A program made the translations under genes and the position numbers. The notes beneath the pieces are model-generated. The model had not been told where the DNA came from. It saw only the letters and a list, made by a program, of their open reading frames with translations, and did no database searches. 64,000 nt of DNA, from NCBI GenBank assembly GCA_022457155.1, contig JAJGOT010000412.1:301001-365000 (forward strand), read 5' to 3'. This document shows positions 1 through 64,000 of the stretch, piece by piece; the stretch's first letter is position 1, and every line of letters starts with the position of its first letter. Source of the DNA: Cladopsammia gracilis (lineage: Eukaryota; Cnidaria; Anthozoa; Scleractinia; Dendrophylliidae).

Positions 1-110
1 CTAAAACAACTATTCACCTCAGTTTAGGTGGGTAGTGGTGGATATTTACCGAGCCGCGAAGCGGTGAATAGTTGTTAATTAGTATATACTAAAACAGTGG
101 ATAGAGTGAT
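1..110. mobile_element. MITE end, partial
   Basis: The window opens inside a short terminal-repeat element. An arm reading ACTATTCACCTCAG near the start is answered by an inverted GGTGAATAGTTGTTA near 71-80. A second, better preserved member of the family lies at 368-480. The left part is cut by the window edge, so the target duplication cannot be read. No coding potential. Confidence 0.5.
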
Positions 111-367
111 TTTCTTTAAACCGTGAAATAGTTACTAAGCTAGTAGGAAAACGTTCATTTAGTTTTTGCTTATTTTGGCTAATTTTGATTAATTAAGTAA
201 AATCGCTCCAACGTTGTTTGCACTCTGATTGGCTACTAAAAATCGGGATAGCAAGTGCTATTCACCTCCAAGCAATTTACGCGCGAAATTTGTAATCGTT
301 GACAGGAATGAGTTAAAAAATGAGATAAAAATCATCATTTTCGTGCTATATAATGTCACTGTTTCAG

Positions 368-480
368 TACCGGTATATACTAAAACATCTATTCACCTCA
401 GCGTCGGTGGCCAGTGGTGGATGCGGCCCGGTTAATATCCACCACTGGCCACCGACACTGAGGTGAATAGTTGTTAACTA
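368..480. mobile_element. Palindromic MITE (CACCTCAGYGTCGGTGG family)
   Basis: This is a nearly perfect hairpin. CACCTCAGCGTCGGTGG continues through CCAGTGGTGGAT, and the same sequence returns inverted (ATCCACCACTGG, CCACCGACACTGAGGTG) after a loop of about 13 bases. It shares its outer motif with the element at 1-110. It is too short to encode anything and is probably mobilised by a transposase from elsewhere. Confidence 0.65.
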
Positions 481-1209
481 GCCAGCAGTGCAGGTGTTTT
501 TAGTGGGCTAGTGGTGAATTTAGTGTGTGGTCTTCATTGGCAAAACGTCGGGAGATGGAGTGAAAGAGGGTGGCATGGCCAGCCTGACTCCCACGCCCCT
601 GGTCGCGTCTTTTGACTCAGCTCAGTCCGCGGTTTAACTCAGTGCTCGTCCCCCACCCCCACAAATAACGTTATGCTTCGAGGATGCATATCAACAGTAA
701 AAATCTGAATTTTATTTAACGTCGTCCAGTTTCTCTCGTACTCTTTTTTGTTTGTATTTTTCAACTTTTTTGTTGATCGTTAGTTGATTTTTCAGCAAAT
801 AATTGGAAAAATCGCTAAATACGAAATTTTGCAAATCCCTAAATTTTAGTTATTCTGTAGCGAGTGAACTCCCTTAGGATTTTATTCACAATCTCGAACT
901 GAAAGATACAACCACCTTGTCCAAAAAAAAGTGCTATTCCACATGTTCAAAAATTTCAGTTTGAATGATCACACCTACAGAATCAAAAGTTAGAACCAAA
1001 AATTTGATTTAAATGTTTCAATGCTGTACGAATGAAAGAGTTAAAATGTAACATACTGTACGCGAAAACAACACAAATAAATTCTATGACTCATCAAAAA
1101 CTTTAATTAAAGCATTCCTCCTCTTACAGAACAGTTCAGGTTAACTCTTATAAATCGAAGGCGTTGACACTACAACTGTTTACTTAATAAATAAACGATC
1201 TGCTGAAAG
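481..1209. other. Intergenic, no gene seen
   Basis: No open frame or RNA gene is supported here. The plus-strand TTTTATT at about 877-883 reads AATAAAA on the minus strand, so it could be the polyadenylation signal of the fibrinogen-domain exon that ends at 1210. That use is inference. Confidence 0.4.
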
Positions 1210-1484
1210 TTAAAAATCCTTTGGTCGTATCTTCATTTCTGATCTCTTCACGGAGTAGTATGGGTGAATCTTTTTCGATTTCGGCCATGCTTCCCAGGTT
1301 ATTCCTTGATCACTGATCTTACCATGGAAATAGACACCATTTAGGTTGGAACTATAGCAACCGTGGTACCACCAAGCACCTTTATAAGTCAAGGCACAGT
1401 GGCGGCTTGACGACTTGTCATTATCGCGATCCTTGGTTGAAAATGGACGACCACGGTGAGGACCAAGGGAATCTCCAGCGGTAC
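1210..1484 (-). CDS. Fibrinogen-related domain (FReD), terminal exon
   Basis: The exon encodes about 91 residues that match the C-terminal half of a fibrinogen-related domain, a secreted lectin-like recognition fold. Visible hallmarks are an AGDSL start, the FSTKDRDND calcium-site stretch, the Cys pair around YKGAWWYHGC, SNLNGVYF, and the closing SEMKIRP. A 3' splice site with a pyrimidine tract (TTTCTTCTCTCAG) precedes the exon, and the frame ends at a stop at 1210-1212, so this is a last exon. The N-terminal half of the domain was not found upstream on the minus strand within reach. The gene may have long TE-filled introns, or this may be a stranded exon. Two coiled-coil-like exon candidates at 2534 and 9575 could belong to such genes. 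Confidence 0.75.
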
Positions 1485-1620
1485 CTGAGAGAAGAAATAT
1501 TAAATAACGAAATACAGCGTGAATTAGTCGATCATAATCATCGTAAGCCACACAACTTCAGCAAGGTTTTTTATCACTGGTCACTCAACTACAATAGAGG
1601 ACTTGTCGGCACTTTGATTT

Positions 1621-1845
1621 CGACACTTACATCAACGCATTGAAGAACACAAGGGGTCGGCAGTCGGAAACCACCTCAGACAGCAACATGATATGGACTT
1701 GAATGACATTGCGCGAAGTTTTAAGATTTTAAAGAAGTGCCAGAACAAATTTGATTGTCTTATTTTTGAAATGCTTTTTATCAAAGAACTCAAGCCAACA
1801 CTGAACAAACAGTGCGAGTCAATCCGCGCTAAGTTATTTGTTTAG
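1621..1845 (+). pseudogene. PLE GIY-YIG endonuclease remnant
   Basis: An open frame from 1621 to a TAG at 1843-1845 reads like the C-terminus of the GIY-YIG endonuclease region of a Penelope-like retroelement. It has a His/Arg-rich HLHQRIEEHK stretch, a GNHLRQQH segment, then KFDCLIFEMLFIKELKP and a NKQCESIRAKLF ending. The reverse transcriptase and the first half of the nuclease are absent, so it is a 5'-truncated, dead copy. It lies opposite to and just upstream of the fibrinogen exon. It belongs to a different PLE group from the 30-51 kb elements, whose ORF stops before any GIY-YIG region. Confidence 0.7.
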
Positions 1846-2450
1846 AAAGTCCTTTAACACTTGGTTTTATTTATTTATTAGTTTAATTGTTTTTATGTAA
1901 TTTTTATCACCTATATTTACATATTTTACCACATTTTAGCGTTCTCTACATTCTTATGTTTTTATACTGTAATATATTTATGCTAATTCTGTATTTTTAC
2001 ATCCACTTGAAAATGTTTTTATCGCTTATTTTTATAGCAAAATCTTTTACTAAAAAACTACTCATTCGAATTTTCAATGTTGTTTTTTAATGTTGATTTA
2101 CAATGTTGATTTTCAGTGTTGTTTTTCAATGTTGATTTTCAATGTTATTTTTCAATGTTTATTTTCAATGTTGTTTTTCGACATTGATTTTCAATGTTTT
2201 TCCGAATTTCGTTTTTTGATGATATTTTCCCAAAGTATTTTTTTATTTTTTATATTATTATTAAAATATCATTATTAAAATATTATTATTATTTAATATT
2301 ATAAATTTATTATTTTTTCTACCTTTTTTCTTATTTTTTTATTTCTTCCTTTATTTTATTGTTATCTTCGCAATAACTTGCATATTTTACTATGATAACG
2401 ATGGGCCACCATACTTAAGCCTTTTTTGTCCCACCTGCAGTAGAACATTA
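1846..2450 (+). repeat. T-rich tract with TTTTCAATGTTGA repeats
   Basis: This very T-rich segment follows the GIY-YIG remnant. At about 2070-2200 it carries tandem copies of a 12-16 base motif close to TTTTCAATGTTGAT. It may be the 3' untranslated tail of the dead PLE, which is inference from position. No coding sequence is supported. Confidence 0.45.
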
Positions 2451-2533
2451 TCCGTGTAAATGGCTAAAATTATGCGGTCCGTACCACTTTTTTGACGAGT
2501 CCGTACCCGATTTTTCTGCCGTGTAAACGGCCT

Positions 2534-2761
2534 TTATTCCACAAGTTGCTGTTTCACTTCAGAAAACAGACCAGTTCCATGTGAATCGCCGGTTTTGTTT
2601 CCTCGGTTCAGTGTTACGATTTCTTTGATTTCCGCCAGTTGTTGCGAGATGACATGCCACGAAAGATGAAAGCCATTCATTGTGGTAGATAAACTATGTT
2701 TTAGAATATCGGAATTTAAATTTCCGGCGTTATCTTTGCGGTAGTAAATTCTGTTATGCAA
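2534..2761 (-). CDS. Possible coiled-coil exon, unrecognised protein
   Basis: This 75-residue frame contains ISQQLAEIKEIVTL, a short heptad-like stretch, then a polar tail with SHGTGLF. Its DNA is visibly related to the segment at 9575-9772 (QQLAEMRQEI and a shared TTCACATG region), so both may be copies of one exon. Coiled-coil exons upstream of fibrinogen domains are common, and the FReD exon lies downstream on the same strand. That link is inference. It could also be a repeat-borne fragment. Confidence 0.3.
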   Translation of the reverse strand: MHNRIYYRKDNAGNLNSDILKHSLSTTMNGFHLSWHVISQQLAEIKEIVTLNRGNKTGDSHGTGLFSEVKQQLVE

Positions 2762-3108
2762 GGAATGTACAGTTTATCAGTGTGATCCATAAATCCAGAG
2801 CGTTAGTTTCTTTTAGCGAGCGTTTGCCATACAAGCTGCTGTTATTTTAGCTACCCTCCCTCCCCCTGGAGGGCTTTGCACGGTTTTATAAAGCCGTAAC
2901 GCGAGATATGAAAAGTTAATGAAATTATAGAGTGAATTGCACCAAATAAAAACTTGTACATTTGCACAAAATTATGAACTTTAGTTACATTTGTAGCTAA
3001 ATCAGCAAAACAATGACGTCTCTTGCATAATTAACCTAATGGCAATGATTCAGGTAATTCGGGTAATATTCAATCTCCAGACTCGAACAACTCGCAGAGT
3101 TTAAAGCG

Positions 3109-3680
3109 GAGCAAATCGATGCTTTAAATACAGCTTTGACTGAGACAAATTTTCAAATTTACAGAGCTTTTATTGAAGCTTAAACCGGCTCTCTCTGCTA
3201 AACTTGGATTTACATATAATTTTCCGTGACATACTCCTGCAACGACAAACACAAATAGCTGGGCCCAGCGTGATAAGAAAAAAAAAATTGCAGGAAAGAC
3301 ATTAACGGTCAACATACCGTTTCAGATCCTATTACTTCAAAGAGTGAAAGAGAGAAAAACAAAAAATGTTGAACCCTCTCTGTTTAAATCAACATGAAAA
3401 CAACCCACTATTCCCAAAAGCAAAACTAAGTAAAGGACGTTATAAAAGGTCAACAACAAAATCACAGGGAAACATTACAGACAGACCACAGTTGACCTCT
3501 TCCGTTGCATGCGGATTTTTAAAGGTTTTTTTTTTTTTTTTCAATTTCACAGATTTCAGTCACACTAAAATCCTCCAAAACCAAGAAAATGTATATCCGT
3601 TTAAAACATATATAGGTGGGAAACGGCATTTAAAAGCATGAGGTAAAAGTCGTACAGGCCAACCACCTCCATTTTACATG
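3109..3680 (+). mobile_element. Decayed single copy of the 1142-bp PLE-related unit
   Basis: On the plus strand this segment matches the minus strand of the tandem unit at 33-44 kb, in order: a TTTGACTGAGACAAA block, CTCTCTCTGCT, AGCTGGGCCCAGCGTGA, GCAGGAAAGACATT, CACTAAAATCCTCC, AAAACATATA, CATGAGGTAA, and a 3' end reading CAGGCC then CCACCTCCATTTTACA. The promoter and hammerhead part are missing, so the copy is 5'-truncated and diverged. A poly-T run of about 17 interrupts it near 3527. It shows that the unit family existed long before the recent array. Confidence 0.7.
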
Positions 3681-3798
3681 AGATATACTCGTTAGAAGAA
3701 AATATATTAAAAAGGTTTTCAAATGTTTCCTACTGGTTTAGATTGTGCGGTCTGTCAGCCCTTGCTTTTTCCTACTGTGACTTTTTCCAGACAGAGCC

Positions 3799-4203
3799 CT
3801 ATTCTACCCGTGTTTTGAACCTTTCTAGCCTATTCTGTCGATCCACTTTGCCAATAACCTCAGCAGAATTAGAGGTTTTCTTCTGCAAGAGTTTCTTTCG
3901 CATGACGTCCTTGACATTCGAGATTGTAGTTGCAGAATCCCCATCATCGCCTTCGCATTCGGCGCTTGAGCTGGCGAAATCCACTCCACGCTGAAGACCG
4001 AAATCCAATGATCTAGCACTTTTTCTACGCTGGACATCAGAAAGATCCGATTCATCCACAGAACGTTCCATTATCGATACTTTTCGCAGAGCTTTCATGG
4101 GAATAGATGACAGTGAAACATCATACAGAGCCACTAATAAAAATAATGTATAAGTTCGCTTGTAAAAAGAACTACTATATCCCATCGCTTCATGCTTAAC
4201 CAA
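3799..4203 (-). CDS. Hypothetical protein or exon
   Basis: A 134-residue frame that I do not recognise. From about residue 24 it is polar and charged, with acidic and basic clusters (DESDLSDVQRRKSARSLD, ECEGDDGDS), looks unstructured, and ends RLERFKTRVE. The first 35 residues hold a hydrophobic stretch, TLFLLVALY. A possible 3' splice site (TTTTTATTAG) sits just before codons VALYDV, so the true exon may start near 4133 and the hydrophobic stretch may be intron. Composition favours real coding over chance, but no family or partner exon was found. Confidence 0.35.
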   Translation of the reverse strand: MVKHEAMGYSSSFYKRTYTLFLLVALYDVSLSSIPMKALRKVSIMERSVDESDLSDVQRRKSARSLDFGLQRGVDFASSSAECEGDDGDSATTISNVKDVMRKKLLQKKTSNSAEVIGKVDRQNRLERFKTRVE

Positions 4204-5149
4204 ATTATTGATTAACTTTCATTTATTGATACCCAGATCCCATCGGCTGTAAAATCGGGAAAATGGATACACGGTAAAAGGAAAACAGTCGAAGGACGGG
4301 CTCTTCGTTCCCCCTACGTCGGCCATTTTTTTTTCTCGCGGTTCGCGGTTACATGCGAGGCTGAACGGAAACGTGATTCTTTTCAAGGAAAAAAGCCGTT
4401 CTAAAAATAAATCTACTCGGGAAAGGGTTGACTCAAGAAATTAGTAGAGATAGAGGCTCATATTGATGGTCTCCTGGCGGAGCGAATATATTCTCGCTCA
4501 TATGAAAACCCAAACTTTCCCGTGGGATTTAACTTCCTCAAACCGTCTGCATTCATTTTAAACTCAAACCGCGTTTCGCAACAACACACATTTGATCCAC
4601 AATATACCCTACTAATGGAAACACTGATAGCTTTACGACAAATGATTGACAAGAAAAACACAAATTTATTGAGCCTTTAAAGATCAATTAACCCGTCTCG
4701 CACAAAATTTGTAGAGTCGCGACAAACCAACCGCATGTGTAAAGCGTTGATGATGACAGAAAATTTGTCTAAATAAACGGTTTTTTCGCTAGTGCGGAAA
4801 GGCCCCAATTCTTTACAATAATAAACGTGACACGTCCACTTAAAAACACATTTGAAAGTTTGATCGGTAACGTGATATATGAAAAGTTAATAAAATCATG
4901 ACATGCCAATACCCTAGGGAAATTAACAATAGGACCAGGGGTACTCCCCAAAAATTTTAGTGGCGGTGTGCGACGCCTTTCATGAAATCCTAACCGGTAT
5001 TACCAACCATATCCTTAACGCCGTTATATAGCTTGTATAAAGAACTAACCCCCCGGATTCTACATCTATATATACTCATACCTATATCTTGTTTGCGCAT
5101 GCGCGCATTAACGAGATAAAAATGGCGGTCAAGAACTACGAAGGAATGG
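4204..5149. other. Intergenic, no gene seen
   Basis: No supported gene. Frames of about 60 residues occur but have no recognisable content. GC-richer patches near 4300-4380 (TCGCGGTTCGCGG) are not explained. Confidence 0.4.
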
Positions 5150-5335
5150 CCCTTATCGTAGATGAGTACGCCAGGCATACATATCAGCGGTTTCTCGCTT
5201 TCTTGACCCTATAGTCTCGTTTTGATGTTTACGCTCATCGTCGTCAGAGGTTCTCGTAAACATCAAAACGAGACTAAAAGGTCAAGAAAGCGAGAAACCG
5301 CTGATATGTTGGCGTGGCGTACTCATCTACGATAA
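5150..5335. repeat. Long inverted repeat (hairpin)
   Basis: Arms of about 75 bases face each other. GCCCTTATCGTAGATGAGTA on the left returns inverted as TACTCATCTACGATAAGGGC at the right end. Inside it, CAGCGGTTTCTCGCTTTCTT and GTCTCGTTTTGATGTTTACG are mirrored too. The loop is about 25 bases. It has the size and shape of a palindromic MITE, with no coding content. Confidence 0.65.
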
Positions 5336-5436
5336 GGGCTATTCTCCCAGGTAACCACGCGTTCCAAACTCATCACCAGTTCTTCTGCGAAGAACAAAAT
5401 ATATGATTAGTCCCCAGAGGGTGGTAAAGGGGGGGT

Positions 5437-5885
5437 CTGGATCACGTTTCACGAAAAGTAAAATTGTCCTTTCACGTTTCACGGAAAATAAAATGGCCAT
5501 TTCACGGGGAAAAAAAACATTCCTTACTTTTTGCTTATTAAATTACATCCAAAGTACAGCTTTGTTTGTTGTCTTCACCGACCGTCCACTCCTCGTTCTT
5601 CCTGATGTAAAAAGAAAGCTGAGTTCTTTGTTTTGCTGATGTTGTGACGATCACCAGCGTAGTTAAACGCTTACTGGATAATTTTTTGGGAGGAAGAAAG
5701 AATCACGGTTTACAGTAGCATTTCACGAGAAAAAAACAACAGTCATTTTGCGGTGCTCATGAAAAAAAGTCGATTCACGGTTTACGAGTGTGTAACCAAA
5801 TCACGTTTCACGAGGAAAAAAAATGGCCATTTCACAATTCACGGGGGAAAAAAGGCCTTTCACGGATCACGAAAAAACCCTTTAC
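5437..5885 (+). repeat. Degenerate TTTCACG minisatellite, two blocks
   Basis: Blocks at about 5437-5515 and 5700-5885 consist of imperfect repeats of a motif near TTTCACGTTTCACGAAAAA with an AAAATGGCCAT spacer. The block between them (5516-5699) is unrelated. Confidence 0.55.
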
Positions 5886-6324
5886 CACCCTCTCCCCAGG
5901 GCCCGAGAAATGAGAGAAATTGTTATCGTCGTCGGAAAGGCCTTTTTTCCTCTTAAACATTAATTTTTTTTTTCAAAAGTTAGGAAATCAATTTTCCCTT
6001 GTTCCCGATTATAACTCAACAGTCCCCTTGTTCTCTAAAAGTTATTTTAAGATATCCCTTAATTCCCTGAAAGTAAATGGCCATGTTTCCTTGTTCCCTA
6101 AGACCCATGGGAGGCCCTCAACACTCACTTCGTCTCAGGCGAGATGCCTTTCGCCCCTAGATCCCGGGCCGGGGGTTAAACTAGCTATGTAAACTTTTTT
6201 TTTCATCCAGGGACGAAACTCATCCCGGAATGAAACTGCCGGGACTCCAACTCATTTTCCTAATAACGTGAGGTGGTTTCGAGTTCTTCTGGAAACATAA
6301 ATGCTAATCAGTACAAAAGGGAAT
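5886..6324. other. Intergenic, no gene seen
   Basis: This is the spacer downstream of the BTB gene. No promoter, RNA or repeat is clear. No canonical AATAAA for the BTB gene was seen close to its stop. Confidence 0.35.
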
Positions 6325-7722
6325 CTAGTCCATTGAAAACACAAATTCAGAAAATTGACCTCGTTCAACATAGGTCGGTTCAGTAAAAGCCGCAAACGAA
6401 AATTTCACCCCAGAATGCGCTACACAGGCCTGGCCACTCTCACCATACCAGGAAGGAGGACCAGTTATTTGAGCATTAAATAAATACAGAGTATTTGCTA
6501 CTAAGGCAATTGGAGGATTAAATACAATTTCTTCCCCATAGTAATCTCCAACTTCACTACGCACGACCTTGGAATAAAGTTCGCTAGTTACATTTGCGAC
6601 TCGAATGCCGCTGTAGTAAACCTTTACCGTCAGGATGACTGAATATTTACTGTTTTCGCTACCAAAAAGACGTACTGCATGCAGCTTTACGTTCTTATCT
6701 ACACTAAGTAATATATTTTCTGGATACTTGGAATAACTACTCCACCCATTTTTTAGTGATCTAAACCTAGAAATTATCTTTAGGCACCCACTTCTTTTCG
6801 TTTCAGAAAATTCCACTGGAACACTCAACACAGAGTTGAAATACTTTATCACGTGGTACGCTTCTTTGTGGTTAAGTATTTCTGAATCGAGGACGATATC
6901 GGCAAACTCATTTTGTTCCATCACCGGGAAACGAATTCCCTTGACGATGCGATCTCCAAGGATCCTTCTTTTCACAGAGCCTTCAGCTACCAGGCCTTGC
7001 TTTTCACATTCGTTTATAGCCCAGCAATCTAAAGCTTTGAATAATCCAACCTCTTTGATATTCAGCGAATCTTTCTCAACCAATTCCTCAAGTACTGACC
7101 TCTCGATTGTCACGAAACCATCCGATTTCACAGCTTCTTCTGTTTCTTTCTCGATTACTTTCCAGCAGTGATCCAACAGATCTTTCTCCTCGTATTTCTG
7201 AGCGTTCGGCAAGACGTGAAACACGTTTGACGCGTCCAAGTTCTCTTGGAGGTAAACGGAGCATTTGTCGACCAAAGAAGGCAGCATGTACTTCTTCGCT
7301 AAATACAGCAACTGCATCACATTGTCCGGGCTCAAGTTGGCTTCGTCGCTGTAAATGAAACGAAACAACTCCAACATGCTCTCGAACTCGCAGTCAGAGA
7401 TTTGAACAGAATCCTTCGTCTCCGCCAGTTCACCGTAAAACATGGCATGAAACACTGGACTACTGATCGCTAACACGAACTTATGAGCTGGAATCGTCTT
7501 GCTTTCACTTCCGCCTTGCTGGGAATCTCGAACGACGAACTTCACATCGCTCAAGAGTTCTTGATTGAAAATGGCCTCGCATCTTTCTCTGATAGTACTC
7601 CGGGCTGTTGTTTGCCAAAAATCTTCCCTTGTTGCTGTTGTTGCATCGACAGACATGCCTGATACGACTGTGTGGTTAACTTTTCGCTCGCTTCGATAAG
7701 AGTCACGCAATGAGTCACACAT
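6325..7722 (-). CDS. BTB-BACK-PHR protein (BTBD6/BTBD3-like)
   Basis: This is a single-exon gene of up to 465 residues with the layout of BTBD3/6-type Cullin-3 substrate adaptors. A BTB/POZ domain lies at about residues 56-155 (LLSDVKFVV, IPAHKFVLAISSPVFHAMFYG), a BACK domain at about 165-265, and a C-terminal PHR-type beta-sandwich at about 315-462 (a RSLKNGWSSY region, then alternating strands to the stop). In this family the BTB domain binds Cul3 and dimerises, while PHR engages partners. The upstream frame has Met1, but Met23 (at 7656), just before SVDATTATREDF, fits the usual short N-terminus of the family better. No introns or frame breaks are seen. Full length argues for a working gene, probably one of an intronless lineage-specific set. 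Confidence 0.9.
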   Translation of the reverse strand: MCDSLRDSYRSERKVNHTVVSGMSVDATTATREDFWQTTARSTIRERCEAIFNQELLSDVKFVVRDSQQGGSESKTIPAHKFVLAISSPVFHAMFYGELAETKDSVQISDCEFESMLELFRFIYSDEANLSPDNVMQLLYLAKKYMLPSLVDKCSVYLQENLDASNVFHVLPNAQKYEEKDLLDHCWKVIEKETEEAVKSDGFVTIERSVLEELVEKDSLNIKEVGLFKALDCWAINECEKQGLVAEGSVKRRILGDRIVKGIRFPVMEQNEFADIVLDSEILNHKEAYHVIKYFNSVLSVPVEFSETKRSGCLKIISRFRSLKNGWSSYSKYPENILLSVDKNVKLHAVRLFGSENSKYSVILTVKVYYSGIRVANVTSELYSKVVRSEVGDYYGEEIVFNPPIALVANTLYLFNAQITGPPSWYGESGQACVAHSGVKFSFAAFTEPTYVERGQFSEFVFSMD

Positions 7723-7932
7723 GTATTGCCATATCGCAGGCTCAGTTTGGGCCCAGTGTCTTCGCCAAATGAACTTGAAATTTTAACAGCAATCGACATT
7801 GTTTTATCGGGTGTTGTGAATTATTTTCAAAAAAGTAGGCGTAAAGTTCGATTGGCTTCTGTTATTAAGCCAAAAGCAGACTTCTCTTGTGAAATCACAA
7901 CGCTGGGACAAAAATCATGAATCAGTTATAGA

Positions 7933-8669
7933 TTAAGGTTACAGTGTACCTTCAGATCGAAAATTTATCGAAATTTTTTTTTTTTTGGCGTCAAAATAAA
8001 GTTTATAGAATGAACTTTCATCCAAAAAAAAAATATATCGAAAAATAGTAAAAATTGACGGAGAAATGACAGCATAACTTTTGTGGGCGGAGTTTGTTTA
8101 TAAGGCGATATGTTTTTTTAAGCGCTGTTTTCTCAAAGTTAATTTTTCGCTTGTTGGGGACACTTCAAAGAGCTACAACTCAAAGGGAATTTGTTCGATT
8201 TTCCTCAAATTTGGACAGAAGATAGGCTAACATATAAACAACAAAAACGAATCGAGTCGGCGAATTTCTTATTTCCGAAAACTTTTTCGTCAAGAGCCAT
8301 TTCCGTGCGATCATTCCAATTTTTTTTCTCCCCTTTTCGAAAATATTCTGTAACTTTTCACTGCAATTGAATATGGGAAATCGCCGACACGTTTTTTTAG
8401 CGCTTCGTGTTCGGAAACCCGAGAATAAATCAAATTAGCAAAATAAAATAATCGCTTTGAGTTTTAGCGTTCTAAAGCTGATTCGGACGTTCGAATTTAG
8501 ACGTCGTAAAAAAATCGACAATTCATTTTATTACCAAATGGTTTCCATGTTTAGATAGTCAGCTCTATAAGCTTTAATTTGATATCTGGGTTTAGGTATG
8601 TTAAGTGTAATCTTAAGACACTAGAGCTGTTATACTGGAGACACCCCCGAAGGTACACTGTAACCTTAA
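7933..8669. mobile_element. MITE with TTAA ends
   Basis: The left end reads TTAAGGTTACAGTGTACCTTC and the right end is its inverse, GAAGGTACACTGTAACCTTAA, each bounded by TTAA. This fits the TTAA target preference of the piggyBac or Kolobok superfamilies. The 737-bp interior has no long frame, so it is non-autonomous. Confidence 0.75.
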
Positions 8670-9574
8670 GTCAATCAGAGCTTTGGGGCCAAAACGTTCA
8701 ACCTATAAGCCCAAGTGAGGAGCATTTATTTGACTAACGAAAATGTTTGTGGAAATCAAACATCTAATGAATAACGACAGAAAAATCCCCGAATGCCGAT
8801 TTAATCACATGCACTCGCGGAGATTTAATTGAACTCTGTCCGATCTATGGTTATAGTACAAGTGCAACTGAAGACAGTTTGACGGTGTTCAAGTTACAAT
8901 ACAAGTCAAACATTAAGAGAGACACGTCGGGCAAATACCAGGGTCACCCAACGAATCTGTTCCTCACTTTGTTCCCCAGCGGAATTCTTGCTGGCTGGCA
9001 AAATATTATGTATATATATATTTTTTTAATTGCCATTTTTGCGCTGGTTGACTTGAGAAAGGATTCGCAAGAATAAATGTGTTGGCTAACTTGAGAAGAT
9101 TGAAAAGAGACTGATTATGTATGGGTTTTGTGAGGAGAAGTTTGATGTTGGTCACTTTGGGGCTTAAAAGAGTTCAGCTTCGTAGTAACAAATTTAAGCA
9201 GTACTTAGAGACAACCGAACAGGTTTAAGTTCGAGACGGCAGTACATGTACAAAACAATAAACGAAGAAGCTTCAGATAGTTTTCCATTAATGTTTCGAA
9301 GCCCCTTTTGGTAACGTATTATTATTGTTTTTTTTTTTTAATTATTTGTTCAGTTTTTTTAATTGCTGGCGGGGGGGGGGGGGGGGGGGGGGTTGCTGGC
9401 TGGGAATTCCTCTATGTCAGTGTTATGCTGGGAAAAAGGAACAGATATATTTTTACCAGCAACCTAGAAGAACACCTGGAAAGGCTTTTATATCCGTTTA
9501 CTTTAATATATTTGACTAAAATAATGCACTTCACCAAAGATTGTTCGTTGGGTGCCCCTGTTGTTGTTGTTGTT
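8670..9574. other. Intergenic with poly-T and a 22-base G run
   Basis: No gene is supported. A (T)n run near 9329-9358 and an uninterrupted G run at about 9371-9392 are the only marked features. Frames crossing the G run encode poly-Gly and are artefacts of it. Confidence 0.5.
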
Positions 9575-9790
9575 TCACATCAAATAGCAGTCCACTTTCA
9601 TGTGAACTGCCCGTTCGGTTTCCTTTTTCAGGGCAGCTCTTATTTCTTGTCTCATTTCAGCTAATTGTTGTTCGATTTTCTTGGGGTTTGATCCGGCATG
9701 GAAGTTATTATTCACAATGCATTTAGCTTTGTTCGTCTCGTTGTCAGCGTTGTCACTTTTTGTGGGTTTCACCGAGGAGTTTGCATTGTC
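9575..9790 (-). CDS. Possible coiled-coil exon, paralogue of the 2.5-kb segment
   Basis: A strong 3' splice site (CTTTTTTTGCAG, then CGACAATGCA) opens an exon-like frame of about 71 residues ending in a TGA. It contains an Asn/Lys-rich start and then KKIEQQLAEMRQEIRAALKK, a short coiled-coil heptad pattern. The DNA resembles 2534-2761 through the coil and beyond, which suggests duplicated exons of a FReD-type or other secreted gene. The frame has no methionine start. Partner exons were not identified. Confidence 0.35.
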   Translation of the reverse strand, partial: DNANSSVKPTKSDNADNETNKAKCIVNNNFHAGSNPKKIEQQLAEMRQEIRAALKKETERAVHMKVDCYLM

Positions 9791-11144
9791 GCTGCAAAAA
9801 AAGCGAACAGAATGGCTTCGAAGAACCGATAGTTTGTATAGTTGTTACGTTTAGTACTATAGAATGGCATCAAATGATTTAATTAAAGAACGACCGATTC
9901 TCACTTCCAAAATGTAACGAGATTTTTCTAGTCTCAAATTCTATTTTAGGATCACTTTTATCACCAATCAAATACTTTCTGTTACAATGGAACGCAACCG
10001 GCCAGCTTCCCTTGTATTCACAGACATGTACACTGGTGTATTAATTAACTGACGGGGAAATGAATCAATTTAACAATAGTACTTCTTTATCCCGATTATA
10101 TATACAAGGCCACTTTAATTACAAATTTCGTCCCACCAATCTCGCATTTTTAAAAATGGTTAAATCTTTCTTTGAATTCAAGTTGTCCCTTTGTTAGTAT
10201 AGACAACGTCATAGGGTTCAGTCTAAAATTTGACAGTCTGCTTAAACTGAAAAACACTGACTTGATAATGTTAGAAAAAAACCGCCAAGCGTTTTCGCAA
10301 AATTGAAAATTTCCTGCATGTCGATTTTTATAAACAATTCGATACTGCGAACGAAAGCGATGATCCGAACGCATGTGTTCATTCCCGTCATGCTCTTCCT
10401 GCTTTCTGCTCCTTTCGCGTGACTCGGTGAAATTAACGCCCAAAGAATTTGCAGCGATAATCGTCTGAATCGTAGGCCAGTGAGCAACCTAGGTAAGCTC
10501 TAATTTTTGTAATGAAACTTGCTTTAAACTTCAAACTTTCTCCCGATGAAATGTTCATCTAGTGACGTAAATCGGCCAAGCAATCTCTGGCAGTGGCCTG
10601 GCAATCGAGCATTGTGATTTGATTTTGTAGGGATAGAACGTGCATCCGTGTACAATTTGTAAACGAAATTTTTTGTCGATTATACTTAATTCAAATCAGA
10701 AGTCAGATCTGTGACATCTGTTTGATTAGCTATTTTCTTCTATGGTGTCCGCCCGCACGTTCAATCGTTATTTTGAGATTTCTAAACGGCGTATAAAAAT
10801 AGCGTGACAGTCTGAAAACGAAGATTCGCTTTAACACTTGTCAGTTGTCGGCAAACTGTAAGCTCTTATGATCGATTTTGAATTTTATTTTTTCTACACT
10901 ACATTGATGTACATTTAGCAGCGCTGAGGTGTCGTTCTGTTTAGTCTTTCTGGAGAGTTATTACAAAGGCGACGTGTTCTGAATATGCCAAAAAGTAAAC
11001 ACTAAAAATAAATTTACATGTCAACACGTCACGACACAGACCGCGTGACGACTAATTTTCTTCGGACTCTTGTTGCGTGAATGTGAAAACAAGTAAAATC
11101 TCCGAAGAAGGAAAGTGATCACTTACCAGTCATCAGGGCCGAGT
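9791..11144. other. Intergenic; possible promoter near 10.79 kb
   Basis: No convincing gene. A TATAAAAA at 10792-10799 is followed about 58 bases later by a GTAAGC donor-like site. The next plus-strand gene is the opine dehydrogenase at 12376, whose ATG has an acceptor-like TTTTCTTCAAG about 40 bases upstream, so a non-coding first exon near 10.82-10.86 kb is possible. This is inference only. Confidence 0.25.
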
Positions 11145-11216
11145 TGTTCAAAGCAGGGTTAAGTTAACCCCAAATTTGAATTCAATTCTACACGTTTCAC
11201 ACAAAGCAGATGTGCA

Positions 11217-11912
11217 AGGCCTAGTTTATACGTCGAATTTCAGACGAAAATAATTCAGACGAATTTAATGCAAGGAATTAAATTCGTCTGAAGAGCGACG
11301 TTTAAAACCGCCTCCCATAATTAAATTCGTCCAGACGTTGTATCCGTCTGGACCAGACGGATACAACGTCTGAAAAGCGTGTGAATTTAGACGTCGAATT
11401 TCAGACGCATCGAACCTAATGCATAAATTTCAATCACATTAATGTAATGTAGTATCTGTTGTGTGACGTAATTAAAGTGGCGGGAAACTGAGCAATACGT
11501 GACTTGATGACATATCCTTTCAATTCGCCTGCGCAGTAAGGCAAAGACCAAATTCCACCATCCCCGATTTCTGTGAAAGCGACGACAACTGCGAATTTTT
11601 GAATTCTGGACAGTTTCGAGAGTTGCAACAATAATCGTTTCCTGATCACAGCTAATGATATCATTTGATGAAGAAGTTGAAGCCTTTTCAGTCTTTCCCT
11701 AATATAAATCATGGAAACAACAATCCATTTCCTGAAGCGCGCCATGTTTTTTTTCCCGCTGTTCGATGGCAGTCACGGCTCACTAGTTTTTAAATTCGTC
11801 TGAATTTAATTCGTCGTCTAAATCGGAGCTATATAATAATATCGACGTCTCACAGACGAAGTTAATGCGAATTAAATCCGATTGAATTAAATTCGACGTA
11901 TAAACTAGGCCT
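11217..11912. mobile_element. TIR element (AGGCCTAGTTTATACGTCGA)
   Basis: The left end AGGCCTAGTTTATACGTCGA and the right end (inverse, TCGACGTATAAACTAGGCCT... ending at 11912) are perfect inverted copies for at least 20 bases. The interior holds further mirrored TTCAGACGAATTTAAT and GTCTGGACCAGAC motifs. It has no transposase, so it is non-autonomous. A target duplication was not clear. A related single end, GGCCCGGTTCAAACGTCGA, occurs at about 17842. Confidence 0.65.
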
Positions 11913-12375
11913 AAATTTGATTTTGACTGTGACCATTCTGACGGGTAACCTCCCCCCCCCCCTCCCCCCCCTCCCCGCCCCCTTCATGTAAACAGGGGCA
12001 AAATAAGCTGCCAAGAAAGAGGGAGTCAGACTGAAAGACGAAGAAGAGGGGAGGGAAAGAAACAAAAATTCACTCCGCTCAGCCCCTGACGTTTTGCAAA
12101 ACCGAAATGGCCAAGTTTAAAAATTCAGTATTCGATCACCAATGAACGCTTATACTGCAGGCTAGACGAATGTTGAAAGAAAGACCAATGAAATCAATCA
12201 ATCAATCAATCATTTATTTTAACACATAACGCCTAAGGAGTTAAACACTCATTCAAACGCGCACGTGTAAATCAATGAAATTAGGTTGTAAAAGTACGCT
12301 AATAAACTGTACAAATATTTTCTTCAAGGGGTTGACGAATTAAAAGGATAAAACAGACGCGAAAAAAATCCCATC

Positions 12376-14568
12376 ATGAGTACAGGCAGAAGTACCAAGC
12401 TGTTGATTTGTGGCAGCGGCAATGGAGCTCACGCCTTTGCGGGAATCGCGTCATCGCATCCGGGAACTGAAGTTCGAGTGCTCAGTTTGTATCAAGACGA
12501 GGCTGAGCGTTGGAGTAAGACTATGCAGACTGCTGATCTGGAGATCACGTGTCATCGGCGTGATCAAGAGCCGCACGTGATCAGATCTAAGCCAGCTCTG
12601 ATTACCAAGAACCCAGAAGAAGCTGCGCGAGGTGTGGACATCATAGCATTCGTGTTACCAGCGTTTGCTCATCAAGTATTCCTGGAGACCCTCAAGCCGT
12701 ATATCGAGCCTGGTGTGATTATTGTTGGGCTGCCTGGGGCTTCCGGACTGGAGTTCCAGGTGCGAGGAATTCTGGGAGAAAAAGCCACCAAGTGCACTGT
12801 GATGAACTTCGAGTCGCTACCCTGGGCGTGTCGGCTGGGCGAGTTTGGAAGGAAATGCGATGTTCTCGGCACCAAGGAGTCAATGGTTGGGGCTATGCAG
12901 GTGAACTTTATGTTGCCTTCTGTTACCTTTTGGGTAATAAAAAAGAACTTGCGGGAAAAGCGTATCATTTTACACAATCTGACCAGCCACGCTTCCTGTG
13001 ATTTAATTCACAGAGGTCATAAATGCCTACCACCTACAAACGTGAGACAACAAAACTATTTTTATGCTATATATGAAAAGGACAATATACATGCAATTTG
13101 GAAACAGTCTGCTTAGAATTTAAATTAACGTGACCTTTCTGTGTTACAAATCGAGCTAGTAGAGAAATAACCTTAACCCGGGTACATCAGGATTCCAAGT
13201 CAACACCTAGCCTGCGTCGCTGACGATTTTGTTGGCGCGCGATGCCGAATTCACGAGCGGTGAAGCCATGAGCGGAAAGAGGCCTCTTGCGGCTTCGAGA
13301 TTTCCCCATTACCCTCACGACTTCGCCGCTCGCGAATTCGGCATCAGGCGCCAACAAAACCGCCAGCTACAGTAGGCTAGTCAGCACTTTGACGGCTTGA
13401 CGACGCTACATCGTTCTCCAAGAGACATGCATACAATTCCGTTTTCAAAGACCACATTCCTTTAAATATTTTCTTTGCTTCAACAAAACGTTTTTTCATT
13501 AGGTTGGAACTGATGCAGTGCCAAAGAAAGAGCCTGTCCCCACCCTACAGAGTTTGATTGGTGACCATCCTCGGTTGAAAGTATCCGGGCACCTCATTGG
13601 CATGACTATCATGAACCCCAACGCTTACGCACACCCGTCAATCATGTTTGCTCAGTGGGAGGGGTGGGACAGTAAACCTGTCAGCGAACCTCCTCTGTTT
13701 TACACTGGACTCAGTGAGTTAGCGGCTGAGCTTCTTTCTGGTTGTTCAGACGAGGTGTTAAAATTGAGCCGAGTTGTCAGCGAAAGATCTGGTGTCGACA
13801 CTTCACAGGTAAGAACTAAATTCGTCACCACACCATATAAAATGTATATCTTAGCAAAGGGTTATAGGTGAATTAATATTTTCTCAAAATGTTTCAGAAA
13901 TAAAGCTAACTGGTAAAAAAAACATCTGATTTCGACTAAATCAGTCATATCTGTAGCGTTGGAAATATTTTAGTGTTTTGTTAAATGAAGTCAACTACTT
14001 GTGGTTGTTTTAGTTTTCGATAGTCAAGATGTGAATTCTAAAGTGGGTTAGATGTTTTTCATAATGTAACTGCAGGCAAAAATATTTTGTGGGTCGTAAA
14101 ATAGAATGTGATTATTTTCTATTTTTGTTGTTGTTTTCACGGTGTGTTTGTTTGTTTGTTTGTTTGTTTGTTTGTTTTCAGGTAACACATCTATATGATC
14201 TTCTTGTCAAGTTCTACTCTCACGAAATTTCCGACACCACAAACCTTCGATCATGTTTCCGAACCAACGCTGCTTACCAGGGACTGAAACATCCGATGAA
14301 GGAAACGAGCGACGGTTCGTTCGTACCCGACTTCTATCATCGTTATCTGACAGAAGATGTCCCGTATGGACTTGCTGTCATCCGGGGTATAGCTGAGATT
14401 GTACAAGTGGAAACGCCGACCATAGACAAAGTGCTTTTGTGGGCTCAGGAGAGGGTTGGAAAAGAGTATCTTGTTGGGTCTAAACTGCAGGGCAAGGATG
14501 TGTCATCTACCCGAGCACCTCAAAGATATGGTCTTACCACCTTAGACGCTATCTTGGGAAAAGTTTAA
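12376..14568 (+). CDS. Opine dehydrogenase, three exons (12376-12900, 13503-13808, 14182-14568)
   Basis: The joined exons give 405 residues, the usual length for octopine/strombine/tauropine-type dehydrogenases. These enzymes reductively condense pyruvate with an amino acid using NADH and regenerate cytosolic NAD+ in low oxygen. The N-terminal Rossmann fold opens with LLICGSGNGAHAFAG (residues about 9-23). The C-terminal octopine-DH domain starts in exon 2. NPNAYAHPS places a His at 219 and EDVPYGL an Asp at 336, which I take as the family catalytic His-Asp pair (inference by motif). All introns are phase 0 with GT-AG ends: CAG/GTGAAC to CATTAG, and CAG/GTAAGA to TTTTCAG. The ATG at 12376 follows an AAAAAAATCCCATC context. 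A possible AATAAA lies at about 14807. Which amino acid it prefers cannot be read from sequence. Confidence 0.9.
13208..13379. mobile_element. MITE in opine dehydrogenase intron 1
   Basis: The ends TAGCCTGCGTCGCTGACG and the inverse CCAGCTACAGTAGGCTA bracket long mirrored blocks: TTTTGTTGGCGC / GCGCCAACAAAA and GATGCCGAATTC / GAATTCGGCATC. The 172-bp element lies wholly in the intron and leaves both splice sites intact. Confidence 0.7.
14147..14177 (+). repeat. (TTTG)n microsatellite
   Basis: About seven TTTG units directly precede the TTTTCAG acceptor of opine dehydrogenase exon 3 and serve as its pyrimidine-rich tract. Confidence 0.8.
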
Positions 14569-14889
14569 TTAATAGTATTTTATTATTTTGCCTTTTCAAC
14601 TGCAATCTAATTACGCCACAATTTTAGAGCAAGTAGAGTTGTAGTGGTGGTATACAGACAAGGTGTTAAACTCATAAAATCTTTGGCATTTTTTTTTTAC
14701 ATCTTCCGTACAATCAATTGTTGTAAATCTTATAAAGTCAGCAAAGTAAAAGTTTTTAAAACTGAATCACACCCTTTATCTCTGGACTGAAGTCGGCGGA
14801 TTAATAATAAAAATAATTGATTGGATCGACAGAGATGATTCTGGCTGCCCCTCTGCCCATTCTCGTCCCAGAGCCGCACTTCAGCCGAT

Positions 14890-15410
14890 TCGCATATAAT
14901 TAACCGCATATAAGCGAGTCTAATTAACATCAAAATACCGCATGCAAGCGGTTAAAGTAGGCCCAATTCACCTACTGAGAAATAACGAAAATAGAGCTGA
15001 TCTCAAACTGGCTTTTGTCTTTCACTTCACCATTTGACATAAAGTAAAACTTCTTTTTTAGTAAAAGAAAGAAAAAGATCAGAAGGGTGTATGCCTCGAA
15101 CCCGTCGTCGTTTGCTTTATAACTAATACCCATATCCACTACACCAACGAGGGCTAGCTGACCGGAACCGTAATTTTTAACTTATTTATAGAGTTACCCA
15201 TAACCATAAATGAAAGCTAACCGTTTTCAAATCAGTGCTTTAGCCTAAACACTGCAGATCAGTGCTAAACTGGAGCTCTTTTCTCGCAGTTCTGTGTCTA
15301 ACGTCAGTAATATAAAGAATACTACTGTTAGGTAAATAGGGCCTATTTTACCGCTTGCATGCGGTAATTTGAAATTAATTAGACCCGCTTATATGCGGGT
15401 GTACCAATTA
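14890..15410. mobile_element. TIR element enclosing a decayed tRNA-like segment
   Basis: Left block 14895-14985 (CCGCATATAAGCG, TCTAATTAA, TACCGCATGCAAGCGGT, TAGGCCC) returns inverted at 15330-15410 (GGGCCTA, ACCGCTTGCATGCGGTA, TTAATTAGA, CGCTTATATGCGG). Between the arms, a minus-strand segment near 15085-15170 resembles a degenerate tRNA with a GGTTCGAGGC B-box-like motif. The piece AAAGCTAACCGTTTTCAAAT at about 15211 recurs near 56930. This could be a foldback MITE with a captured SINE, or two inverted SINE tails. Confidence 0.5.
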
Positions 15411-15412
15411 AC

Positions 15413-15415
<3 letters not shown>

Positions 15416-15461
<46 letters not shown>

Positions 15462-15722
15462 CACTTTATTTAAGTGTCAAGGTATTTAGCGCGCGAGCAC
15501 TAATTGGGGACACTAAATAAAGAAACAAATATTCAAATAGAACATAACATTTTAAAAATCCCAACTGGCAGGAGGCAAACCAGTTGGCTATTTTACAAGC
15601 GTGGTCGAGGAGTTGAACCCGGGTCTGCCGTGAAACAACTCCAGCAAGTGGTCAGAGCGGGACTTGAACCCGGGTCCTCCGGATTACAAGTCCGACGCCC
15701 TAACCACTCGACCACGCTGCCT
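15416..15722 (-). mobile_element. tRNA-derived SINE with (ATT)n tail
   Basis: The minus strand starts with a tRNA-like head: GGCAGCGTGGTCGAGTGGTT (A box), an anticodon loop CTTGTAA with anticodon TGT, then GGGTTCAAGTCCC (B box). About 170 bases of unrelated body follow, then GACACTTAAATAAAGTGATT and a run of about 14 ATT units at 15416-15460. Head plus body plus simple tail is the SINE pattern. The head is not a free tRNA gene because the 3' acceptor strand does not close. A second GGGTTCAACTCC lies 40 bases downstream. Confidence 0.7.
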
Positions 15723-17840
15723 CCCTGAAAAGGTCGTCGTGGGGTAGTAAGGAATAAATCAATAACACCCAAGGAATCTTTCCAGTGGATTATCTGTTCG
15801 AGGCCTCAGTCAGGGGTCTTAGTCGCCTGAAGGTCGCAGGGGATACCTGGCCATAAATATGTTCATAAGACAAAACTAATGGCAGGGGAGTCACTTTTAA
15901 AAGCTTTATATCTTGGGCCTTTAGAAGCCGATTTCGCTAAAACTTGACAGATATATTGGGGAATAATGGGAGTTCAACAGTACTAATTTTTATTCAATGA
16001 ATTGCGCTTTTTGTACAACGTGATTTTGTGTCCAAGTTTGCTCCTCGAGAAGAACACAATCTACCGCTTGATTGTATTGCAGGCGCATTTTTTTGTAATT
16101 GGAGACTCGTGTTCAAAAAGGCAGACATTTTGAAGTTGTGAAACCTCGTGGTCGTGATAAATAAAATAATATCCTTTCTTTATGATTATAGTCAATTGTT
16201 GATACTAAAGCAACTCATGGCAATTTACGAAACAAATAAAACGAGCGAAAACCTAACAAAACCTATAACGAAAACATGTTTTGTCCTACAATAGCTGTGG
16301 ATACGCCGGCTGTGGATTGCAGTGAAATACAATGATCCCCCTGCTATGCTTTCTTTTATTCGCTCCCCACCCCCTCGAACTCCTCATTTATTTTTTAGAA
16401 TGATTTCCATCCCCCACTTACACCTCAAATCGCACTTTGTCTTTGACAAACAGGTCCTGAGTGGTCAACAAGCCTTCCACAAGGATTATGTCCAGAGGCA
16501 CTTTGAAGTTTTGAAACCTGACAACGGCGAATTTAAACACTTTAGTAGTGTCATAATAATTTCAGACACACTCGACCGCACTCGTCTGTGACAAACTTAG
16601 GGACAAAATCGATGGAGCAGAAGTGCGGAGGTATTGAGGCCAGAACTTACGTCAAGTTGCGAGCACGTTTGGCACGCAAGTTTGTCCGCAATTTGAAATT
16701 TTTGATACGGTGTTCGCTTTTTTAATACATGTTTGACATCACATTTCATCAGTGATTTTTAAAACACGGGACGATTTTCAACGACCATTTAAACCGCCAA
16801 CATTTCGTTAAAAATCGCGCCGTGTAGCACAATACGAAAGACATTTTTTGTTGCAAGCTTTTAAACCACTTTCAAAACCTTGCAACATGTTGCCGCAACA
16901 AAATATTGCGTTAAAAATCGTCCGCGCGCTGTTACACGGTGCGGACGTTTCAGTTTTCACCCAACATTGTTGCGCTAAGAATTGTCCCATGTCCTATCAC
17001 CTTTATGGTCGAAAAAATCTCATTGTCATAAAATAAATCAATTTTTCCGAGAAAATTATCCATTCAATTCCCAAAAGACCATTTTTTCATAATGTTAAGA
17101 GAAAATGACAGTACGTCAACATTCAACCAATATGCCAGCAAAGACGCTGTAATTTCGTCCAACCAATCAGAAAAAAGAAAGCGTTGCGCAAGCCGTCGAG
17201 CCAGCGTAAGAAATTCGCGCCTATTTTTGCATAATTTTTAATCACTGTTCAGTCCGAACTTCACAAACTCTTCTATATGCCTATTCAAAATTGAAGGAAA
17301 TTATTGAAAACTTTACTAGAAGTATTACACGCAGTCCGCTAAAGAAGAAAGGGATCAACTTTACCTCGGAGGCATATTTTTTCGTGATGCAAGGTAAGAA
17401 CTTACCACGTAACAATCTTTGCGGCCGTTCATGGGTCAAGCTTTTGAATGTTAATATTTGTTCTAAAATTAGTTTTATTTAAATTTTCGGACCAGAAAGA
17501 AAGCTCCCAGCCTCCAGAGCTGTGTTAAAGCGTGAACGGTTTAGAAGTAGTACACAAAATTATTGATGGAGTAAGACCGTAAACTGGGACGTGATATAAT
17601 AAAAAAAATTCATTGAATTCATGGCGACTTGAGACTTTTATAACAACTTTGGCCTATAAGATCGAAGGTAATGTTATTTTAAACTTTAGTTAGCGGTACA
17701 TTTCCACCGTCGTGTAATTTTTGAGCGTACTGTCGCAGATCAAAAATAAGATGCGGTTAACGTAATACTAAATGCTAACGGTTGCACAAGTTATTTGATT
17801 TCCGCGCGTTTTTAAAAGCCAGTTAATGTTATATCTAAGG
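15723..17840. other. No supported gene; possible exon remnant near 16.45 kb
   Basis: Near 16454 a TTTGACAAACAG acceptor-like site precedes about 45 open codons (QQAFHKDYVQRHFEVLKP and on to a TGA at 16591). I do not recognise it, and a single short exon cannot be trusted. From 16790 to 16990 there are mirrored GCAACATGTTGC and AAAAATCG motifs typical of a decayed MITE. Confidence 0.25.
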
Positions 17841-19284
17841 CCCGGTTCAAACGTCGAACTTCACATGCGCCGAATCTAATGCAAAGGAGCAAAGTGTATT
17901 GTTCTCTGTACCTTGTTGTATGCATGTAATTGTAAAACTTAGAAATAATTTGCGTCATTTTTAACGACATAGAGGTTGTTTTGTACAAAAAAGCTTAATC
18001 TCAACAAATTTAGGTTCTTTTAATAAAAACGCTCGAAAGAGTTTATGAACGTACATTTTAGTAAAGAAGTTTATTCAGTTTTCAATAAATATATAAATTT
18101 AGGAAGTATCTAAAGAGCGATTTAAAAAAAACCTCTAAACTCGCTAAATAAAGTTGCCGCTGAAATAGTAGGGAGCTTAAGCAACCACGACGGTGACGGC
18201 AGCGAGAACGGCACAGAGTTTTGAGAAAAACAAACGTGGCGCCTATTCAGCGATCATTTCATTTTGCTCAGCACGGATCGCGAAATTGTTGTTTTTCGTC
18301 TTAAAATCAAACAATTTGTTGTCCGTAAAAATGTTTGTTGAATCAATAGATAATTTATAGAACCATTGAAGAAATACACTGCCTTTTTGGTCATTTTTGT
18401 CTTTGGATCGAGAACCCAGTCAAATGCAACGCATGCGCAGTTGACCAAAAAATTGTGGCTGGATATTTTAGCGACTTTCCTCGGAAATGTGCTGATTTCT
18501 ACGGAATCACTCGTTAGAATTTCACGAAATTTGGCACAATAATAGTTCCGAATATGCCGACTCATCTGCCATCAGAAATTTGAAATCTAACAGAGGAGAT
18601 TTTTACAAAACGCAAACATATTAAACCACAAATTACGCCGAAAGATTCCTCTGTTAAAATTACATGAGACCAGTGTTAACATGCGAATATTTTTACGAGT
18701 TTACTGGAGACAAATGATGGACAAAATGTAACAAATAGATTTTCAGAAAATAAACGAAACCAAATATTGCAGGCTGATTTACAATCCACCGTGTTGCCAT
18801 GGCAACACCCTAAAAGCTCAACAAAAATATCAAAATATATAGCTTGTTGCTTAATCGTATGCCTCACCAATTTTGGGCGCCCAGACGTTCGTAGTTTTAA
18901 AATGACAACGGATGACGCATAGGTACAGTGAAACTGTGTTCAGCCACCTCAAAAGGAACAGGACAAATTGTCCTCAATCAAAATGAAACGGGAAGAGCGT
19001 GTTCCTTTTGCACGAAGTTGCTTTCTCTTTCTTGAGGAGACTGGATACTTACGATTTACAATAACAAACATGGCCTTTAATCCATCAAGGAGCATGGCAC
19101 TAGTGGGACGCAGCAGATGGTACAGGATTTTCCGATCATTTCGGCAAAAACGAGAAAAGAAGACTACCTCTGAAGGTATTCCTTTTTTTCCGAAAAATTT
19201 CCTCTTAAGGTATTCCTTTTTTTTTTCGAAAAATTTCCAGGAAAAGTCTGCTCCATCTGATTTACCACCGGAACAACCGGTTTT
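17841..19284. other. Intergenic, MITE ends only
   Basis: A single end related to the 11217 element lies at 17841-17885. A left end of the GGGAGCTTAAGCAACCACGA family lies at 18172-18220. The open frames here look like chance. No host gene is supported. Confidence 0.35.
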
Positions 19285-19311
19285 TTTTTATCTCATACAA
19301 AAGGAAAGCGC

Positions 19312-19608
19312 TCTGGGTTTAATGAGCGAAAACAATGCCTGTGCGTGCGTTTTACATTTTGGTACATTTCTTTGCCGTTCCTTGCAAAACAACAAAGTCA
19401 AATATTCAAACTATAGGTTTATAATTTTCCTTCTCCATTTGAACTGGAAAGCCATCCCTTCAAATTCAGCTCCTGGACAATCCGGTCACATTAGATAAAC
19501 TAAACAAATTGGAACAACTGCAAAGTAGTTTAAAACCGCCAGCGCGAATCCTTTTTTCAAGTGACGTTTTCCTTGGCGTTGCCGTCGTCGTTTCTTATGC
19601 TCCCTAAT
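19312..19608. mobile_element. Left-truncated copy of the 370-bp MITE
   Basis: This shares the body (AATGAGCGAAAACAATGCC, TTTGCCGTTCCTTGCAAAAC, TTCAAGTGACGTTTTCCTTG) and right end (CTTATGCTCCCTA) of the elements at 24045 and 54993. The left terminal repeat is missing, though a separate left end of the family sits 1.1 kb away at 18172. Confidence 0.6.
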
Positions 19609-19723
19609 TTGGTAGTACTCATCTAATCTCCTCTTGTCATCCCGTTTTTAGGGAATAGAGGACATTCTACAAGCGCCAATCTCCTCTAACGAACACCTCT
19701 GCAAGGAAAACCACCATCTTCTA

Positions 19724-20037
19724 CAGACCCGTTTACACAGACGATTTTTTGTGCAATTTTTGTCGCGCGCAAGTTGCATCTTCAAATCGCATGTGCAAAC
19801 GGGCGGCGATTTCAGTGCGATTTGGAGGCGATTTGTCGCGCGATGTCGCAGAGTTTTCGAACATGTTCGAAACCTGATGCAACTTGGCGGCGAGTTTTGG
19901 CAAATCACAGCAAATCAAAGCAAATGTCGCACCCGAATCGCACAGGAAATCGCCGCTAGTTTACACTTGCGACAAAAGTTGCACTGGAGAGCGCGACAAA
20001 AACCTCATCAAAAATCGCATGTGTAAACGGGCCTTAC
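19724..20037. mobile_element. MITE (GRCCCGTTTACACA ends)
   Basis: The left end AGACCCGTTTACACAGACGA and the right end (inverse, ATGCGATTTTT within TCGCATGTGTAAACGGGCCT) are matching terminal repeats. The interior is rich in TCGC and GCGA words (TTGTCGCGCG, GGCGATTTGTCGCG) and partly self-complementary. No coding content. Confidence 0.65.
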
Positions 20038-20181
20038 AATCTTGTCTCTGCCCTTTGGACTATGACTGACAAAGTAGAACAGCAAGAAAAAGATAAAGTT
20101 CGTCGAAGACATTTTATGGTCGTGGTATCGTACGCTTTTCTTTGGTTTTCATTGGGACAGATCTAAAATTATGGTTGATTT

Positions 20182-20567
20182 AGGCCCCGTCCACACTAAT
20201 GCGTTTTCGTTTGAAAACGGATACTTTTTTATCCGGTTTTACCGATCGTCCACACTAAAACGATCAAAACGGAGATGTTTATCTATAAAATCGGAGATTT
20301 TCGAAAACGCTTTTCAGAGTGGAGACTTTTGAAAACGCAGGTCTATCGTTTTAGTATGGACGGCAAAAGCGGACCTTTCCAAAAACGCTTACGTCACAAC
20401 TAGTAACGCGTGGTATCGCTGACGCTATTGGAGCATGCGTATTGAACAGAAAAACGTCCGAGCAGAGCCTGGTGATGAAAACGCATCTTGGACGCAAATC
20501 TTTTTATCCGTTTTCGGGGAACCAAAAACGGAGGTTTTCAAAAACGCATTAGTGTGGACGGGGCCTT
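20182..20567. mobile_element. MITE (AGGCCCCGTCCACACTAATG)
   Basis: Terminal repeats AGGCCCCGTCCACACTAATG and the inverse CATTAGTGTGGACGGGGCCT are exact over 20 bases. The interior has repeated AAAACG/CGTTTT words. This is the layout of small hAT-type MITEs, but the target duplication is not clean, so the superfamily is unassigned. Confidence 0.75.
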
Positions 20568-21715
20568 AATTGCAGAATACGCGTAAAGTTGTCGCGTTAG
20601 TCCTTGCAACGCACTGATTGTTACGACCTTTTTCCAAACAGGCGCCTGCTACGGAGGCTACAAAATTATATTACTTAGGTTTTGATAATTTGCACTTTTT
20701 CCTGATTTAGATGAGGGTAATGGATTCGTCAGCGGTAACTGTTTAGTATTACTTTACTAACGTTATTTCCTTTTTTTAATTCTGATGGGTTGCATGTTTC
20801 AAAAATGAAGAACGATGATTTGTACAGTTCGTGTTAAACTCCAGGAGCTTTAAAACAAGATCACAAGAAAAATTGCTTTAGTATACATGGTTTACTGCTC
20901 TTGTAATCGAATTTGCTGTTGTTGTTATTCTTAGTAGGACGCACTTGGTCAATGCAGTGGTTGTAAGGACGTCTCATGAAGAAGAGTGCCTCCAATTGTT
21001 GATCATGAGATTGTAATAAAGGAATACTCTAGCTAAGATGAATCAGAGAAGCATCTCATCTCATCTTTCTCCGCAAACAATGATGACGCGCGCCTCTAAT
21101 CAGAGCCAGAAATATTGGAACTCCGGAAGACCGGGACACCGGGAGACCAGGACACCGGAACAGTCCGAAATACTGTATATATATATATATATATAACGGC
21201 TAACCCTAACCTTAATCACAAGCTTAACAGCTACCTAGGCACTAATTAAGGTGTTCTCGGCTGTTCTGGTGTTCCGTGTTCTTATATCCTGGTGCTACAA
21301 TGCTCTGTTGTTCCTTGTTTTAGTACATGTCCGCAAGATCATTTCCAAAGTGAGATGTCCCCCGGCAAAAGGTCACGTGGTAGCGTCGGGTGTAGAGGAA
21401 TAGGCGAAGTGTTGTTTGGTTCTTTCTGTTCTTAGTTTCATGATGCTTCACGTTGTGTACACTATATAAAGCTTACTTGTCGACGTTTTGAACCACCTCT
21501 TGAGTTTTACATTTTCTAAAGCCTCATATTCAGCTCCTTGATCTGAGTGCTTGTGCTTGCTAACTTTCTCCAATGCCCTTGACCACGTATTTTCGCTTTC
21601 TCTAACTCTTAACTTTTTTTTAATATGATTATTGTATTGTTCAATGTTCTTTTATTAGTAGTAGTTATTGTTACTTGTTAATATTATCATTGATTCATAA
21701 TAACCCCTGTTTTCT
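20568..21715. other. No gene seen; (AT)n and GGAGACCGGGACACC repeats
   Basis: An imperfect GACCGGGACACC-like repeat lies at about 21126-21165, followed by an (AT)n run at 21175-21194. No open frame or RNA is supported. Confidence 0.4.
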
Positions 21716-22255
21716 TAGCTCAACGCTAAGAAAACAGAGGTCATGAGCTTCAACATCAAGGAGAAAGTCAAGATCACCGCCAAAGAACTATGGATCGATT
21801 ATCACTCGCTTCCAATAAGGAATTTATGTCAGCTCCAATGAGAAAGACATCCGAGCGAAGAAAGCACAAGCTTGGAGAGCTCTCCACGACCTCAAGAACA
21901 TCTGGAAATCCACCATGCCGGAACAACTCATTCTACTCTTCGGCTCGGAGTCATGGACACTCACAGTAGAGCGCGCTGGCAAGAGACTCGGCTTGACGGC
22001 TGCTACACGCGCATACTCAGGATAGTCCTCAATTTCTCATGGAAGGATTGGGTCAGAAACAAAGTCGTCTATGGCGATCTGCCTAGTCTCCGTCAACATC
22101 AGGAAATCAAAAGATTCCGACTGGCTGGACACTGCATGCAGTCACCCTGAGCTGATTGCTAGTCACTTGGTCCTCTGGGAACCGACCCAGGGAGACAGGC
22201 CCTTACATACAAAGATCTGCTTTGACTTCTATGGCGGACCGTAAAGTTTGGCGTG
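21716..22255 (+). pseudogene. LINE reverse transcriptase C-terminal fragment
   Basis: Across several frames the translation follows the end of a craniate/cnidarian LINE polyprotein: LNAKKTEVMSFN at the start, SESWTLTVERA, then RLDGCYTRILRIVLNFSWKD and VRNKVVYGDLP, ending RLAGHCMQSP followed by a stop and a broken LVLWEP-like piece. Frameshifts near 21830 and 21990 and the internal stops show that it is dead. The catalytic core is not present in the window. Confidence 0.75.
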
Positions 22256-24044
22256 CTATTATATTTATAGCCCGAGAAAACTCGACTTGATCGAATTAGT
22301 GTTTTCAGGATATTCAATAATGTGATTTTATTACGAAGCTTAACTGAACGTCACGGTTTCAAGACTGGTCCAAAACTATACATTACGTAGACTTCAATGC
22401 GCATCTCGGTAGTTCACGTTCTTTGCCTCGCTTTTTTGCATTCGATACGATAAAATCCTCCCATATGCCTCGATGACGCGGCATTTCGGTTTAGTAACTT
22501 CTGAACATGGTTTTTACATCCTACATCCTACATCTCTAATTTTCATTACCATAAACCTTAGCCGTATGTTAAAAATGGCAAAGTCCGTCTTTGATTTAAG
22601 TAAAAGTTAGTGCACCTTTGACGCTGTCATCTTTGACGCTTAGTTCGCTTATCAAAGGTATAGTAAAGGTGCTGTCAAATGTTGCTTTGTCTTGTACAAA
22701 GGTATGATTTGCCTGTGACGTGCATCAAATGTCTAGTACTTTTGACGCGTGTCAAAAGCAAAGTCAAAATTACTGTGCAACCTTTGATCACATTTGATGG
22801 CTGTGTGGTGCAACTTTTTTCACATCATTGATGGAGATCAGAGGTGATCAAAGCCAACTTATCGTGCGACTAGTTAGTGTTCTGAACTAGAAATTTTAGC
22901 GGGCTATAATCGAAATATCTTTAATTCGTATCTTCCTCGCTATTCTTCGAAGTACGTCTTCGATAATATTCGGCAAAAAATGACCGAACACATTAAAATG
23001 ACCTTCGCACAACGATCGGTCATTTTCGTAACACCTACGTTAAATTGTTGAAAGTCTTCGATAAACTTTGGAAAATTTAGAAATTGATCATAAACTTGCA
23101 ACTGGCATTGTAACAATTGTCAAAAAACTCTGGTACCACAGTTACGTTTTAAAGGCATGAGGTACTCGTGAGTTGATTTTGCTTTGTATACACATGAGAC
23201 AAAAGGCTCCTGAGTATACTAAGAAAAATCAAGTCACTCGTGGGATATTTTACTGTATACCACTCGAAACCTTTGAATACATAGCATTTATCATCTTGGA
23301 CTTGCAGTCCATCGCCGAGTTGTTCAAAGCCTGATTAGCACTAATCCTGGATTAACTGTCAACAGAACATATGAGTTGTCATGGTAATTAACCCTGGATT
23401 AGCGCTAATCGTACGTCCTTCGATTTTCTGCATATGGGTGCGTGTTCGTTCATCCAACTCGTATTCTATGAATTTTTTCCATAAAAATAACCCGTGCTCG
23501 ATTAGGTTCTATCCGTGTTCGATCTGTAATTCGTACTCGGTTTGTATGAATGGAGCTCGGTTGCCCAGAAACAAAATTTGATTCATTTATTTAATTAAAG
23601 CATAATATTACACCCCTCCCTTCAAATATGATATAGTTGTCTACCCCTATAATTTTCGAATACATTAATACTCAAAGACATGACATGAATCTGTGCACTC
23701 ATTGCAATAAAATAAGCTACAGTTTTGGGATAAACCTAACACATATAATAATATATGAAATACAATATGAAAGGTGTTTGCCACAGGCCTTGAAATGGTT
23801 GACCATAATTAAACGCCCATTGGCACAAAATGCGAATAACGCGGTCTTATGTAATCCGTTCGCATTCAGACACTGAACAACCCATTAATTTTAGCGGCCC
23901 ATTTTCATGCTTAAGGAAAGTCCTTAAGGTTAACTTGCCGATGAGGGTCAGTGGTAAGAGTATGAAGAAAGATCTGGCACAAGGCCAATTAATGAACAAG
24001 TAAGATACAGACGATATGAATGGTTAAGTGTGTTTTTTTGAGAT
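22256..24044. other. Intergenic; TTTGACGC words and a small palindrome
   Basis: From 22600 to 22860 short words (TTTGACGC, CAAAGGT, GTCAAA) recur in both orientations, which resembles an eroded TIR element. At 23313-23412 CCGAGTTGTTCAAAGC leads into an inverted ATTAGCACTAATCC / GGATTAGCGCTAAT pair. The same GCCGAGTTGTTCAAAGC start occurs at 11144. No gene is supported. Confidence 0.35.
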
Positions 24045-24414
24045 TAGGGAACTTAAGCAACCACGACGGCGACGGCAGAGAGTACGGCACAAAACAATAG
24101 GTTAAATGAGTAAAAACAATGCCTCTGCACGTGTGTTTTACGTTTTGGTACATTTCTTTGCCGTTCCCTGCAAAACAATAACATCAAATGATCAAATTGT
24201 AGGTTTCGTGGAAAACGTGCGCACACGACGGTTAATTTTCCTTTCTCTTTTTGAACTTAAAGGCTTACCTTACAAATTTAGCTCCTAGACAATCCAGTCA
24301 TATTAGACAAATTAAACAAATTGGAACAATTGCAAAGTAGTTTAAAATAGCGCAAATCCTTTTTTCAAGTGACGTTTTCCTTGGTGTTTCCGTCCTCGTT
24401 GCTTAAGCTTCCTA
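24045..24414. mobile_element. 370-bp MITE, complete copy
   Basis: Terminal repeats TAGGGAACTTAAGCAACCACGACGG and an inverse ending GTTGCTTAAGCTTCCTA bound a 370-bp element. It has the same length and body as the copy at 54993-55362, and partial copies lie at 19312 and 26035. No transposase. Confidence 0.75.
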
Positions 24415-24424
24415 ATGTCATCTG

Positions 24425-24610
24425 ACAAGAACCCCAAGATTATACAAACATTGGCACCCGAAGGCAAGCTCACGAGGGGACCGCCAAGAGAGACGTGGTG
24501 GAGAACCATCGATAAAGAAAGGACACAGCTAAGATTTTGAACCTGAAAAGAAGCAGAGATTGCAGCCAGAGACAGAACAGGATGTGGATTGATGGCGCTA
24601 TTCTTCACGA
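24425..24610 (+). pseudogene. LINE 3' coding remnant
   Basis: Reading across a frameshift, the segment gives a RGPPRETWWRTIDKERTQ-like stretch, close to the conserved C-terminal RGRP..TWRR..EKE motif of many LINE polyproteins, then degenerates. It directly abuts the MITE at 24414. Only the extreme end of the element remains. Confidence 0.55.
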
Positions 24611-24639
24611 GGAGAGAGAAGATATAGATGATGATGATA

Positions 24640-24642
<3 letters not shown>

Positions 24643-24688
<46 letters not shown>
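24643..24688 (+). repeat. (GA)n microsatellite
   Basis: About 22 GA units. The Arg-Glu and Ser-Leu repeats in frames over it are artefacts. Confidence 0.9.
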
Positions 24689-24689
<1 letters not shown>

Positions 24690-26034
24690 TATGTGTGCAA
24701 CTGCGCGAGCACATACACGCAACACGTGCGCGATAACTTTTAAACCCATATTATCGCCACTTACATGCTCGATAATTATTCTGATTAGAAAAGGCTGTGT
24801 GATTTTACTAATGACAGTTTCATTTGAAGAGAATTGCAGGTTATTACTGATTAAAGACAGCTTGGTGGCTCCTTATGAAGAAAATGGGTCTTAAGTCTAT
24901 CAACAATCCACCACTTAATACACAGGGAAACTATTTTTATAAATAACAGGTAAGTCTTGGAATACCTGTAACTTTTTAAGATTAAGAAAGGAAAAACGAT
25001 AGCGCAGTTTACAATTAAGTACTGAAAGTAATTTTGCTATTGGTTTGGTTTTTGCATTACTGCGCTTCGTGATTAGCTAAAAATATTGCTTCACTTTTTC
25101 AACCAATCAGAGGTAAAACCAAAACCAATCGTGATTTACTCGCACGCGTTTTCCCGCGCTTAAACGCTTGATTATTTGCTTCATGTTCTGATTGGTTCAT
25201 TAGATTGTCTGTTTCTGTTGTTATTGGCCAGAATAATTTCTTTGGTTTTGGTTTTACGCCCGCGTGAAGATCGCTGTAAGATATCAGATTAACTTGGACC
25301 GCAAGGTGCAAGTATTACTTTTCCAGTCTTGCAGTTCTTAGGGATGCCAGAAGCCAATTTGACTGGAGATGCTGACAAGACCACTACAAGGAAAAGTCAA
25401 TGACGAGATAATAATTACAGCTACGTAGGTATATATACGTTCTATTTTTTTTCTTTGAGTTAGTGAGGGAGAGAGGAAGACTGTGTGCGCGCGACACCTG
25501 TAACTACGTAAACACATACATACACGCAACACGCGCACGACAATTTTTAAGCACACATTATAGCTACTTACATGCTTCTTCACATAATTAGTCACACCGA
25601 TTAGAAAAGACTGTTTTATTTAACTTGTGCTCTTTTGTCTCGTTAACAGTTTTTTTGTATAGAATGGCAGATAATTACGGATTGAAGACAGGAGGCTCCT
25701 TATAAAGCAAGTTGGTCTCAAGTCTATCAACAATCCATCGCTTAACACACAATGGCTGCGGCCGCACTTGGTGAGTTGACTAGCTTATCTTTTTAGAAAC
25801 CCGGTTAAAATTCCAAAATAAAATAACCAGGTGAAAAGGTGTTTGTAATGAAATAACCGAGTTTATTTTTCTGAGCGGCCGCAATTCAGAAGGTTGAACT
25901 TTGAACGTGAGAGATTCAGTGTTATTATTTGCTATATTCTTTATTCTTTTCTGTGACGTTTTTAACTTTCTGTTCATCTGATGGGAACGAAGAACGAAAT
26001 AAGCCTGCCAAAGCATTGCCAAAGCATCCACCGG

Positions 26035-26222
26035 GCAACAACCACGACGGCGAAGTCTGCGAGGGCGGCATAAAACAATATATTAATGAGCGAAAACAAT
26101 GCCTCTGTATATTCATTTAATATGTTGGTACTATTCCCTGCAAAACAACATCGTCAATTGATCAAATTATAGGTTTTGTGGAGAACGTAACTCACACGAC
26201 GGTTTTCCTTTCTCTCTTTAAA
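26035..26222. mobile_element. Partial copy of the 370-bp MITE
   Basis: It carries the left-hand body (CAACCACGACGGCGAAG, AATGAGCGAAAACAATGCC, TTCCCTGCAAAACAACA, ACACGACGGTT) and stops before the right terminal repeat. Confidence 0.6.
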
Positions 26223-26628
26223 ATTGTAAGTCGTTATCTGACGAATTCAACAGAAAGCCAAAAATTACGAAGATGATTGACAGATCGGGAAAGTTAACCT
26301 GCACTAAACTACCTAGCGAGGTGGTTTGAAAAAACCTAACCCGGTTTAAAAAAACCTCTACTGTAGCGGTTTTCAATTGAGTGTCGAAAGTAAGTTCGTG
26401 ATTGCTTTGGTTTCGCATGCTGCGCTTTGTGATTGGCTAAAAAATCTCGCGCCACTTTATCAACTAATCAGAAGTAAAACCAAAACCAATCGTGACTTCC
26501 TCGCACGCATTTTCCCGCGCTTGGCGCCGGCCACTTGTATTTGCTTCGAGTTCTGATTGGTTCATTTGACTGTCTGTGTCTGCTGTGATTGGCCAGAGTG
26601 ATTACTTTGGTTTTGGTTTTACGACAGT

Positions 26629-26829
26629 CAATAAGCCATTTCCGAGCTGCCTTTAGCCTCTCTATCAAAGCGAGGCTAGGTGCGAAACCTTTTATATGAA
26701 AATGAGTTTTCATTCACATGCAAATAAGTTTTATTTCCATGTGAATGAAAACTCATTTTCATATGAAAGGTTTCGCACCTAGCCTCGCTTTGATAGAGAG
26801 GCTAAAGGCAACTCGGAAATAGCCTATTG
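26629..26829. mobile_element. Near-perfect 201-bp palindrome (MITE)
   Basis: The arms are about 90 bases each. CAATAAGCCATTTCCGAG and TTAGCCTCTCTATCAAAGCG through ATGAAAATGAGTTTTCATTC return inverted almost unchanged. The loop of about 15 bases reads AAATAAGTTTTATTT-like. It sits at the end of duplicated block A'. Little divergence between arms suggests recent insertion or gene conversion. Confidence 0.75.
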
Positions 26830-27110
26830 AAAACCACTCTAACCCGATTAACTACTCTCGTGCGGCCGCAGGCAATGCAGGGTTAGATTTGCCAGATTTG
26901 CCAGAGCGATTATTTGGTTTTATTTCAACGACACTCAAATGATGACTGCTCTACGATTAAAGATAAATACATTTGTAATTAATTATGATTTGCCAATAAC
27001 AATGTCAATCTTACAGTTTTGCAATGCTTCAATCTTGCAGTTCTCAGGATGTCAGGAACTTATTAGACTGGAGATGGTGATACTAAGATACTGAGATGAG
27101 ATACAAATTG

Positions 27111-27890
27111 CAACAAGGTATGTATATTTATGCTTTATTTATTTCTATAGTCATTCTTTCAAGCCCATCACAGAAAAAGGTTTATCCGTAGCTGGGATTA
27201 GAACAGAGAATCGGTCGGTGACGAAAGTTAGTTGGCTCTCTAGGGTATTAATAAAAGCACATGCATATAATTCACAAAATAACGCCCAATTTTCTTGATT
27301 TGCAATTGTAGTTCAAGAGAAGATTTCAACATTTTTATCCCTATTTATCAGTTGTCATTGCCATGGAAACACAACACCTAGAGAACAGCTATCTAGCGGA
27401 AATGAATACGAACAACATTTGTGAAGGAAAAGACTCAGGGTCATTGAGATGGTTTTCCTAGTACCACGCAATTTCGTACATTGAGCTATCCAACTAAATT
27501 GATGTTACATGTTTTTTTTTTCCTAAAAAGAATATGTGAACGTTTGTATCTCACAAATTGCGAAGTTTTAGAAAAATCACCGTTGGAAATGAGAGAAAAT
27601 CTGCTTTTTTGCGGTTGATATCTGAGGGGAGTGTGGAGGGAAGCCTTTAAACAATAAACTTTATCAAAAGACTGACAATTATCTTGATTACGGACATGCA
27701 ACTCAACTCTACTGATCACTTCAAGGGCGAGGAGAGCTCAACTGAATTTAATGTTACCTTACCCTTTATGGAGAATATATTAAAATTTGCATTTCTGTCT
27801 TATAAAAAGAAACATAGAATGCACGATCACTGCAACAAACCGATGAGAATGGCCGGATCTGGTTTCCAGACCTAGATCAGTATTAATACT
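27111..27890. other. Intergenic, no gene seen
   Basis: Only short chance frames are present. A CATTGCCATGGAAACAC motif at 27356 resembles one at 18792 but its meaning is unknown. Confidence 0.35.
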
Positions 27891-27892
27891 TG

Positions 27893-28029
27893 AAGTGAAG
27901 CAAAAAACAGCAAACTGATCCTAACGGCAGAAAAACAGAAGCAGAAGCAGAAGCAAATAAAATAAAATAAAATAAAATAAAATAAAATAAAATAAAATAA
28001 ATTAAATAAAAGTGGAATATAATAGTGCC

Positions 28030-28067
<38 letters not shown>

Positions 28068-28158
28068 TATTATATTCCACTTTTATTTTATTTTATTTGC
28101 TTCTGCTTCTGCTTCTGTTTTTCTGCCGTTAGGATCAGTTTGCTGTTTTTTGCTTCAT
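27893..28158. repeat. Inverted repeat with (AAAAT)n arms and poly-T loop
   Basis: GAAGCAAAAAACAGCAAACT and CAGAAAAACAGAAGCAGAAG on the left return inverted on the right. Each arm continues into AAAAT/ATTTT repeats (more copies on the left) and GTGGAATATAAT. The loop carries a T run of about 30. The unequal AAAAT count shows slippage after formation. It may be two retroposed copies head to head, or a foldback element. Confidence 0.65.
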
Positions 28159-29105
28159 TTCTGTCTTAGACTGGGGAATTTTCATCATTAAGAAAAGGAA
28201 AAACCCGGGGATAGCTGATGGCAAGAGGTAAGTCTTGAGGTTATCATCTCAGATGCAGCTGTTGTAGCCTGGAAAACTGTTGGAATTCCGTCATCTCGAA
28301 TCCATGGGTATGTTTTGCCTTTCAATCCGAAATTAGGTATAGATATTTAAAAAGGTTCGATTTGAAAACGTGTAAGGGTTTTTAATAGCGGGTAGCTCGC
28401 ACCCCTACCAAAATGTTTTAGGAGTACTCTCTGAGAAATGATAGACTGAGCTGGGAATGCACGCTCTGAAATATTAATAAGGCACAAAACCAAAGAAGAA
28501 GTAAATTATTTTTTATCAATATTGTCTTTCCTTTCGTTCGCTTAAACAGTTCTATTGCTCTTGCTCGGTTTCTATTAAACTTGATTCTTAGGTCGAGGTT
28601 TTCCACATTGCCATTCAGGTAAAACATGACCTAATGGAACTTCCATATTAAAGTGTCGGGAGTGATCGACGGACCTTCTAGGCGAGAAATTCGTGTTTTT
28701 TTTTTGCGACGAGTGGGAGGTTAACACAATTCTGGTACCTTTTGAGGGTTTATCTTGAAAATAAGCCATCGAAAACTCCTATTAATTTTAATACTCTCTT
28801 TACGGGACTAGGAAAAAAATTAAAACTACGAGATTGCAGTCTAATTGTTATTTATACCATATATTTTCAGCTTAAATTTCGAGCGACTTCTAAACGCCTT
28901 GGAAAACTACATGAAAGGATCTTCATGCAGTTTCATCAGATGAAATGGACCCATGATCAGGATAATGGACTTCTAGCTGTTCCTGTTGCATGCTTCTGAT
29001 AGTTTCTAAGAAATCTGAGTAAATTGTCGTAAAAGAGCGCTTTTTAATGGCTGCTTTAAAATGTATGCATTGCCACAGGCTGCCTCAAAGCGCACTTTTC
29101 AGTCA
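28159..29105. other. No supported gene
   Basis: A frame at 28742-28999 (85 codons) has no recognised motif and no clear splice sites. I would not call it a gene. Confidence 0.3.
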
Positions 29106-30568
29106 ATAGGCGTTAGCCACCATGTTGCGCGCGTTAGCAAATTCAACTCTCACATTTAAGACGACATGAATGTGTTAATATAACAAGTAAGAAAGTGCGC
29201 GTGTTTTAGCAAATAACTGTTACATATAATGTTACATTTTACATACATAACAAAAGACTAATACATAAATTGAGGATGGGTAATAACGGATATATAAGAA
29301 TTAATTGTGTACGTAATAACGGATATATAAGAATTAATTGTGTACGTATTAGCAAACAACAGATACGTACAAAACATTATCATCATCTCTTAATTCGGAA
29401 GTATTAAAAGTGCATGCGTGTTACATGAATTAGGACGGGGTAATGTTTATATAAGTATTAGACTAAGAGTGCGCGTGTTAGCAAATAACTGATACATGAA
29501 TTAAGGTCTAGAAAGCATATAATGTTTATATAAGCATTAAGAGTGCGTGTGTTAGCAAATAAGTGATACATGAATTAAAAAGTGATAATGAGTAAGTAAG
29601 TGATAAGTAGTAATAGTGGGCGTGCTAGATTATACATGAGATAATGTTCATGTTTTATGTGTGGTATTGGATTCTGGCCAATGGCAGCATAATACGTAGC
29701 TACCGTTAAATATCTTTCGATATCACATATTTTTGATTCGCCTTCGTCTTGTAAAATCTTTTTTTTTTTTACATTGCGTTGTATCATGCCTCGCAAGAAG
29801 CGTTCCTCGATGAAACCTTTTAGCCAAGCAACAGATTTTTGGCAGGGCATACCGGTGGCCTTGATGGAAGTTCTAGCTGAGTACCAGATGACCACCGAAT
29901 AACCAAGCAGGATTTGGCAGACATGCACCTCGTGGTGAGTCACAAATAGTTTAACGCCAATTAATCACTCACCTCACCAAGTCCGCTGCTGATGTTGCCA
30001 CCGCCCTCTGTCCAGCATATTCCAGCTTGGCTTCTACTCTTCCGCAGGTTCCTTCGTCCCTTCATCAATTCAAGCTGGAAGACGAGATCGCCAAGATTAA
30101 AGCCGAGGGCTGCTTCTTCCACGCTTCACAATACACTGTCTATATATAAGCACCTTAAGAGTGCGCGTGTTAGCAAATAAATTATACACGAATTGAGAAG
30201 GGATGTTTATATACTATTTAAGAGAAGGCGCGTCTTTGCAAACAACTAATACATGAATTAAGAAGGGATATGTCTATATAAGTATTAAGAATGTGCACGC
30301 GTCTTAGCAAACAACTGATACATGAACTAAGAAGGGATAACAATGTTTATACGAGTATATAGAGCGTGCGCGCGTCTTAGCAAACAACTAATACGTGAAC
30401 TAAGAAGGGATAATGTTTATGAGTAAAAATAGTGTGCGCGTCTTAGCAGACAGTGATACATGAATAAAGAAGGTATAATAACGTTTATAAGTATTAAGAG
30501 TGTGCACGCGTCTCAGTAAACACTAATACATGAATAAAGAAGGGATAATGTTTTTATGAGTATAATAA
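29106..30568. repeat. About 65-bp minisatellite, left part
   Basis: Imperfect tandem units near AGTGCGCGTGTTAGCAAATAACTGATACATGAATTAAGAAGGGATAATG (quoted from several copies) plus TTTATATAAGTATTAAG run from about 29106 to 29600 and from 30150 to 30568. A non-repeat segment (29600-30150) interrupts them. The same array resumes at 51418, on the far side of the PLE complex. Confidence 0.7.
29785..30149 (+). pseudogene. Unrecognised coding-like fragment inside the minisatellite
   Basis: The plus strand has MPRKKRSSMKPFSQATDFWQ leading to an early stop. After a shift of frame comes ITKQDLADMHLV, then another open piece (SAADVATALCPAYSSLAS ... KLEDEIAKIKAEGCFF) ending at 30149. Composition looks protein-like, but the frames are broken. 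I do not recognise the family. It could be a captured host gene fragment or part of a transposon. Confidence 0.3.
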
Positions 30569-33154
30569 TGATAATAATAAAATGACAGGCCTGCGCGACT
30601 CACTGCGTGATGTTGTTTACATTTTTTATGAACGCTGCCTTATATTTTTGCCCTTACGAGCTTGTCTTTAAGAGATTTTCCTCTTTTGTAGGATATAATT
30701 GGCGGATTTTTGAAAATGTTCCTCAGCAGAGGCTGATTTTGTATTAAGTTCCAGTTCTGCATCAATATGTTTTTTAGGTTACGTACCGATGGGTGGTATG
30801 TCGTAACGAAGGGCAAGATTTCTTTAGGAGTTTTTTTCCTTTGTTGTAGAGCTGACTGTCTTTCGGCGAAGTTGATTTCTGATAACGTTGTATGTATCAA
30901 TTTGTGAGGATATCCGCGCGTTATGAGGCGCGATTTGAAATTGGAGATACTTTCTTTGAACGTTGTTTCAGAAGAGTTTGTTCTCAGTAGTCTGAGAGCT
31001 TCGCCTTTTATAAAGCCTCTTTTCACACCCGGTGGATGGCTTGAGGCAAAGTGTGTATACTGAAAGGTTTCAGTAGTCTTGTAATGTGTACGGATGTCAA
31101 GGATCGATTCATTTCTGAAACGTTCCCCTTTAAAAATATTTGTGTCGAGAAAGGTTGTCTCGTACTCTGAAATTTCAGCCGTAAATTTGATTGTAGGATG
31201 AAAGTTGTTAGCTTGTTCGATGAACAGGTTAATTTCCTGTTTGTCAGTGTCCCATAATGAGAAAATGTCGTCAATAAAACGTTTCCATTCTATTGGTTTT
31301 GTTTTGCTTTGACTTAACATTCTTGTTTCAATGTCGGCCATAAATATGTTTGCAAATGCAACGGCCATTTTTGTACCCATTGCAGTTCCATGGGTCTGTA
31401 GATAATTGTTTCCAACAAATTGGAATGAATTTTCTTGAAGGATAAGTTTAAGCATATCTTTGAGGTAATGCGACGGTATAGGAGGTTTATTGTTGTGGAA
31501 TGCCTCGTATGCTTTGCATACTGTTGTGATTCCCTCCTCCTGTGGTATATTTGTATACAGGCTTGTAACATCCATTGATACTAAGATAGTATCTTGAGAG
31601 ACCTTTGTCTTCTCTATAAAATTGACGAAATCTGTTGTATCTTTTAGATACGATTTCTGTTTTTGTGCGATTGGCTGAAGTAATTTGTCCACAAAAGATG
31701 ATAATCTTTCTGTAGGGCCTTCACAGCCCGAAATAATTGGTCTTCCGACCGGATTTGGTTTGTGGATCTTAGTAAGGGTGTAAAATATTGGTATTCTTGG
31801 CGGATCGCGCGTTTGAGATAACCATTTCTTAGTCATGTCATCAATAAAGTTATTTTGGTGTAATTTTGTGACAAGCTCGTGAACTCTTTGTGATGTTTCC
31901 CCTGCCATGGGATCTAGGAGAGGTTTATAGTGCTCTCTGTTGTCGAGTTGAATTTGAGCTTCTTGTATTTTATCACGTTTATTCATGATGACAGTTGTTG
32001 TGCCTTTGTCTGCCTTTTTAACTATGATTTCAGTGTTCTTTTTCAGCTCTATAAGAGCTTTATGTTCGTTGTGTGACAGATTATTTTTAGGCTTGATTGG
32101 TTTTATCTCGGCAAGTTGGATTTTCACACTTTCTAAATAGCTTTCTAGGGCAACTGACTTTTGAACCGGTGGCTTCCAGTCTGATTTGACGTGGAATGGA
32201 TGCGGTTCTTTATTTTCTCCGTGAAATATGTATTTCAGGCGCATACGTCTTGCGAATTTTTCAAAGTCTAACAAGAGTTGGCGCCTAATGTGATTATCGT
32301 TTGTCACCGGTGTCGGGACGAATTTGAGCCCTTTAGAAATAACGTTGACTTGGTCGTTACTAAGTTGTAGGTTTGAAAAATTCTTTATGAATTTCTCGTT
32401 GTTTTTTCTCTGTGTTTCAATCCGTTTTTTAACCACGTTTTTTCTACGCTCTTTGCGCTTTTGATTTGATTTGTACCCTTTTTTGTTTTGAATCCCCGTT
32501 ATGGTGGTTTGGTTTTCAGAGATAAGACTTTGGTACTTTTCAACACTTTTATTGTTTGCAGAATTCTGCAGCACATGTGTGTACAATATTTGTTTCAGCT
32601 CGTTGAAATCTTGCTGTAGTTTTTCTACCTGATTTACATCGTGTTTTACAATGTTTTCTGTGTTCGCCGAGTGCGACTGTTCTCGCATCGATCTATTTAC
32701 ATCAGTGCTAGCAATTGTGCTAGTATTTTTTGTGAGTTTAGCCTTTTTTAGTTTGTTTTCTTGACCGTTTAGGCGTCTTTTGTGAAACTGTAGGAGGGCG
32801 CTGACGAAGCCTTGTTCTGCTTCCTCTTTGATTCGCCTAATTTCTTTACAAAATGTCTCATCCGGCGGGATGTTAGCCCTTGCCGAGTACTGAAACGATT
32901 TAGGACAGGTTTTTTCCTCAAGATGTTGTTCAAGTTTCCTAATGGAATCTTTTGATTTTGTGATGTTAGTCTCTAAGGAGACTGTGTCCATGTATTTTCT
33001 TTTTCTGTTTGGTCTTCTGTTTTGAGCAGATTCTCTGGGTTGGCTGTTCTCTTGTTTGTATTGGTAGTGTCTTTTGTGTCTAGGTTCAGGTTGTGATGCT
33101 GGAGGGCTTGATTCGTATTCTTCCATGTCATATTTGCTGTTGTACAGGATGTCT
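30569..33154 (-). mobile_element. PLE copy 1, 5'-truncated
   Basis: This runs from the shared 3' terminus (on the minus strand GCGCAGGCCTGTCATTTTAT followed by TATTATCA) to a break at codon DILYNSK of the RT ORF. There it joins the 3' end of a tandem unit. The sequence appears identical to copy 2 over the shared length. Head-to-tail joining and 5' truncation are typical of Penelope-like elements. Confidence 0.8.
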
Positions 33155-33183
33155 AGTGTAAAATGGGGGTGGCAGGCCTGCAC
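30640..33183 (-). CDS. PLE reverse transcriptase, chimeric N-terminus
   Basis: The 847-codon frame is copy 1 of the PLE polymerase described at 45889. The last 837 or so codons match it. The first codons (MQACHPHFT) come from the end of the neighbouring tandem unit, which supplies an in-frame ATG after the 5' truncation removed about 45 native residues. The RT motifs (ADKG, SMDVTSLYTN, GTAMGTKMA, FIDDIFSLW) are intact, so a near-complete polymerase could still be made if the array drives transcription. Confidence 0.8.
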   Translation of the reverse strand: MQACHPHFTLDILYNSKYDMEEYESSPPASQPEPRHKRHYQYKQENSQPRESAQNRRPNRKRKYMDTVSLETNITKSKDSIRKLEQHLEEKTCPKSFQYSARANIPPDETFCKEIRRIKEEAEQGFVSALLQFHKRRLNGQENKLKKAKLTKNTSTIASTDVNRSMREQSHSANTENIVKHDVNQVEKLQQDFNELKQILYTHVLQNSANNKSVEKYQSLISENQTTITGIQNKKGYKSNQKRKERRKNVVKKRIETQRKNNEKFIKNFSNLQLSNDQVNVISKGLKFVPTPVTNDNHIRRQLLLDFEKFARRMRLKYIFHGENKEPHPFHVKSDWKPPVQKSVALESYLESVKIQLAEIKPIKPKNNLSHNEHKALIELKKNTEIIVKKADKGTTTVIMNKRDKIQEAQIQLDNREHYKPLLDPMAGETSQRVHELVTKLHQNNFIDDMTKKWLSQTRDPPRIPIFYTLTKIHKPNPVGRPIISGCEGPTERLSSFVDKLLQPIAQKQKSYLKDTTDFVNFIEKTKVSQDTILVSMDVTSLYTNIPQEEGITTVCKAYEAFHNNKPPIPSHYLKDMLKLILQENSFQFVGNNYLQTHGTAMGTKMAVAFANIFMADIETRMLSQSKTKPIEWKRFIDDIFSLWDTDKQEINLFIEQANNFHPTIKFTAEISEYETTFLDTNIFKGERFRNESILDIRTHYKTTETFQYTHFASSHPPGVKRGFIKGEALRLLRTNSSETTFKESISNFKSRLITRGYPHKLIHTTLSEINFAERQSALQQRKKTPKEILPFVTTYHPSVRNLKNILMQNWNLIQNQPLLRNIFKNPPIISYKRGKSLKDKLVRAKI

Positions 33184-33837
33184 GACTCTTACCTCATGTT
33201 TTTAATGCCATTTGCTCCTTCTATATGTTTTGGACGGGTATTCTACATTTAGCCGTTTGTTAAGGAGGATTTTAGTGACTGTAGAGTGTAGACTGAGTTT
33301 AAAACCTTTCAAAAGCCGCGTGCAACGGACTAGAGGTCAAGTAAAGGTGTCTGTTGTAGTTTTCCGTGGTATTGCGCTTGTAGATTTTGACCTCATTTTA
33401 GCGTCCTTTTTTGCCTGGCGGCTGTATCGTTGTTTTCGCCATTATTTATATTGGCATGTAGATTTTTCAGTATGTAGGAAAGGTTTGAATTTCTCTAACT
33501 TTTCTCTCTGAAATACCGGACATGACAAGATCTGAAATGATCTGTTGTCCGTGAATGTCTTTCCTGCTATTAATTCTATGTCACGCTGGGCCCAGCTATT
33601 TTAGATTTGTCTTTGCAGGATTTTAATGTTCAGGATCTAAGCTTTAGAGCAGAGAGAGTTGTAGCTTTAAAAGCTATTCAACTTGTAGAGAGTTGAAGTT
33701 TGTCTCAGTCAAGACTGTAATTTTAGCTTCCATTCGCTACGCTTTATAGCTTTGTGGAGCTCACTGTGATTACTAAAATCTCCGTTGGCAATTTTGGCAG
33801 TCTAGCGACTGCTTCGTTTACGCCACTATTCTATTCA

Positions 33838-33883
33838 GGCAAGACCATGGTTTCGGTTCTCCTCTCGAACCTCATCAGTTGCC
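33838..33883 (-). ncRNA. Type I hammerhead ribozyme, unit 1
   Basis: Minus strand, 5' to 3': GGCAA (stem I), CTGATGA core, GGTTC / GAACC stem II with a GAGAGGA loop, GAAA core, ACC-AT-GGT minimal stem III, then C and the cleavage point between 33843 and 33842, then TTGCC (stem I). All catalytic positions are present: CUGANGA, GAAA and a GUC cleavage triplet. Stem III is only three pairs but self-complementary (ACCATGGT), so two ribozymes in a multimer could pair as a dimer, as proposed for other PLE and retrozyme hammerheads. Confidence 0.9.
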
Positions 33884-33974
33884 GGGTTTGTATGTGCTAG
33901 TTGCTACCTTTTTAGCAACACATTTTTTGTTGAGAACGGTTAAACCATTCTGCTTGGCATAATTTTCAAACATG

Positions 33975-34019
33975 TATTTATACCCTTGCTGTGGATCGAA
34001 TTTCCTCGTTTCCTATTGG
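33975..34019 (-). promoter_or_regulatory. Putative unit promoter (CCAAT + TATA)
   Basis: On the minus strand CCAAT (34014-34019 region) is followed about 32 bases later by TATAAATA (33982-33975), which lies about 92 bases upstream of the ribozyme. The pattern repeats in every complete unit at +1142-base steps. PLE copy 2 has the same order and similar spacing with different bases, which supports a real promoter. The start site is not determined. Confidence 0.5.
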
Positions 34020-34979
34020 CTCTTCAATAGAAATTTCGATCCTCTCCGCTTGAAGCTAAGCGTGTGTTTCTTTGGAAGGCATTATTTGAAAATTTTAGCA
34101 CTTTCTTCTTTTGACTGAAATGAGGATATTTCTAAATGTGAGCGGTTACGTTTCCTGCATATTCCTTCTTGAGTTCGGAATGGATGCTATTAGATCAGTG
34201 CGCATTTCTTGATTTTATCCTCTGTCATATTTATGAGTGCGTATTTGTGTTGATCTTACACAAGGTAAAACGGGGCCTGCCTAAAACAATCAATCAAGTG
34301 TAAAATGGGGGTGGCAGGCCTGCACGACTCTTACCTCATGTTTTTAATGCCATTTGCTCCTTCTATATGTTTTGGACGGGTATTCTACATTTAGCCGTTT
34401 GTTAAGGAGGATTTTAGTGACTGTAGAGTGTAGACTGAGTTTAAAACCTTTCAAAAGCCGCGTGCAACGGACTAGAGGTCAAGTAAAGGTGTCTGTTGTA
34501 GTTTTCCGTGGTATTGCGCTTGTAGATTTTGACCTCATTTTAGCGTCCTTTTTTGCCTGGCGGCTGTATCGTTGTTTTCGCCATTATTTATATTGGCATG
34601 TAGATTTTTCAGTATGTAGGAAAGGTTTGAATTTCTCTAACTTTTCTCTCTGAAATACCGGACATGACAAGATCTGAAATGATCTGTTGTCCGTGAATGT
34701 CTTTCCTGCTATTAATTCTATGTCACGCTGGGCCCAGCTATTTTAGATTTGTCTTTGCAGGATTTTAATGTTCAGGATCTAAGCTTTAGAGCAGAGAGAG
34801 TTGTAGCTTTAAAAGCTATTCAACTTGTAGAGAGTTGAAGTTTGTCTCAGTCAAGACTGTAATTTTAGCTTCCATTCGCTACGCTTTATAGCTTTGTGGA
34901 GCTCACTGTGATTACTAAAATCTCCGTTGGCAATTTTGGCAGTCTAGCGACTGCTTCGTTTACGCCACTATTCTATTCA

Positions 34980-35025
34980 GGCAAGACCATGGTTTCGGTT
35001 CTCCTCTCGAACCTCATCAGTTGCC
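34980..35025 (-). ncRNA. Type I hammerhead ribozyme, unit 2
   Basis: Identical to the unit 1 ribozyme; cleavage predicted between 34985 and 34984. Confidence 0.9.
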
Positions 35026-36121
35026 GGGTTTGTATGTGCTAGTTGCTACCTTTTTAGCAACACATTTTTTGTTGAGAACGGTTAAACCATTCTGCTTGGC
35101 ATAATTTTCAAACATGTATTTATACCCTTGCTGTGGATCGAATTTCCTCGTTTCCTATTGGCTCTTCAATAGAAATTTCGATCCTCTCCGCTTGAAGCTA
35201 AGCGTGTGTTTCTTTGGAAGGCATTATTTGAAAATTTTAGCACTTTCTTCTTTTGACTGAAATGAGGATATTTCTAAATGTGAGCGGTTACGTTTCCTGC
35301 ATATTCCTTCTTGAGTTCGGAATGGATGCTATTAGATCAGTGCGCATTTCTTGATTTTATCCTCTGTCATATTTATGAGTGCGTATTTGTGTTGATCTTA
35401 CACAAGGTAAAACGGGGCCTGCCTAAAACAATCAATCAAGTGTAAAATGGGGGTGGCAGGCCTGCACGACTCTTACCTCATGTTTTTAATGCCATTTGCT
35501 CCTTCTATATGTTTTGGACGGGTATTCTACATTTAGCCGTTTGTTAAGGAGGATTTTAGTGACTGTAGAGTGTAGACTGAGTTTAAAACCTTTCAAAAGC
35601 CGCGTGCAACGGACTAGAGGTCAAGTAAAGGTGTCTGTTGTAGTTTTCCGTGGTATTGCGCTTGTAGATTTTGACCTCATTTTAGCGTCCTTTTTTGCCT
35701 GGCGGCTGTATCGTTGTTTTCGCCATTATTTATATTGGCATGTAGATTTTTCAGTATGTAGGAAAGGTTTGAATTTCTCTAACTTTTCTCTCTGAAATAC
35801 CGGACATGACAAGATCTGAAATGATCTGTTGTCCGTGAATGTCTTTCCTGCTATTAATTCTATGTCACGCTGGGCCCAGCTATTTTAGATTTGTCTTTGC
35901 AGGATTTTAATGTTCAGGATCTAAGCTTTAGAGCAGAGAGAGTTGTAGCTTTAAAAGCTATTCAACTTGTAGAGAGTTGAAGTTTGTCTCAGTCAAGACT
36001 GTAATTTTAGCTTCCATTCGCTACGCTTTATAGCTTTGTGGAGCTCACTGTGATTACTAAAATCTCCGTTGGCAATTTTGGCAGTCTAGCGACTGCTTCG
36101 TTTACGCCACTATTCTATTCA

Positions 36122-36167
36122 GGCAAGACCATGGTTTCGGTTCTCCTCTCGAACCTCATCAGTTGCC
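36122..36167 (-). ncRNA. Type I hammerhead ribozyme, unit 3
   Basis: Identical core and stems; cleavage predicted between 36127 and 36126. Confidence 0.9.
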
Positions 36168-37263
36168 GGGTTTGTATGTGCTAGTTGCTACCTTTTTAGC
36201 AACACATTTTTTGTTGAGAACGGTTAAACCATTCTGCTTGGCATAATTTTCAAACATGTATTTATACCCTTGCTGTGGATCGAATTTCCTCGTTTCCTAT
36301 TGGCTCTTCAATAGAAATTTCGATCCTCTCCGCTTGAAGCTAAGCGTGTGTTTCTTTGGAAGGCATTATTTGAAAATTTTAGCACTTTCTTCTTTTGACT
36401 GAAATGAGGATATTTCTAAATGTGAGCGGTTACGTTTCCTGCATATTCCTTCTTGAGTTCGGAATGGATGCTATTAGATCAGTGCGCATTTCTTGATTTT
36501 ATCCTCTGTCATATTTATGAGTGCGTATTTGTGTTGATCTTACACAAGGTAAAACGGGGCCTGCCTAAAACAATCAATCAAGTGTAAAATGGGGGTGGCA
36601 GGCCTGCACGACTCTTACCTCATGTTTTTAATGCCATTTGCTCCTTCTATATGTTTTGGACGGGTATTCTACATTTAGCCGTTTGTTAAGGAGGATTTTA
36701 GTGACTGTAGAGTGTAGACTGAGTTTAAAACCTTTCAAAAGCCGCGTGCAACGGACTAGAGGTCAAGTAAAGGTGTCTGTTGTAGTTTTCCGTGGTATTG
36801 CGCTTGTAGATTTTGACCTCATTTTAGCGTCCTTTTTTGCCTGGCGGCTGTATCGTTGTTTTCGCCATTATTTATATTGGCATGTAGATTTTTCAGTATG
36901 TAGGAAAGGTTTGAATTTCTCTAACTTTTCTCTCTGAAATACCGGACATGACAAGATCTGAAATGATCTGTTGTCCGTGAATGTCTTTCCTGCTATTAAT
37001 TCTATGTCACGCTGGGCCCAGCTATTTTAGATTTGTCTTTGCAGGATTTTAATGTTCAGGATCTAAGCTTTAGAGCAGAGAGAGTTGTAGCTTTAAAAGC
37101 TATTCAACTTGTAGAGAGTTGAAGTTTGTCTCAGTCAAGACTGTAATTTTAGCTTCCATTCGCTACGCTTTATAGCTTTGTGGAGCTCACTGTGATTACT
37201 AAAATCTCCGTTGGCAATTTTGGCAGTCTAGCGACTGCTTCGTTTACGCCACTATTCTATTCA

Positions 37264-37309
37264 GGCAAGACCATGGTTTCGGTTCTCCTCTCGAACCTCA
37301 TCAGTTGCC
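37264..37309 (-). ncRNA. Type I hammerhead ribozyme, unit 4
   Basis: Identical core and stems; cleavage predicted between 37269 and 37268. Confidence 0.9.
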
Positions 37310-38405
37310 GGGTTTGTATGTGCTAGTTGCTACCTTTTTAGCAACACATTTTTTGTTGAGAACGGTTAAACCATTCTGCTTGGCATAATTTTCAAACATG
37401 TATTTATACCCTTGCTGTGGATCGAATTTCCTCGTTTCCTATTGGCTCTTCAATAGAAATTTCGATCCTCTCCGCTTGAAGCTAAGCGTGTGTTTCTTTG
37501 GAAGGCATTATTTGAAAATTTTAGCACTTTCTTCTTTTGACTGAAATGAGGATATTTCTAAATGTGAGCGGTTACGTTTCCTGCATATTCCTTCTTGAGT
37601 TCGGAATGGATGCTATTAGATCAGTGCGCATTTCTTGATTTTATCCTCTGTCATATTTATGAGTGCGTATTTGTGTTGATCTTACACAAGGTAAAACGGG
37701 GCCTGCCTAAAACAATCAATCAAGTGTAAAATGGGGGTGGCAGGCCTGCACGACTCTTACCTCATGTTTTTAATGCCATTTGCTCCTTCTATATGTTTTG
37801 GACGGGTATTCTACATTTAGCCGTTTGTTAAGGAGGATTTTAGTGACTGTAGAGTGTAGACTGAGTTTAAAACCTTTCAAAAGCCGCGTGCAACGGACTA
37901 GAGGTCAAGTAAAGGTGTCTGTTGTAGTTTTCCGTGGTATTGCGCTTGTAGATTTTGACCTCATTTTAGCGTCCTTTTTTGCCTGGCGGCTGTATCGTTG
38001 TTTTCGCCATTATTTATATTGGCATGTAGATTTTTCAGTATGTAGGAAAGGTTTGAATTTCTCTAACTTTTCTCTCTGAAATACCGGACATGACAAGATC
38101 TGAAATGATCTGTTGTCCGTGAATGTCTTTCCTGCTATTAATTCTATGTCACGCTGGGCCCAGCTATTTTAGATTTGTCTTTGCAGGATTTTAATGTTCA
38201 GGATCTAAGCTTTAGAGCAGAGAGAGTTGTAGCTTTAAAAGCTATTCAACTTGTAGAGAGTTGAAGTTTGTCTCAGTCAAGACTGTAATTTTAGCTTCCA
38301 TTCGCTACGCTTTATAGCTTTGTGGAGCTCACTGTGATTACTAAAATCTCCGTTGGCAATTTTGGCAGTCTAGCGACTGCTTCGTTTACGCCACTATTCT
38401 ATTCA

Positions 38406-38451
38406 GGCAAGACCATGGTTTCGGTTCTCCTCTCGAACCTCATCAGTTGCC
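38406..38451 (-). ncRNA. Type I hammerhead ribozyme, unit 5
   Basis: Identical core and stems; cleavage predicted between 38411 and 38410. Confidence 0.9.
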
Positions 38452-39547
38452 GGGTTTGTATGTGCTAGTTGCTACCTTTTTAGCAACACATTTTTTGTTG
38501 AGAACGGTTAAACCATTCTGCTTGGCATAATTTTCAAACATGTATTTATACCCTTGCTGTGGATCGAATTTCCTCGTTTCCTATTGGCTCTTCAATAGAA
38601 ATTTCGATCCTCTCCGCTTGAAGCTAAGCGTGTGTTTCTTTGGAAGGCATTATTTGAAAATTTTAGCACTTTCTTCTTTTGACTGAAATGAGGATATTTC
38701 TAAATGTGAGCGGTTACGTTTCCTGCATATTCCTTCTTGAGTTCGGAATGGATGCTATTAGATCAGTGCGCATTTCTTGATTTTATCCTCTGTCATATTT
38801 ATGAGTGCGTATTTGTGTTGATCTTACACAAGGTAAAACGGGGCCTGCCTAAAACAATCAATCAAGTGTAAAATGGGGGTGGCAGGCCTGCACGACTCTT
38901 ACCTCATGTTTTTAATGCCATTTGCTCCTTCTATATGTTTTGGACGGGTATTCTACATTTAGCCGTTTGTTAAGGAGGATTTTAGTGACTGTAGAGTGTA
39001 GACTGAGTTTAAAACCTTTCAAAAGCCGCGTGCAACGGACTAGAGGTCAAGTAAAGGTGTCTGTTGTAGTTTTCCGTGGTATTGCGCTTGTAGATTTTGA
39101 CCTCATTTTAGCGTCCTTTTTTGCCTGGCGGCTGTATCGTTGTTTTCGCCATTATTTATATTGGCATGTAGATTTTTCAGTATGTAGGAAAGGTTTGAAT
39201 TTCTCTAACTTTTCTCTCTGAAATACCGGACATGACAAGATCTGAAATGATCTGTTGTCCGTGAATGTCTTTCCTGCTATTAATTCTATGTCACGCTGGG
39301 CCCAGCTATTTTAGATTTGTCTTTGCAGGATTTTAATGTTCAGGATCTAAGCTTTAGAGCAGAGAGAGTTGTAGCTTTAAAAGCTATTCAACTTGTAGAG
39401 AGTTGAAGTTTGTCTCAGTCAAGACTGTAATTTTAGCTTCCATTCGCTACGCTTTATAGCTTTGTGGAGCTCACTGTGATTACTAAAATCTCCGTTGGCA
39501 ATTTTGGCAGTCTAGCGACTGCTTCGTTTACGCCACTATTCTATTCA

Positions 39548-39593
39548 GGCAAGACCATGGTTTCGGTTCTCCTCTCGAACCTCATCAGTTGCC
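39548..39593 (-). ncRNA. Type I hammerhead ribozyme, unit 6
   Basis: Identical core and stems; cleavage predicted between 39553 and 39552. Confidence 0.9.
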
Positions 39594-40689
39594 GGGTTTG
39601 TATGTGCTAGTTGCTACCTTTTTAGCAACACATTTTTTGTTGAGAACGGTTAAACCATTCTGCTTGGCATAATTTTCAAACATGTATTTATACCCTTGCT
39701 GTGGATCGAATTTCCTCGTTTCCTATTGGCTCTTCAATAGAAATTTCGATCCTCTCCGCTTGAAGCTAAGCGTGTGTTTCTTTGGAAGGCATTATTTGAA
39801 AATTTTAGCACTTTCTTCTTTTGACTGAAATGAGGATATTTCTAAATGTGAGCGGTTACGTTTCCTGCATATTCCTTCTTGAGTTCGGAATGGATGCTAT
39901 TAGATCAGTGCGCATTTCTTGATTTTATCCTCTGTCATATTTATGAGTGCGTATTTGTGTTGATCTTACACAAGGTAAAACGGGGCCTGCCTAAAACAAT
40001 CAATCAAGTGTAAAATGGGGGTGGCAGGCCTGCACGACTCTTACCTCATGTTTTTAATGCCATTTGCTCCTTCTATATGTTTTGGACGGGTATTCTACAT
40101 TTAGCCGTTTGTTAAGGAGGATTTTAGTGACTGTAGAGTGTAGACTGAGTTTAAAACCTTTCAAAAGCCGCGTGCAACGGACTAGAGGTCAAGTAAAGGT
40201 GTCTGTTGTAGTTTTCCGTGGTATTGCGCTTGTAGATTTTGACCTCATTTTAGCGTCCTTTTTTGCCTGGCGGCTGTATCGTTGTTTTCGCCATTATTTA
40301 TATTGGCATGTAGATTTTTCAGTATGTAGGAAAGGTTTGAATTTCTCTAACTTTTCTCTCTGAAATACCGGACATGACAAGATCTGAAATGATCTGTTGT
40401 CCGTGAATGTCTTTCCTGCTATTAATTCTATGTCACGCTGGGCCCAGCTATTTTAGATTTGTCTTTGCAGGATTTTAATGTTCAGGATCTAAGCTTTAGA
40501 GCAGAGAGAGTTGTAGCTTTAAAAGCTATTCAACTTGTAGAGAGTTGAAGTTTGTCTCAGTCAAGACTGTAATTTTAGCTTCCATTCGCTACGCTTTATA
40601 GCTTTGTGGAGCTCACTGTGATTACTAAAATCTCCGTTGGCAATTTTGGCAGTCTAGCGACTGCTTCGTTTACGCCACTATTCTATTCA

Positions 40690-40735
40690 GGCAAGACCAT
40701 GGTTTCGGTTCTCCTCTCGAACCTCATCAGTTGCC
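40690..40735 (-). ncRNA. Type I hammerhead ribozyme, unit 7
   Basis: Identical core and stems; cleavage predicted between 40695 and 40694. Confidence 0.9.
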
Positions 40736-41831
40736 GGGTTTGTATGTGCTAGTTGCTACCTTTTTAGCAACACATTTTTTGTTGAGAACGGTTAAACCAT
40801 TCTGCTTGGCATAATTTTCAAACATGTATTTATACCCTTGCTGTGGATCGAATTTCCTCGTTTCCTATTGGCTCTTCAATAGAAATTTCGATCCTCTCCG
40901 CTTGAAGCTAAGCGTGTGTTTCTTTGGAAGGCATTATTTGAAAATTTTAGCACTTTCTTCTTTTGACTGAAATGAGGATATTTCTAAATGTGAGCGGTTA
41001 CGTTTCCTGCATATTCCTTCTTGAGTTCGGAATGGATGCTATTAGATCAGTGCGCATTTCTTGATTTTATCCTCTGTCATATTTATGAGTGCGTATTTGT
41101 GTTGATCTTACACAAGGTAAAACGGGGCCTGCCTAAAACAATCAATCAAGTGTAAAATGGGGGTGGCAGGCCTGCACGACTCTTACCTCATGTTTTTAAT
41201 GCCATTTGCTCCTTCTATATGTTTTGGACGGGTATTCTACATTTAGCCGTTTGTTAAGGAGGATTTTAGTGACTGTAGAGTGTAGACTGAGTTTAAAACC
41301 TTTCAAAAGCCGCGTGCAACGGACTAGAGGTCAAGTAAAGGTGTCTGTTGTAGTTTTCCGTGGTATTGCGCTTGTAGATTTTGACCTCATTTTAGCGTCC
41401 TTTTTTGCCTGGCGGCTGTATCGTTGTTTTCGCCATTATTTATATTGGCATGTAGATTTTTCAGTATGTAGGAAAGGTTTGAATTTCTCTAACTTTTCTC
41501 TCTGAAATACCGGACATGACAAGATCTGAAATGATCTGTTGTCCGTGAATGTCTTTCCTGCTATTAATTCTATGTCACGCTGGGCCCAGCTATTTTAGAT
41601 TTGTCTTTGCAGGATTTTAATGTTCAGGATCTAAGCTTTAGAGCAGAGAGAGTTGTAGCTTTAAAAGCTATTCAACTTGTAGAGAGTTGAAGTTTGTCTC
41701 AGTCAAGACTGTAATTTTAGCTTCCATTCGCTACGCTTTATAGCTTTGTGGAGCTCACTGTGATTACTAAAATCTCCGTTGGCAATTTTGGCAGTCTAGC
41801 GACTGCTTCGTTTACGCCACTATTCTATTCA

Positions 41832-41877
41832 GGCAAGACCATGGTTTCGGTTCTCCTCTCGAACCTCATCAGTTGCC
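41832..41877 (-). ncRNA. Type I hammerhead ribozyme, unit 8
   Basis: Identical core and stems; cleavage predicted between 41837 and 41836. Confidence 0.9.
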
Positions 41878-42973
41878 GGGTTTGTATGTGCTAGTTGCTA
41901 CCTTTTTAGCAACACATTTTTTGTTGAGAACGGTTAAACCATTCTGCTTGGCATAATTTTCAAACATGTATTTATACCCTTGCTGTGGATCGAATTTCCT
42001 CGTTTCCTATTGGCTCTTCAATAGAAATTTCGATCCTCTCCGCTTGAAGCTAAGCGTGTGTTTCTTTGGAAGGCATTATTTGAAAATTTTAGCACTTTCT
42101 TCTTTTGACTGAAATGAGGATATTTCTAAATGTGAGCGGTTACGTTTCCTGCATATTCCTTCTTGAGTTCGGAATGGATGCTATTAGATCAGTGCGCATT
42201 TCTTGATTTTATCCTCTGTCATATTTATGAGTGCGTATTTGTGTTGATCTTACACAAGGTAAAACGGGGCCTGCCTAAAACAATCAATCAAGTGTAAAAT
42301 GGGGGTGGCAGGCCTGCACGACTCTTACCTCATGTTTTTAATGCCATTTGCTCCTTCTATATGTTTTGGACGGGTATTCTACATTTAGCCGTTTGTTAAG
42401 GAGGATTTTAGTGACTGTAGAGTGTAGACTGAGTTTAAAACCTTTCAAAAGCCGCGTGCAACGGACTAGAGGTCAAGTAAAGGTGTCTGTTGTAGTTTTC
42501 CGTGGTATTGCGCTTGTAGATTTTGACCTCATTTTAGCGTCCTTTTTTGCCTGGCGGCTGTATCGTTGTTTTCGCCATTATTTATATTGGCATGTAGATT
42601 TTTCAGTATGTAGGAAAGGTTTGAATTTCTCTAACTTTTCTCTCTGAAATACCGGACATGACAAGATCTGAAATGATCTGTTGTCCGTGAATGTCTTTCC
42701 TGCTATTAATTCTATGTCACGCTGGGCCCAGCTATTTTAGATTTGTCTTTGCAGGATTTTAATGTTCAGGATCTAAGCTTTAGAGCAGAGAGAGTTGTAG
42801 CTTTAAAAGCTATTCAACTTGTAGAGAGTTGAAGTTTGTCTCAGTCAAGACTGTAATTTTAGCTTCCATTCGCTACGCTTTATAGCTTTGTGGAGCTCAC
42901 TGTGATTACTAAAATCTCCGTTGGCAATTTTGGCAGTCTAGCGACTGCTTCGTTTACGCCACTATTCTATTCA

Positions 42974-43019
42974 GGCAAGACCATGGTTTCGGTTCTCCTC
43001 TCGAACCTCATCAGTTGCC
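42974..43019 (-). ncRNA. Type I hammerhead ribozyme, unit 9
   Basis: Last ribozyme of the array. The tenth unit is truncated before this point, so it has none. Confidence 0.9.
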
Positions 43020-43861
43020 GGGTTTGTATGTGCTAGTTGCTACCTTTTTAGCAACACATTTTTTGTTGAGAACGGTTAAACCATTCTGCTTGGCATAATT
43101 TTCAAACATGTATTTATACCCTTGCTGTGGATCGAATTTCCTCGTTTCCTATTGGCTCTTCAATAGAAATTTCGATCCTCTCCGCTTGAAGCTAAGCGTG
43201 TGTTTCTTTGGAAGGCATTATTTGAAAATTTTAGCACTTTCTTCTTTTGACTGAAATGAGGATATTTCTAAATGTGAGCGGTTACGTTTCCTGCATATTC
43301 CTTCTTGAGTTCGGAATGGATGCTATTAGATCAGTGCGCATTTCTTGATTTTATCCTCTGTCATATTTATGAGTGCGTATTTGTGTTGATCTTACACAAG
43401 GTAAAACGGGGCCTGCCTAAAACAATCAATCAAGTGTAAAATGGGGGTGGCAGGCCTGCACGACTCTTACCTCATGTTTTTAATGCCATTTGCTCCTTCT
43501 ATATGTTTTGGACGGGTATTCTACATTTAGCCGTTTGTTAAGGAGGATTTTAGTGACTGTAGAGTGTAGACTGAGTTTAAAACCTTTCAAAAGCCGCGTG
43601 CAACGGACTAGAGGTCAAGTAAAGGTGTCTGTTGTAGTTTTCCGTGGTATTGCGCTTGTAGATTTTGACCTCATTTTAGCGTCCTTTTTTGCCTGGCGGC
43701 TGTATCGTTGTTTTCGCCATTATTTATATTGGCATGTAGATTTTTCAGTATGTAGGAAAGGTTTGAATTTCTCTAACTTTTCTCTCTGAAATACCGGACA
43801 TGACAAGATCTGAAATGATCTGTTGTCCGTGAATGTCTTTCCTGCTATGATAATAATAAAA

Positions 43862-45823
43862 TCGGTCAGTACAAAATGCAGACTGCAGACTGCAGATTGC
43901 AGACTGCAGACTGGGTATAAAATGCAGACTAGGTATAAAATGCAGACTGCAGACTGCAGACTGAGTATAAAATGCAGACTGAGACCAAAATTGGGTATAA
44001 AATGCAGACGGACTGCAAAATTGTCATTTCGTGCAATACACGATATATTTTCATCGTTAACTCACCCCACTGTCATGTAATCACCTTTCTGAGTTCGTTT
44101 CCTTGCAATTTCCTCTCCATATGCGTAGACAGTCCGTTTACTTTTTGCGCTGAAACCGGACAAACATCACGTTCGATCGTGGAGCCGCCATCTTGAATAA
44201 TCTGAGGGCTATGTCTAAAGTCTGGAACGAGGAATCGGGGAACGGGGATCGAGGAATCTCTAAAACGGGGGAATCTCTAAAATGGGGAATCTCTAAAATA
44301 GGGAATCTCTAAAATAGGGAATCTCTAAAACAGGGAATCTCTAAAATAGGGAATCTCTAAAATGGGGAATCTCTAGAACGGGGAATCTCTAAAATAGGGA
44401 ATCTCTAAAATAGGGAATCTTAAAAGCAGCTGTTAAGAGAAATGAGATCACAAGAGTTTTTTCAAGGTGGCCATAAGTAAAGCTGTCCGCTCGTGATAAA
44501 AATTTCGCTCAGAAAACTCTGACAAGGCAAAGGATGTTGCTGAGGGTCCGTTGCACGCGGCTTTTAATATAAATGAATGGGGTAAGTTTCTAGAGAAACT
44601 GTGCAAGTTTCAAGTATTATCTTGTCTGCCGCTTCGTAAATACGACGCGCCTATTACGTCTCAAATTTCCATTATCATTAACTCGAGCTGCCATTATTAT
44701 TAACTATTAACTCTCCTCGGGGGAGAACCTCGGATTTCAATTTAACGGTCACGAGAAGAGAGTTAATAGTTAATAATAATGGGAGCTCGAGTTAATAATA
44801 ATGGAAATTTGAGACGTAATAGGCGCGTCGTATTTACGAAGCGGCAGACAAGATAATATTTGAAACTTGCGTGCAAGGTCAACCGTCTTCGCTCTGATTC
44901 AAATCGCTTTCAAAACGACTCAAAAAGACACAGGAAGACAGGTAAATAACAATATTTTATTAAATGATTATGTTACAGCCGATAAAGCGTTTGGGCTCCC
45001 TGTGAATAGATTATCATCGACCGCTTGTTCAAATGAAGACGTGAGGGAGACTTACTGGCAATAAAAAGGAAACTAGAGATTTAGAGATTCCCCATTTTAG
45101 AGAGATTCTCTATTTTAGAGATTCCCCGTTCCCCGGCCCTCGTTTTCCGATTCCCCGTTCTTTTTTTTCAGACATGGCCATAATCCGAGCAACCCGAACG
45201 AAGTCATTTCCGATTTGTGATCGTGATTTCCGATTTGTCATTACCGCTCCCTGTTACCGCTGGCTTTAATGTTTACCCACTGCCTAATCACCATCACCTA
45301 AATATCAGCTCCCTGTACCAAAGATACGTATAGTATTATTCAAAGCTTTCAAGAAATAAAATTACTTTCACATGAACAATATCGCTTAAAAAACGTTCCA
45401 GAACTACAACTTACCCGGATGGCCGATAAGAGGGTCGCTCCGAGTCACATGATTCTCAGCTGATATCGACTTAAAACGGGTTAAATCGCGGCAAGCTTGT
45501 TTTTCCGTTCGCCGAGGCAAATAAGCACGTATTATTCTTGGTTTGAGATCAAGTAATACAGCGTTTCAATTCAATGTTGACGTTTAGCGCCAAGAGAGAA
45601 ACTTTTAGCCGCTGATAAACTAGGGAAGGCAATTGCGTGACACTGGGGTACGTTGAAAACATTGTTATCGGACAGTCTGCATTTTATACTCAATTTTGGT
45701 CTCAGTCCTGCATTTTATACCCAATCTGCAGTCTGCAGTCTGCGTTTTATACCTAGTCTGCATTTTATACCCAGTCTGCAGTCTGCAATCTGCAGTCTGC
45801 AGTCTGCATTTTGTACTGACCGA
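43862..45823. mobile_element. 1962-bp foldback DNA transposon with 8-bp target duplication
   Basis: The ends TCGGTCAGTACAAAATGCAG and the exact inverse are flanked by TAATAAAA on both sides (43854-43861 and 45824-45831). Terminal repeats of about 150 bases are built of GCAGACT and GGTATAAAATGCAGAC subrepeats. Further in, GGGAATCTCTAAAA repeats (44230-44425) have inverse partners near 45077-45155, and the centre (44612-44866) is a long palindrome around AACTCTCCTCGGGGGAGAAC. No transposase frame is present. An 8-bp duplication fits hAT, P or Merlin-type enzymes; I cannot choose. It inserted into the 3' end of PLE copy 2, so it is younger than that. Confidence 0.85.
44230..44425 (+). repeat. 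GGGAATCTCTAAAA minisatellite
   Basis: About a dozen copies of a 14-16 base unit (GGGAATCTCTAAAAYR) lie in the left half of the foldback element. A shorter inverse block is in its right half. Confidence 0.8.
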
Positions 45824-45888
45824 TAATAAAATGACAGGCCTGCGCGACTCACTGCGTGATGTTGTTTACATTTTTTATGAACGCTGCC

Positions 45889-48534
45889 TTATATTTTTGC
45901 CCTTACGAGCTTGTCTTTAAGAGATTTTCCTCTTTTGTAGGATATAATTGGCGGATTTTTGAAAATGTTCCTCAGCAGAGGCTGATTTTGTATTAAGTTC
46001 CAGTTCTGCATCAATATGTTTTTTAGGTTACGTACCGATGGGTGGTATGTCGTAACGAAGGGCAAGATTTCTTTAGGAGTTTTTTTCCTTTGTTGTAGAG
46101 CTGACTGTCTTTCGGCGAAGTTGATTTCTGATAACGTTGTATGTATCAATTTGTGAGGATATCCGCGCGTTATGAGGCGCGATTTGAAATTGGAGATACT
46201 TTCTTTGAACGTTGTTTCAGAAGAGTTTGTTCTCAGTAGTCTGAGAGCTTCGCCTTTTATAAAGCCTCTTTTCACACCCGGTGGATGGCTTGAGGCAAAG
46301 TGTGTATACTGAAAGGTTTCAGTAGTCTTGTAATGTGTACGGATGTCAAGGATCGATTCATTTCTGAAACGTTCCCCTTTAAAAATATTTGTGTCGAGAA
46401 AGGTTGTCTCGTACTCTGAAATTTCAGCCGTAAATTTGATTGTAGGATGAAAGTTGTTAGCTTGTTCGATGAACAGGTTAATTTCCTGTTTGTCAGTGTC
46501 CCATAATGAGAAAATGTCGTCAATAAAACGTTTCCATTCTATTGGTTTTGTTTTGCTTTGACTTAACATTCTTGTTTCAATGTCGGCCATAAATATGTTT
46601 GCAAATGCAACGGCCATTTTTGTACCCATTGCAGTTCCATGGGTCTGTAGATAATTGTTTCCAACAAATTGGAATGAATTTTCTTGAAGGATAAGTTTAA
46701 GCATATCTTTGAGGTAATGCGACGGTATAGGAGGTTTATTGTTGTGGAATGCCTCGTATGCTTTGCATACTGTTGTGATTCCCTCCTCCTGTGGTATATT
46801 TGTATACAGGCTTGTAACATCCATTGATACTAAGATAGTATCTTGAGAGACCTTTGTCTTCTCTATAAAATTGACGAAATCTGTTGTATCTTTTAGATAC
46901 GATTTCTGTTTTTGTGCGATTGGCTGAAGTAATTTGTCCACAAAAGATGATAATCTTTCTGTAGGGCCTTCACAGCCCGAAATAATTGGTCTTCCGACCG
47001 GATTTGGTTTGTGGATCTTAGTAAGGGTGTAAAATATTGGTATTCTTGGCGGATCGCGCGTTTGAGATAACCATTTCTTAGTCATGTCATCAATAAAGTT
47101 ATTTTGGTGTAATTTTGTGACAAGCTCGTGAACTCTTTGTGATGTTTCCCCTGCCATGGGATCTAGGAGAGGTTTATAGTGCTCTCTGTTGTCGAGTTGA
47201 ATTTGAGCTTCTTGTATTTTATCACGTTTATTCATGATGACAGTTGTTGTGCCTTTGTCTGCCTTTTTAACTATGATTTCAGTGTTCTTTTTCAGCTCTA
47301 TAAGAGCTTTATGTTCGTTGTGTGACAGATTATTTTTAGGCTTGATTGGTTTTATCTCGGCAAGTTGGATTTTCACACTTTCTAAATAGCTTTCTAGGGC
47401 AACTGACTTTTGAACCGGTGGCTTCCAGTCTGATTTGACGTGGAATGGATGCGGTTCTTTATTTTCTCCGTGAAATATGTATTTCAGGCGCATACGTCTT
47501 GCGAATTTTTCAAAGTCTAACAAGAGTTGGCGCCTAATGTGATTATCGTTTGTCACCGGTGTCGGGACGAATTTGAGCCCTTTAGAAATAACGTTGACTT
47601 GGTCGTTACTAAGTTGTAGGTTTGAAAAATTCTTTATGAATTTCTCGTTGTTTTTTCTCTGTGTTTCAATCCGTTTTTTAACCACGTTTTTTCTACGCTC
47701 TTTGCGCTTTTGATTTGATTTGTACCCTTTTTTGTTTTGAATCCCCGTTATGGTGGTTTGGTTTTCAGAGATAAGACTTTGGTACTTTTCAACACTTTTA
47801 TTGTTTGCAGAATTCTGCAGCACATGTGTGTACAATATTTGTTTCAGCTCGTTGAAATCTTGCTGTAGTTTTTCTACCTGATTTACATCGTGTTTTACAA
47901 TGTTTTCTGTGTTCGCCGAGTGCGACTGTTCTCGCATCGATCTATTTACATCAGTGCTAGCAATTGTGCTAGTATTTTTTGTGAGTTTAGCCTTTTTTAG
48001 TTTGTTTTCTTGACCGTTTAGGCGTCTTTTGTGAAACTGTAGGAGGGCGCTGACGAAGCCTTGTTCTGCTTCCTCTTTGATTCGCCTAATTTCTTTACAA
48101 AATGTCTCATCCGGCGGGATGTTAGCCCTTGCCGAGTACTGAAACGATTTAGGACAGGTTTTTTCCTCAAGATGTTGTTCAAGTTTCCTAATGGAATCTT
48201 TTGATTTTGTGATGTTAGTCTCTAAGGAGACTGTGTCCATGTATTTTCTTTTTCTGTTTGGTCTTCTGTTTTGAGCAGATTCTCTGGGTTGGCTGTTCTC
48301 TTGTTTGTATTGGTAGTGTCTTTTGTGTCTAGGTTCAGGTTGTGATGCTGGAGGGCTTGATTCGTATTCTTCCATGTCATATTTGCTGTTGTACAGGATG
48401 TCCAGCTCGTCTTTATCTGGTATTCCTTCTGGTGTTTTTGGCACCTCGAATATATCTGAGTCTCCCTCTACCGCGGACGGCGTGAGGTATTTTTCTAGTT
48501 CTTGTAGTTCTTTATTGTCTGTTGACATTATCAA
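45889..48534 (-). CDS. Penelope-like reverse transcriptase, 881 aa
   Basis: The first 300 or so residues are charged, basic and coiled-coil-like (KRHYQYKQ, NRRPNRKRK, QKRKERRKNVVKKR) and probably bind nucleic acid. The polymerase follows: the PLE-type KKADKGTTTVIMN finger at about residue 430, KIHKPNPVGRPIISG, motif A SMDVTSLYTN with Asp572, motif B HGTAMGTKMA, motif C FIDDIFSLW with Asp672-Asp673, and motif E-like TTFLDTNIF. The ORF ends in SYKRGKSLKDKLVRAKI, the point where endonuclease-bearing PLEs continue into a Cys-rich linker and GIY-YIG nuclease. Here a TAA follows, and the remaining 65 bases hold no nuclease. It therefore resembles endonuclease-lacking PLEs or depends on another nuclease. 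The start is the first ATG of the frame, about 30 bases downstream of the ribozyme product. Confidence 0.9.
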   Translation of the reverse strand: MIMSTDNKELQELEKYLTPSAVEGDSDIFEVPKTPEGIPDKDELDILYNSKYDMEEYESSPPASQPEPRHKRHYQYKQENSQPRESAQNRRPNRKRKYMDTVSLETNITKSKDSIRKLEQHLEEKTCPKSFQYSARANIPPDETFCKEIRRIKEEAEQGFVSALLQFHKRRLNGQENKLKKAKLTKNTSTIASTDVNRSMREQSHSANTENIVKHDVNQVEKLQQDFNELKQILYTHVLQNSANNKSVEKYQSLISENQTTITGIQNKKGYKSNQKRKERRKNVVKKRIETQRKNNEKFIKNFSNLQLSNDQVNVISKGLKFVPTPVTNDNHIRRQLLLDFEKFARRMRLKYIFHGENKEPHPFHVKSDWKPPVQKSVALESYLESVKIQLAEIKPIKPKNNLSHNEHKALIELKKNTEIIVKKADKGTTTVIMNKRDKIQEAQIQLDNREHYKPLLDPMAGETSQRVHELVTKLHQNNFIDDMTKKWLSQTRDPPRIPIFYTLTKIHKPNPVGRPIISGCEGPTERLSSFVDKLLQPIAQKQKSYLKDTTDFVNFIEKTKVSQDTILVSMDVTSLYTNIPQEEGITTVCKAYEAFHNNKPPIPSHYLKDMLKLILQENSFQFVGNNYLQTHGTAMGTKMAVAFANIFMADIETRMLSQSKTKPIEWKRFIDDIFSLWDTDKQEINLFIEQANNFHPTIKFTAEISEYETTFLDTNIFKGERFRNESILDIRTHYKTTETFQYTHFASSHPPGVKRGFIKGEALRLLRTNSSETTFKESISNFKSRLITRGYPHKLIHTTLSEINFAERQSALQQRKKTPKEILPFVTTYHPSVRNLKNILMQNWNLIQNQPLLRNIFKNPPIISYKRGKSLKDKLVRAKI

Positions 48535-48564
48535 TGGTGTTTGATAATTGACTGTATGGTCTCC

Positions 48565-48609
48565 AGCAAGACCGGCGGTTTCGATTCTGTACGAATCTCT
48601 TCAGTTGCT
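48565..48609 (-). ncRNA. Type I hammerhead ribozyme in PLE copy 2 leader
   Basis: Minus strand: AGCAA (stem I), CTGAAGA core, GATTC / GAATC stem II with a GTACA loop, GAAA core, ACC-GCC-GGT stem III, C, cleavage between 48570 and 48569, then TTGCT (stem I). Compared with the array ribozyme, stem I changes G-C to A-U and stem II changes G-C to A-U on both strands, so pairing is kept while sequence drifts. This covariation supports a functional RNA. Cleavage leaves a 5' end about 35 bases upstream of the RT start codon. Confidence 0.9.
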
Positions 48610-48690
48610 ATTTACTGACAACAGTAATATGTGGCAGGAAGGTAGAGTAAATTCTCAATTCCGTTCCTGTAGAATTTGTGACGGGTGACC

Positions 48691-48745
48691 TTTATATATG
48701 TATACGGGTGATTGATGGGGATCGAAAATAATGTATTTTCATTGG
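48691..48745 (-). promoter_or_regulatory. Putative PLE promoter (CCAAT + TATA)
   Basis: CCAAT (48745-48741) then TATATAAA (48698-48691) on the minus strand, with the ribozyme starting about 82 bases downstream. The order and spacing match the tandem unit. Confidence 0.5.
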
Positions 48746-49062
48746 TCCCATATTTATAGAAAGTAACCAATCATCTGGAAGCATTTTGGATCCGCTTTTT
48801 TTTGAAGCTTGGCTGTGTTTCTTTAAAGGCTTTATTTATGTATATTTCTCACTTTAAGCTTTTAAACCTGTGGTAATATACGGTGATATTTACACGCTGC
48901 GTTATTTTTCCTTTGCCTTTTTGAAAAAAAGGGTTTCGATTTGCTTGTGTAGCGTGCGATGTCGAAATTATGTTGCGTTGCATGTTAGAACCTTGTAAAG
49001 TTCATGTTTTTAACTGTGTGATTTCACGTCAGTGACGGGGCCTGTCTGGATAAGTTCAACAG

Positions 49063-50866
49063 TGATAATAATAAAATGACAGGCCTGCGCGACTCACTGC
49101 GTGATGTTGTTTACATTTTTTATGAACGCTGCCTTATATTTTTGCCCTTACGAGCTTGTCTTTAAGAGATTTTCCTCTTTTGTAGGATATAATTGGCGGA
49201 TTTTTGAAAATGTTCCTCAGCAGAGGCTGATTTTGTATTAAGTTCCAGTTCTGCATCAATATGTTTTTTAGGTTACGTACCGATGGGTGGTATGTCGTAA
49301 CGAAGGGCAAGATTTCTTTAGGAGTTTTTTTCCTTTGTTGTAGAGCTGACTGTCTTTCGGCGAAGTTGATTTCTGATAACGTTGTATGTATCAATTTGTG
49401 AGGATATCCGCGCGTTATGAGGCGCGATTTGAAATTGGAGATACTTTCTTTGAACGTTGTTTCAGAAGAGTTTGTTCTCAGTAGTCTGAGAGCTTCGCCT
49501 TTTATAAAGCCTCTTTTCACACCCGGTGGATGGCTTGAGGCAAAGTGTGTATACTGAAAGGTTTCAGTAGTCTTGTAATGTGTACGGATGTCAAGGATCG
49601 ATTCATTTCTGAAACGTTCCCCTTTAAAAATATTTGTGTCGAGAAAGGTTGTCTCGTACTCTGAAATTTCAGCCGTAAATTTGATTGTAGGATGAAAGTT
49701 GTTAGCTTGTTCGATGAACAGGTTAATTTCCTGTTTGTCAGTGTCCCATAATGAGAAAATGTCGTCAATAAAACGTTTCCATTCTATTGGTTTTGTTTTG
49801 CTTTGACTTAACATTCTTGTTTCAATGTCGGCCATAAATATGTTTGCAAATGCAACGGCCATTTTTGTACCCATTGCAGTTCCATGGGTCTGTAGATAAT
49901 TGTTTCCAACAAATTGGAATGAATTTTCTTGAAGGATAAGTTTAAGCATATCTTTGAGGTAATGCGACGGTATAGGAGGTTTATTGTTGTGGAATGCCTC
50001 GTATGCTTTGCATACTGTTGTGATTCCCTCCTCCTGTGGTATATTTGTATACAGGCTTGTAACATCCATTGATACTAAGATAGTATCTTGAGAGACCTTT
50101 GTCTTCTCTATAAAATTGACGAAATCTGTTGTATCTTTTAGATACGATTTCTGTTTTTGTGCGATTGGCTGAAGTAATTTGTCCACAAAAGATGATAATC
50201 TTTCTGTAGGGCCTTCACAGCCCGAAATAATTGGTCTTCCGACCGGATTTGGTTTGTGGATCTTAGTAAGGGTGTAAAATATTGGTATTCTTGGCGGATC
50301 GCGCGTTTGAGATAACCATTTCTTAGTCATGTCATCAATAAAGTTATTTTGGTGTAATTTTGTGACAAGCTCGTGAACTCTTTGTGATGTTTCCCCTGCC
50401 ATGGGATCTAGGAGAGGTTTATAGTGCTCTCTGTTGTCGAGTTGAATTTGAGCTTCTTGTATTTTATCACGTTTATTCATGATGACAGTTGTTGTGCCTT
50501 TGTCTGCCTTTTTAACTATGATTTCAGTGTTCTTTTTCAGCTCTATAAGAGCTTTATGTTCGTTGTGTGACAGATTATTTTTAGGCTTGATTGGTTTTAT
50601 CTCGGCAAGTTGGATTTTCACACTTTCTAAATAGCTTTCTAGGGCAACTGACTTTTGAACCGGTGGCTTCCAGTCTGATTTGACGTGGAATGGATGCGGT
50701 TCTTTATTTTCTCCGTGAAATATGTATTTCAGGCGCATACGTCTTGCGAATTTTTCAAAGTCTAACAAGAGTTGGCGCCTAATGTGATTATCGTTTGTCA
50801 CCGGTGTCGGGACGAATTTGAGCCCTTTAGAAATAACGTTGACTTGGTCGTTACTAAGTTGTAGGT
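49063..50866 (-). mobile_element. PLE copy 3, 5'-truncated
   Basis: It shares the 3' end with the other copies and breaks at codon NLQLSND, having lost about 310 N-terminal residues. Its 5' break joins an inverted fragment of the 1142-bp unit (50867-51181). The sequence appears identical to copies 1 and 2 over the shared length. Confidence 0.8.
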
Positions 50867-50924
50867 ATATGCCAATATAAATAATATAAATAATGGCGAA
50901 AACAACGATACAACCGCCAGGCAA
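49134..50924 (-). pseudogene. Truncated PLE reverse transcriptase with foreign start
   Basis: The 596-codon frame keeps the whole RT core and C-terminus, but its first 20 codons (MPGGCIVVFAII...) are read from the antisense of the inverted unit fragment and carry no information. The native basic N-terminal region is absent, so I call it a fragment although the frame is open. Confidence 0.7.
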
Positions 50925-51181
50925 AAAAGGACGCTAAAATGAGGTCAAAATCTACAAGCGCAATACCACGGAAAACTACAACAGACACCTTTACTTGACC
51001 TCTAGTCCGTTGCACGCGGCTTTTGAAAGGTTTTAAACTCAGTCTACACTCTACAGTCACTAAAATCCTCCTTAACAAACGGCTAAATGTAGAATACCCG
51101 TCCAAAACATATAGAAGGAGCAAATGGCATTAAAAACATGAGGTAAGAGTCGTGCAGGCCTGCCACCCCCATTTTACACTT
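50867..51181 (+). mobile_element. Inverted fragment of the 1142-bp unit
   Basis: The 3' third of the unit, in plus orientation, stands head to head with the truncated PLE copy 3. It starts with a duplicated ATATAAATA at the junction and ends at the unit terminus CCCCCATTTTACACTT. Inverted 5' partners of this kind are known for Penelope insertions. Confidence 0.8.
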
Positions 51182-51420
51182 AATTTAGCCTACAATGAGT
51201 AATTTTTGGGGGGTGGTCAATTGTACATTTTTAGTATCAAATTAGTATTAATCATGATTAAATTATTATTAGTATAAAACTTGTGTAAAATTAGTATTAA
51301 ATTAGTATTAATTAGGATTAAATTATAATTAGTATATAACTTGTGTAAAGCGCTTTTGATCATTTTAATGTTAAAAGGCGCTATATTAAGTGAATAAATT
51401 ACTATTTTATTATTATTATT
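51182..51420 (+). mobile_element. AT-rich spacer with LINE/SINE-type 3' tail
   Basis: ATTAGTATTAAATTAG-like repeats are followed by TGTAAAGCGCTTTTGATCAT and AAAAGGCGCTATATTAAGTG, then ATAAATTACT and (TTA)n. A TGTAAAGCGC...GGCGCTATATAA stem plus (ATT)n tail is the common 3' end of many CR1/L2-type LINEs and their SINEs. Only the tail is present. Confidence 0.5.
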
Positions 51421-51760
51421 AAGTGTGTGCGCGTGCTTTATCAAACGATGGATACGTGAATTAATGTTTAAATATGTACTAAGAGTGTGTGCATGTTAGC
51501 AAATAACGCATACATGAATTAAGGGGGGATAATGTTTATATAATTAAGTGTGTGCGCTTATTTTATCAAACGACTGATACATGAATTACGAAGAGATAAA
51601 GTATTAAGTGCGCGTGTTAGTAAACAACTGACACATGTTATAACAAAGTATAATGTTAATATATGAATGAAAAGTGTGCGCACGTTAGCAAACGACTGAC
51701 ACATGGATTAAGAAGGGATAATGCTTATATAAGTATTGAGTGCATGCGCGTGGATTATAT
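51418..51760. repeat. About 65-bp minisatellite, right part
   Basis: The units GTGTGCGCGTG, TTAGCAAACGACTGA, CACATGGATTAAGAAGGGAT and AATGCTTATATAAGTATTGA are the same as those at 29106-30568. The PLE complex therefore interrupts one array. Confidence 0.7.
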
Positions 51761-51974
51761 AGGAGTTTGCATATGTTTATGTTAGATATAAAAATATGCC
51801 TACGTTAAAAGTGAAAAAGAGTTATCGCTGTTTAGGACTCATTTTAAAAGAAACTGTTGCTGATATTTATCACGAGCTAAACATCGTTTGACACAATAAA
51901 GCAGAGTATTAGATATGAAATAAACATACAGTTAATTTAAACTTGTCAGATCAAATTCTCCCTTTTTATTTTCT

Positions 51975-52330
51975 TCGCTTTTTTCTGATTTTTTACTCTA
52001 CGGTTCTCATTCAATGGAATTTGGAGGTTAGAGAATGATCCATTACTGCTGTCAAGTTATAGCGAGGAATCTAAAAACTCTAGTAACATCAGGGAGTTCA
52101 AGAGGAATGCAAAACAGGAACTGTACTGCCAGTATTTTTCGCATTAATGTATCATATATAATGATATTGTACTTTCTTATTAATTTTATTAATAATGTGT
52201 AATGTATCATATATGAAAGAAATATTGTAATTTCTTACATTTTACTTTTTATTGTATTGTAAATTTGTTCTGAAAAATCAAGTTGGAGGAACTAATAAAA
52301 GTTTGCATTGTAAACAAAATCCCACTTATG
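51975..52330 (+). pseudogene. Possible retroelement 3' end
   Basis: The plus frame near 52010-52146 (NDPLLLSSYSEESKNSSNIR, then EFKRNAKQELY, stop) resembles the loose SLSSFK..LK ending of LINE-type polyproteins. It is followed by an AT-rich 3' untranslated region with AATAAAA at about 52296. The similarity is weak; a decayed host exon is possible. Confidence 0.3.
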
Positions 52331-53310
52331 GTGTTTCAAATAAAAGCTATTTAATATTATTTTCCAGTATTGTCGTTTCTTAGTTTGAGGAGTGGAGGTC
52401 CATTAGCTGCAGACAATGCTAGTATTTTCCGTATAGGTGTTTCAAGCAACAGTCGTGTGCGATATTCATAAAATGTGATTACCTTCCAGTTTGTTTCCGT
52501 TGCTATAGCTGTCTACCGCTTTTTCCGGTAGACTCGCGGAAAAATATGGACTGTATGTTCTGCCGTCTATGGCCGAGAAGAAAACATATTTTTTTTGCAA
52601 GCTCTGTTCTTTTTTATCTAGATTTTAATTCTCCCCAATGTCATGATTAATAACCTAACCTGAAAGATGAGACACGATGAGAGATTCTAGTAGCAACTCG
52701 AGTCTCTGGCGGGACTCTGGCGGGAAAAGAGCAACTCAGTTTGCCGGAGCCATCATGATGTTGTTAAATATAGAACGCTTGAATAAGACGAATATTACAA
52801 ATAAAAGTTTGTGGCGAACATTAAAGATTAAGAGCAAATTCTCAAACGTAAACTGTTAAAGAGGTTATGTCACGAGGATTTGACTGATTCAGTTGTTGGT
52901 CAAAACTCTGCTAAAATAACTGCATAAATTCCCTTCAATCGTGCACAACAAAAACGTTGACCATTGCCGAAAAGCATTAACCATGAACGATCAGACCGAA
53001 TGGGATTCTGGGGAGGCAGCATTGGCAAGCTTGGTAATATATCAAGATGTTTTCTTTGTTTGAGACATTTTAGAGCGTGATTTATACATCTTGTGTTAAT
53101 ATAATGTGTATTCTGTCACAGACGAAGGTTGTTTTTTCCAACTTCCCAGTAAACCATTGGGTCGCATCGTTCATGGTTTATACTTTTCGCCTGACAACGT
53201 TTCTTCAATTTGGTGTATAAACTTAATTCTGTGAGAACGAACCCCAGTCATTTTTTATCGATTTTTCAAAAACATGATAAAGAACTTGAAAATTTTAGCA
53301 TAAATCGTAC
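52331..53310. other. Intergenic, no gene seen
   Basis: No supported frame, RNA or clear repeat. Confidence 0.35.
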
Positions 53311-53372
53311 TCATGACCTCTGGATTAAATCTTCCAGCGCTCTAACCAACTGAGCTGCGAGGTCAAACGGGA
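53308..53372 (-). pseudogene. tRNA-like pseudogene
   Basis: The minus strand reads GACCTCGCAGCTCAGTTGGTTAGAGCGCTGG (given in parts), with a clear A box, a CTGGA / TCCAG anticodon stem around an overlong loop, and a decayed B box (GGTCATGAGTACGA). The acceptor stem is not closed. It is a dead tRNA or a SINE head. Confidence 0.55.
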
Positions 53373-53743
53373 GAAGGTCGCGTGAAGTCGCGGCAATGGA
53401 GATATACTATCGTGAACAATGTGTGAGAGCCACGTAGCACTCGTATGAAGTGAAATAAAATGGAAATGTAATTTTTATGTTTGCCGAGAAGGACGAAACA
53501 ATGAGAGATGGCTATAGGGATGATATCTGTTTACAAACATTCTTTTTGTTGTTCAAATGCGCCAACCACTGGAACAAAAGAACCCTTTGTTTCGGCAGCC
53601 AATAAGGCTCTGGTTGGCACATTAATAACAATTGGTGACGACATTGATATCTTCCCTATATTCGCAGCCTTGTTGTGAGTAATCGAAACGTCGTGTTTAT
53701 CCCAACTACCATGCCTGTTCAATTAGTATATGTAATCGCATGG

Positions 53744-53834
53744 GCCCGAGTAAAATTAAGGATTTCGCGACTCGGGCAATTTCTACAGCTTCTGAAAACA
53801 CAACTGAGTGATATTAATCCTTAATTTTACGAGG
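53744..53834. repeat. Small inverted repeat
   Basis: CGAGTAAAATTAAGGATT is mirrored by AATCCTTAATTTTACGAG about 55 bases later, with CGACTCGGGC inside. It lies directly left of the TIR element at 53852. Confidence 0.5.
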
Positions 53835-53851
53835 GGACATTTGATTACTTG

Positions 53852-54638
53852 TTTATGATGTAGAGGGCAAAATTATAGGGAAACCTTCCTGACTTGAAAA
53901 TGAAAATACTTTCTTGCAAACTGACAAGAAAAACTTTTCAACTCACTGTTGTTAAATAAACTTCTGATGTCAAAGATACATTTAGCTGTTACGAGTCTAG
54001 CAAACAAAGCCTAATTTATCGATAAAAGACACTTTACGACAAAAACAAACCTAATTTTATTTAAGCGTACCTGACGTTGTGAAGTTTTTGTCGCTTTGAT
54101 TACAACAACAAATGGCGAGTTCAAACTAATTTGCACGTTTAGCGATTTAATTGCTTTCTTTCGCTTCTTTCAGCTTTATCCTTTCTCCTTTTAAATGTAA
54201 ATTGTGGCTTTCAGCAAAATCTTTCAAAGTTCTTTCCTTTAGGTCCGCAGAAATCCGCATATATTCAATGAAATGATGGAACTTAACCGGCTTTTTAATT
54301 TGTGGCCATGAAGGTCTTCAACGTCGCAAACTGACCTGTAGGCGCCCAGTTAATCCAAGTTTTAACACAGAGAATCGCTCCCTGTTTGCCGTAAAATGCT
54401 GTAATTCATCCCTTTTTTATAACAAAATTTCCGGCGAAACATGCGCGGGCTCTGTTTGTAAATTTTCTTCAAAATCCCGCCAAGCCAACAATACAACGAG
54501 AACGACGCGCTCAACCAATCACGAGTGAGAAATTTTGATGCTCGACCAATCAGGAGCGAGTAATTTTGCCTCAATTAAGAAAAAATGAGCTCTTCGTCAG
54601 CCAATCAGCATTCAGTAATTTTGCCCTCTACATTATAA
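53852..54638. mobile_element. TIR element (TTTATRATGTAGAGGGCAAAATTA)
   Basis: The left end TTTATGATGTAGAGGGCAAA and the right end (inverse of TTATAATGTAGAGGGCAAAA) match over about 22 bases. Interior repeats of GACCAATCAGGAGCGAG type occur near 54500-54620. It has no transposase and is about 787 bp. Confidence 0.6.
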
Positions 54639-54992
54639 AAATAAAAAAATGTATCGAAAAAATAAAAATAAAGAAACGATGCCCTCTTCACTTTAGACTT
54701 TTTTTCGGTGAACGGTTCCTTGACGTAGGAAATAAACACCGTTGAAGTTTTAAGCTTCTTCATCTTAGTTTCTAAAGGGTTTCTACCACGAAGATCGCCC
54801 TCTTCCCATTAGATTTCCTCGTCCCTGCGTGGTGAACCATTTCATTTGGGTCACATGGTGTACCCAACGTGTTGATTGTCCGAAATGCGAGTGACTTAAA
54901 GCTGACAAAACTTTGCAGGGGCGGATCCAGGAATTTTAGAAAGAGGGGCCGTAAAAATTTTTATGAAAGACCATGGCCGCGTTCGCGCCTAT

Positions 54993-55362
54993 TAGGGAGC
55001 TCAAGCAACCACGACGCCGACGGCAGCGAGAGCGGCACAAAACAATAAGTTTAATGAGCGAAAACAATGCCTCTGCACGTGCGTTTTACATTTTGGTACA
55101 TTTCTTTGCCGTTCCCTGCAAAACAACAACGTCAAATAATCAAATTATAGGTTTTGTGGAGAACGTGAACACACGACGGTTAATTTTCCTTTCTCCATTT
55201 GAACTAGAAAGCCGTCTTTTCAAATTCAGCTCTTGGACAATCCAGATACATAAGACAAACTAAACAAATTGAAGCAACTGCAAAGTAGTTTAAGATAGCG
55301 CGAATCCTTTTTTCAAGTGACGTTTTCCTCGTCGTTGCCGTCGTCGTTGCTTAAGCTCCCTA
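54993..55362. mobile_element. 370-bp MITE, complete copy
   Basis: The ends TAGGGAGCTCAAGCAACCACGACG and CGTCGTTGCTTAAGCTCCCTA bound an element of exactly the same length as the copy at 24045. The shared interior includes AATGAGCGAAAACAATGCCT and GTGACGTTTTCCT. Confidence 0.75.
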
Positions 55363-56576
55363 TTTAACGCAGTTGGTCGTGGCCAAATATATGACTTGAA
55401 TCAACTCGAACATTTTTTACAAACGAAATCCAAGTAACCGGAGTGGTATGGTATCTAATTAAACTAGAGTCATCCGATAGACGGGGGGGGGGGTCCCTCC
55501 ACTAAATCCGTCCCGGCTTTGTAAAGTGCAAACAGTTTGCACAAATTCGAAGACAGCAAAGGATAGAACAATATATTAAAAAAGATTTACACCTAACTTG
55601 ACAGAAAGTTATTTTTTTAATCACCCAACTCCCCCACCTAAGAAATCTAAAGGTTTGCCCCTAAATTATTATACAAAAACACATACAGGATAAATATACT
55701 TAATTAATTTTAATACGGCAACTACTTCACTTATATACTTTAATGATAACAAGTTCTTTTTTTGGGGGGGGGGGTGGGGAAAGCTTCCACTCCTTAAACG
55801 GTAGATTCTGCATGTATCGGAGCACATATTACGTAAAACAACAGGAACAAAGAACGACAACAATACAAATGCAAAACAAGACCAAAAATACAATACCTCA
55901 CAAACAATAGAAGACAATAGAAGATCATGGATACCGGTACATGCAGAAAGACCCCCTTAAACACCCTAGATAGAGCTCAGCTTAGATCATCTGTTTATTT
56001 CGATAAAGAAGAGCAGATAACTGTACTCATTGAAAGTGTTTACTTGGGTTTATGAAACATGAGGGAAAATAAAAGTCAAAAGATAGCGAAAAAAAACCTT
56101 CAAAACCCCACACATGCAATCGAGTCACGTATGTCGCAAGGTGAGTCTGCGCAATGAGTTCCTGTCATGTGACGTCACCTGACGTTACACATGTCAAATT
56201 TCTATTGTTCCCTCCCGGATCGCGGCAAGTTTTATCGCGCTTTCACTCGTGTCGAACCACGCGAAGTAAACAAACACACGATCGATTTCGCTTTTAAATT
56301 CCTTCCAACTTCCAACACTACTGGAAGACATCGAATTTTTCGAAGGTACGACTAACAAATCGCAGAAATAATTTACCAAAAAATCTAGCCAAGTAAATAC
56401 GTTAACTAATTTGTAAACTTGAGATCTATCCTTCCACGCAATACGACGGGATGGAACGGATTGCAGCGAATTCGACAGTAATGGCCGCCAACTTGATAAA
56501 AAGCCACCGGACGTTTTTCAAGTTGTTAGTACCCAGTACTCACCCGCCATCCTCGCGACATAGCCCCTTTAATTAT
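55363..56576. other. Intergenic, G runs only
   Basis: G-rich runs lie at about 55484 and 55762. No gene, RNA or transposon end is supported. Confidence 0.35.
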
Positions 56577-57245
56577 CCAATATGTCCTCGAGACGAGATT
56601 ATCTCATATCAATAATTGCTATTTGACACCGAATTAATGATTATAGTTAATTCCGAACACTGACAGTCTGAAAGGAATTCTGGGAAATCAGCATTTTTGT
56701 TGAAAAAGAACAATCCTTAGTGTTCGGACAGGACTCGAACCTACGACCCTTCGCTGACTTATCCTCTCGTCTAACCACTGGACCACCACGCTGCTGGTTG
56801 AGCAAACCTCAATTTTTTAACATAATAAAATTCATGCGCTTATTCTACACCCTGTAGTAAGCCTATAAAATCACTCGCTTGAAAATAATTTTAGAAAGTA
56901 AATGGAAAAGCTTGATCACCAAACCTCGACAAAAAGCTAACCATTTGAAATCAGCGCTTAGGCTTAATCACTGTAGATCAATGATATTCTATGCAAGACT
57001 CAAATAAATATCTTGCAAATATAACTTCCCATCGCCTTGTTGTTCGGTGGTCTTGTGGTAAGAAAACGTTCCTAGTAGCGGTAGTTCCGGGTTCGAATCC
57101 CGCAGTCCAAATAACATGTTTTTTTTTTTCTTTTCTGAAATGTCCTGGGAAACAGTGTTCGGAATTAACTATAATCGTTAATTCGGTGTCAGATAGCAAT
57201 TATTGATATGAGATAATCTCGTCTTGAGGACATGTTGCATTATCC
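56577..57245. mobile_element. Head-to-head pair of tRNA-headed SINEs
   Basis: The outer parts are inverse copies: GTCCTCGAGACGAGATTATC, CAATAATTGCTATTTGACAC, CGAATTAATGATTATAGTTA on the left, and matching inverse blocks at 57150-57240. Inside, a minus-strand tRNA-like head (GTGGTCCAGTGGTTAGACG, GGTTCGAGTCC) lies at about 56735-56792, and a plus-strand one (GTGGTCTTGTGGTAAGAA, GGTTCGAATCC) at about 57048-57103. Each head plus its tail forms a SINE, and the two point away from each other. The spacer holds an AAAGCTAACCATTTGAAATCAG piece shared with 15211. Confidence 0.6.
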
Positions 57246-57487
57246 GCCCAACTTTCTGCTTAGATAATTATTCACAACATTTGGCTGTCCGTCACCTTGA
57301 AAGATTTGCCAGGGCGCTAAACTGTAAATGCCAAGTGTTAATCATGCGCTTCACTTTGAATACTTCGAGATCATAGCACTTTCCTTTGACATAAGGCCCG
57401 AAACAATTTGGGAAGGCATTGTCTTCCTTGTTAATTACTCCTTCAGGAATGTTTCACAACTGAACGGAATAAATTTTAACCGCCAGG

Positions 57488-57495
57488 TATAAAAG
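57488..57495 (+). promoter_or_regulatory. TATA box of the small-gene candidate
   Basis: TATAAAAG in a GC-richer context (CAGGTATAAAAGCAACGC), about 200 bases upstream of the candidate start codon at 57694. Confidence 0.4.
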
Positions 57496-57517
57496 CAACG
57501 CTACGCGGCACGCCTAT

Positions 57518-58590
57518 AGTATTTGATGTTAGTTGTTGGCCTTTGGACGTGGTGCTGTGAAGGTCAGATTCAAAGCTCTGGCTTGTCGTCTTCTTGATCT
57601 ACATCAGTTTGGAAAAGACCAGGTTTGTTCTTCGTTCAAATATCATTTCGACTACCGATTTTATGTTTGCATCTACATTACAGCCAAGTCAACATGAAAG
57701 CTGGAAGTATTGATAGTAGCGACAATGCGGTGTTGAATATTCCCGTTGCTATAATTTCCATCGCGGATTCACGTCAGTTTGGACTTTACAAAGTGAAACG
57801 ATACTTATAGCTTCGGTCTGTGACTTTTTAACACAATGTTGATTTGGAGAAGGACAAAGCAAAATCGTTTCATGCAAACTTTTTTCATTAAGTTTGTTCG
57901 TGCGTGCCGGAAAAATTATGTAGAATTTTCTCAGGATCTCAAATAATGAATGTCATAGATAGTAAAATAAGTCACTAGTACAAAGTTTTCACAGTTTTAA
58001 CTTAGAAATCTACAGAACTAACTCCTTGTTTTTCTTTCAAACAGGTTATTCTGTTGGAACGTCCCAAAGCCGTCCCGTGCTATGCTTCAGAATCGAGTCC
58101 TTTGACTAAACAATTTTGGCGTGGAGTCTTTACTGTTTGAGTTCCTCGCAGGTATGGCGACGTAACTATTTTAACTTGAGATCGTTAACTTGATTTTTGC
58201 CATGTTATCTGTTTTTGTTATTGCACGGTCATGTTGAAATAGAACAGGTGCAAAGAGAAAGCTAAAAACTAGCCTTTGGTTCAAATTTTCTTTCAACATG
58301 CAACTGATAGCAAGTCAGTCTCGGAACGATTTTGACTAACTTATTAGCCGATGCACTGATGTTGAAAGGGATTAACGATTAACAAAAATCATGGCTAAAT
58401 TTCAAACTTCAAGTTAAAAGCGCTAAGTATCTTACATTTGGCTAGGTAATAGGAATTCATAACATTAATTGATGAGGTTTACTGCTTTGTTCATTTAGGG
58501 CCATCAGAGGTTTATAAAAGTACCCTGCATTGTTGAACCGTTCTACGACTCAAGGCGTCCACTTCAATAAAGAAGCGCAGATAAGTACAC
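57518..58590 (+). CDS. Candidate small spliced gene, 64 aa (57694-57792, 58045-58140)
   Basis: I do not recognise the product. The signals line up: a TATA box at 57488; a likely non-coding exon ending GACCAG/GTTTGT at 57622; an acceptor TACATTACAG at 57683; ATG at 57694; a donor AAA/GTGAAA at 57793; an acceptor TTTCTTTCAAACAG at 58044; and an in-frame second coding exon (VILLERPKAVPCYASES...) ending at TGA 58138-58140. A further donor GCAG/GTATGG, an acceptor near 58500 and AATAAA at 58566 would complete a transcript. Both coding introns are phase 0. The predicted protein has no signal peptide or membrane span. A long non-coding RNA is an equal possibility. Confidence 0.3.
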
Positions 58591-58619
58591 CTTATTACAA
58601 ATTTGCCAGGAGCTTTCGG

Positions 58620-61600
58620 TTGATGGTCACACTTTAGGATTTTATCCACGAACTCAAAGTTAGAATCACCTTCTACAGCATAATAAACAACACCACAGGA
58701 AAGTACTGCTCAGTACCATTCATTTAAAAGGTCACACTTCAGCATTTTCAGTTATCTACAGAATCACAAAAGTTAGAACCACCTACTACAGCGTAAAAAA
58801 AAAAAACGTACAGCAGGACTGTTGGTATGTTCATAGCTTACATTTGTATGGTCACACTTTAGGATTTTATCCACATCCTTAAAAGATAAGGTTCCAAAAG
58901 GCAAGTACTACTCACTGACAATTTGCAGCTTTAATTTTAATGGTCACACATTTGAGAGTTTATACCGACGGCTTCGACAGTTTGGAACACTACCGCAGGA
59001 AAGGAAGCCTTTGCAGCTTTTATTTGAATGGTCAAACAGGATTTATCCACAGACTCAAAAGTTTGAAACCCTATCGCAGGAAAGTAGACCTTGGTAGCTT
59101 TTATTTGAATGATCAAACATTAAGGATTTATTCACGTCAGACTCAAAAGTTTGAAACACGACCACAGGAAAGTAGACCTTTGTAGCTTATATTTGAATAG
59201 TCACACATTTAGGATTTTATCCACGTTCTCAAATGTTTCAAACAGAATCACAAGAAAGTACGCCTTAATTTGTAGCTTTCATCTCAATGGTCACACATTT
59301 AAGATATTATTCACGATATCAAAAGTTTGAACCAGAATGGATCACAGGGAAGTTGATCTGTAGCTTTCAATTCAATGGTTAAACATTTAGGATTTCATCC
59401 ACGAACTCAAACATGTGAAACAGAACGATAGGAAAGTACTCCTTTGTAGCTTTCAATTCAATGGTCAAACTTTTAGGAATTCAGTTCATCCACGGACTAA
59501 AGTTGTGACACAGAACGATAGGAAAGTAAGCCTTTGTAACTTTCATTTGAATGATCACACATTTGGGATGTCATCCACGGCCAGACTCAAACTACCACAG
59601 GAAAGAACGCCGTTGTAGCTTTCATTTTTCTGGTTACACATGTAGGATTTCAACCGCATGCATGCTCAAACTTCTGAACCACAGGATAGTACGCCTTCGT
59701 AGCTTTTCTTTGAATAGTCACATGTTAAGAATTTCATGCACGAGATCACAATTTTGAAACAGTACCATATGAGGCAACGCCTCTGTAGCTGTCATTTGAA
59801 TGGTCACACATTTAGGTGTTCATCCACGGACTCAAAAATTTGAAACAGCACCATAGCAGAGTACGCCTTATAGCTTAGTTTCATTTGAATGGTCACACAC
59901 TTAGGATTTCAACAACGGACTGAAAAGTTTAAAACAGTAACACCGACTCAATAGTTTACAGGAAAGTAGGCCTTTGTAGCTTTCACTCAAAAGGTCACAC
60001 ATCTAGGATTTATTCACGGACTCAAAAGTTTGAAACACAACCACAGAAAGTAGGCCTTGGTAGCTTTCGTTTTTTAGGATTTCATGCACGGACTCAAACG
60101 TTTGAAACAGCATCATACAGAGCGTAGGAAAACACGTCCTCGTAGCTTTCAATTGGATGGTCACATATTTAAGATTCCACCAAGGAATCAAGAGTTCGAA
60201 ACAATAACATAGCACACTTTGTAGCTTATTGTTTCACATTTAGCATCTTATTCACGGAATCAAACGTTTGAAACAGTACCATAGGGAAGAATACCTTTGT
60301 AGTTTTTATCTGAATAAGGGCACGTTTGAAACAGTACCATAGGGAAGAATACCTTTGTAGTTTTTATCTGAATAAGGGCACATTTAGGATTCATCCACGG
60401 ACTCAAAAGTTGGAAACACTACCACAGCATACCACATGTATATGTTGGAGAGTTTTCATTGTATAGCTTTCGTTGGAATAGTCAAACATTTAGGATTTAT
60501 CCACAGACTCAAAAGTTTGAAACATCACAGGAAAGTAGGCCTTGGTAGCTTTCGGCATTTGAATGGTTGCATATTCAAGATTTCATCCGCAGACACAAAA
60601 GTTTAAAACAGTCTGACTACACGAAAGTACGCCTTTGTAGCTTTCATTTCAATGATCTCACATTTAAAGTTTTATCTAAGGACCATAAATTTTGTAAAAG
60701 AAGTACCATAGCAACGTACGCATTTTGAAGCTTTTATTTGAATGGTCACACATTTAGGATTTCATACAGACTCAAACGTTTGAAACAGAAGCGAAGTAAC
60801 GTACGCCCTCGTAGCTTTCATCTGCAAGTACCACAGGATAGTACGCATTCGTACCTTTTCTTTGAATGGTCACACATTTAGGATTCTATCAATAGAATCA
60901 AAAGTTTTAAACAGAACCATAGGAAAATACGCCTTTGTAGCGTAGATCATTTGAATGGTCAAACACTTTCATAGGATTTCAAGCACGAACTGAAAAGTTT
61001 GAAACAGTACAGTAGGACTTTTTAGATTTTAGATAAATGGTCACACACAAATTCGTCCAGACTCTCAAAAGTTTGAAACAGAATCACTGGAAAGTAGGTC
61101 TGTAGCTTTCATTTTTCTGATTACACATTTAGGATTTTATTCACAGGCTCAAAAGTTTGAAACAGTTCCACAGGATAATACGCCTTCGTAGCTTTTCTTT
61201 GAATACTCAATTAGAACTTCATTCGATTTCACGGGATTACAATTTTGAAACAGTATCATATGAGGCAACGCCTTTGCAGCTTTCATTTGAATGATCACAC
61301 CCACGGACCGACAGTTTGAAACAATACCATGGCCATAGGAAAGTACGCCTTTGCCAGTAGCTTTCAAATTCGATGGTCAAACTTGTAGGATTTCAGTTCA
61401 TCCACGGGCTCAAAGGTGTGAAACAGAACTATACTGATAGGAGAGTACGCCTTTGTAACTTTCATTTGAATGATCACACATTTGGGATGTCATCCACGGC
61501 CAGACTCAAACTTCCACAGGAAAGAACGCCGTTGTAGCTTTCATTTTTTCTGGTCACACATGTAGGATTTCAACCGCATGCATGCTCAAACGTCTGAACC

Positions 61601-64000
61601 ACAGGATAACACGCCTTCGTAGCTTTTCTTTGAATAGTCACATATTAAGGATTCCATGCACGAAGATCACAATTTTGAAACAGTACCATATGAGGCAACG
61701 CCTCTGTAGCTGTCATTTGAATGGTCACACATTTAGGTGTTCATCCACGGACTCAAAAATTTGAAACAGCACCATAGCAGAGTACGCCTTATAGCTCAGT
61801 TTCATTTGAATGGTCACACACTCAGGATTTCAACAACGGACTGAAAAGTTTAAAACAGTAACACCGACTCAATAGTTCACAGGAAAGTAGGCCTTTGTAG
61901 CTTTCACTCAAAAGGTCACACATTTAGGATTTATTCACGGACTCAAAAGTTTGAACACAACCACAGAAAGTAGGCCTTGGTAGCTTTCGTTTTTTAGGAT
62001 TTCATGCACGGACTCAACCGTTTGAAACAGCATCATACAGATCGTAGGAAAACACGTCCTCGTAGCTTTCAATTGGATGGTCACATATTTAAGATTCCAC
62101 CAAGGCCGGAATCAAGAGTTCGAAACAATAACACAGCACACTTTTGTAGCTTATTGTTTCACATTTAGCATCTTATTCACGGAATCAAACGTTTGAAACA
62201 GTACCATAGGGAAGAATACCTTTGTAGTTTTTATCTGAATAAGGGCACATTTAGGATTCATCCACGGACTCAAAAGTTGGAAACACTACCACAGCATACC
62301 ACATGTATATGTTGGAGACTATTCATTGTATAGCTTTCATTGGAATAGTCAAACATTTAGGATTTATCCACAGACTCAAAAGTTTGAAACATCACAGGAA
62401 AGTAGGCCTTGGTAGCTTTCATTTGAATGGTTGCATATTCAAGATTTCATCCGCAGACACAAAAGTTTAAAACAGTCTGACTACACGAAAGTACGCCTTT
62501 GTCGCTTTCATTTCAATGATCTCACATATTCAAAGTTTTATCTAAGGACCATAAATTTTGAAAAAGAAGTACCATAGCAACGTACGCATTTTGTAGCTTT
62601 CATTTGAATTGTCACACATTTAGGATTTCATACAGACTCAAACGTTTGAAACAGAAACGAAGTAAAGTACGCCCTCGTAGCTTTCATCTGCAGTACCACA
62701 GGATAGTACGCATTCGTACCTTTTCTTTGAATGGCAACACATTTAGGATTTTATCCATAGAATCAAACGTTTGAAACAGAACCATAGGAAAATACGCCTT
62801 TGTAGCGTAGATCATTTGAATGGTCAAACACTTTCATAGGATTTAACCACGGACTGAAAAAGTTTGAAACAGTACAGTAGGACTTTTTAGCTTTTAGATG
62901 AATGGTCACACACAAATTCGTCCACAGACTCTCAAAAGTTTGAAACAGAATCACTGGAAAGTACGTAGGTCTGTGTAGCTTTCATTTTTCTGATTACACA
63001 TTTAGCATTTTATTCACAGGCTCAAAAGTTTGAAACAGTTCCACAGGATAATACGCCTTCGTAGCTTTTCTTTGAATGGTCAATTAGAACTTCATTCGAT
63101 TTCACGGGATTACAATTTTGAAACAGTACCATATGAGGCAACGCCTTTGCAGCTTTCATTTGAATGATCACACACTTAGGATTTCAACCACGGACCGAAA
63201 GTTTGAAACAATGCCATGGCCATAGGAAAGTACGCCTTTGCCAGTAGCTTTCAAATTCAATGGTCAAACTTGTAGGATTTCAGTTCATTCACGGACTCAG
63301 AGGTGTGAAACAGAACTATACTGATAGGAGAGTACGCCTTTGTAACTTTCATTTGAATGATCACACATTTGGGATGTCATCCACGGCCAGACTCAAACTA
63401 CCACAGGAGAGAATGCCGTTGTAGCTTTCATTTTTCTGGTCACACATGTAGGATTTCAACCATATGAATGCTCAAACGTCTGAAACAGTACCACAGAATA
63501 ATACGCCTTCGTAGCTTTTCTTTGAATAGTCACATCTTAAGGATTTCATGCACGAGATCACAATTTTGACCCAGTACCATGAGGCAACGCCTCTGCAGCT
63601 TTCATTTGAATGGTCACACATTTAGATTTTCATCCACGGACTGAAAAATTTGAAACAGCACCATAGCAGAGTACGCCTTGGAGCTAAGTTTCATTTGAAT
63701 GGTCACACGCTTAGGATTTCGACCACGGACTAAAAAGTTTAAAACAGTACGGCACCTGACTCAAGAGTTCATTCGAGTGGTCACACATTTAGGATTTCAT
63801 GCACGGACTAAAACGTTTGAAACAGCAGCATAGGAAAGCACGTCCTCGTAGCTTTCAATTGGATGGTCACATATTTAAGATTTCATCTATGGAATCAAGT
63901 TTGAAACAGTTATAACATAGTACGCTTTTGTAGCATTAATTGAAATTGTTACACATTTAGCGTTTGATTCACGGAATCAAACGTTTGAAACAGTACCATT
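58620..64000. repeat. Degenerate satellite, about 85-bp unit with about 1.9-kb higher-order period
   Basis: The unit consensus in pieces is GGTCACACATTTAGGATTTC, ATCCACGGACTCAAAAGTTT, GAAACAGTACCACAGGAAAG, TACGCCTTTGTAGCTTTCAT, TTGAAT. Single units vary widely, but blocks of about 22 units repeat together. The variant TTTGGGATGTCATCCACGGC occurs at about 59562, 61491 and 63368, giving periods of about 1929 and 1877 bases. Frames crossing it are chance. The array runs past the window end. Confidence 0.85.

Follow-up and report, generated by a model that had tools for sequence, protein, structure and literature searches.

Closest described systems

Endonuclease-deficient members exist among Penelope-like elements (PLEs), Coprina being one of them. 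A further group with which the locus described below has to be compared is that of animal hammerhead repeats. In the excerpts of PMC7229834 that we refer to, these repeats measure 150-450 bp, and hammerhead circles range from 150 to over 1000 nt. The same excerpts of this 2020 paper leave the mobilising enzyme of the repeats open and present PLEs as strong candidates, given the shared hammerheads, the tandem copies and the co-existence of both. According to excerpts of PMC11167929, reverse transcription of an anole PLE starts internally in its RNA, in a stem-loop; its ribozyme mutants showed normal insertion in vitro, and there were no reads ending at the cut site. Athena is named as an endonuclease-deficient PLE in the consulted part of PMC3846280. 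Among the literature matches listed, covered by their titles and the starts of their abstracts, there was no ORF-less hammerhead-bearing PLE unit, which is not proof of absence; the literature scope did not extend to PMC4209133 (PLE hammerheads), PMC5850863 (Terminons) and PMC5785218 (dimeric PLE hammerheads).

An array of identical units with hammerhead motifs

The window (the whole stretch of 64,000 nt of Cladopsammia gracilis DNA analysed here) carries on its minus strand an array (33155-43848) of nine full 1142-bp units, arranged head-to-tail and adjoined by a partial tenth, the 416-bp 3' partial unit at 43433-43848. Full units showed 0 differences from each other, and 9552 of 9552 positions between 33155 and 42706 matched on a shift by 1142; this confirms the array of identical units claimed in a preliminary description of this DNA. 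The array spans 10,694 bp, or 9.364 units. The unit (GC 39.8%) has no ORF, its longest sense frame being 52 codons. A tblastn search with 121 PLE proteins found no PLE coding trace in it (nothing better than E 0.033), and a unit-specific 21-mer had 0 matches in viral_contigs. Retrozyme RNA is highly self-paired; folding of the unit RNA as a circle gave z-scores of -4.3 (sense) and -2.5 (antisense), and a single control stretch from the window gave -2.9 (40 shuffles each). Elsewhere in the window, on the plus strand, lie an old solo member of the unit family, truncated at its 5' end (3102-3678; unit positions 551-1140, 66.5% identity), ending near the same 3' boundary as the array unit, and an inverted fragment (50883-51180). 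The latter comprises the 3'-terminal 298 nt of the unit, begins at the unit's 3' boundary and, apart from one base and a 9-bp duplication, matches the array unit.

Scanning the window for hammerheads (CTGANGA core, GAAA, stems I, II and III, H17) yielded ten motifs, while first-order Markov random sequence gave 0.025 hits per 64 kb (largest count 1 in 40 runs). Nine of these motifs, which the preliminary description had already claimed, sit on the minus strand of the array at 1142-bp spacing (33838-33883, 34980-35025, 36122-36167, 37264-37309, 38406-38451, 39548-39593, 40690-40735, 41832-41877 and 42974-43019), with predicted cuts after 33843 + n x 1142. The tenth, previously unmentioned, is a diverged motif in the 5' region of a PLE copy, called B below (48562-48612, minus strand), its predicted cut following position 48570 and lying 41 nt ahead of the ATG. 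The bare core CTGATGA showed no enrichment (12 seen, 7.6 expected). With a stem I of 5 bp and a palindromic stem III of 2-3 bp, the unit hammerhead looks like the minimal PLE type, type I. Rfam does not recognise the minimal hammerheads of the array and copy B with confidence, which we regard as weak evidence: none was found at gathering score, and HH9 matched each of the nine array motifs at only 21.8 bits (E 0.25). Minimum-energy folds of single copies had no hammerhead shape (z -0.15 for the unit, -1.8 for copy B). Two copies co-folded do give the topology of a dimeric hammerhead; the pairing energy was not above chance, since 96 of 300 shuffles for the unit and 122 of 300 for copy B were as strong, and the co-fold was dropped as support for the hammerhead. 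We infer the activity of the unit and PLE motifs from their sequence.

Each full unit also contains promoter-like CCAAT and TATA motifs; in the first unit (33974-34022, minus strand) CCAAT lies within 34012-34022 and TATAAATA within 33974-33985. As had been proposed, there are nine copies each of the CCAAT and TATAAATA stretches, all in one phase at 1142-bp spacing, because the units are identical; these are motif matches only.

A PLE without a detectable GIY-YIG domain

The array is accompanied by three PLE copies on the minus strand. Copy A (30569-33153) is 5'-truncated inside its ORF, copy B (45824-49062) is taken as full-length from its 3245-bp period to copy C, and copy C (49063-50866) is 5'-truncated and in tandem with B. 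Their bodies are identical over 2580 bp (A-B), 1804 bp (A-C) and 1799 bp (B-C). The ORF of copy B (45889-48528, minus strand) encodes 879 aa, and the PLE ends about 70 nt past the stop codon. Pfam RVT_1 matches the copy C frame at 7e-8, with no family at 1e-3 for the longer frames of A and B. The ORF is related to two GIY-YIG PLE-type proteins (34-36% identity) and has no PDB sequence match up to E 1. Two aspartates, which we take to be the catalytic pair, are invariant across 17 aligned proteins. Judging by these sequence features, copies A, B and C belong with PLE-type reverse transcriptases.

The GIY-YIG domain was found neither in the PLE ORF nor in any of the 4 homologues scanned, and precomputed domains had it in 0 of 120 homologues among the matches listed (134 found), while it was detected in two distant PLEs used as positive controls. 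In addition, 16 aligned homologues from the 120 listed stop within 4 residues of a common C-terminus. Such evidence leads us to consider this element an endonuclease-less PLE. Relatives of the PLE were absent from viral_contigs, with a single protein query as well as with an alignment query, and from genome_contigs in one search; an alternative search of genome_contigs brought up the two distant GIY-YIG PLEs that served as positive controls, from records whose titles name bacterial bins and which are probably contamination.

Known hammerhead PLEs (PMC11167929, PMC7761336, both in excerpt) are likewise tandem and have a hammerhead near the ORF start, and inverted pieces are shared with the Adineta PLEs (PMC3846280, in excerpt). 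Unlike known hammerhead PLEs, the one described here has no detected GIY-YIG domain, a 3' end that close to the stop codon and a fusion to a ninefold array of an ORF-less 1142-bp derivative.

A composite insertion

What the preliminary description did not report is that the 3' end of the array meets copy A, a PLE truncated at the 5' side inside its ORF, and that both are part of a composite of the order C-B-array-A. The joins are direct, the one between B and the array being read across a DNA element with terminal inverted repeats (TIR; 43863-45823) that splits the 3' end of B, so that the last few 3' bases of B sit beyond it. This 1.96-kb element, flanked by a 9-bp target duplication, TAATAAAAT, was considered as a part of the system and rejected as a TIR insertion. 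A wrong copy number or wrong joins in the assembly might be suspected, as exact repeats exceeding the read length can be miscounted; however, every join is a different sequence and the TIR element with its 9-bp duplication splits B consistently, and we find such an artefact very improbable.

No target duplication was found for the composite: its flanks share a 7-bp word, present in 28.5% of shuffles. The composite adjoins a 73-bp minisatellite. Compared with endonuclease-deficient PLEs, to which the present PLE is similar in having no GIY-YIG domain detected, the insertion lies beside this minisatellite, and the window has no TTAGGG array (one chance-level match with one mismatch).

Relationship of the unit to the PLE

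The 5' region of the unit resembles that of the PLE with a z-score of 8.7 (1000 dinucleotide shuffles), the control with the unit middle giving -0.8 (300 shuffles). For the 3' ends, scored with copy B carrying four appended bases taken from A and C, z was 6.1, and 0 of 1000 shuffles did as well. By blastn the likeness is weak (best piece 38 bp, E 7e-5). Lacking an ORF and resembling the PLE at its 5' region and 3' end, the unit is most plausibly a non-autonomous miniature of an endonuclease-less PLE (mini-PLE).

The preliminary description had compared the unit with animal retrozymes, among which its size would be unusual. The retrozyme-like character holds, as the unit is a non-coding tandem repeat with a type I hammerhead and a GC content below about 45-50%, similar to metazoan non-LTR retrozymes (Cervera and de la Pena 2020, PMC7229834, in excerpt). 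Unlike those, which have a range of about 150-450 bp, it measures 1142 bp and has promoter-like motifs, PLE-like ends and a hammerhead that looks minimal next to the canonical one with loop I-loop II contacts; metazoan retrozymes are expressed as linear and circular RNA, and 1142-nt RNAs of either form would be the counterpart here. On the sequence comparison, PLE likeness at both ends appears to explain its size better than an oversized animal retrozyme does.

Alternatively, a second PLE family, itself autonomous, could have the unit as its pseudo-LTR (pLTR), which would make the array a run of pLTRs as in ordinary tandem PLEs. Tandem PLEs are known, the repeated UTR sequence between copies being the pLTR (PMC11167929, in excerpt), truncated and inverted pLTRs have been reported (PMC3846280, in excerpt), hammerheads are known in pLTRs, and the array is indeed placed between two PLE ORFs, those of B and A. 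However, the PLE's own inter-ORF sequence, seen at C/B, differs from the unit, and the window contains no further PLE coding match (E <= 1e-3) beyond A, B and C. Moreover, the pLTR of Adineta Pen2a contains the first ORF codons (PMC3846280, in excerpt), of which the tblastn search showed no trace in the unit. A pLTR origin thus seems rather unlikely to us.

Boundary stem-loops and the proposed copying of the array

A stem-loop can be drawn on the minus strand across each of the nine unit/unit junctions (34258-34341 for the first, apical hairpin 34274-34320), the unit boundary 34296/34297 falling in its loop, as well as across the junction of PLE copies C and B (49024-49104, apical hairpin 49039-49085). 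In a comparison of these two sequences, paired by hand and with a single bulge, the geometry is alike, the loops are 31 nt and 19 of 19 aligned pairs are standard in both; in 7 of the 19 pairs both partners differ, in 3 one partner does, and 9 are the same. Single-sequence fold z-scores are only -1.9 (unit) and -3.1 (PLE), and the 8-bp apical stem alone is expected at 1.6-1.7% by chance. Mid-loop positions are taken by the 3' termini of A and of B, by the start of the array (33155) and by that of the inverted fragment (51180). Ends so placed recall the internal initiation of the anole PLE in a stem-loop (PMC11167929, in excerpt), a feature that the present PLE may share.

According to the preliminary description, the neighbouring PLE reverse transcriptase copies linear or circular unit RNAs back into tandem DNA. 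The PLE enzyme indeed remains the likely copier. Hammerhead-cut linear monomers, in turn, were rejected as improbable templates, since the array and the inverted fragment start in the boundary loop and not at the cut; with a loop-to-cut distance of 688 nt, 9.36 unbroken units could not come from one such monomer.

We consider it fairly probable that the unit is such a mini-PLE and that the PLE reverse transcriptase moved it in trans, starting in the boundary loop, in one insertion event, a scenario built on the sequence of one locus. The unit would have kept the PLE ends and a diverged promoter and hammerhead region around a middle of about 600 nt of non-coding sequence. Tandem or circular RNA would bear the stem-loop over every head-to-tail boundary, and the enzyme would begin cDNA in that loop and copy backwards. 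Most likely, PLE and unit RNAs were copied into one site, with 9.4 laps of the unit. PLE RNA would have been copied first, giving A; after a jump to the loop of the unit RNA, 9.36 laps would have produced the array, and another jump, to the loop of PLE RNA, would have given B, continuing into C. The inverted fragment might then go back to another cDNA, which started at the unit's loop from the opposite side and met the first.

Tandem repeats homogenise through unequal crossing-over or gene conversion. An array expanded in this way from a one- or two-unit insertion would account for the identity of all its units, and yet the array forms part of a composite in which the PLE copies are directly joined and equally identical. 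Given that laps of reverse transcription fit the loop start and the single partial 5' unit with no extra steps, we regard such an expansion as unlikely.

The form of the templates is the least certain part of the scenario. Whether they were covalent RNA circles, arising by hammerhead cutting and ligation, or uncut multimers, we see the chances of circles as about even. Long uncut multimeric transcripts of an earlier array, with no role of the ribozyme in copying, are somewhat less probable than an even chance would have it. Protein had to be added for the anole PLE hammerhead to cut, and mutating this hammerhead left insertion in vitro unaffected (PMC11167929, in excerpt); the minimum-energy folds and the chance-level dimer pairing described above point the same way. 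On the other hand, uncut multimers would call for a homogeneous source array and for transcripts longer than 10 kb in which all nine ribozymes stay uncut, whereas a circle would require none of this. More tentatively, and with the balance tilted against it, covalent RNA circles may be the replicating form of the PLE as well as of the miniature: the hammerhead would cut tandem transcripts, a ligase would close the circles, and the endonuclease-less enzyme would start in the boundary stem-loop, lap a circle several times and jump from loop to loop between circles while filling a DNA break.

Implications

Overall, a hammerhead repeat and a PLE that are alike at both ends and in the geometry of their boundary stem-loops appear here in what we read as one insertion joined at the loops. 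The question of the mobiliser can thereby be put to biochemistry, with the RNAs and the start site defined, and the composite offers a reason for PLEs keeping hammerheads and tandem copies. Replication through circles, if true, would jointly explain why PLEs have hammerheads, occur in tandem and initiate internally; it would also tell what mobilises animal hammerhead repeats.

The array and its hammerheads

The tandem array of identical 1142-bp units claimed in the preliminary description is real: at 33155-43848, on the minus strand, nine full copies stand without a single difference beside a 416-bp partial unit, and in a shift comparison the array matches itself one unit on at 9552 of 9552 positions. 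The promoter-like motifs and hammerhead claimed for every unit were likewise recovered at the motif level, with a single CCAAT stretch, TATAAATA and hammerhead in each full unit. A motif scan of the window, for which random sequence gives 0.025 matches per 64 kb, yielded a tenth, diverged hammerhead at 48562-48612. Co-folded as a dimer, the unit hammerhead reaches -35.0 kcal/mol against 2 x -13.0 for two singles, and that of a neighbouring Penelope-like element (PLE), copy B, -27.6 against 2 x -10.0 kcal/mol. This gain is not above chance, being equalled by 96/300 and 122/300 shuffled sequences, respectively; thus, dimer co-folding gives no support for hammerhead activity. Folded as a circle, the unit outscores its shuffles only modestly (sense z -4.3; control stretch z -2.9).

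Relationship of the unit to the PLE

The unit lacks an ORF, its longest sense frame spanning 52 codons, and shows no trace of PLE coding sequence. Its first 474 nt align with the 5' region of B at 324 identities in 413 columns with many gaps, giving a z of 8.7 (1000 dinucleotide shuffles) versus -0.8 for the unit middle as control (300 shuffles). CCAAT, TATA and hammerhead follow in the same order in the unit and PLE 5' regions, and the predicted cleavage site lies 454 nt from the boundary in the unit and 493 nt in the PLE. The 3' ends also match (z 6.1; 0/1000 shuffles as good) when four bases are added to B as read in copies A and C. We consider it probable that the unit is an ORF-less mini-PLE, in an account where the PLE reverse transcriptase copies it. 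The array does occupy a position between the B and A ORFs resembling that of a pseudo-LTR, the UTR sequence repeated between tandem PLE ORFs; that the unit is the pseudo-LTR of another PLE seems to us rather unlikely. An old, 5'-truncated copy at 3102-3678 (66.5% identity over unit 551-1140) stops at about the same boundary as the array unit, and, being separate, it indicates that the unit has inserted in at least two places.

The PLE protein

The ORF of copy B encodes 879 aa, with the predicted hammerhead cut 41 nt upstream of its ATG. A Pfam RVT_1 match was obtained in the copy C frame and no Pfam family at 1e-3 in the longer A and B frames, so the PLE identification rests on the former match and on homology. 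The relatives that carry an organism name come from Montipora, Acropora, Oculina and Pocillopora (six rows among the best 120 of 134 homologues), in keeping with a stony coral as the probable source of the window. GIY-YIG was present in 0/120 of these best homologues by precomputed domains (8000 candidates scored) and in none of four scanned directly; the C-termini of 16 aligned homologues lie within 4 residues of one another. Two distant PLE proteins, used as positive controls, do give GIY-YIG matches under that library, and hence the absence of the domain is not due to model failure; both come from records whose titles name bacterial bins (Deltaproteobacteria MAG, Epulopiscium), where they are probably eukaryotic contamination.

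A composite insertion

PLE copies A (30569-33153), B (about 45824-49062) and C (49063-50866) lie on a common strand and are completely identical over 2580 bp (A-B), 1804 bp (A-C) and 1799 bp (B-C). C leads head to tail into B, the B 3' end continues into the array's partial unit when read across an inserted TIR element, and the array 3' end joins A within its ORF. Beyond C lies an inverted 298-bp unit piece, which starts at the unit's 3' boundary and differs from the array unit by one substitution and a 9-bp duplication. The TIR element splitting B is read as a later arrival. No target duplication was found for the composite, the best shared word being 7 bp and present in 28.5% of shuffles. 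A 73-bp minisatellite occupies the left flank (29422-30570), with diverged repeats of it on the right (51410-51750), and the insertion site may be a minisatellite region.

The TIR element itself (43863-45823, ~1.96 kb) is bounded by inverted ends of 150 bp that share 96.7% identity and are rich in the TGCAGACTG minisatellite. It is flanked by a target duplication of 9 bp, and a palindrome inside it (44603-44870) overlaps a MIR8706 match that scores below gathering. Elsewhere in the window are an adjoining BTB-PHR gene with named relatives in Porites and Pocillopora (4 among 120 matches listed), an extensive tract of diverged tandem repeats of 84-90 bp (58922-63993) and two exon-like frames (12352-14568), the first with no Pfam family and the second (14065-14568) matching the octopine/nopaline dehydrogenase family.

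The boundary stem-loop and a possible mechanism

RNA spanning the unit|unit boundary can fold into a basal stem of 13 bp topped by an apical stem of 8 bp and a loop of 31 nt; the C|B boundary matches it in apical stem and loop length, its basal stem having 11 bp and one bulge. In this comparison of two sequences, with pairing placed by hand, all 19 aligned pairs are standard in each sequence: 9 are unchanged, 3 differ on one side and 7 on both sides. The folds score z -1.9 for the unit (7/200 shuffles as good) and -3.1 for the PLE (2/200). The apical stem by itself has a chance of 1.6-1.7%; among single-arm shuffles, basal runs of at least 11 pairs arose in 0.2% for the unit and in none of 20,000 for the PLE. 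In unit and PLE alike the boundary falls within the 31-base loop, with 14-16 loop bases preceding it; copies A and B have their 3' ends at this point, and the array and inverted fragment start there. As described in PMC11167929, reverse transcription of an anole PLE begins at a stem-loop inside its RNA, the 3' end not being the main start site. A start in the boundary loop would explain the ends of A, B, the array and the inverted fragment.

The linear, hammerhead-cut unit RNA put forward earlier as one possible template does not fit: its loop and cut would lie just 688 nt apart, against the 9.36 uninterrupted laps of the array. Since copy B also reads through its own cut site, the template was an uncut multimer or a closed circle. 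The direct joins and identical parts favour a single insertion event, perhaps a break filled from both sides, which would fit an enzyme lacking endonuclease. Successive additions to an open end would leave a similar picture, and unequal exchange inside the array may have followed insertion.

Counting against the account, the anole work also describes ribozyme mutants that inserted normally in vitro, hammerhead cleavage that required protein, and no RNA-seq reads ending at the cut. Our coral evidence is the sequence of one locus. PLEs with hammerheads, PLEs in tandem and small animal retrozymes (non-coding hammerhead repeats) are already known. Apparently new, as not evident among the papers listed in literature searches, is a 1142-bp ORF-less hammerhead PLE derivative, arrayed, fused to its own PLE and sharing a like boundary stem-loop. 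A further, less likely reading is that PLE and unit both replicate as covalent RNA circles.
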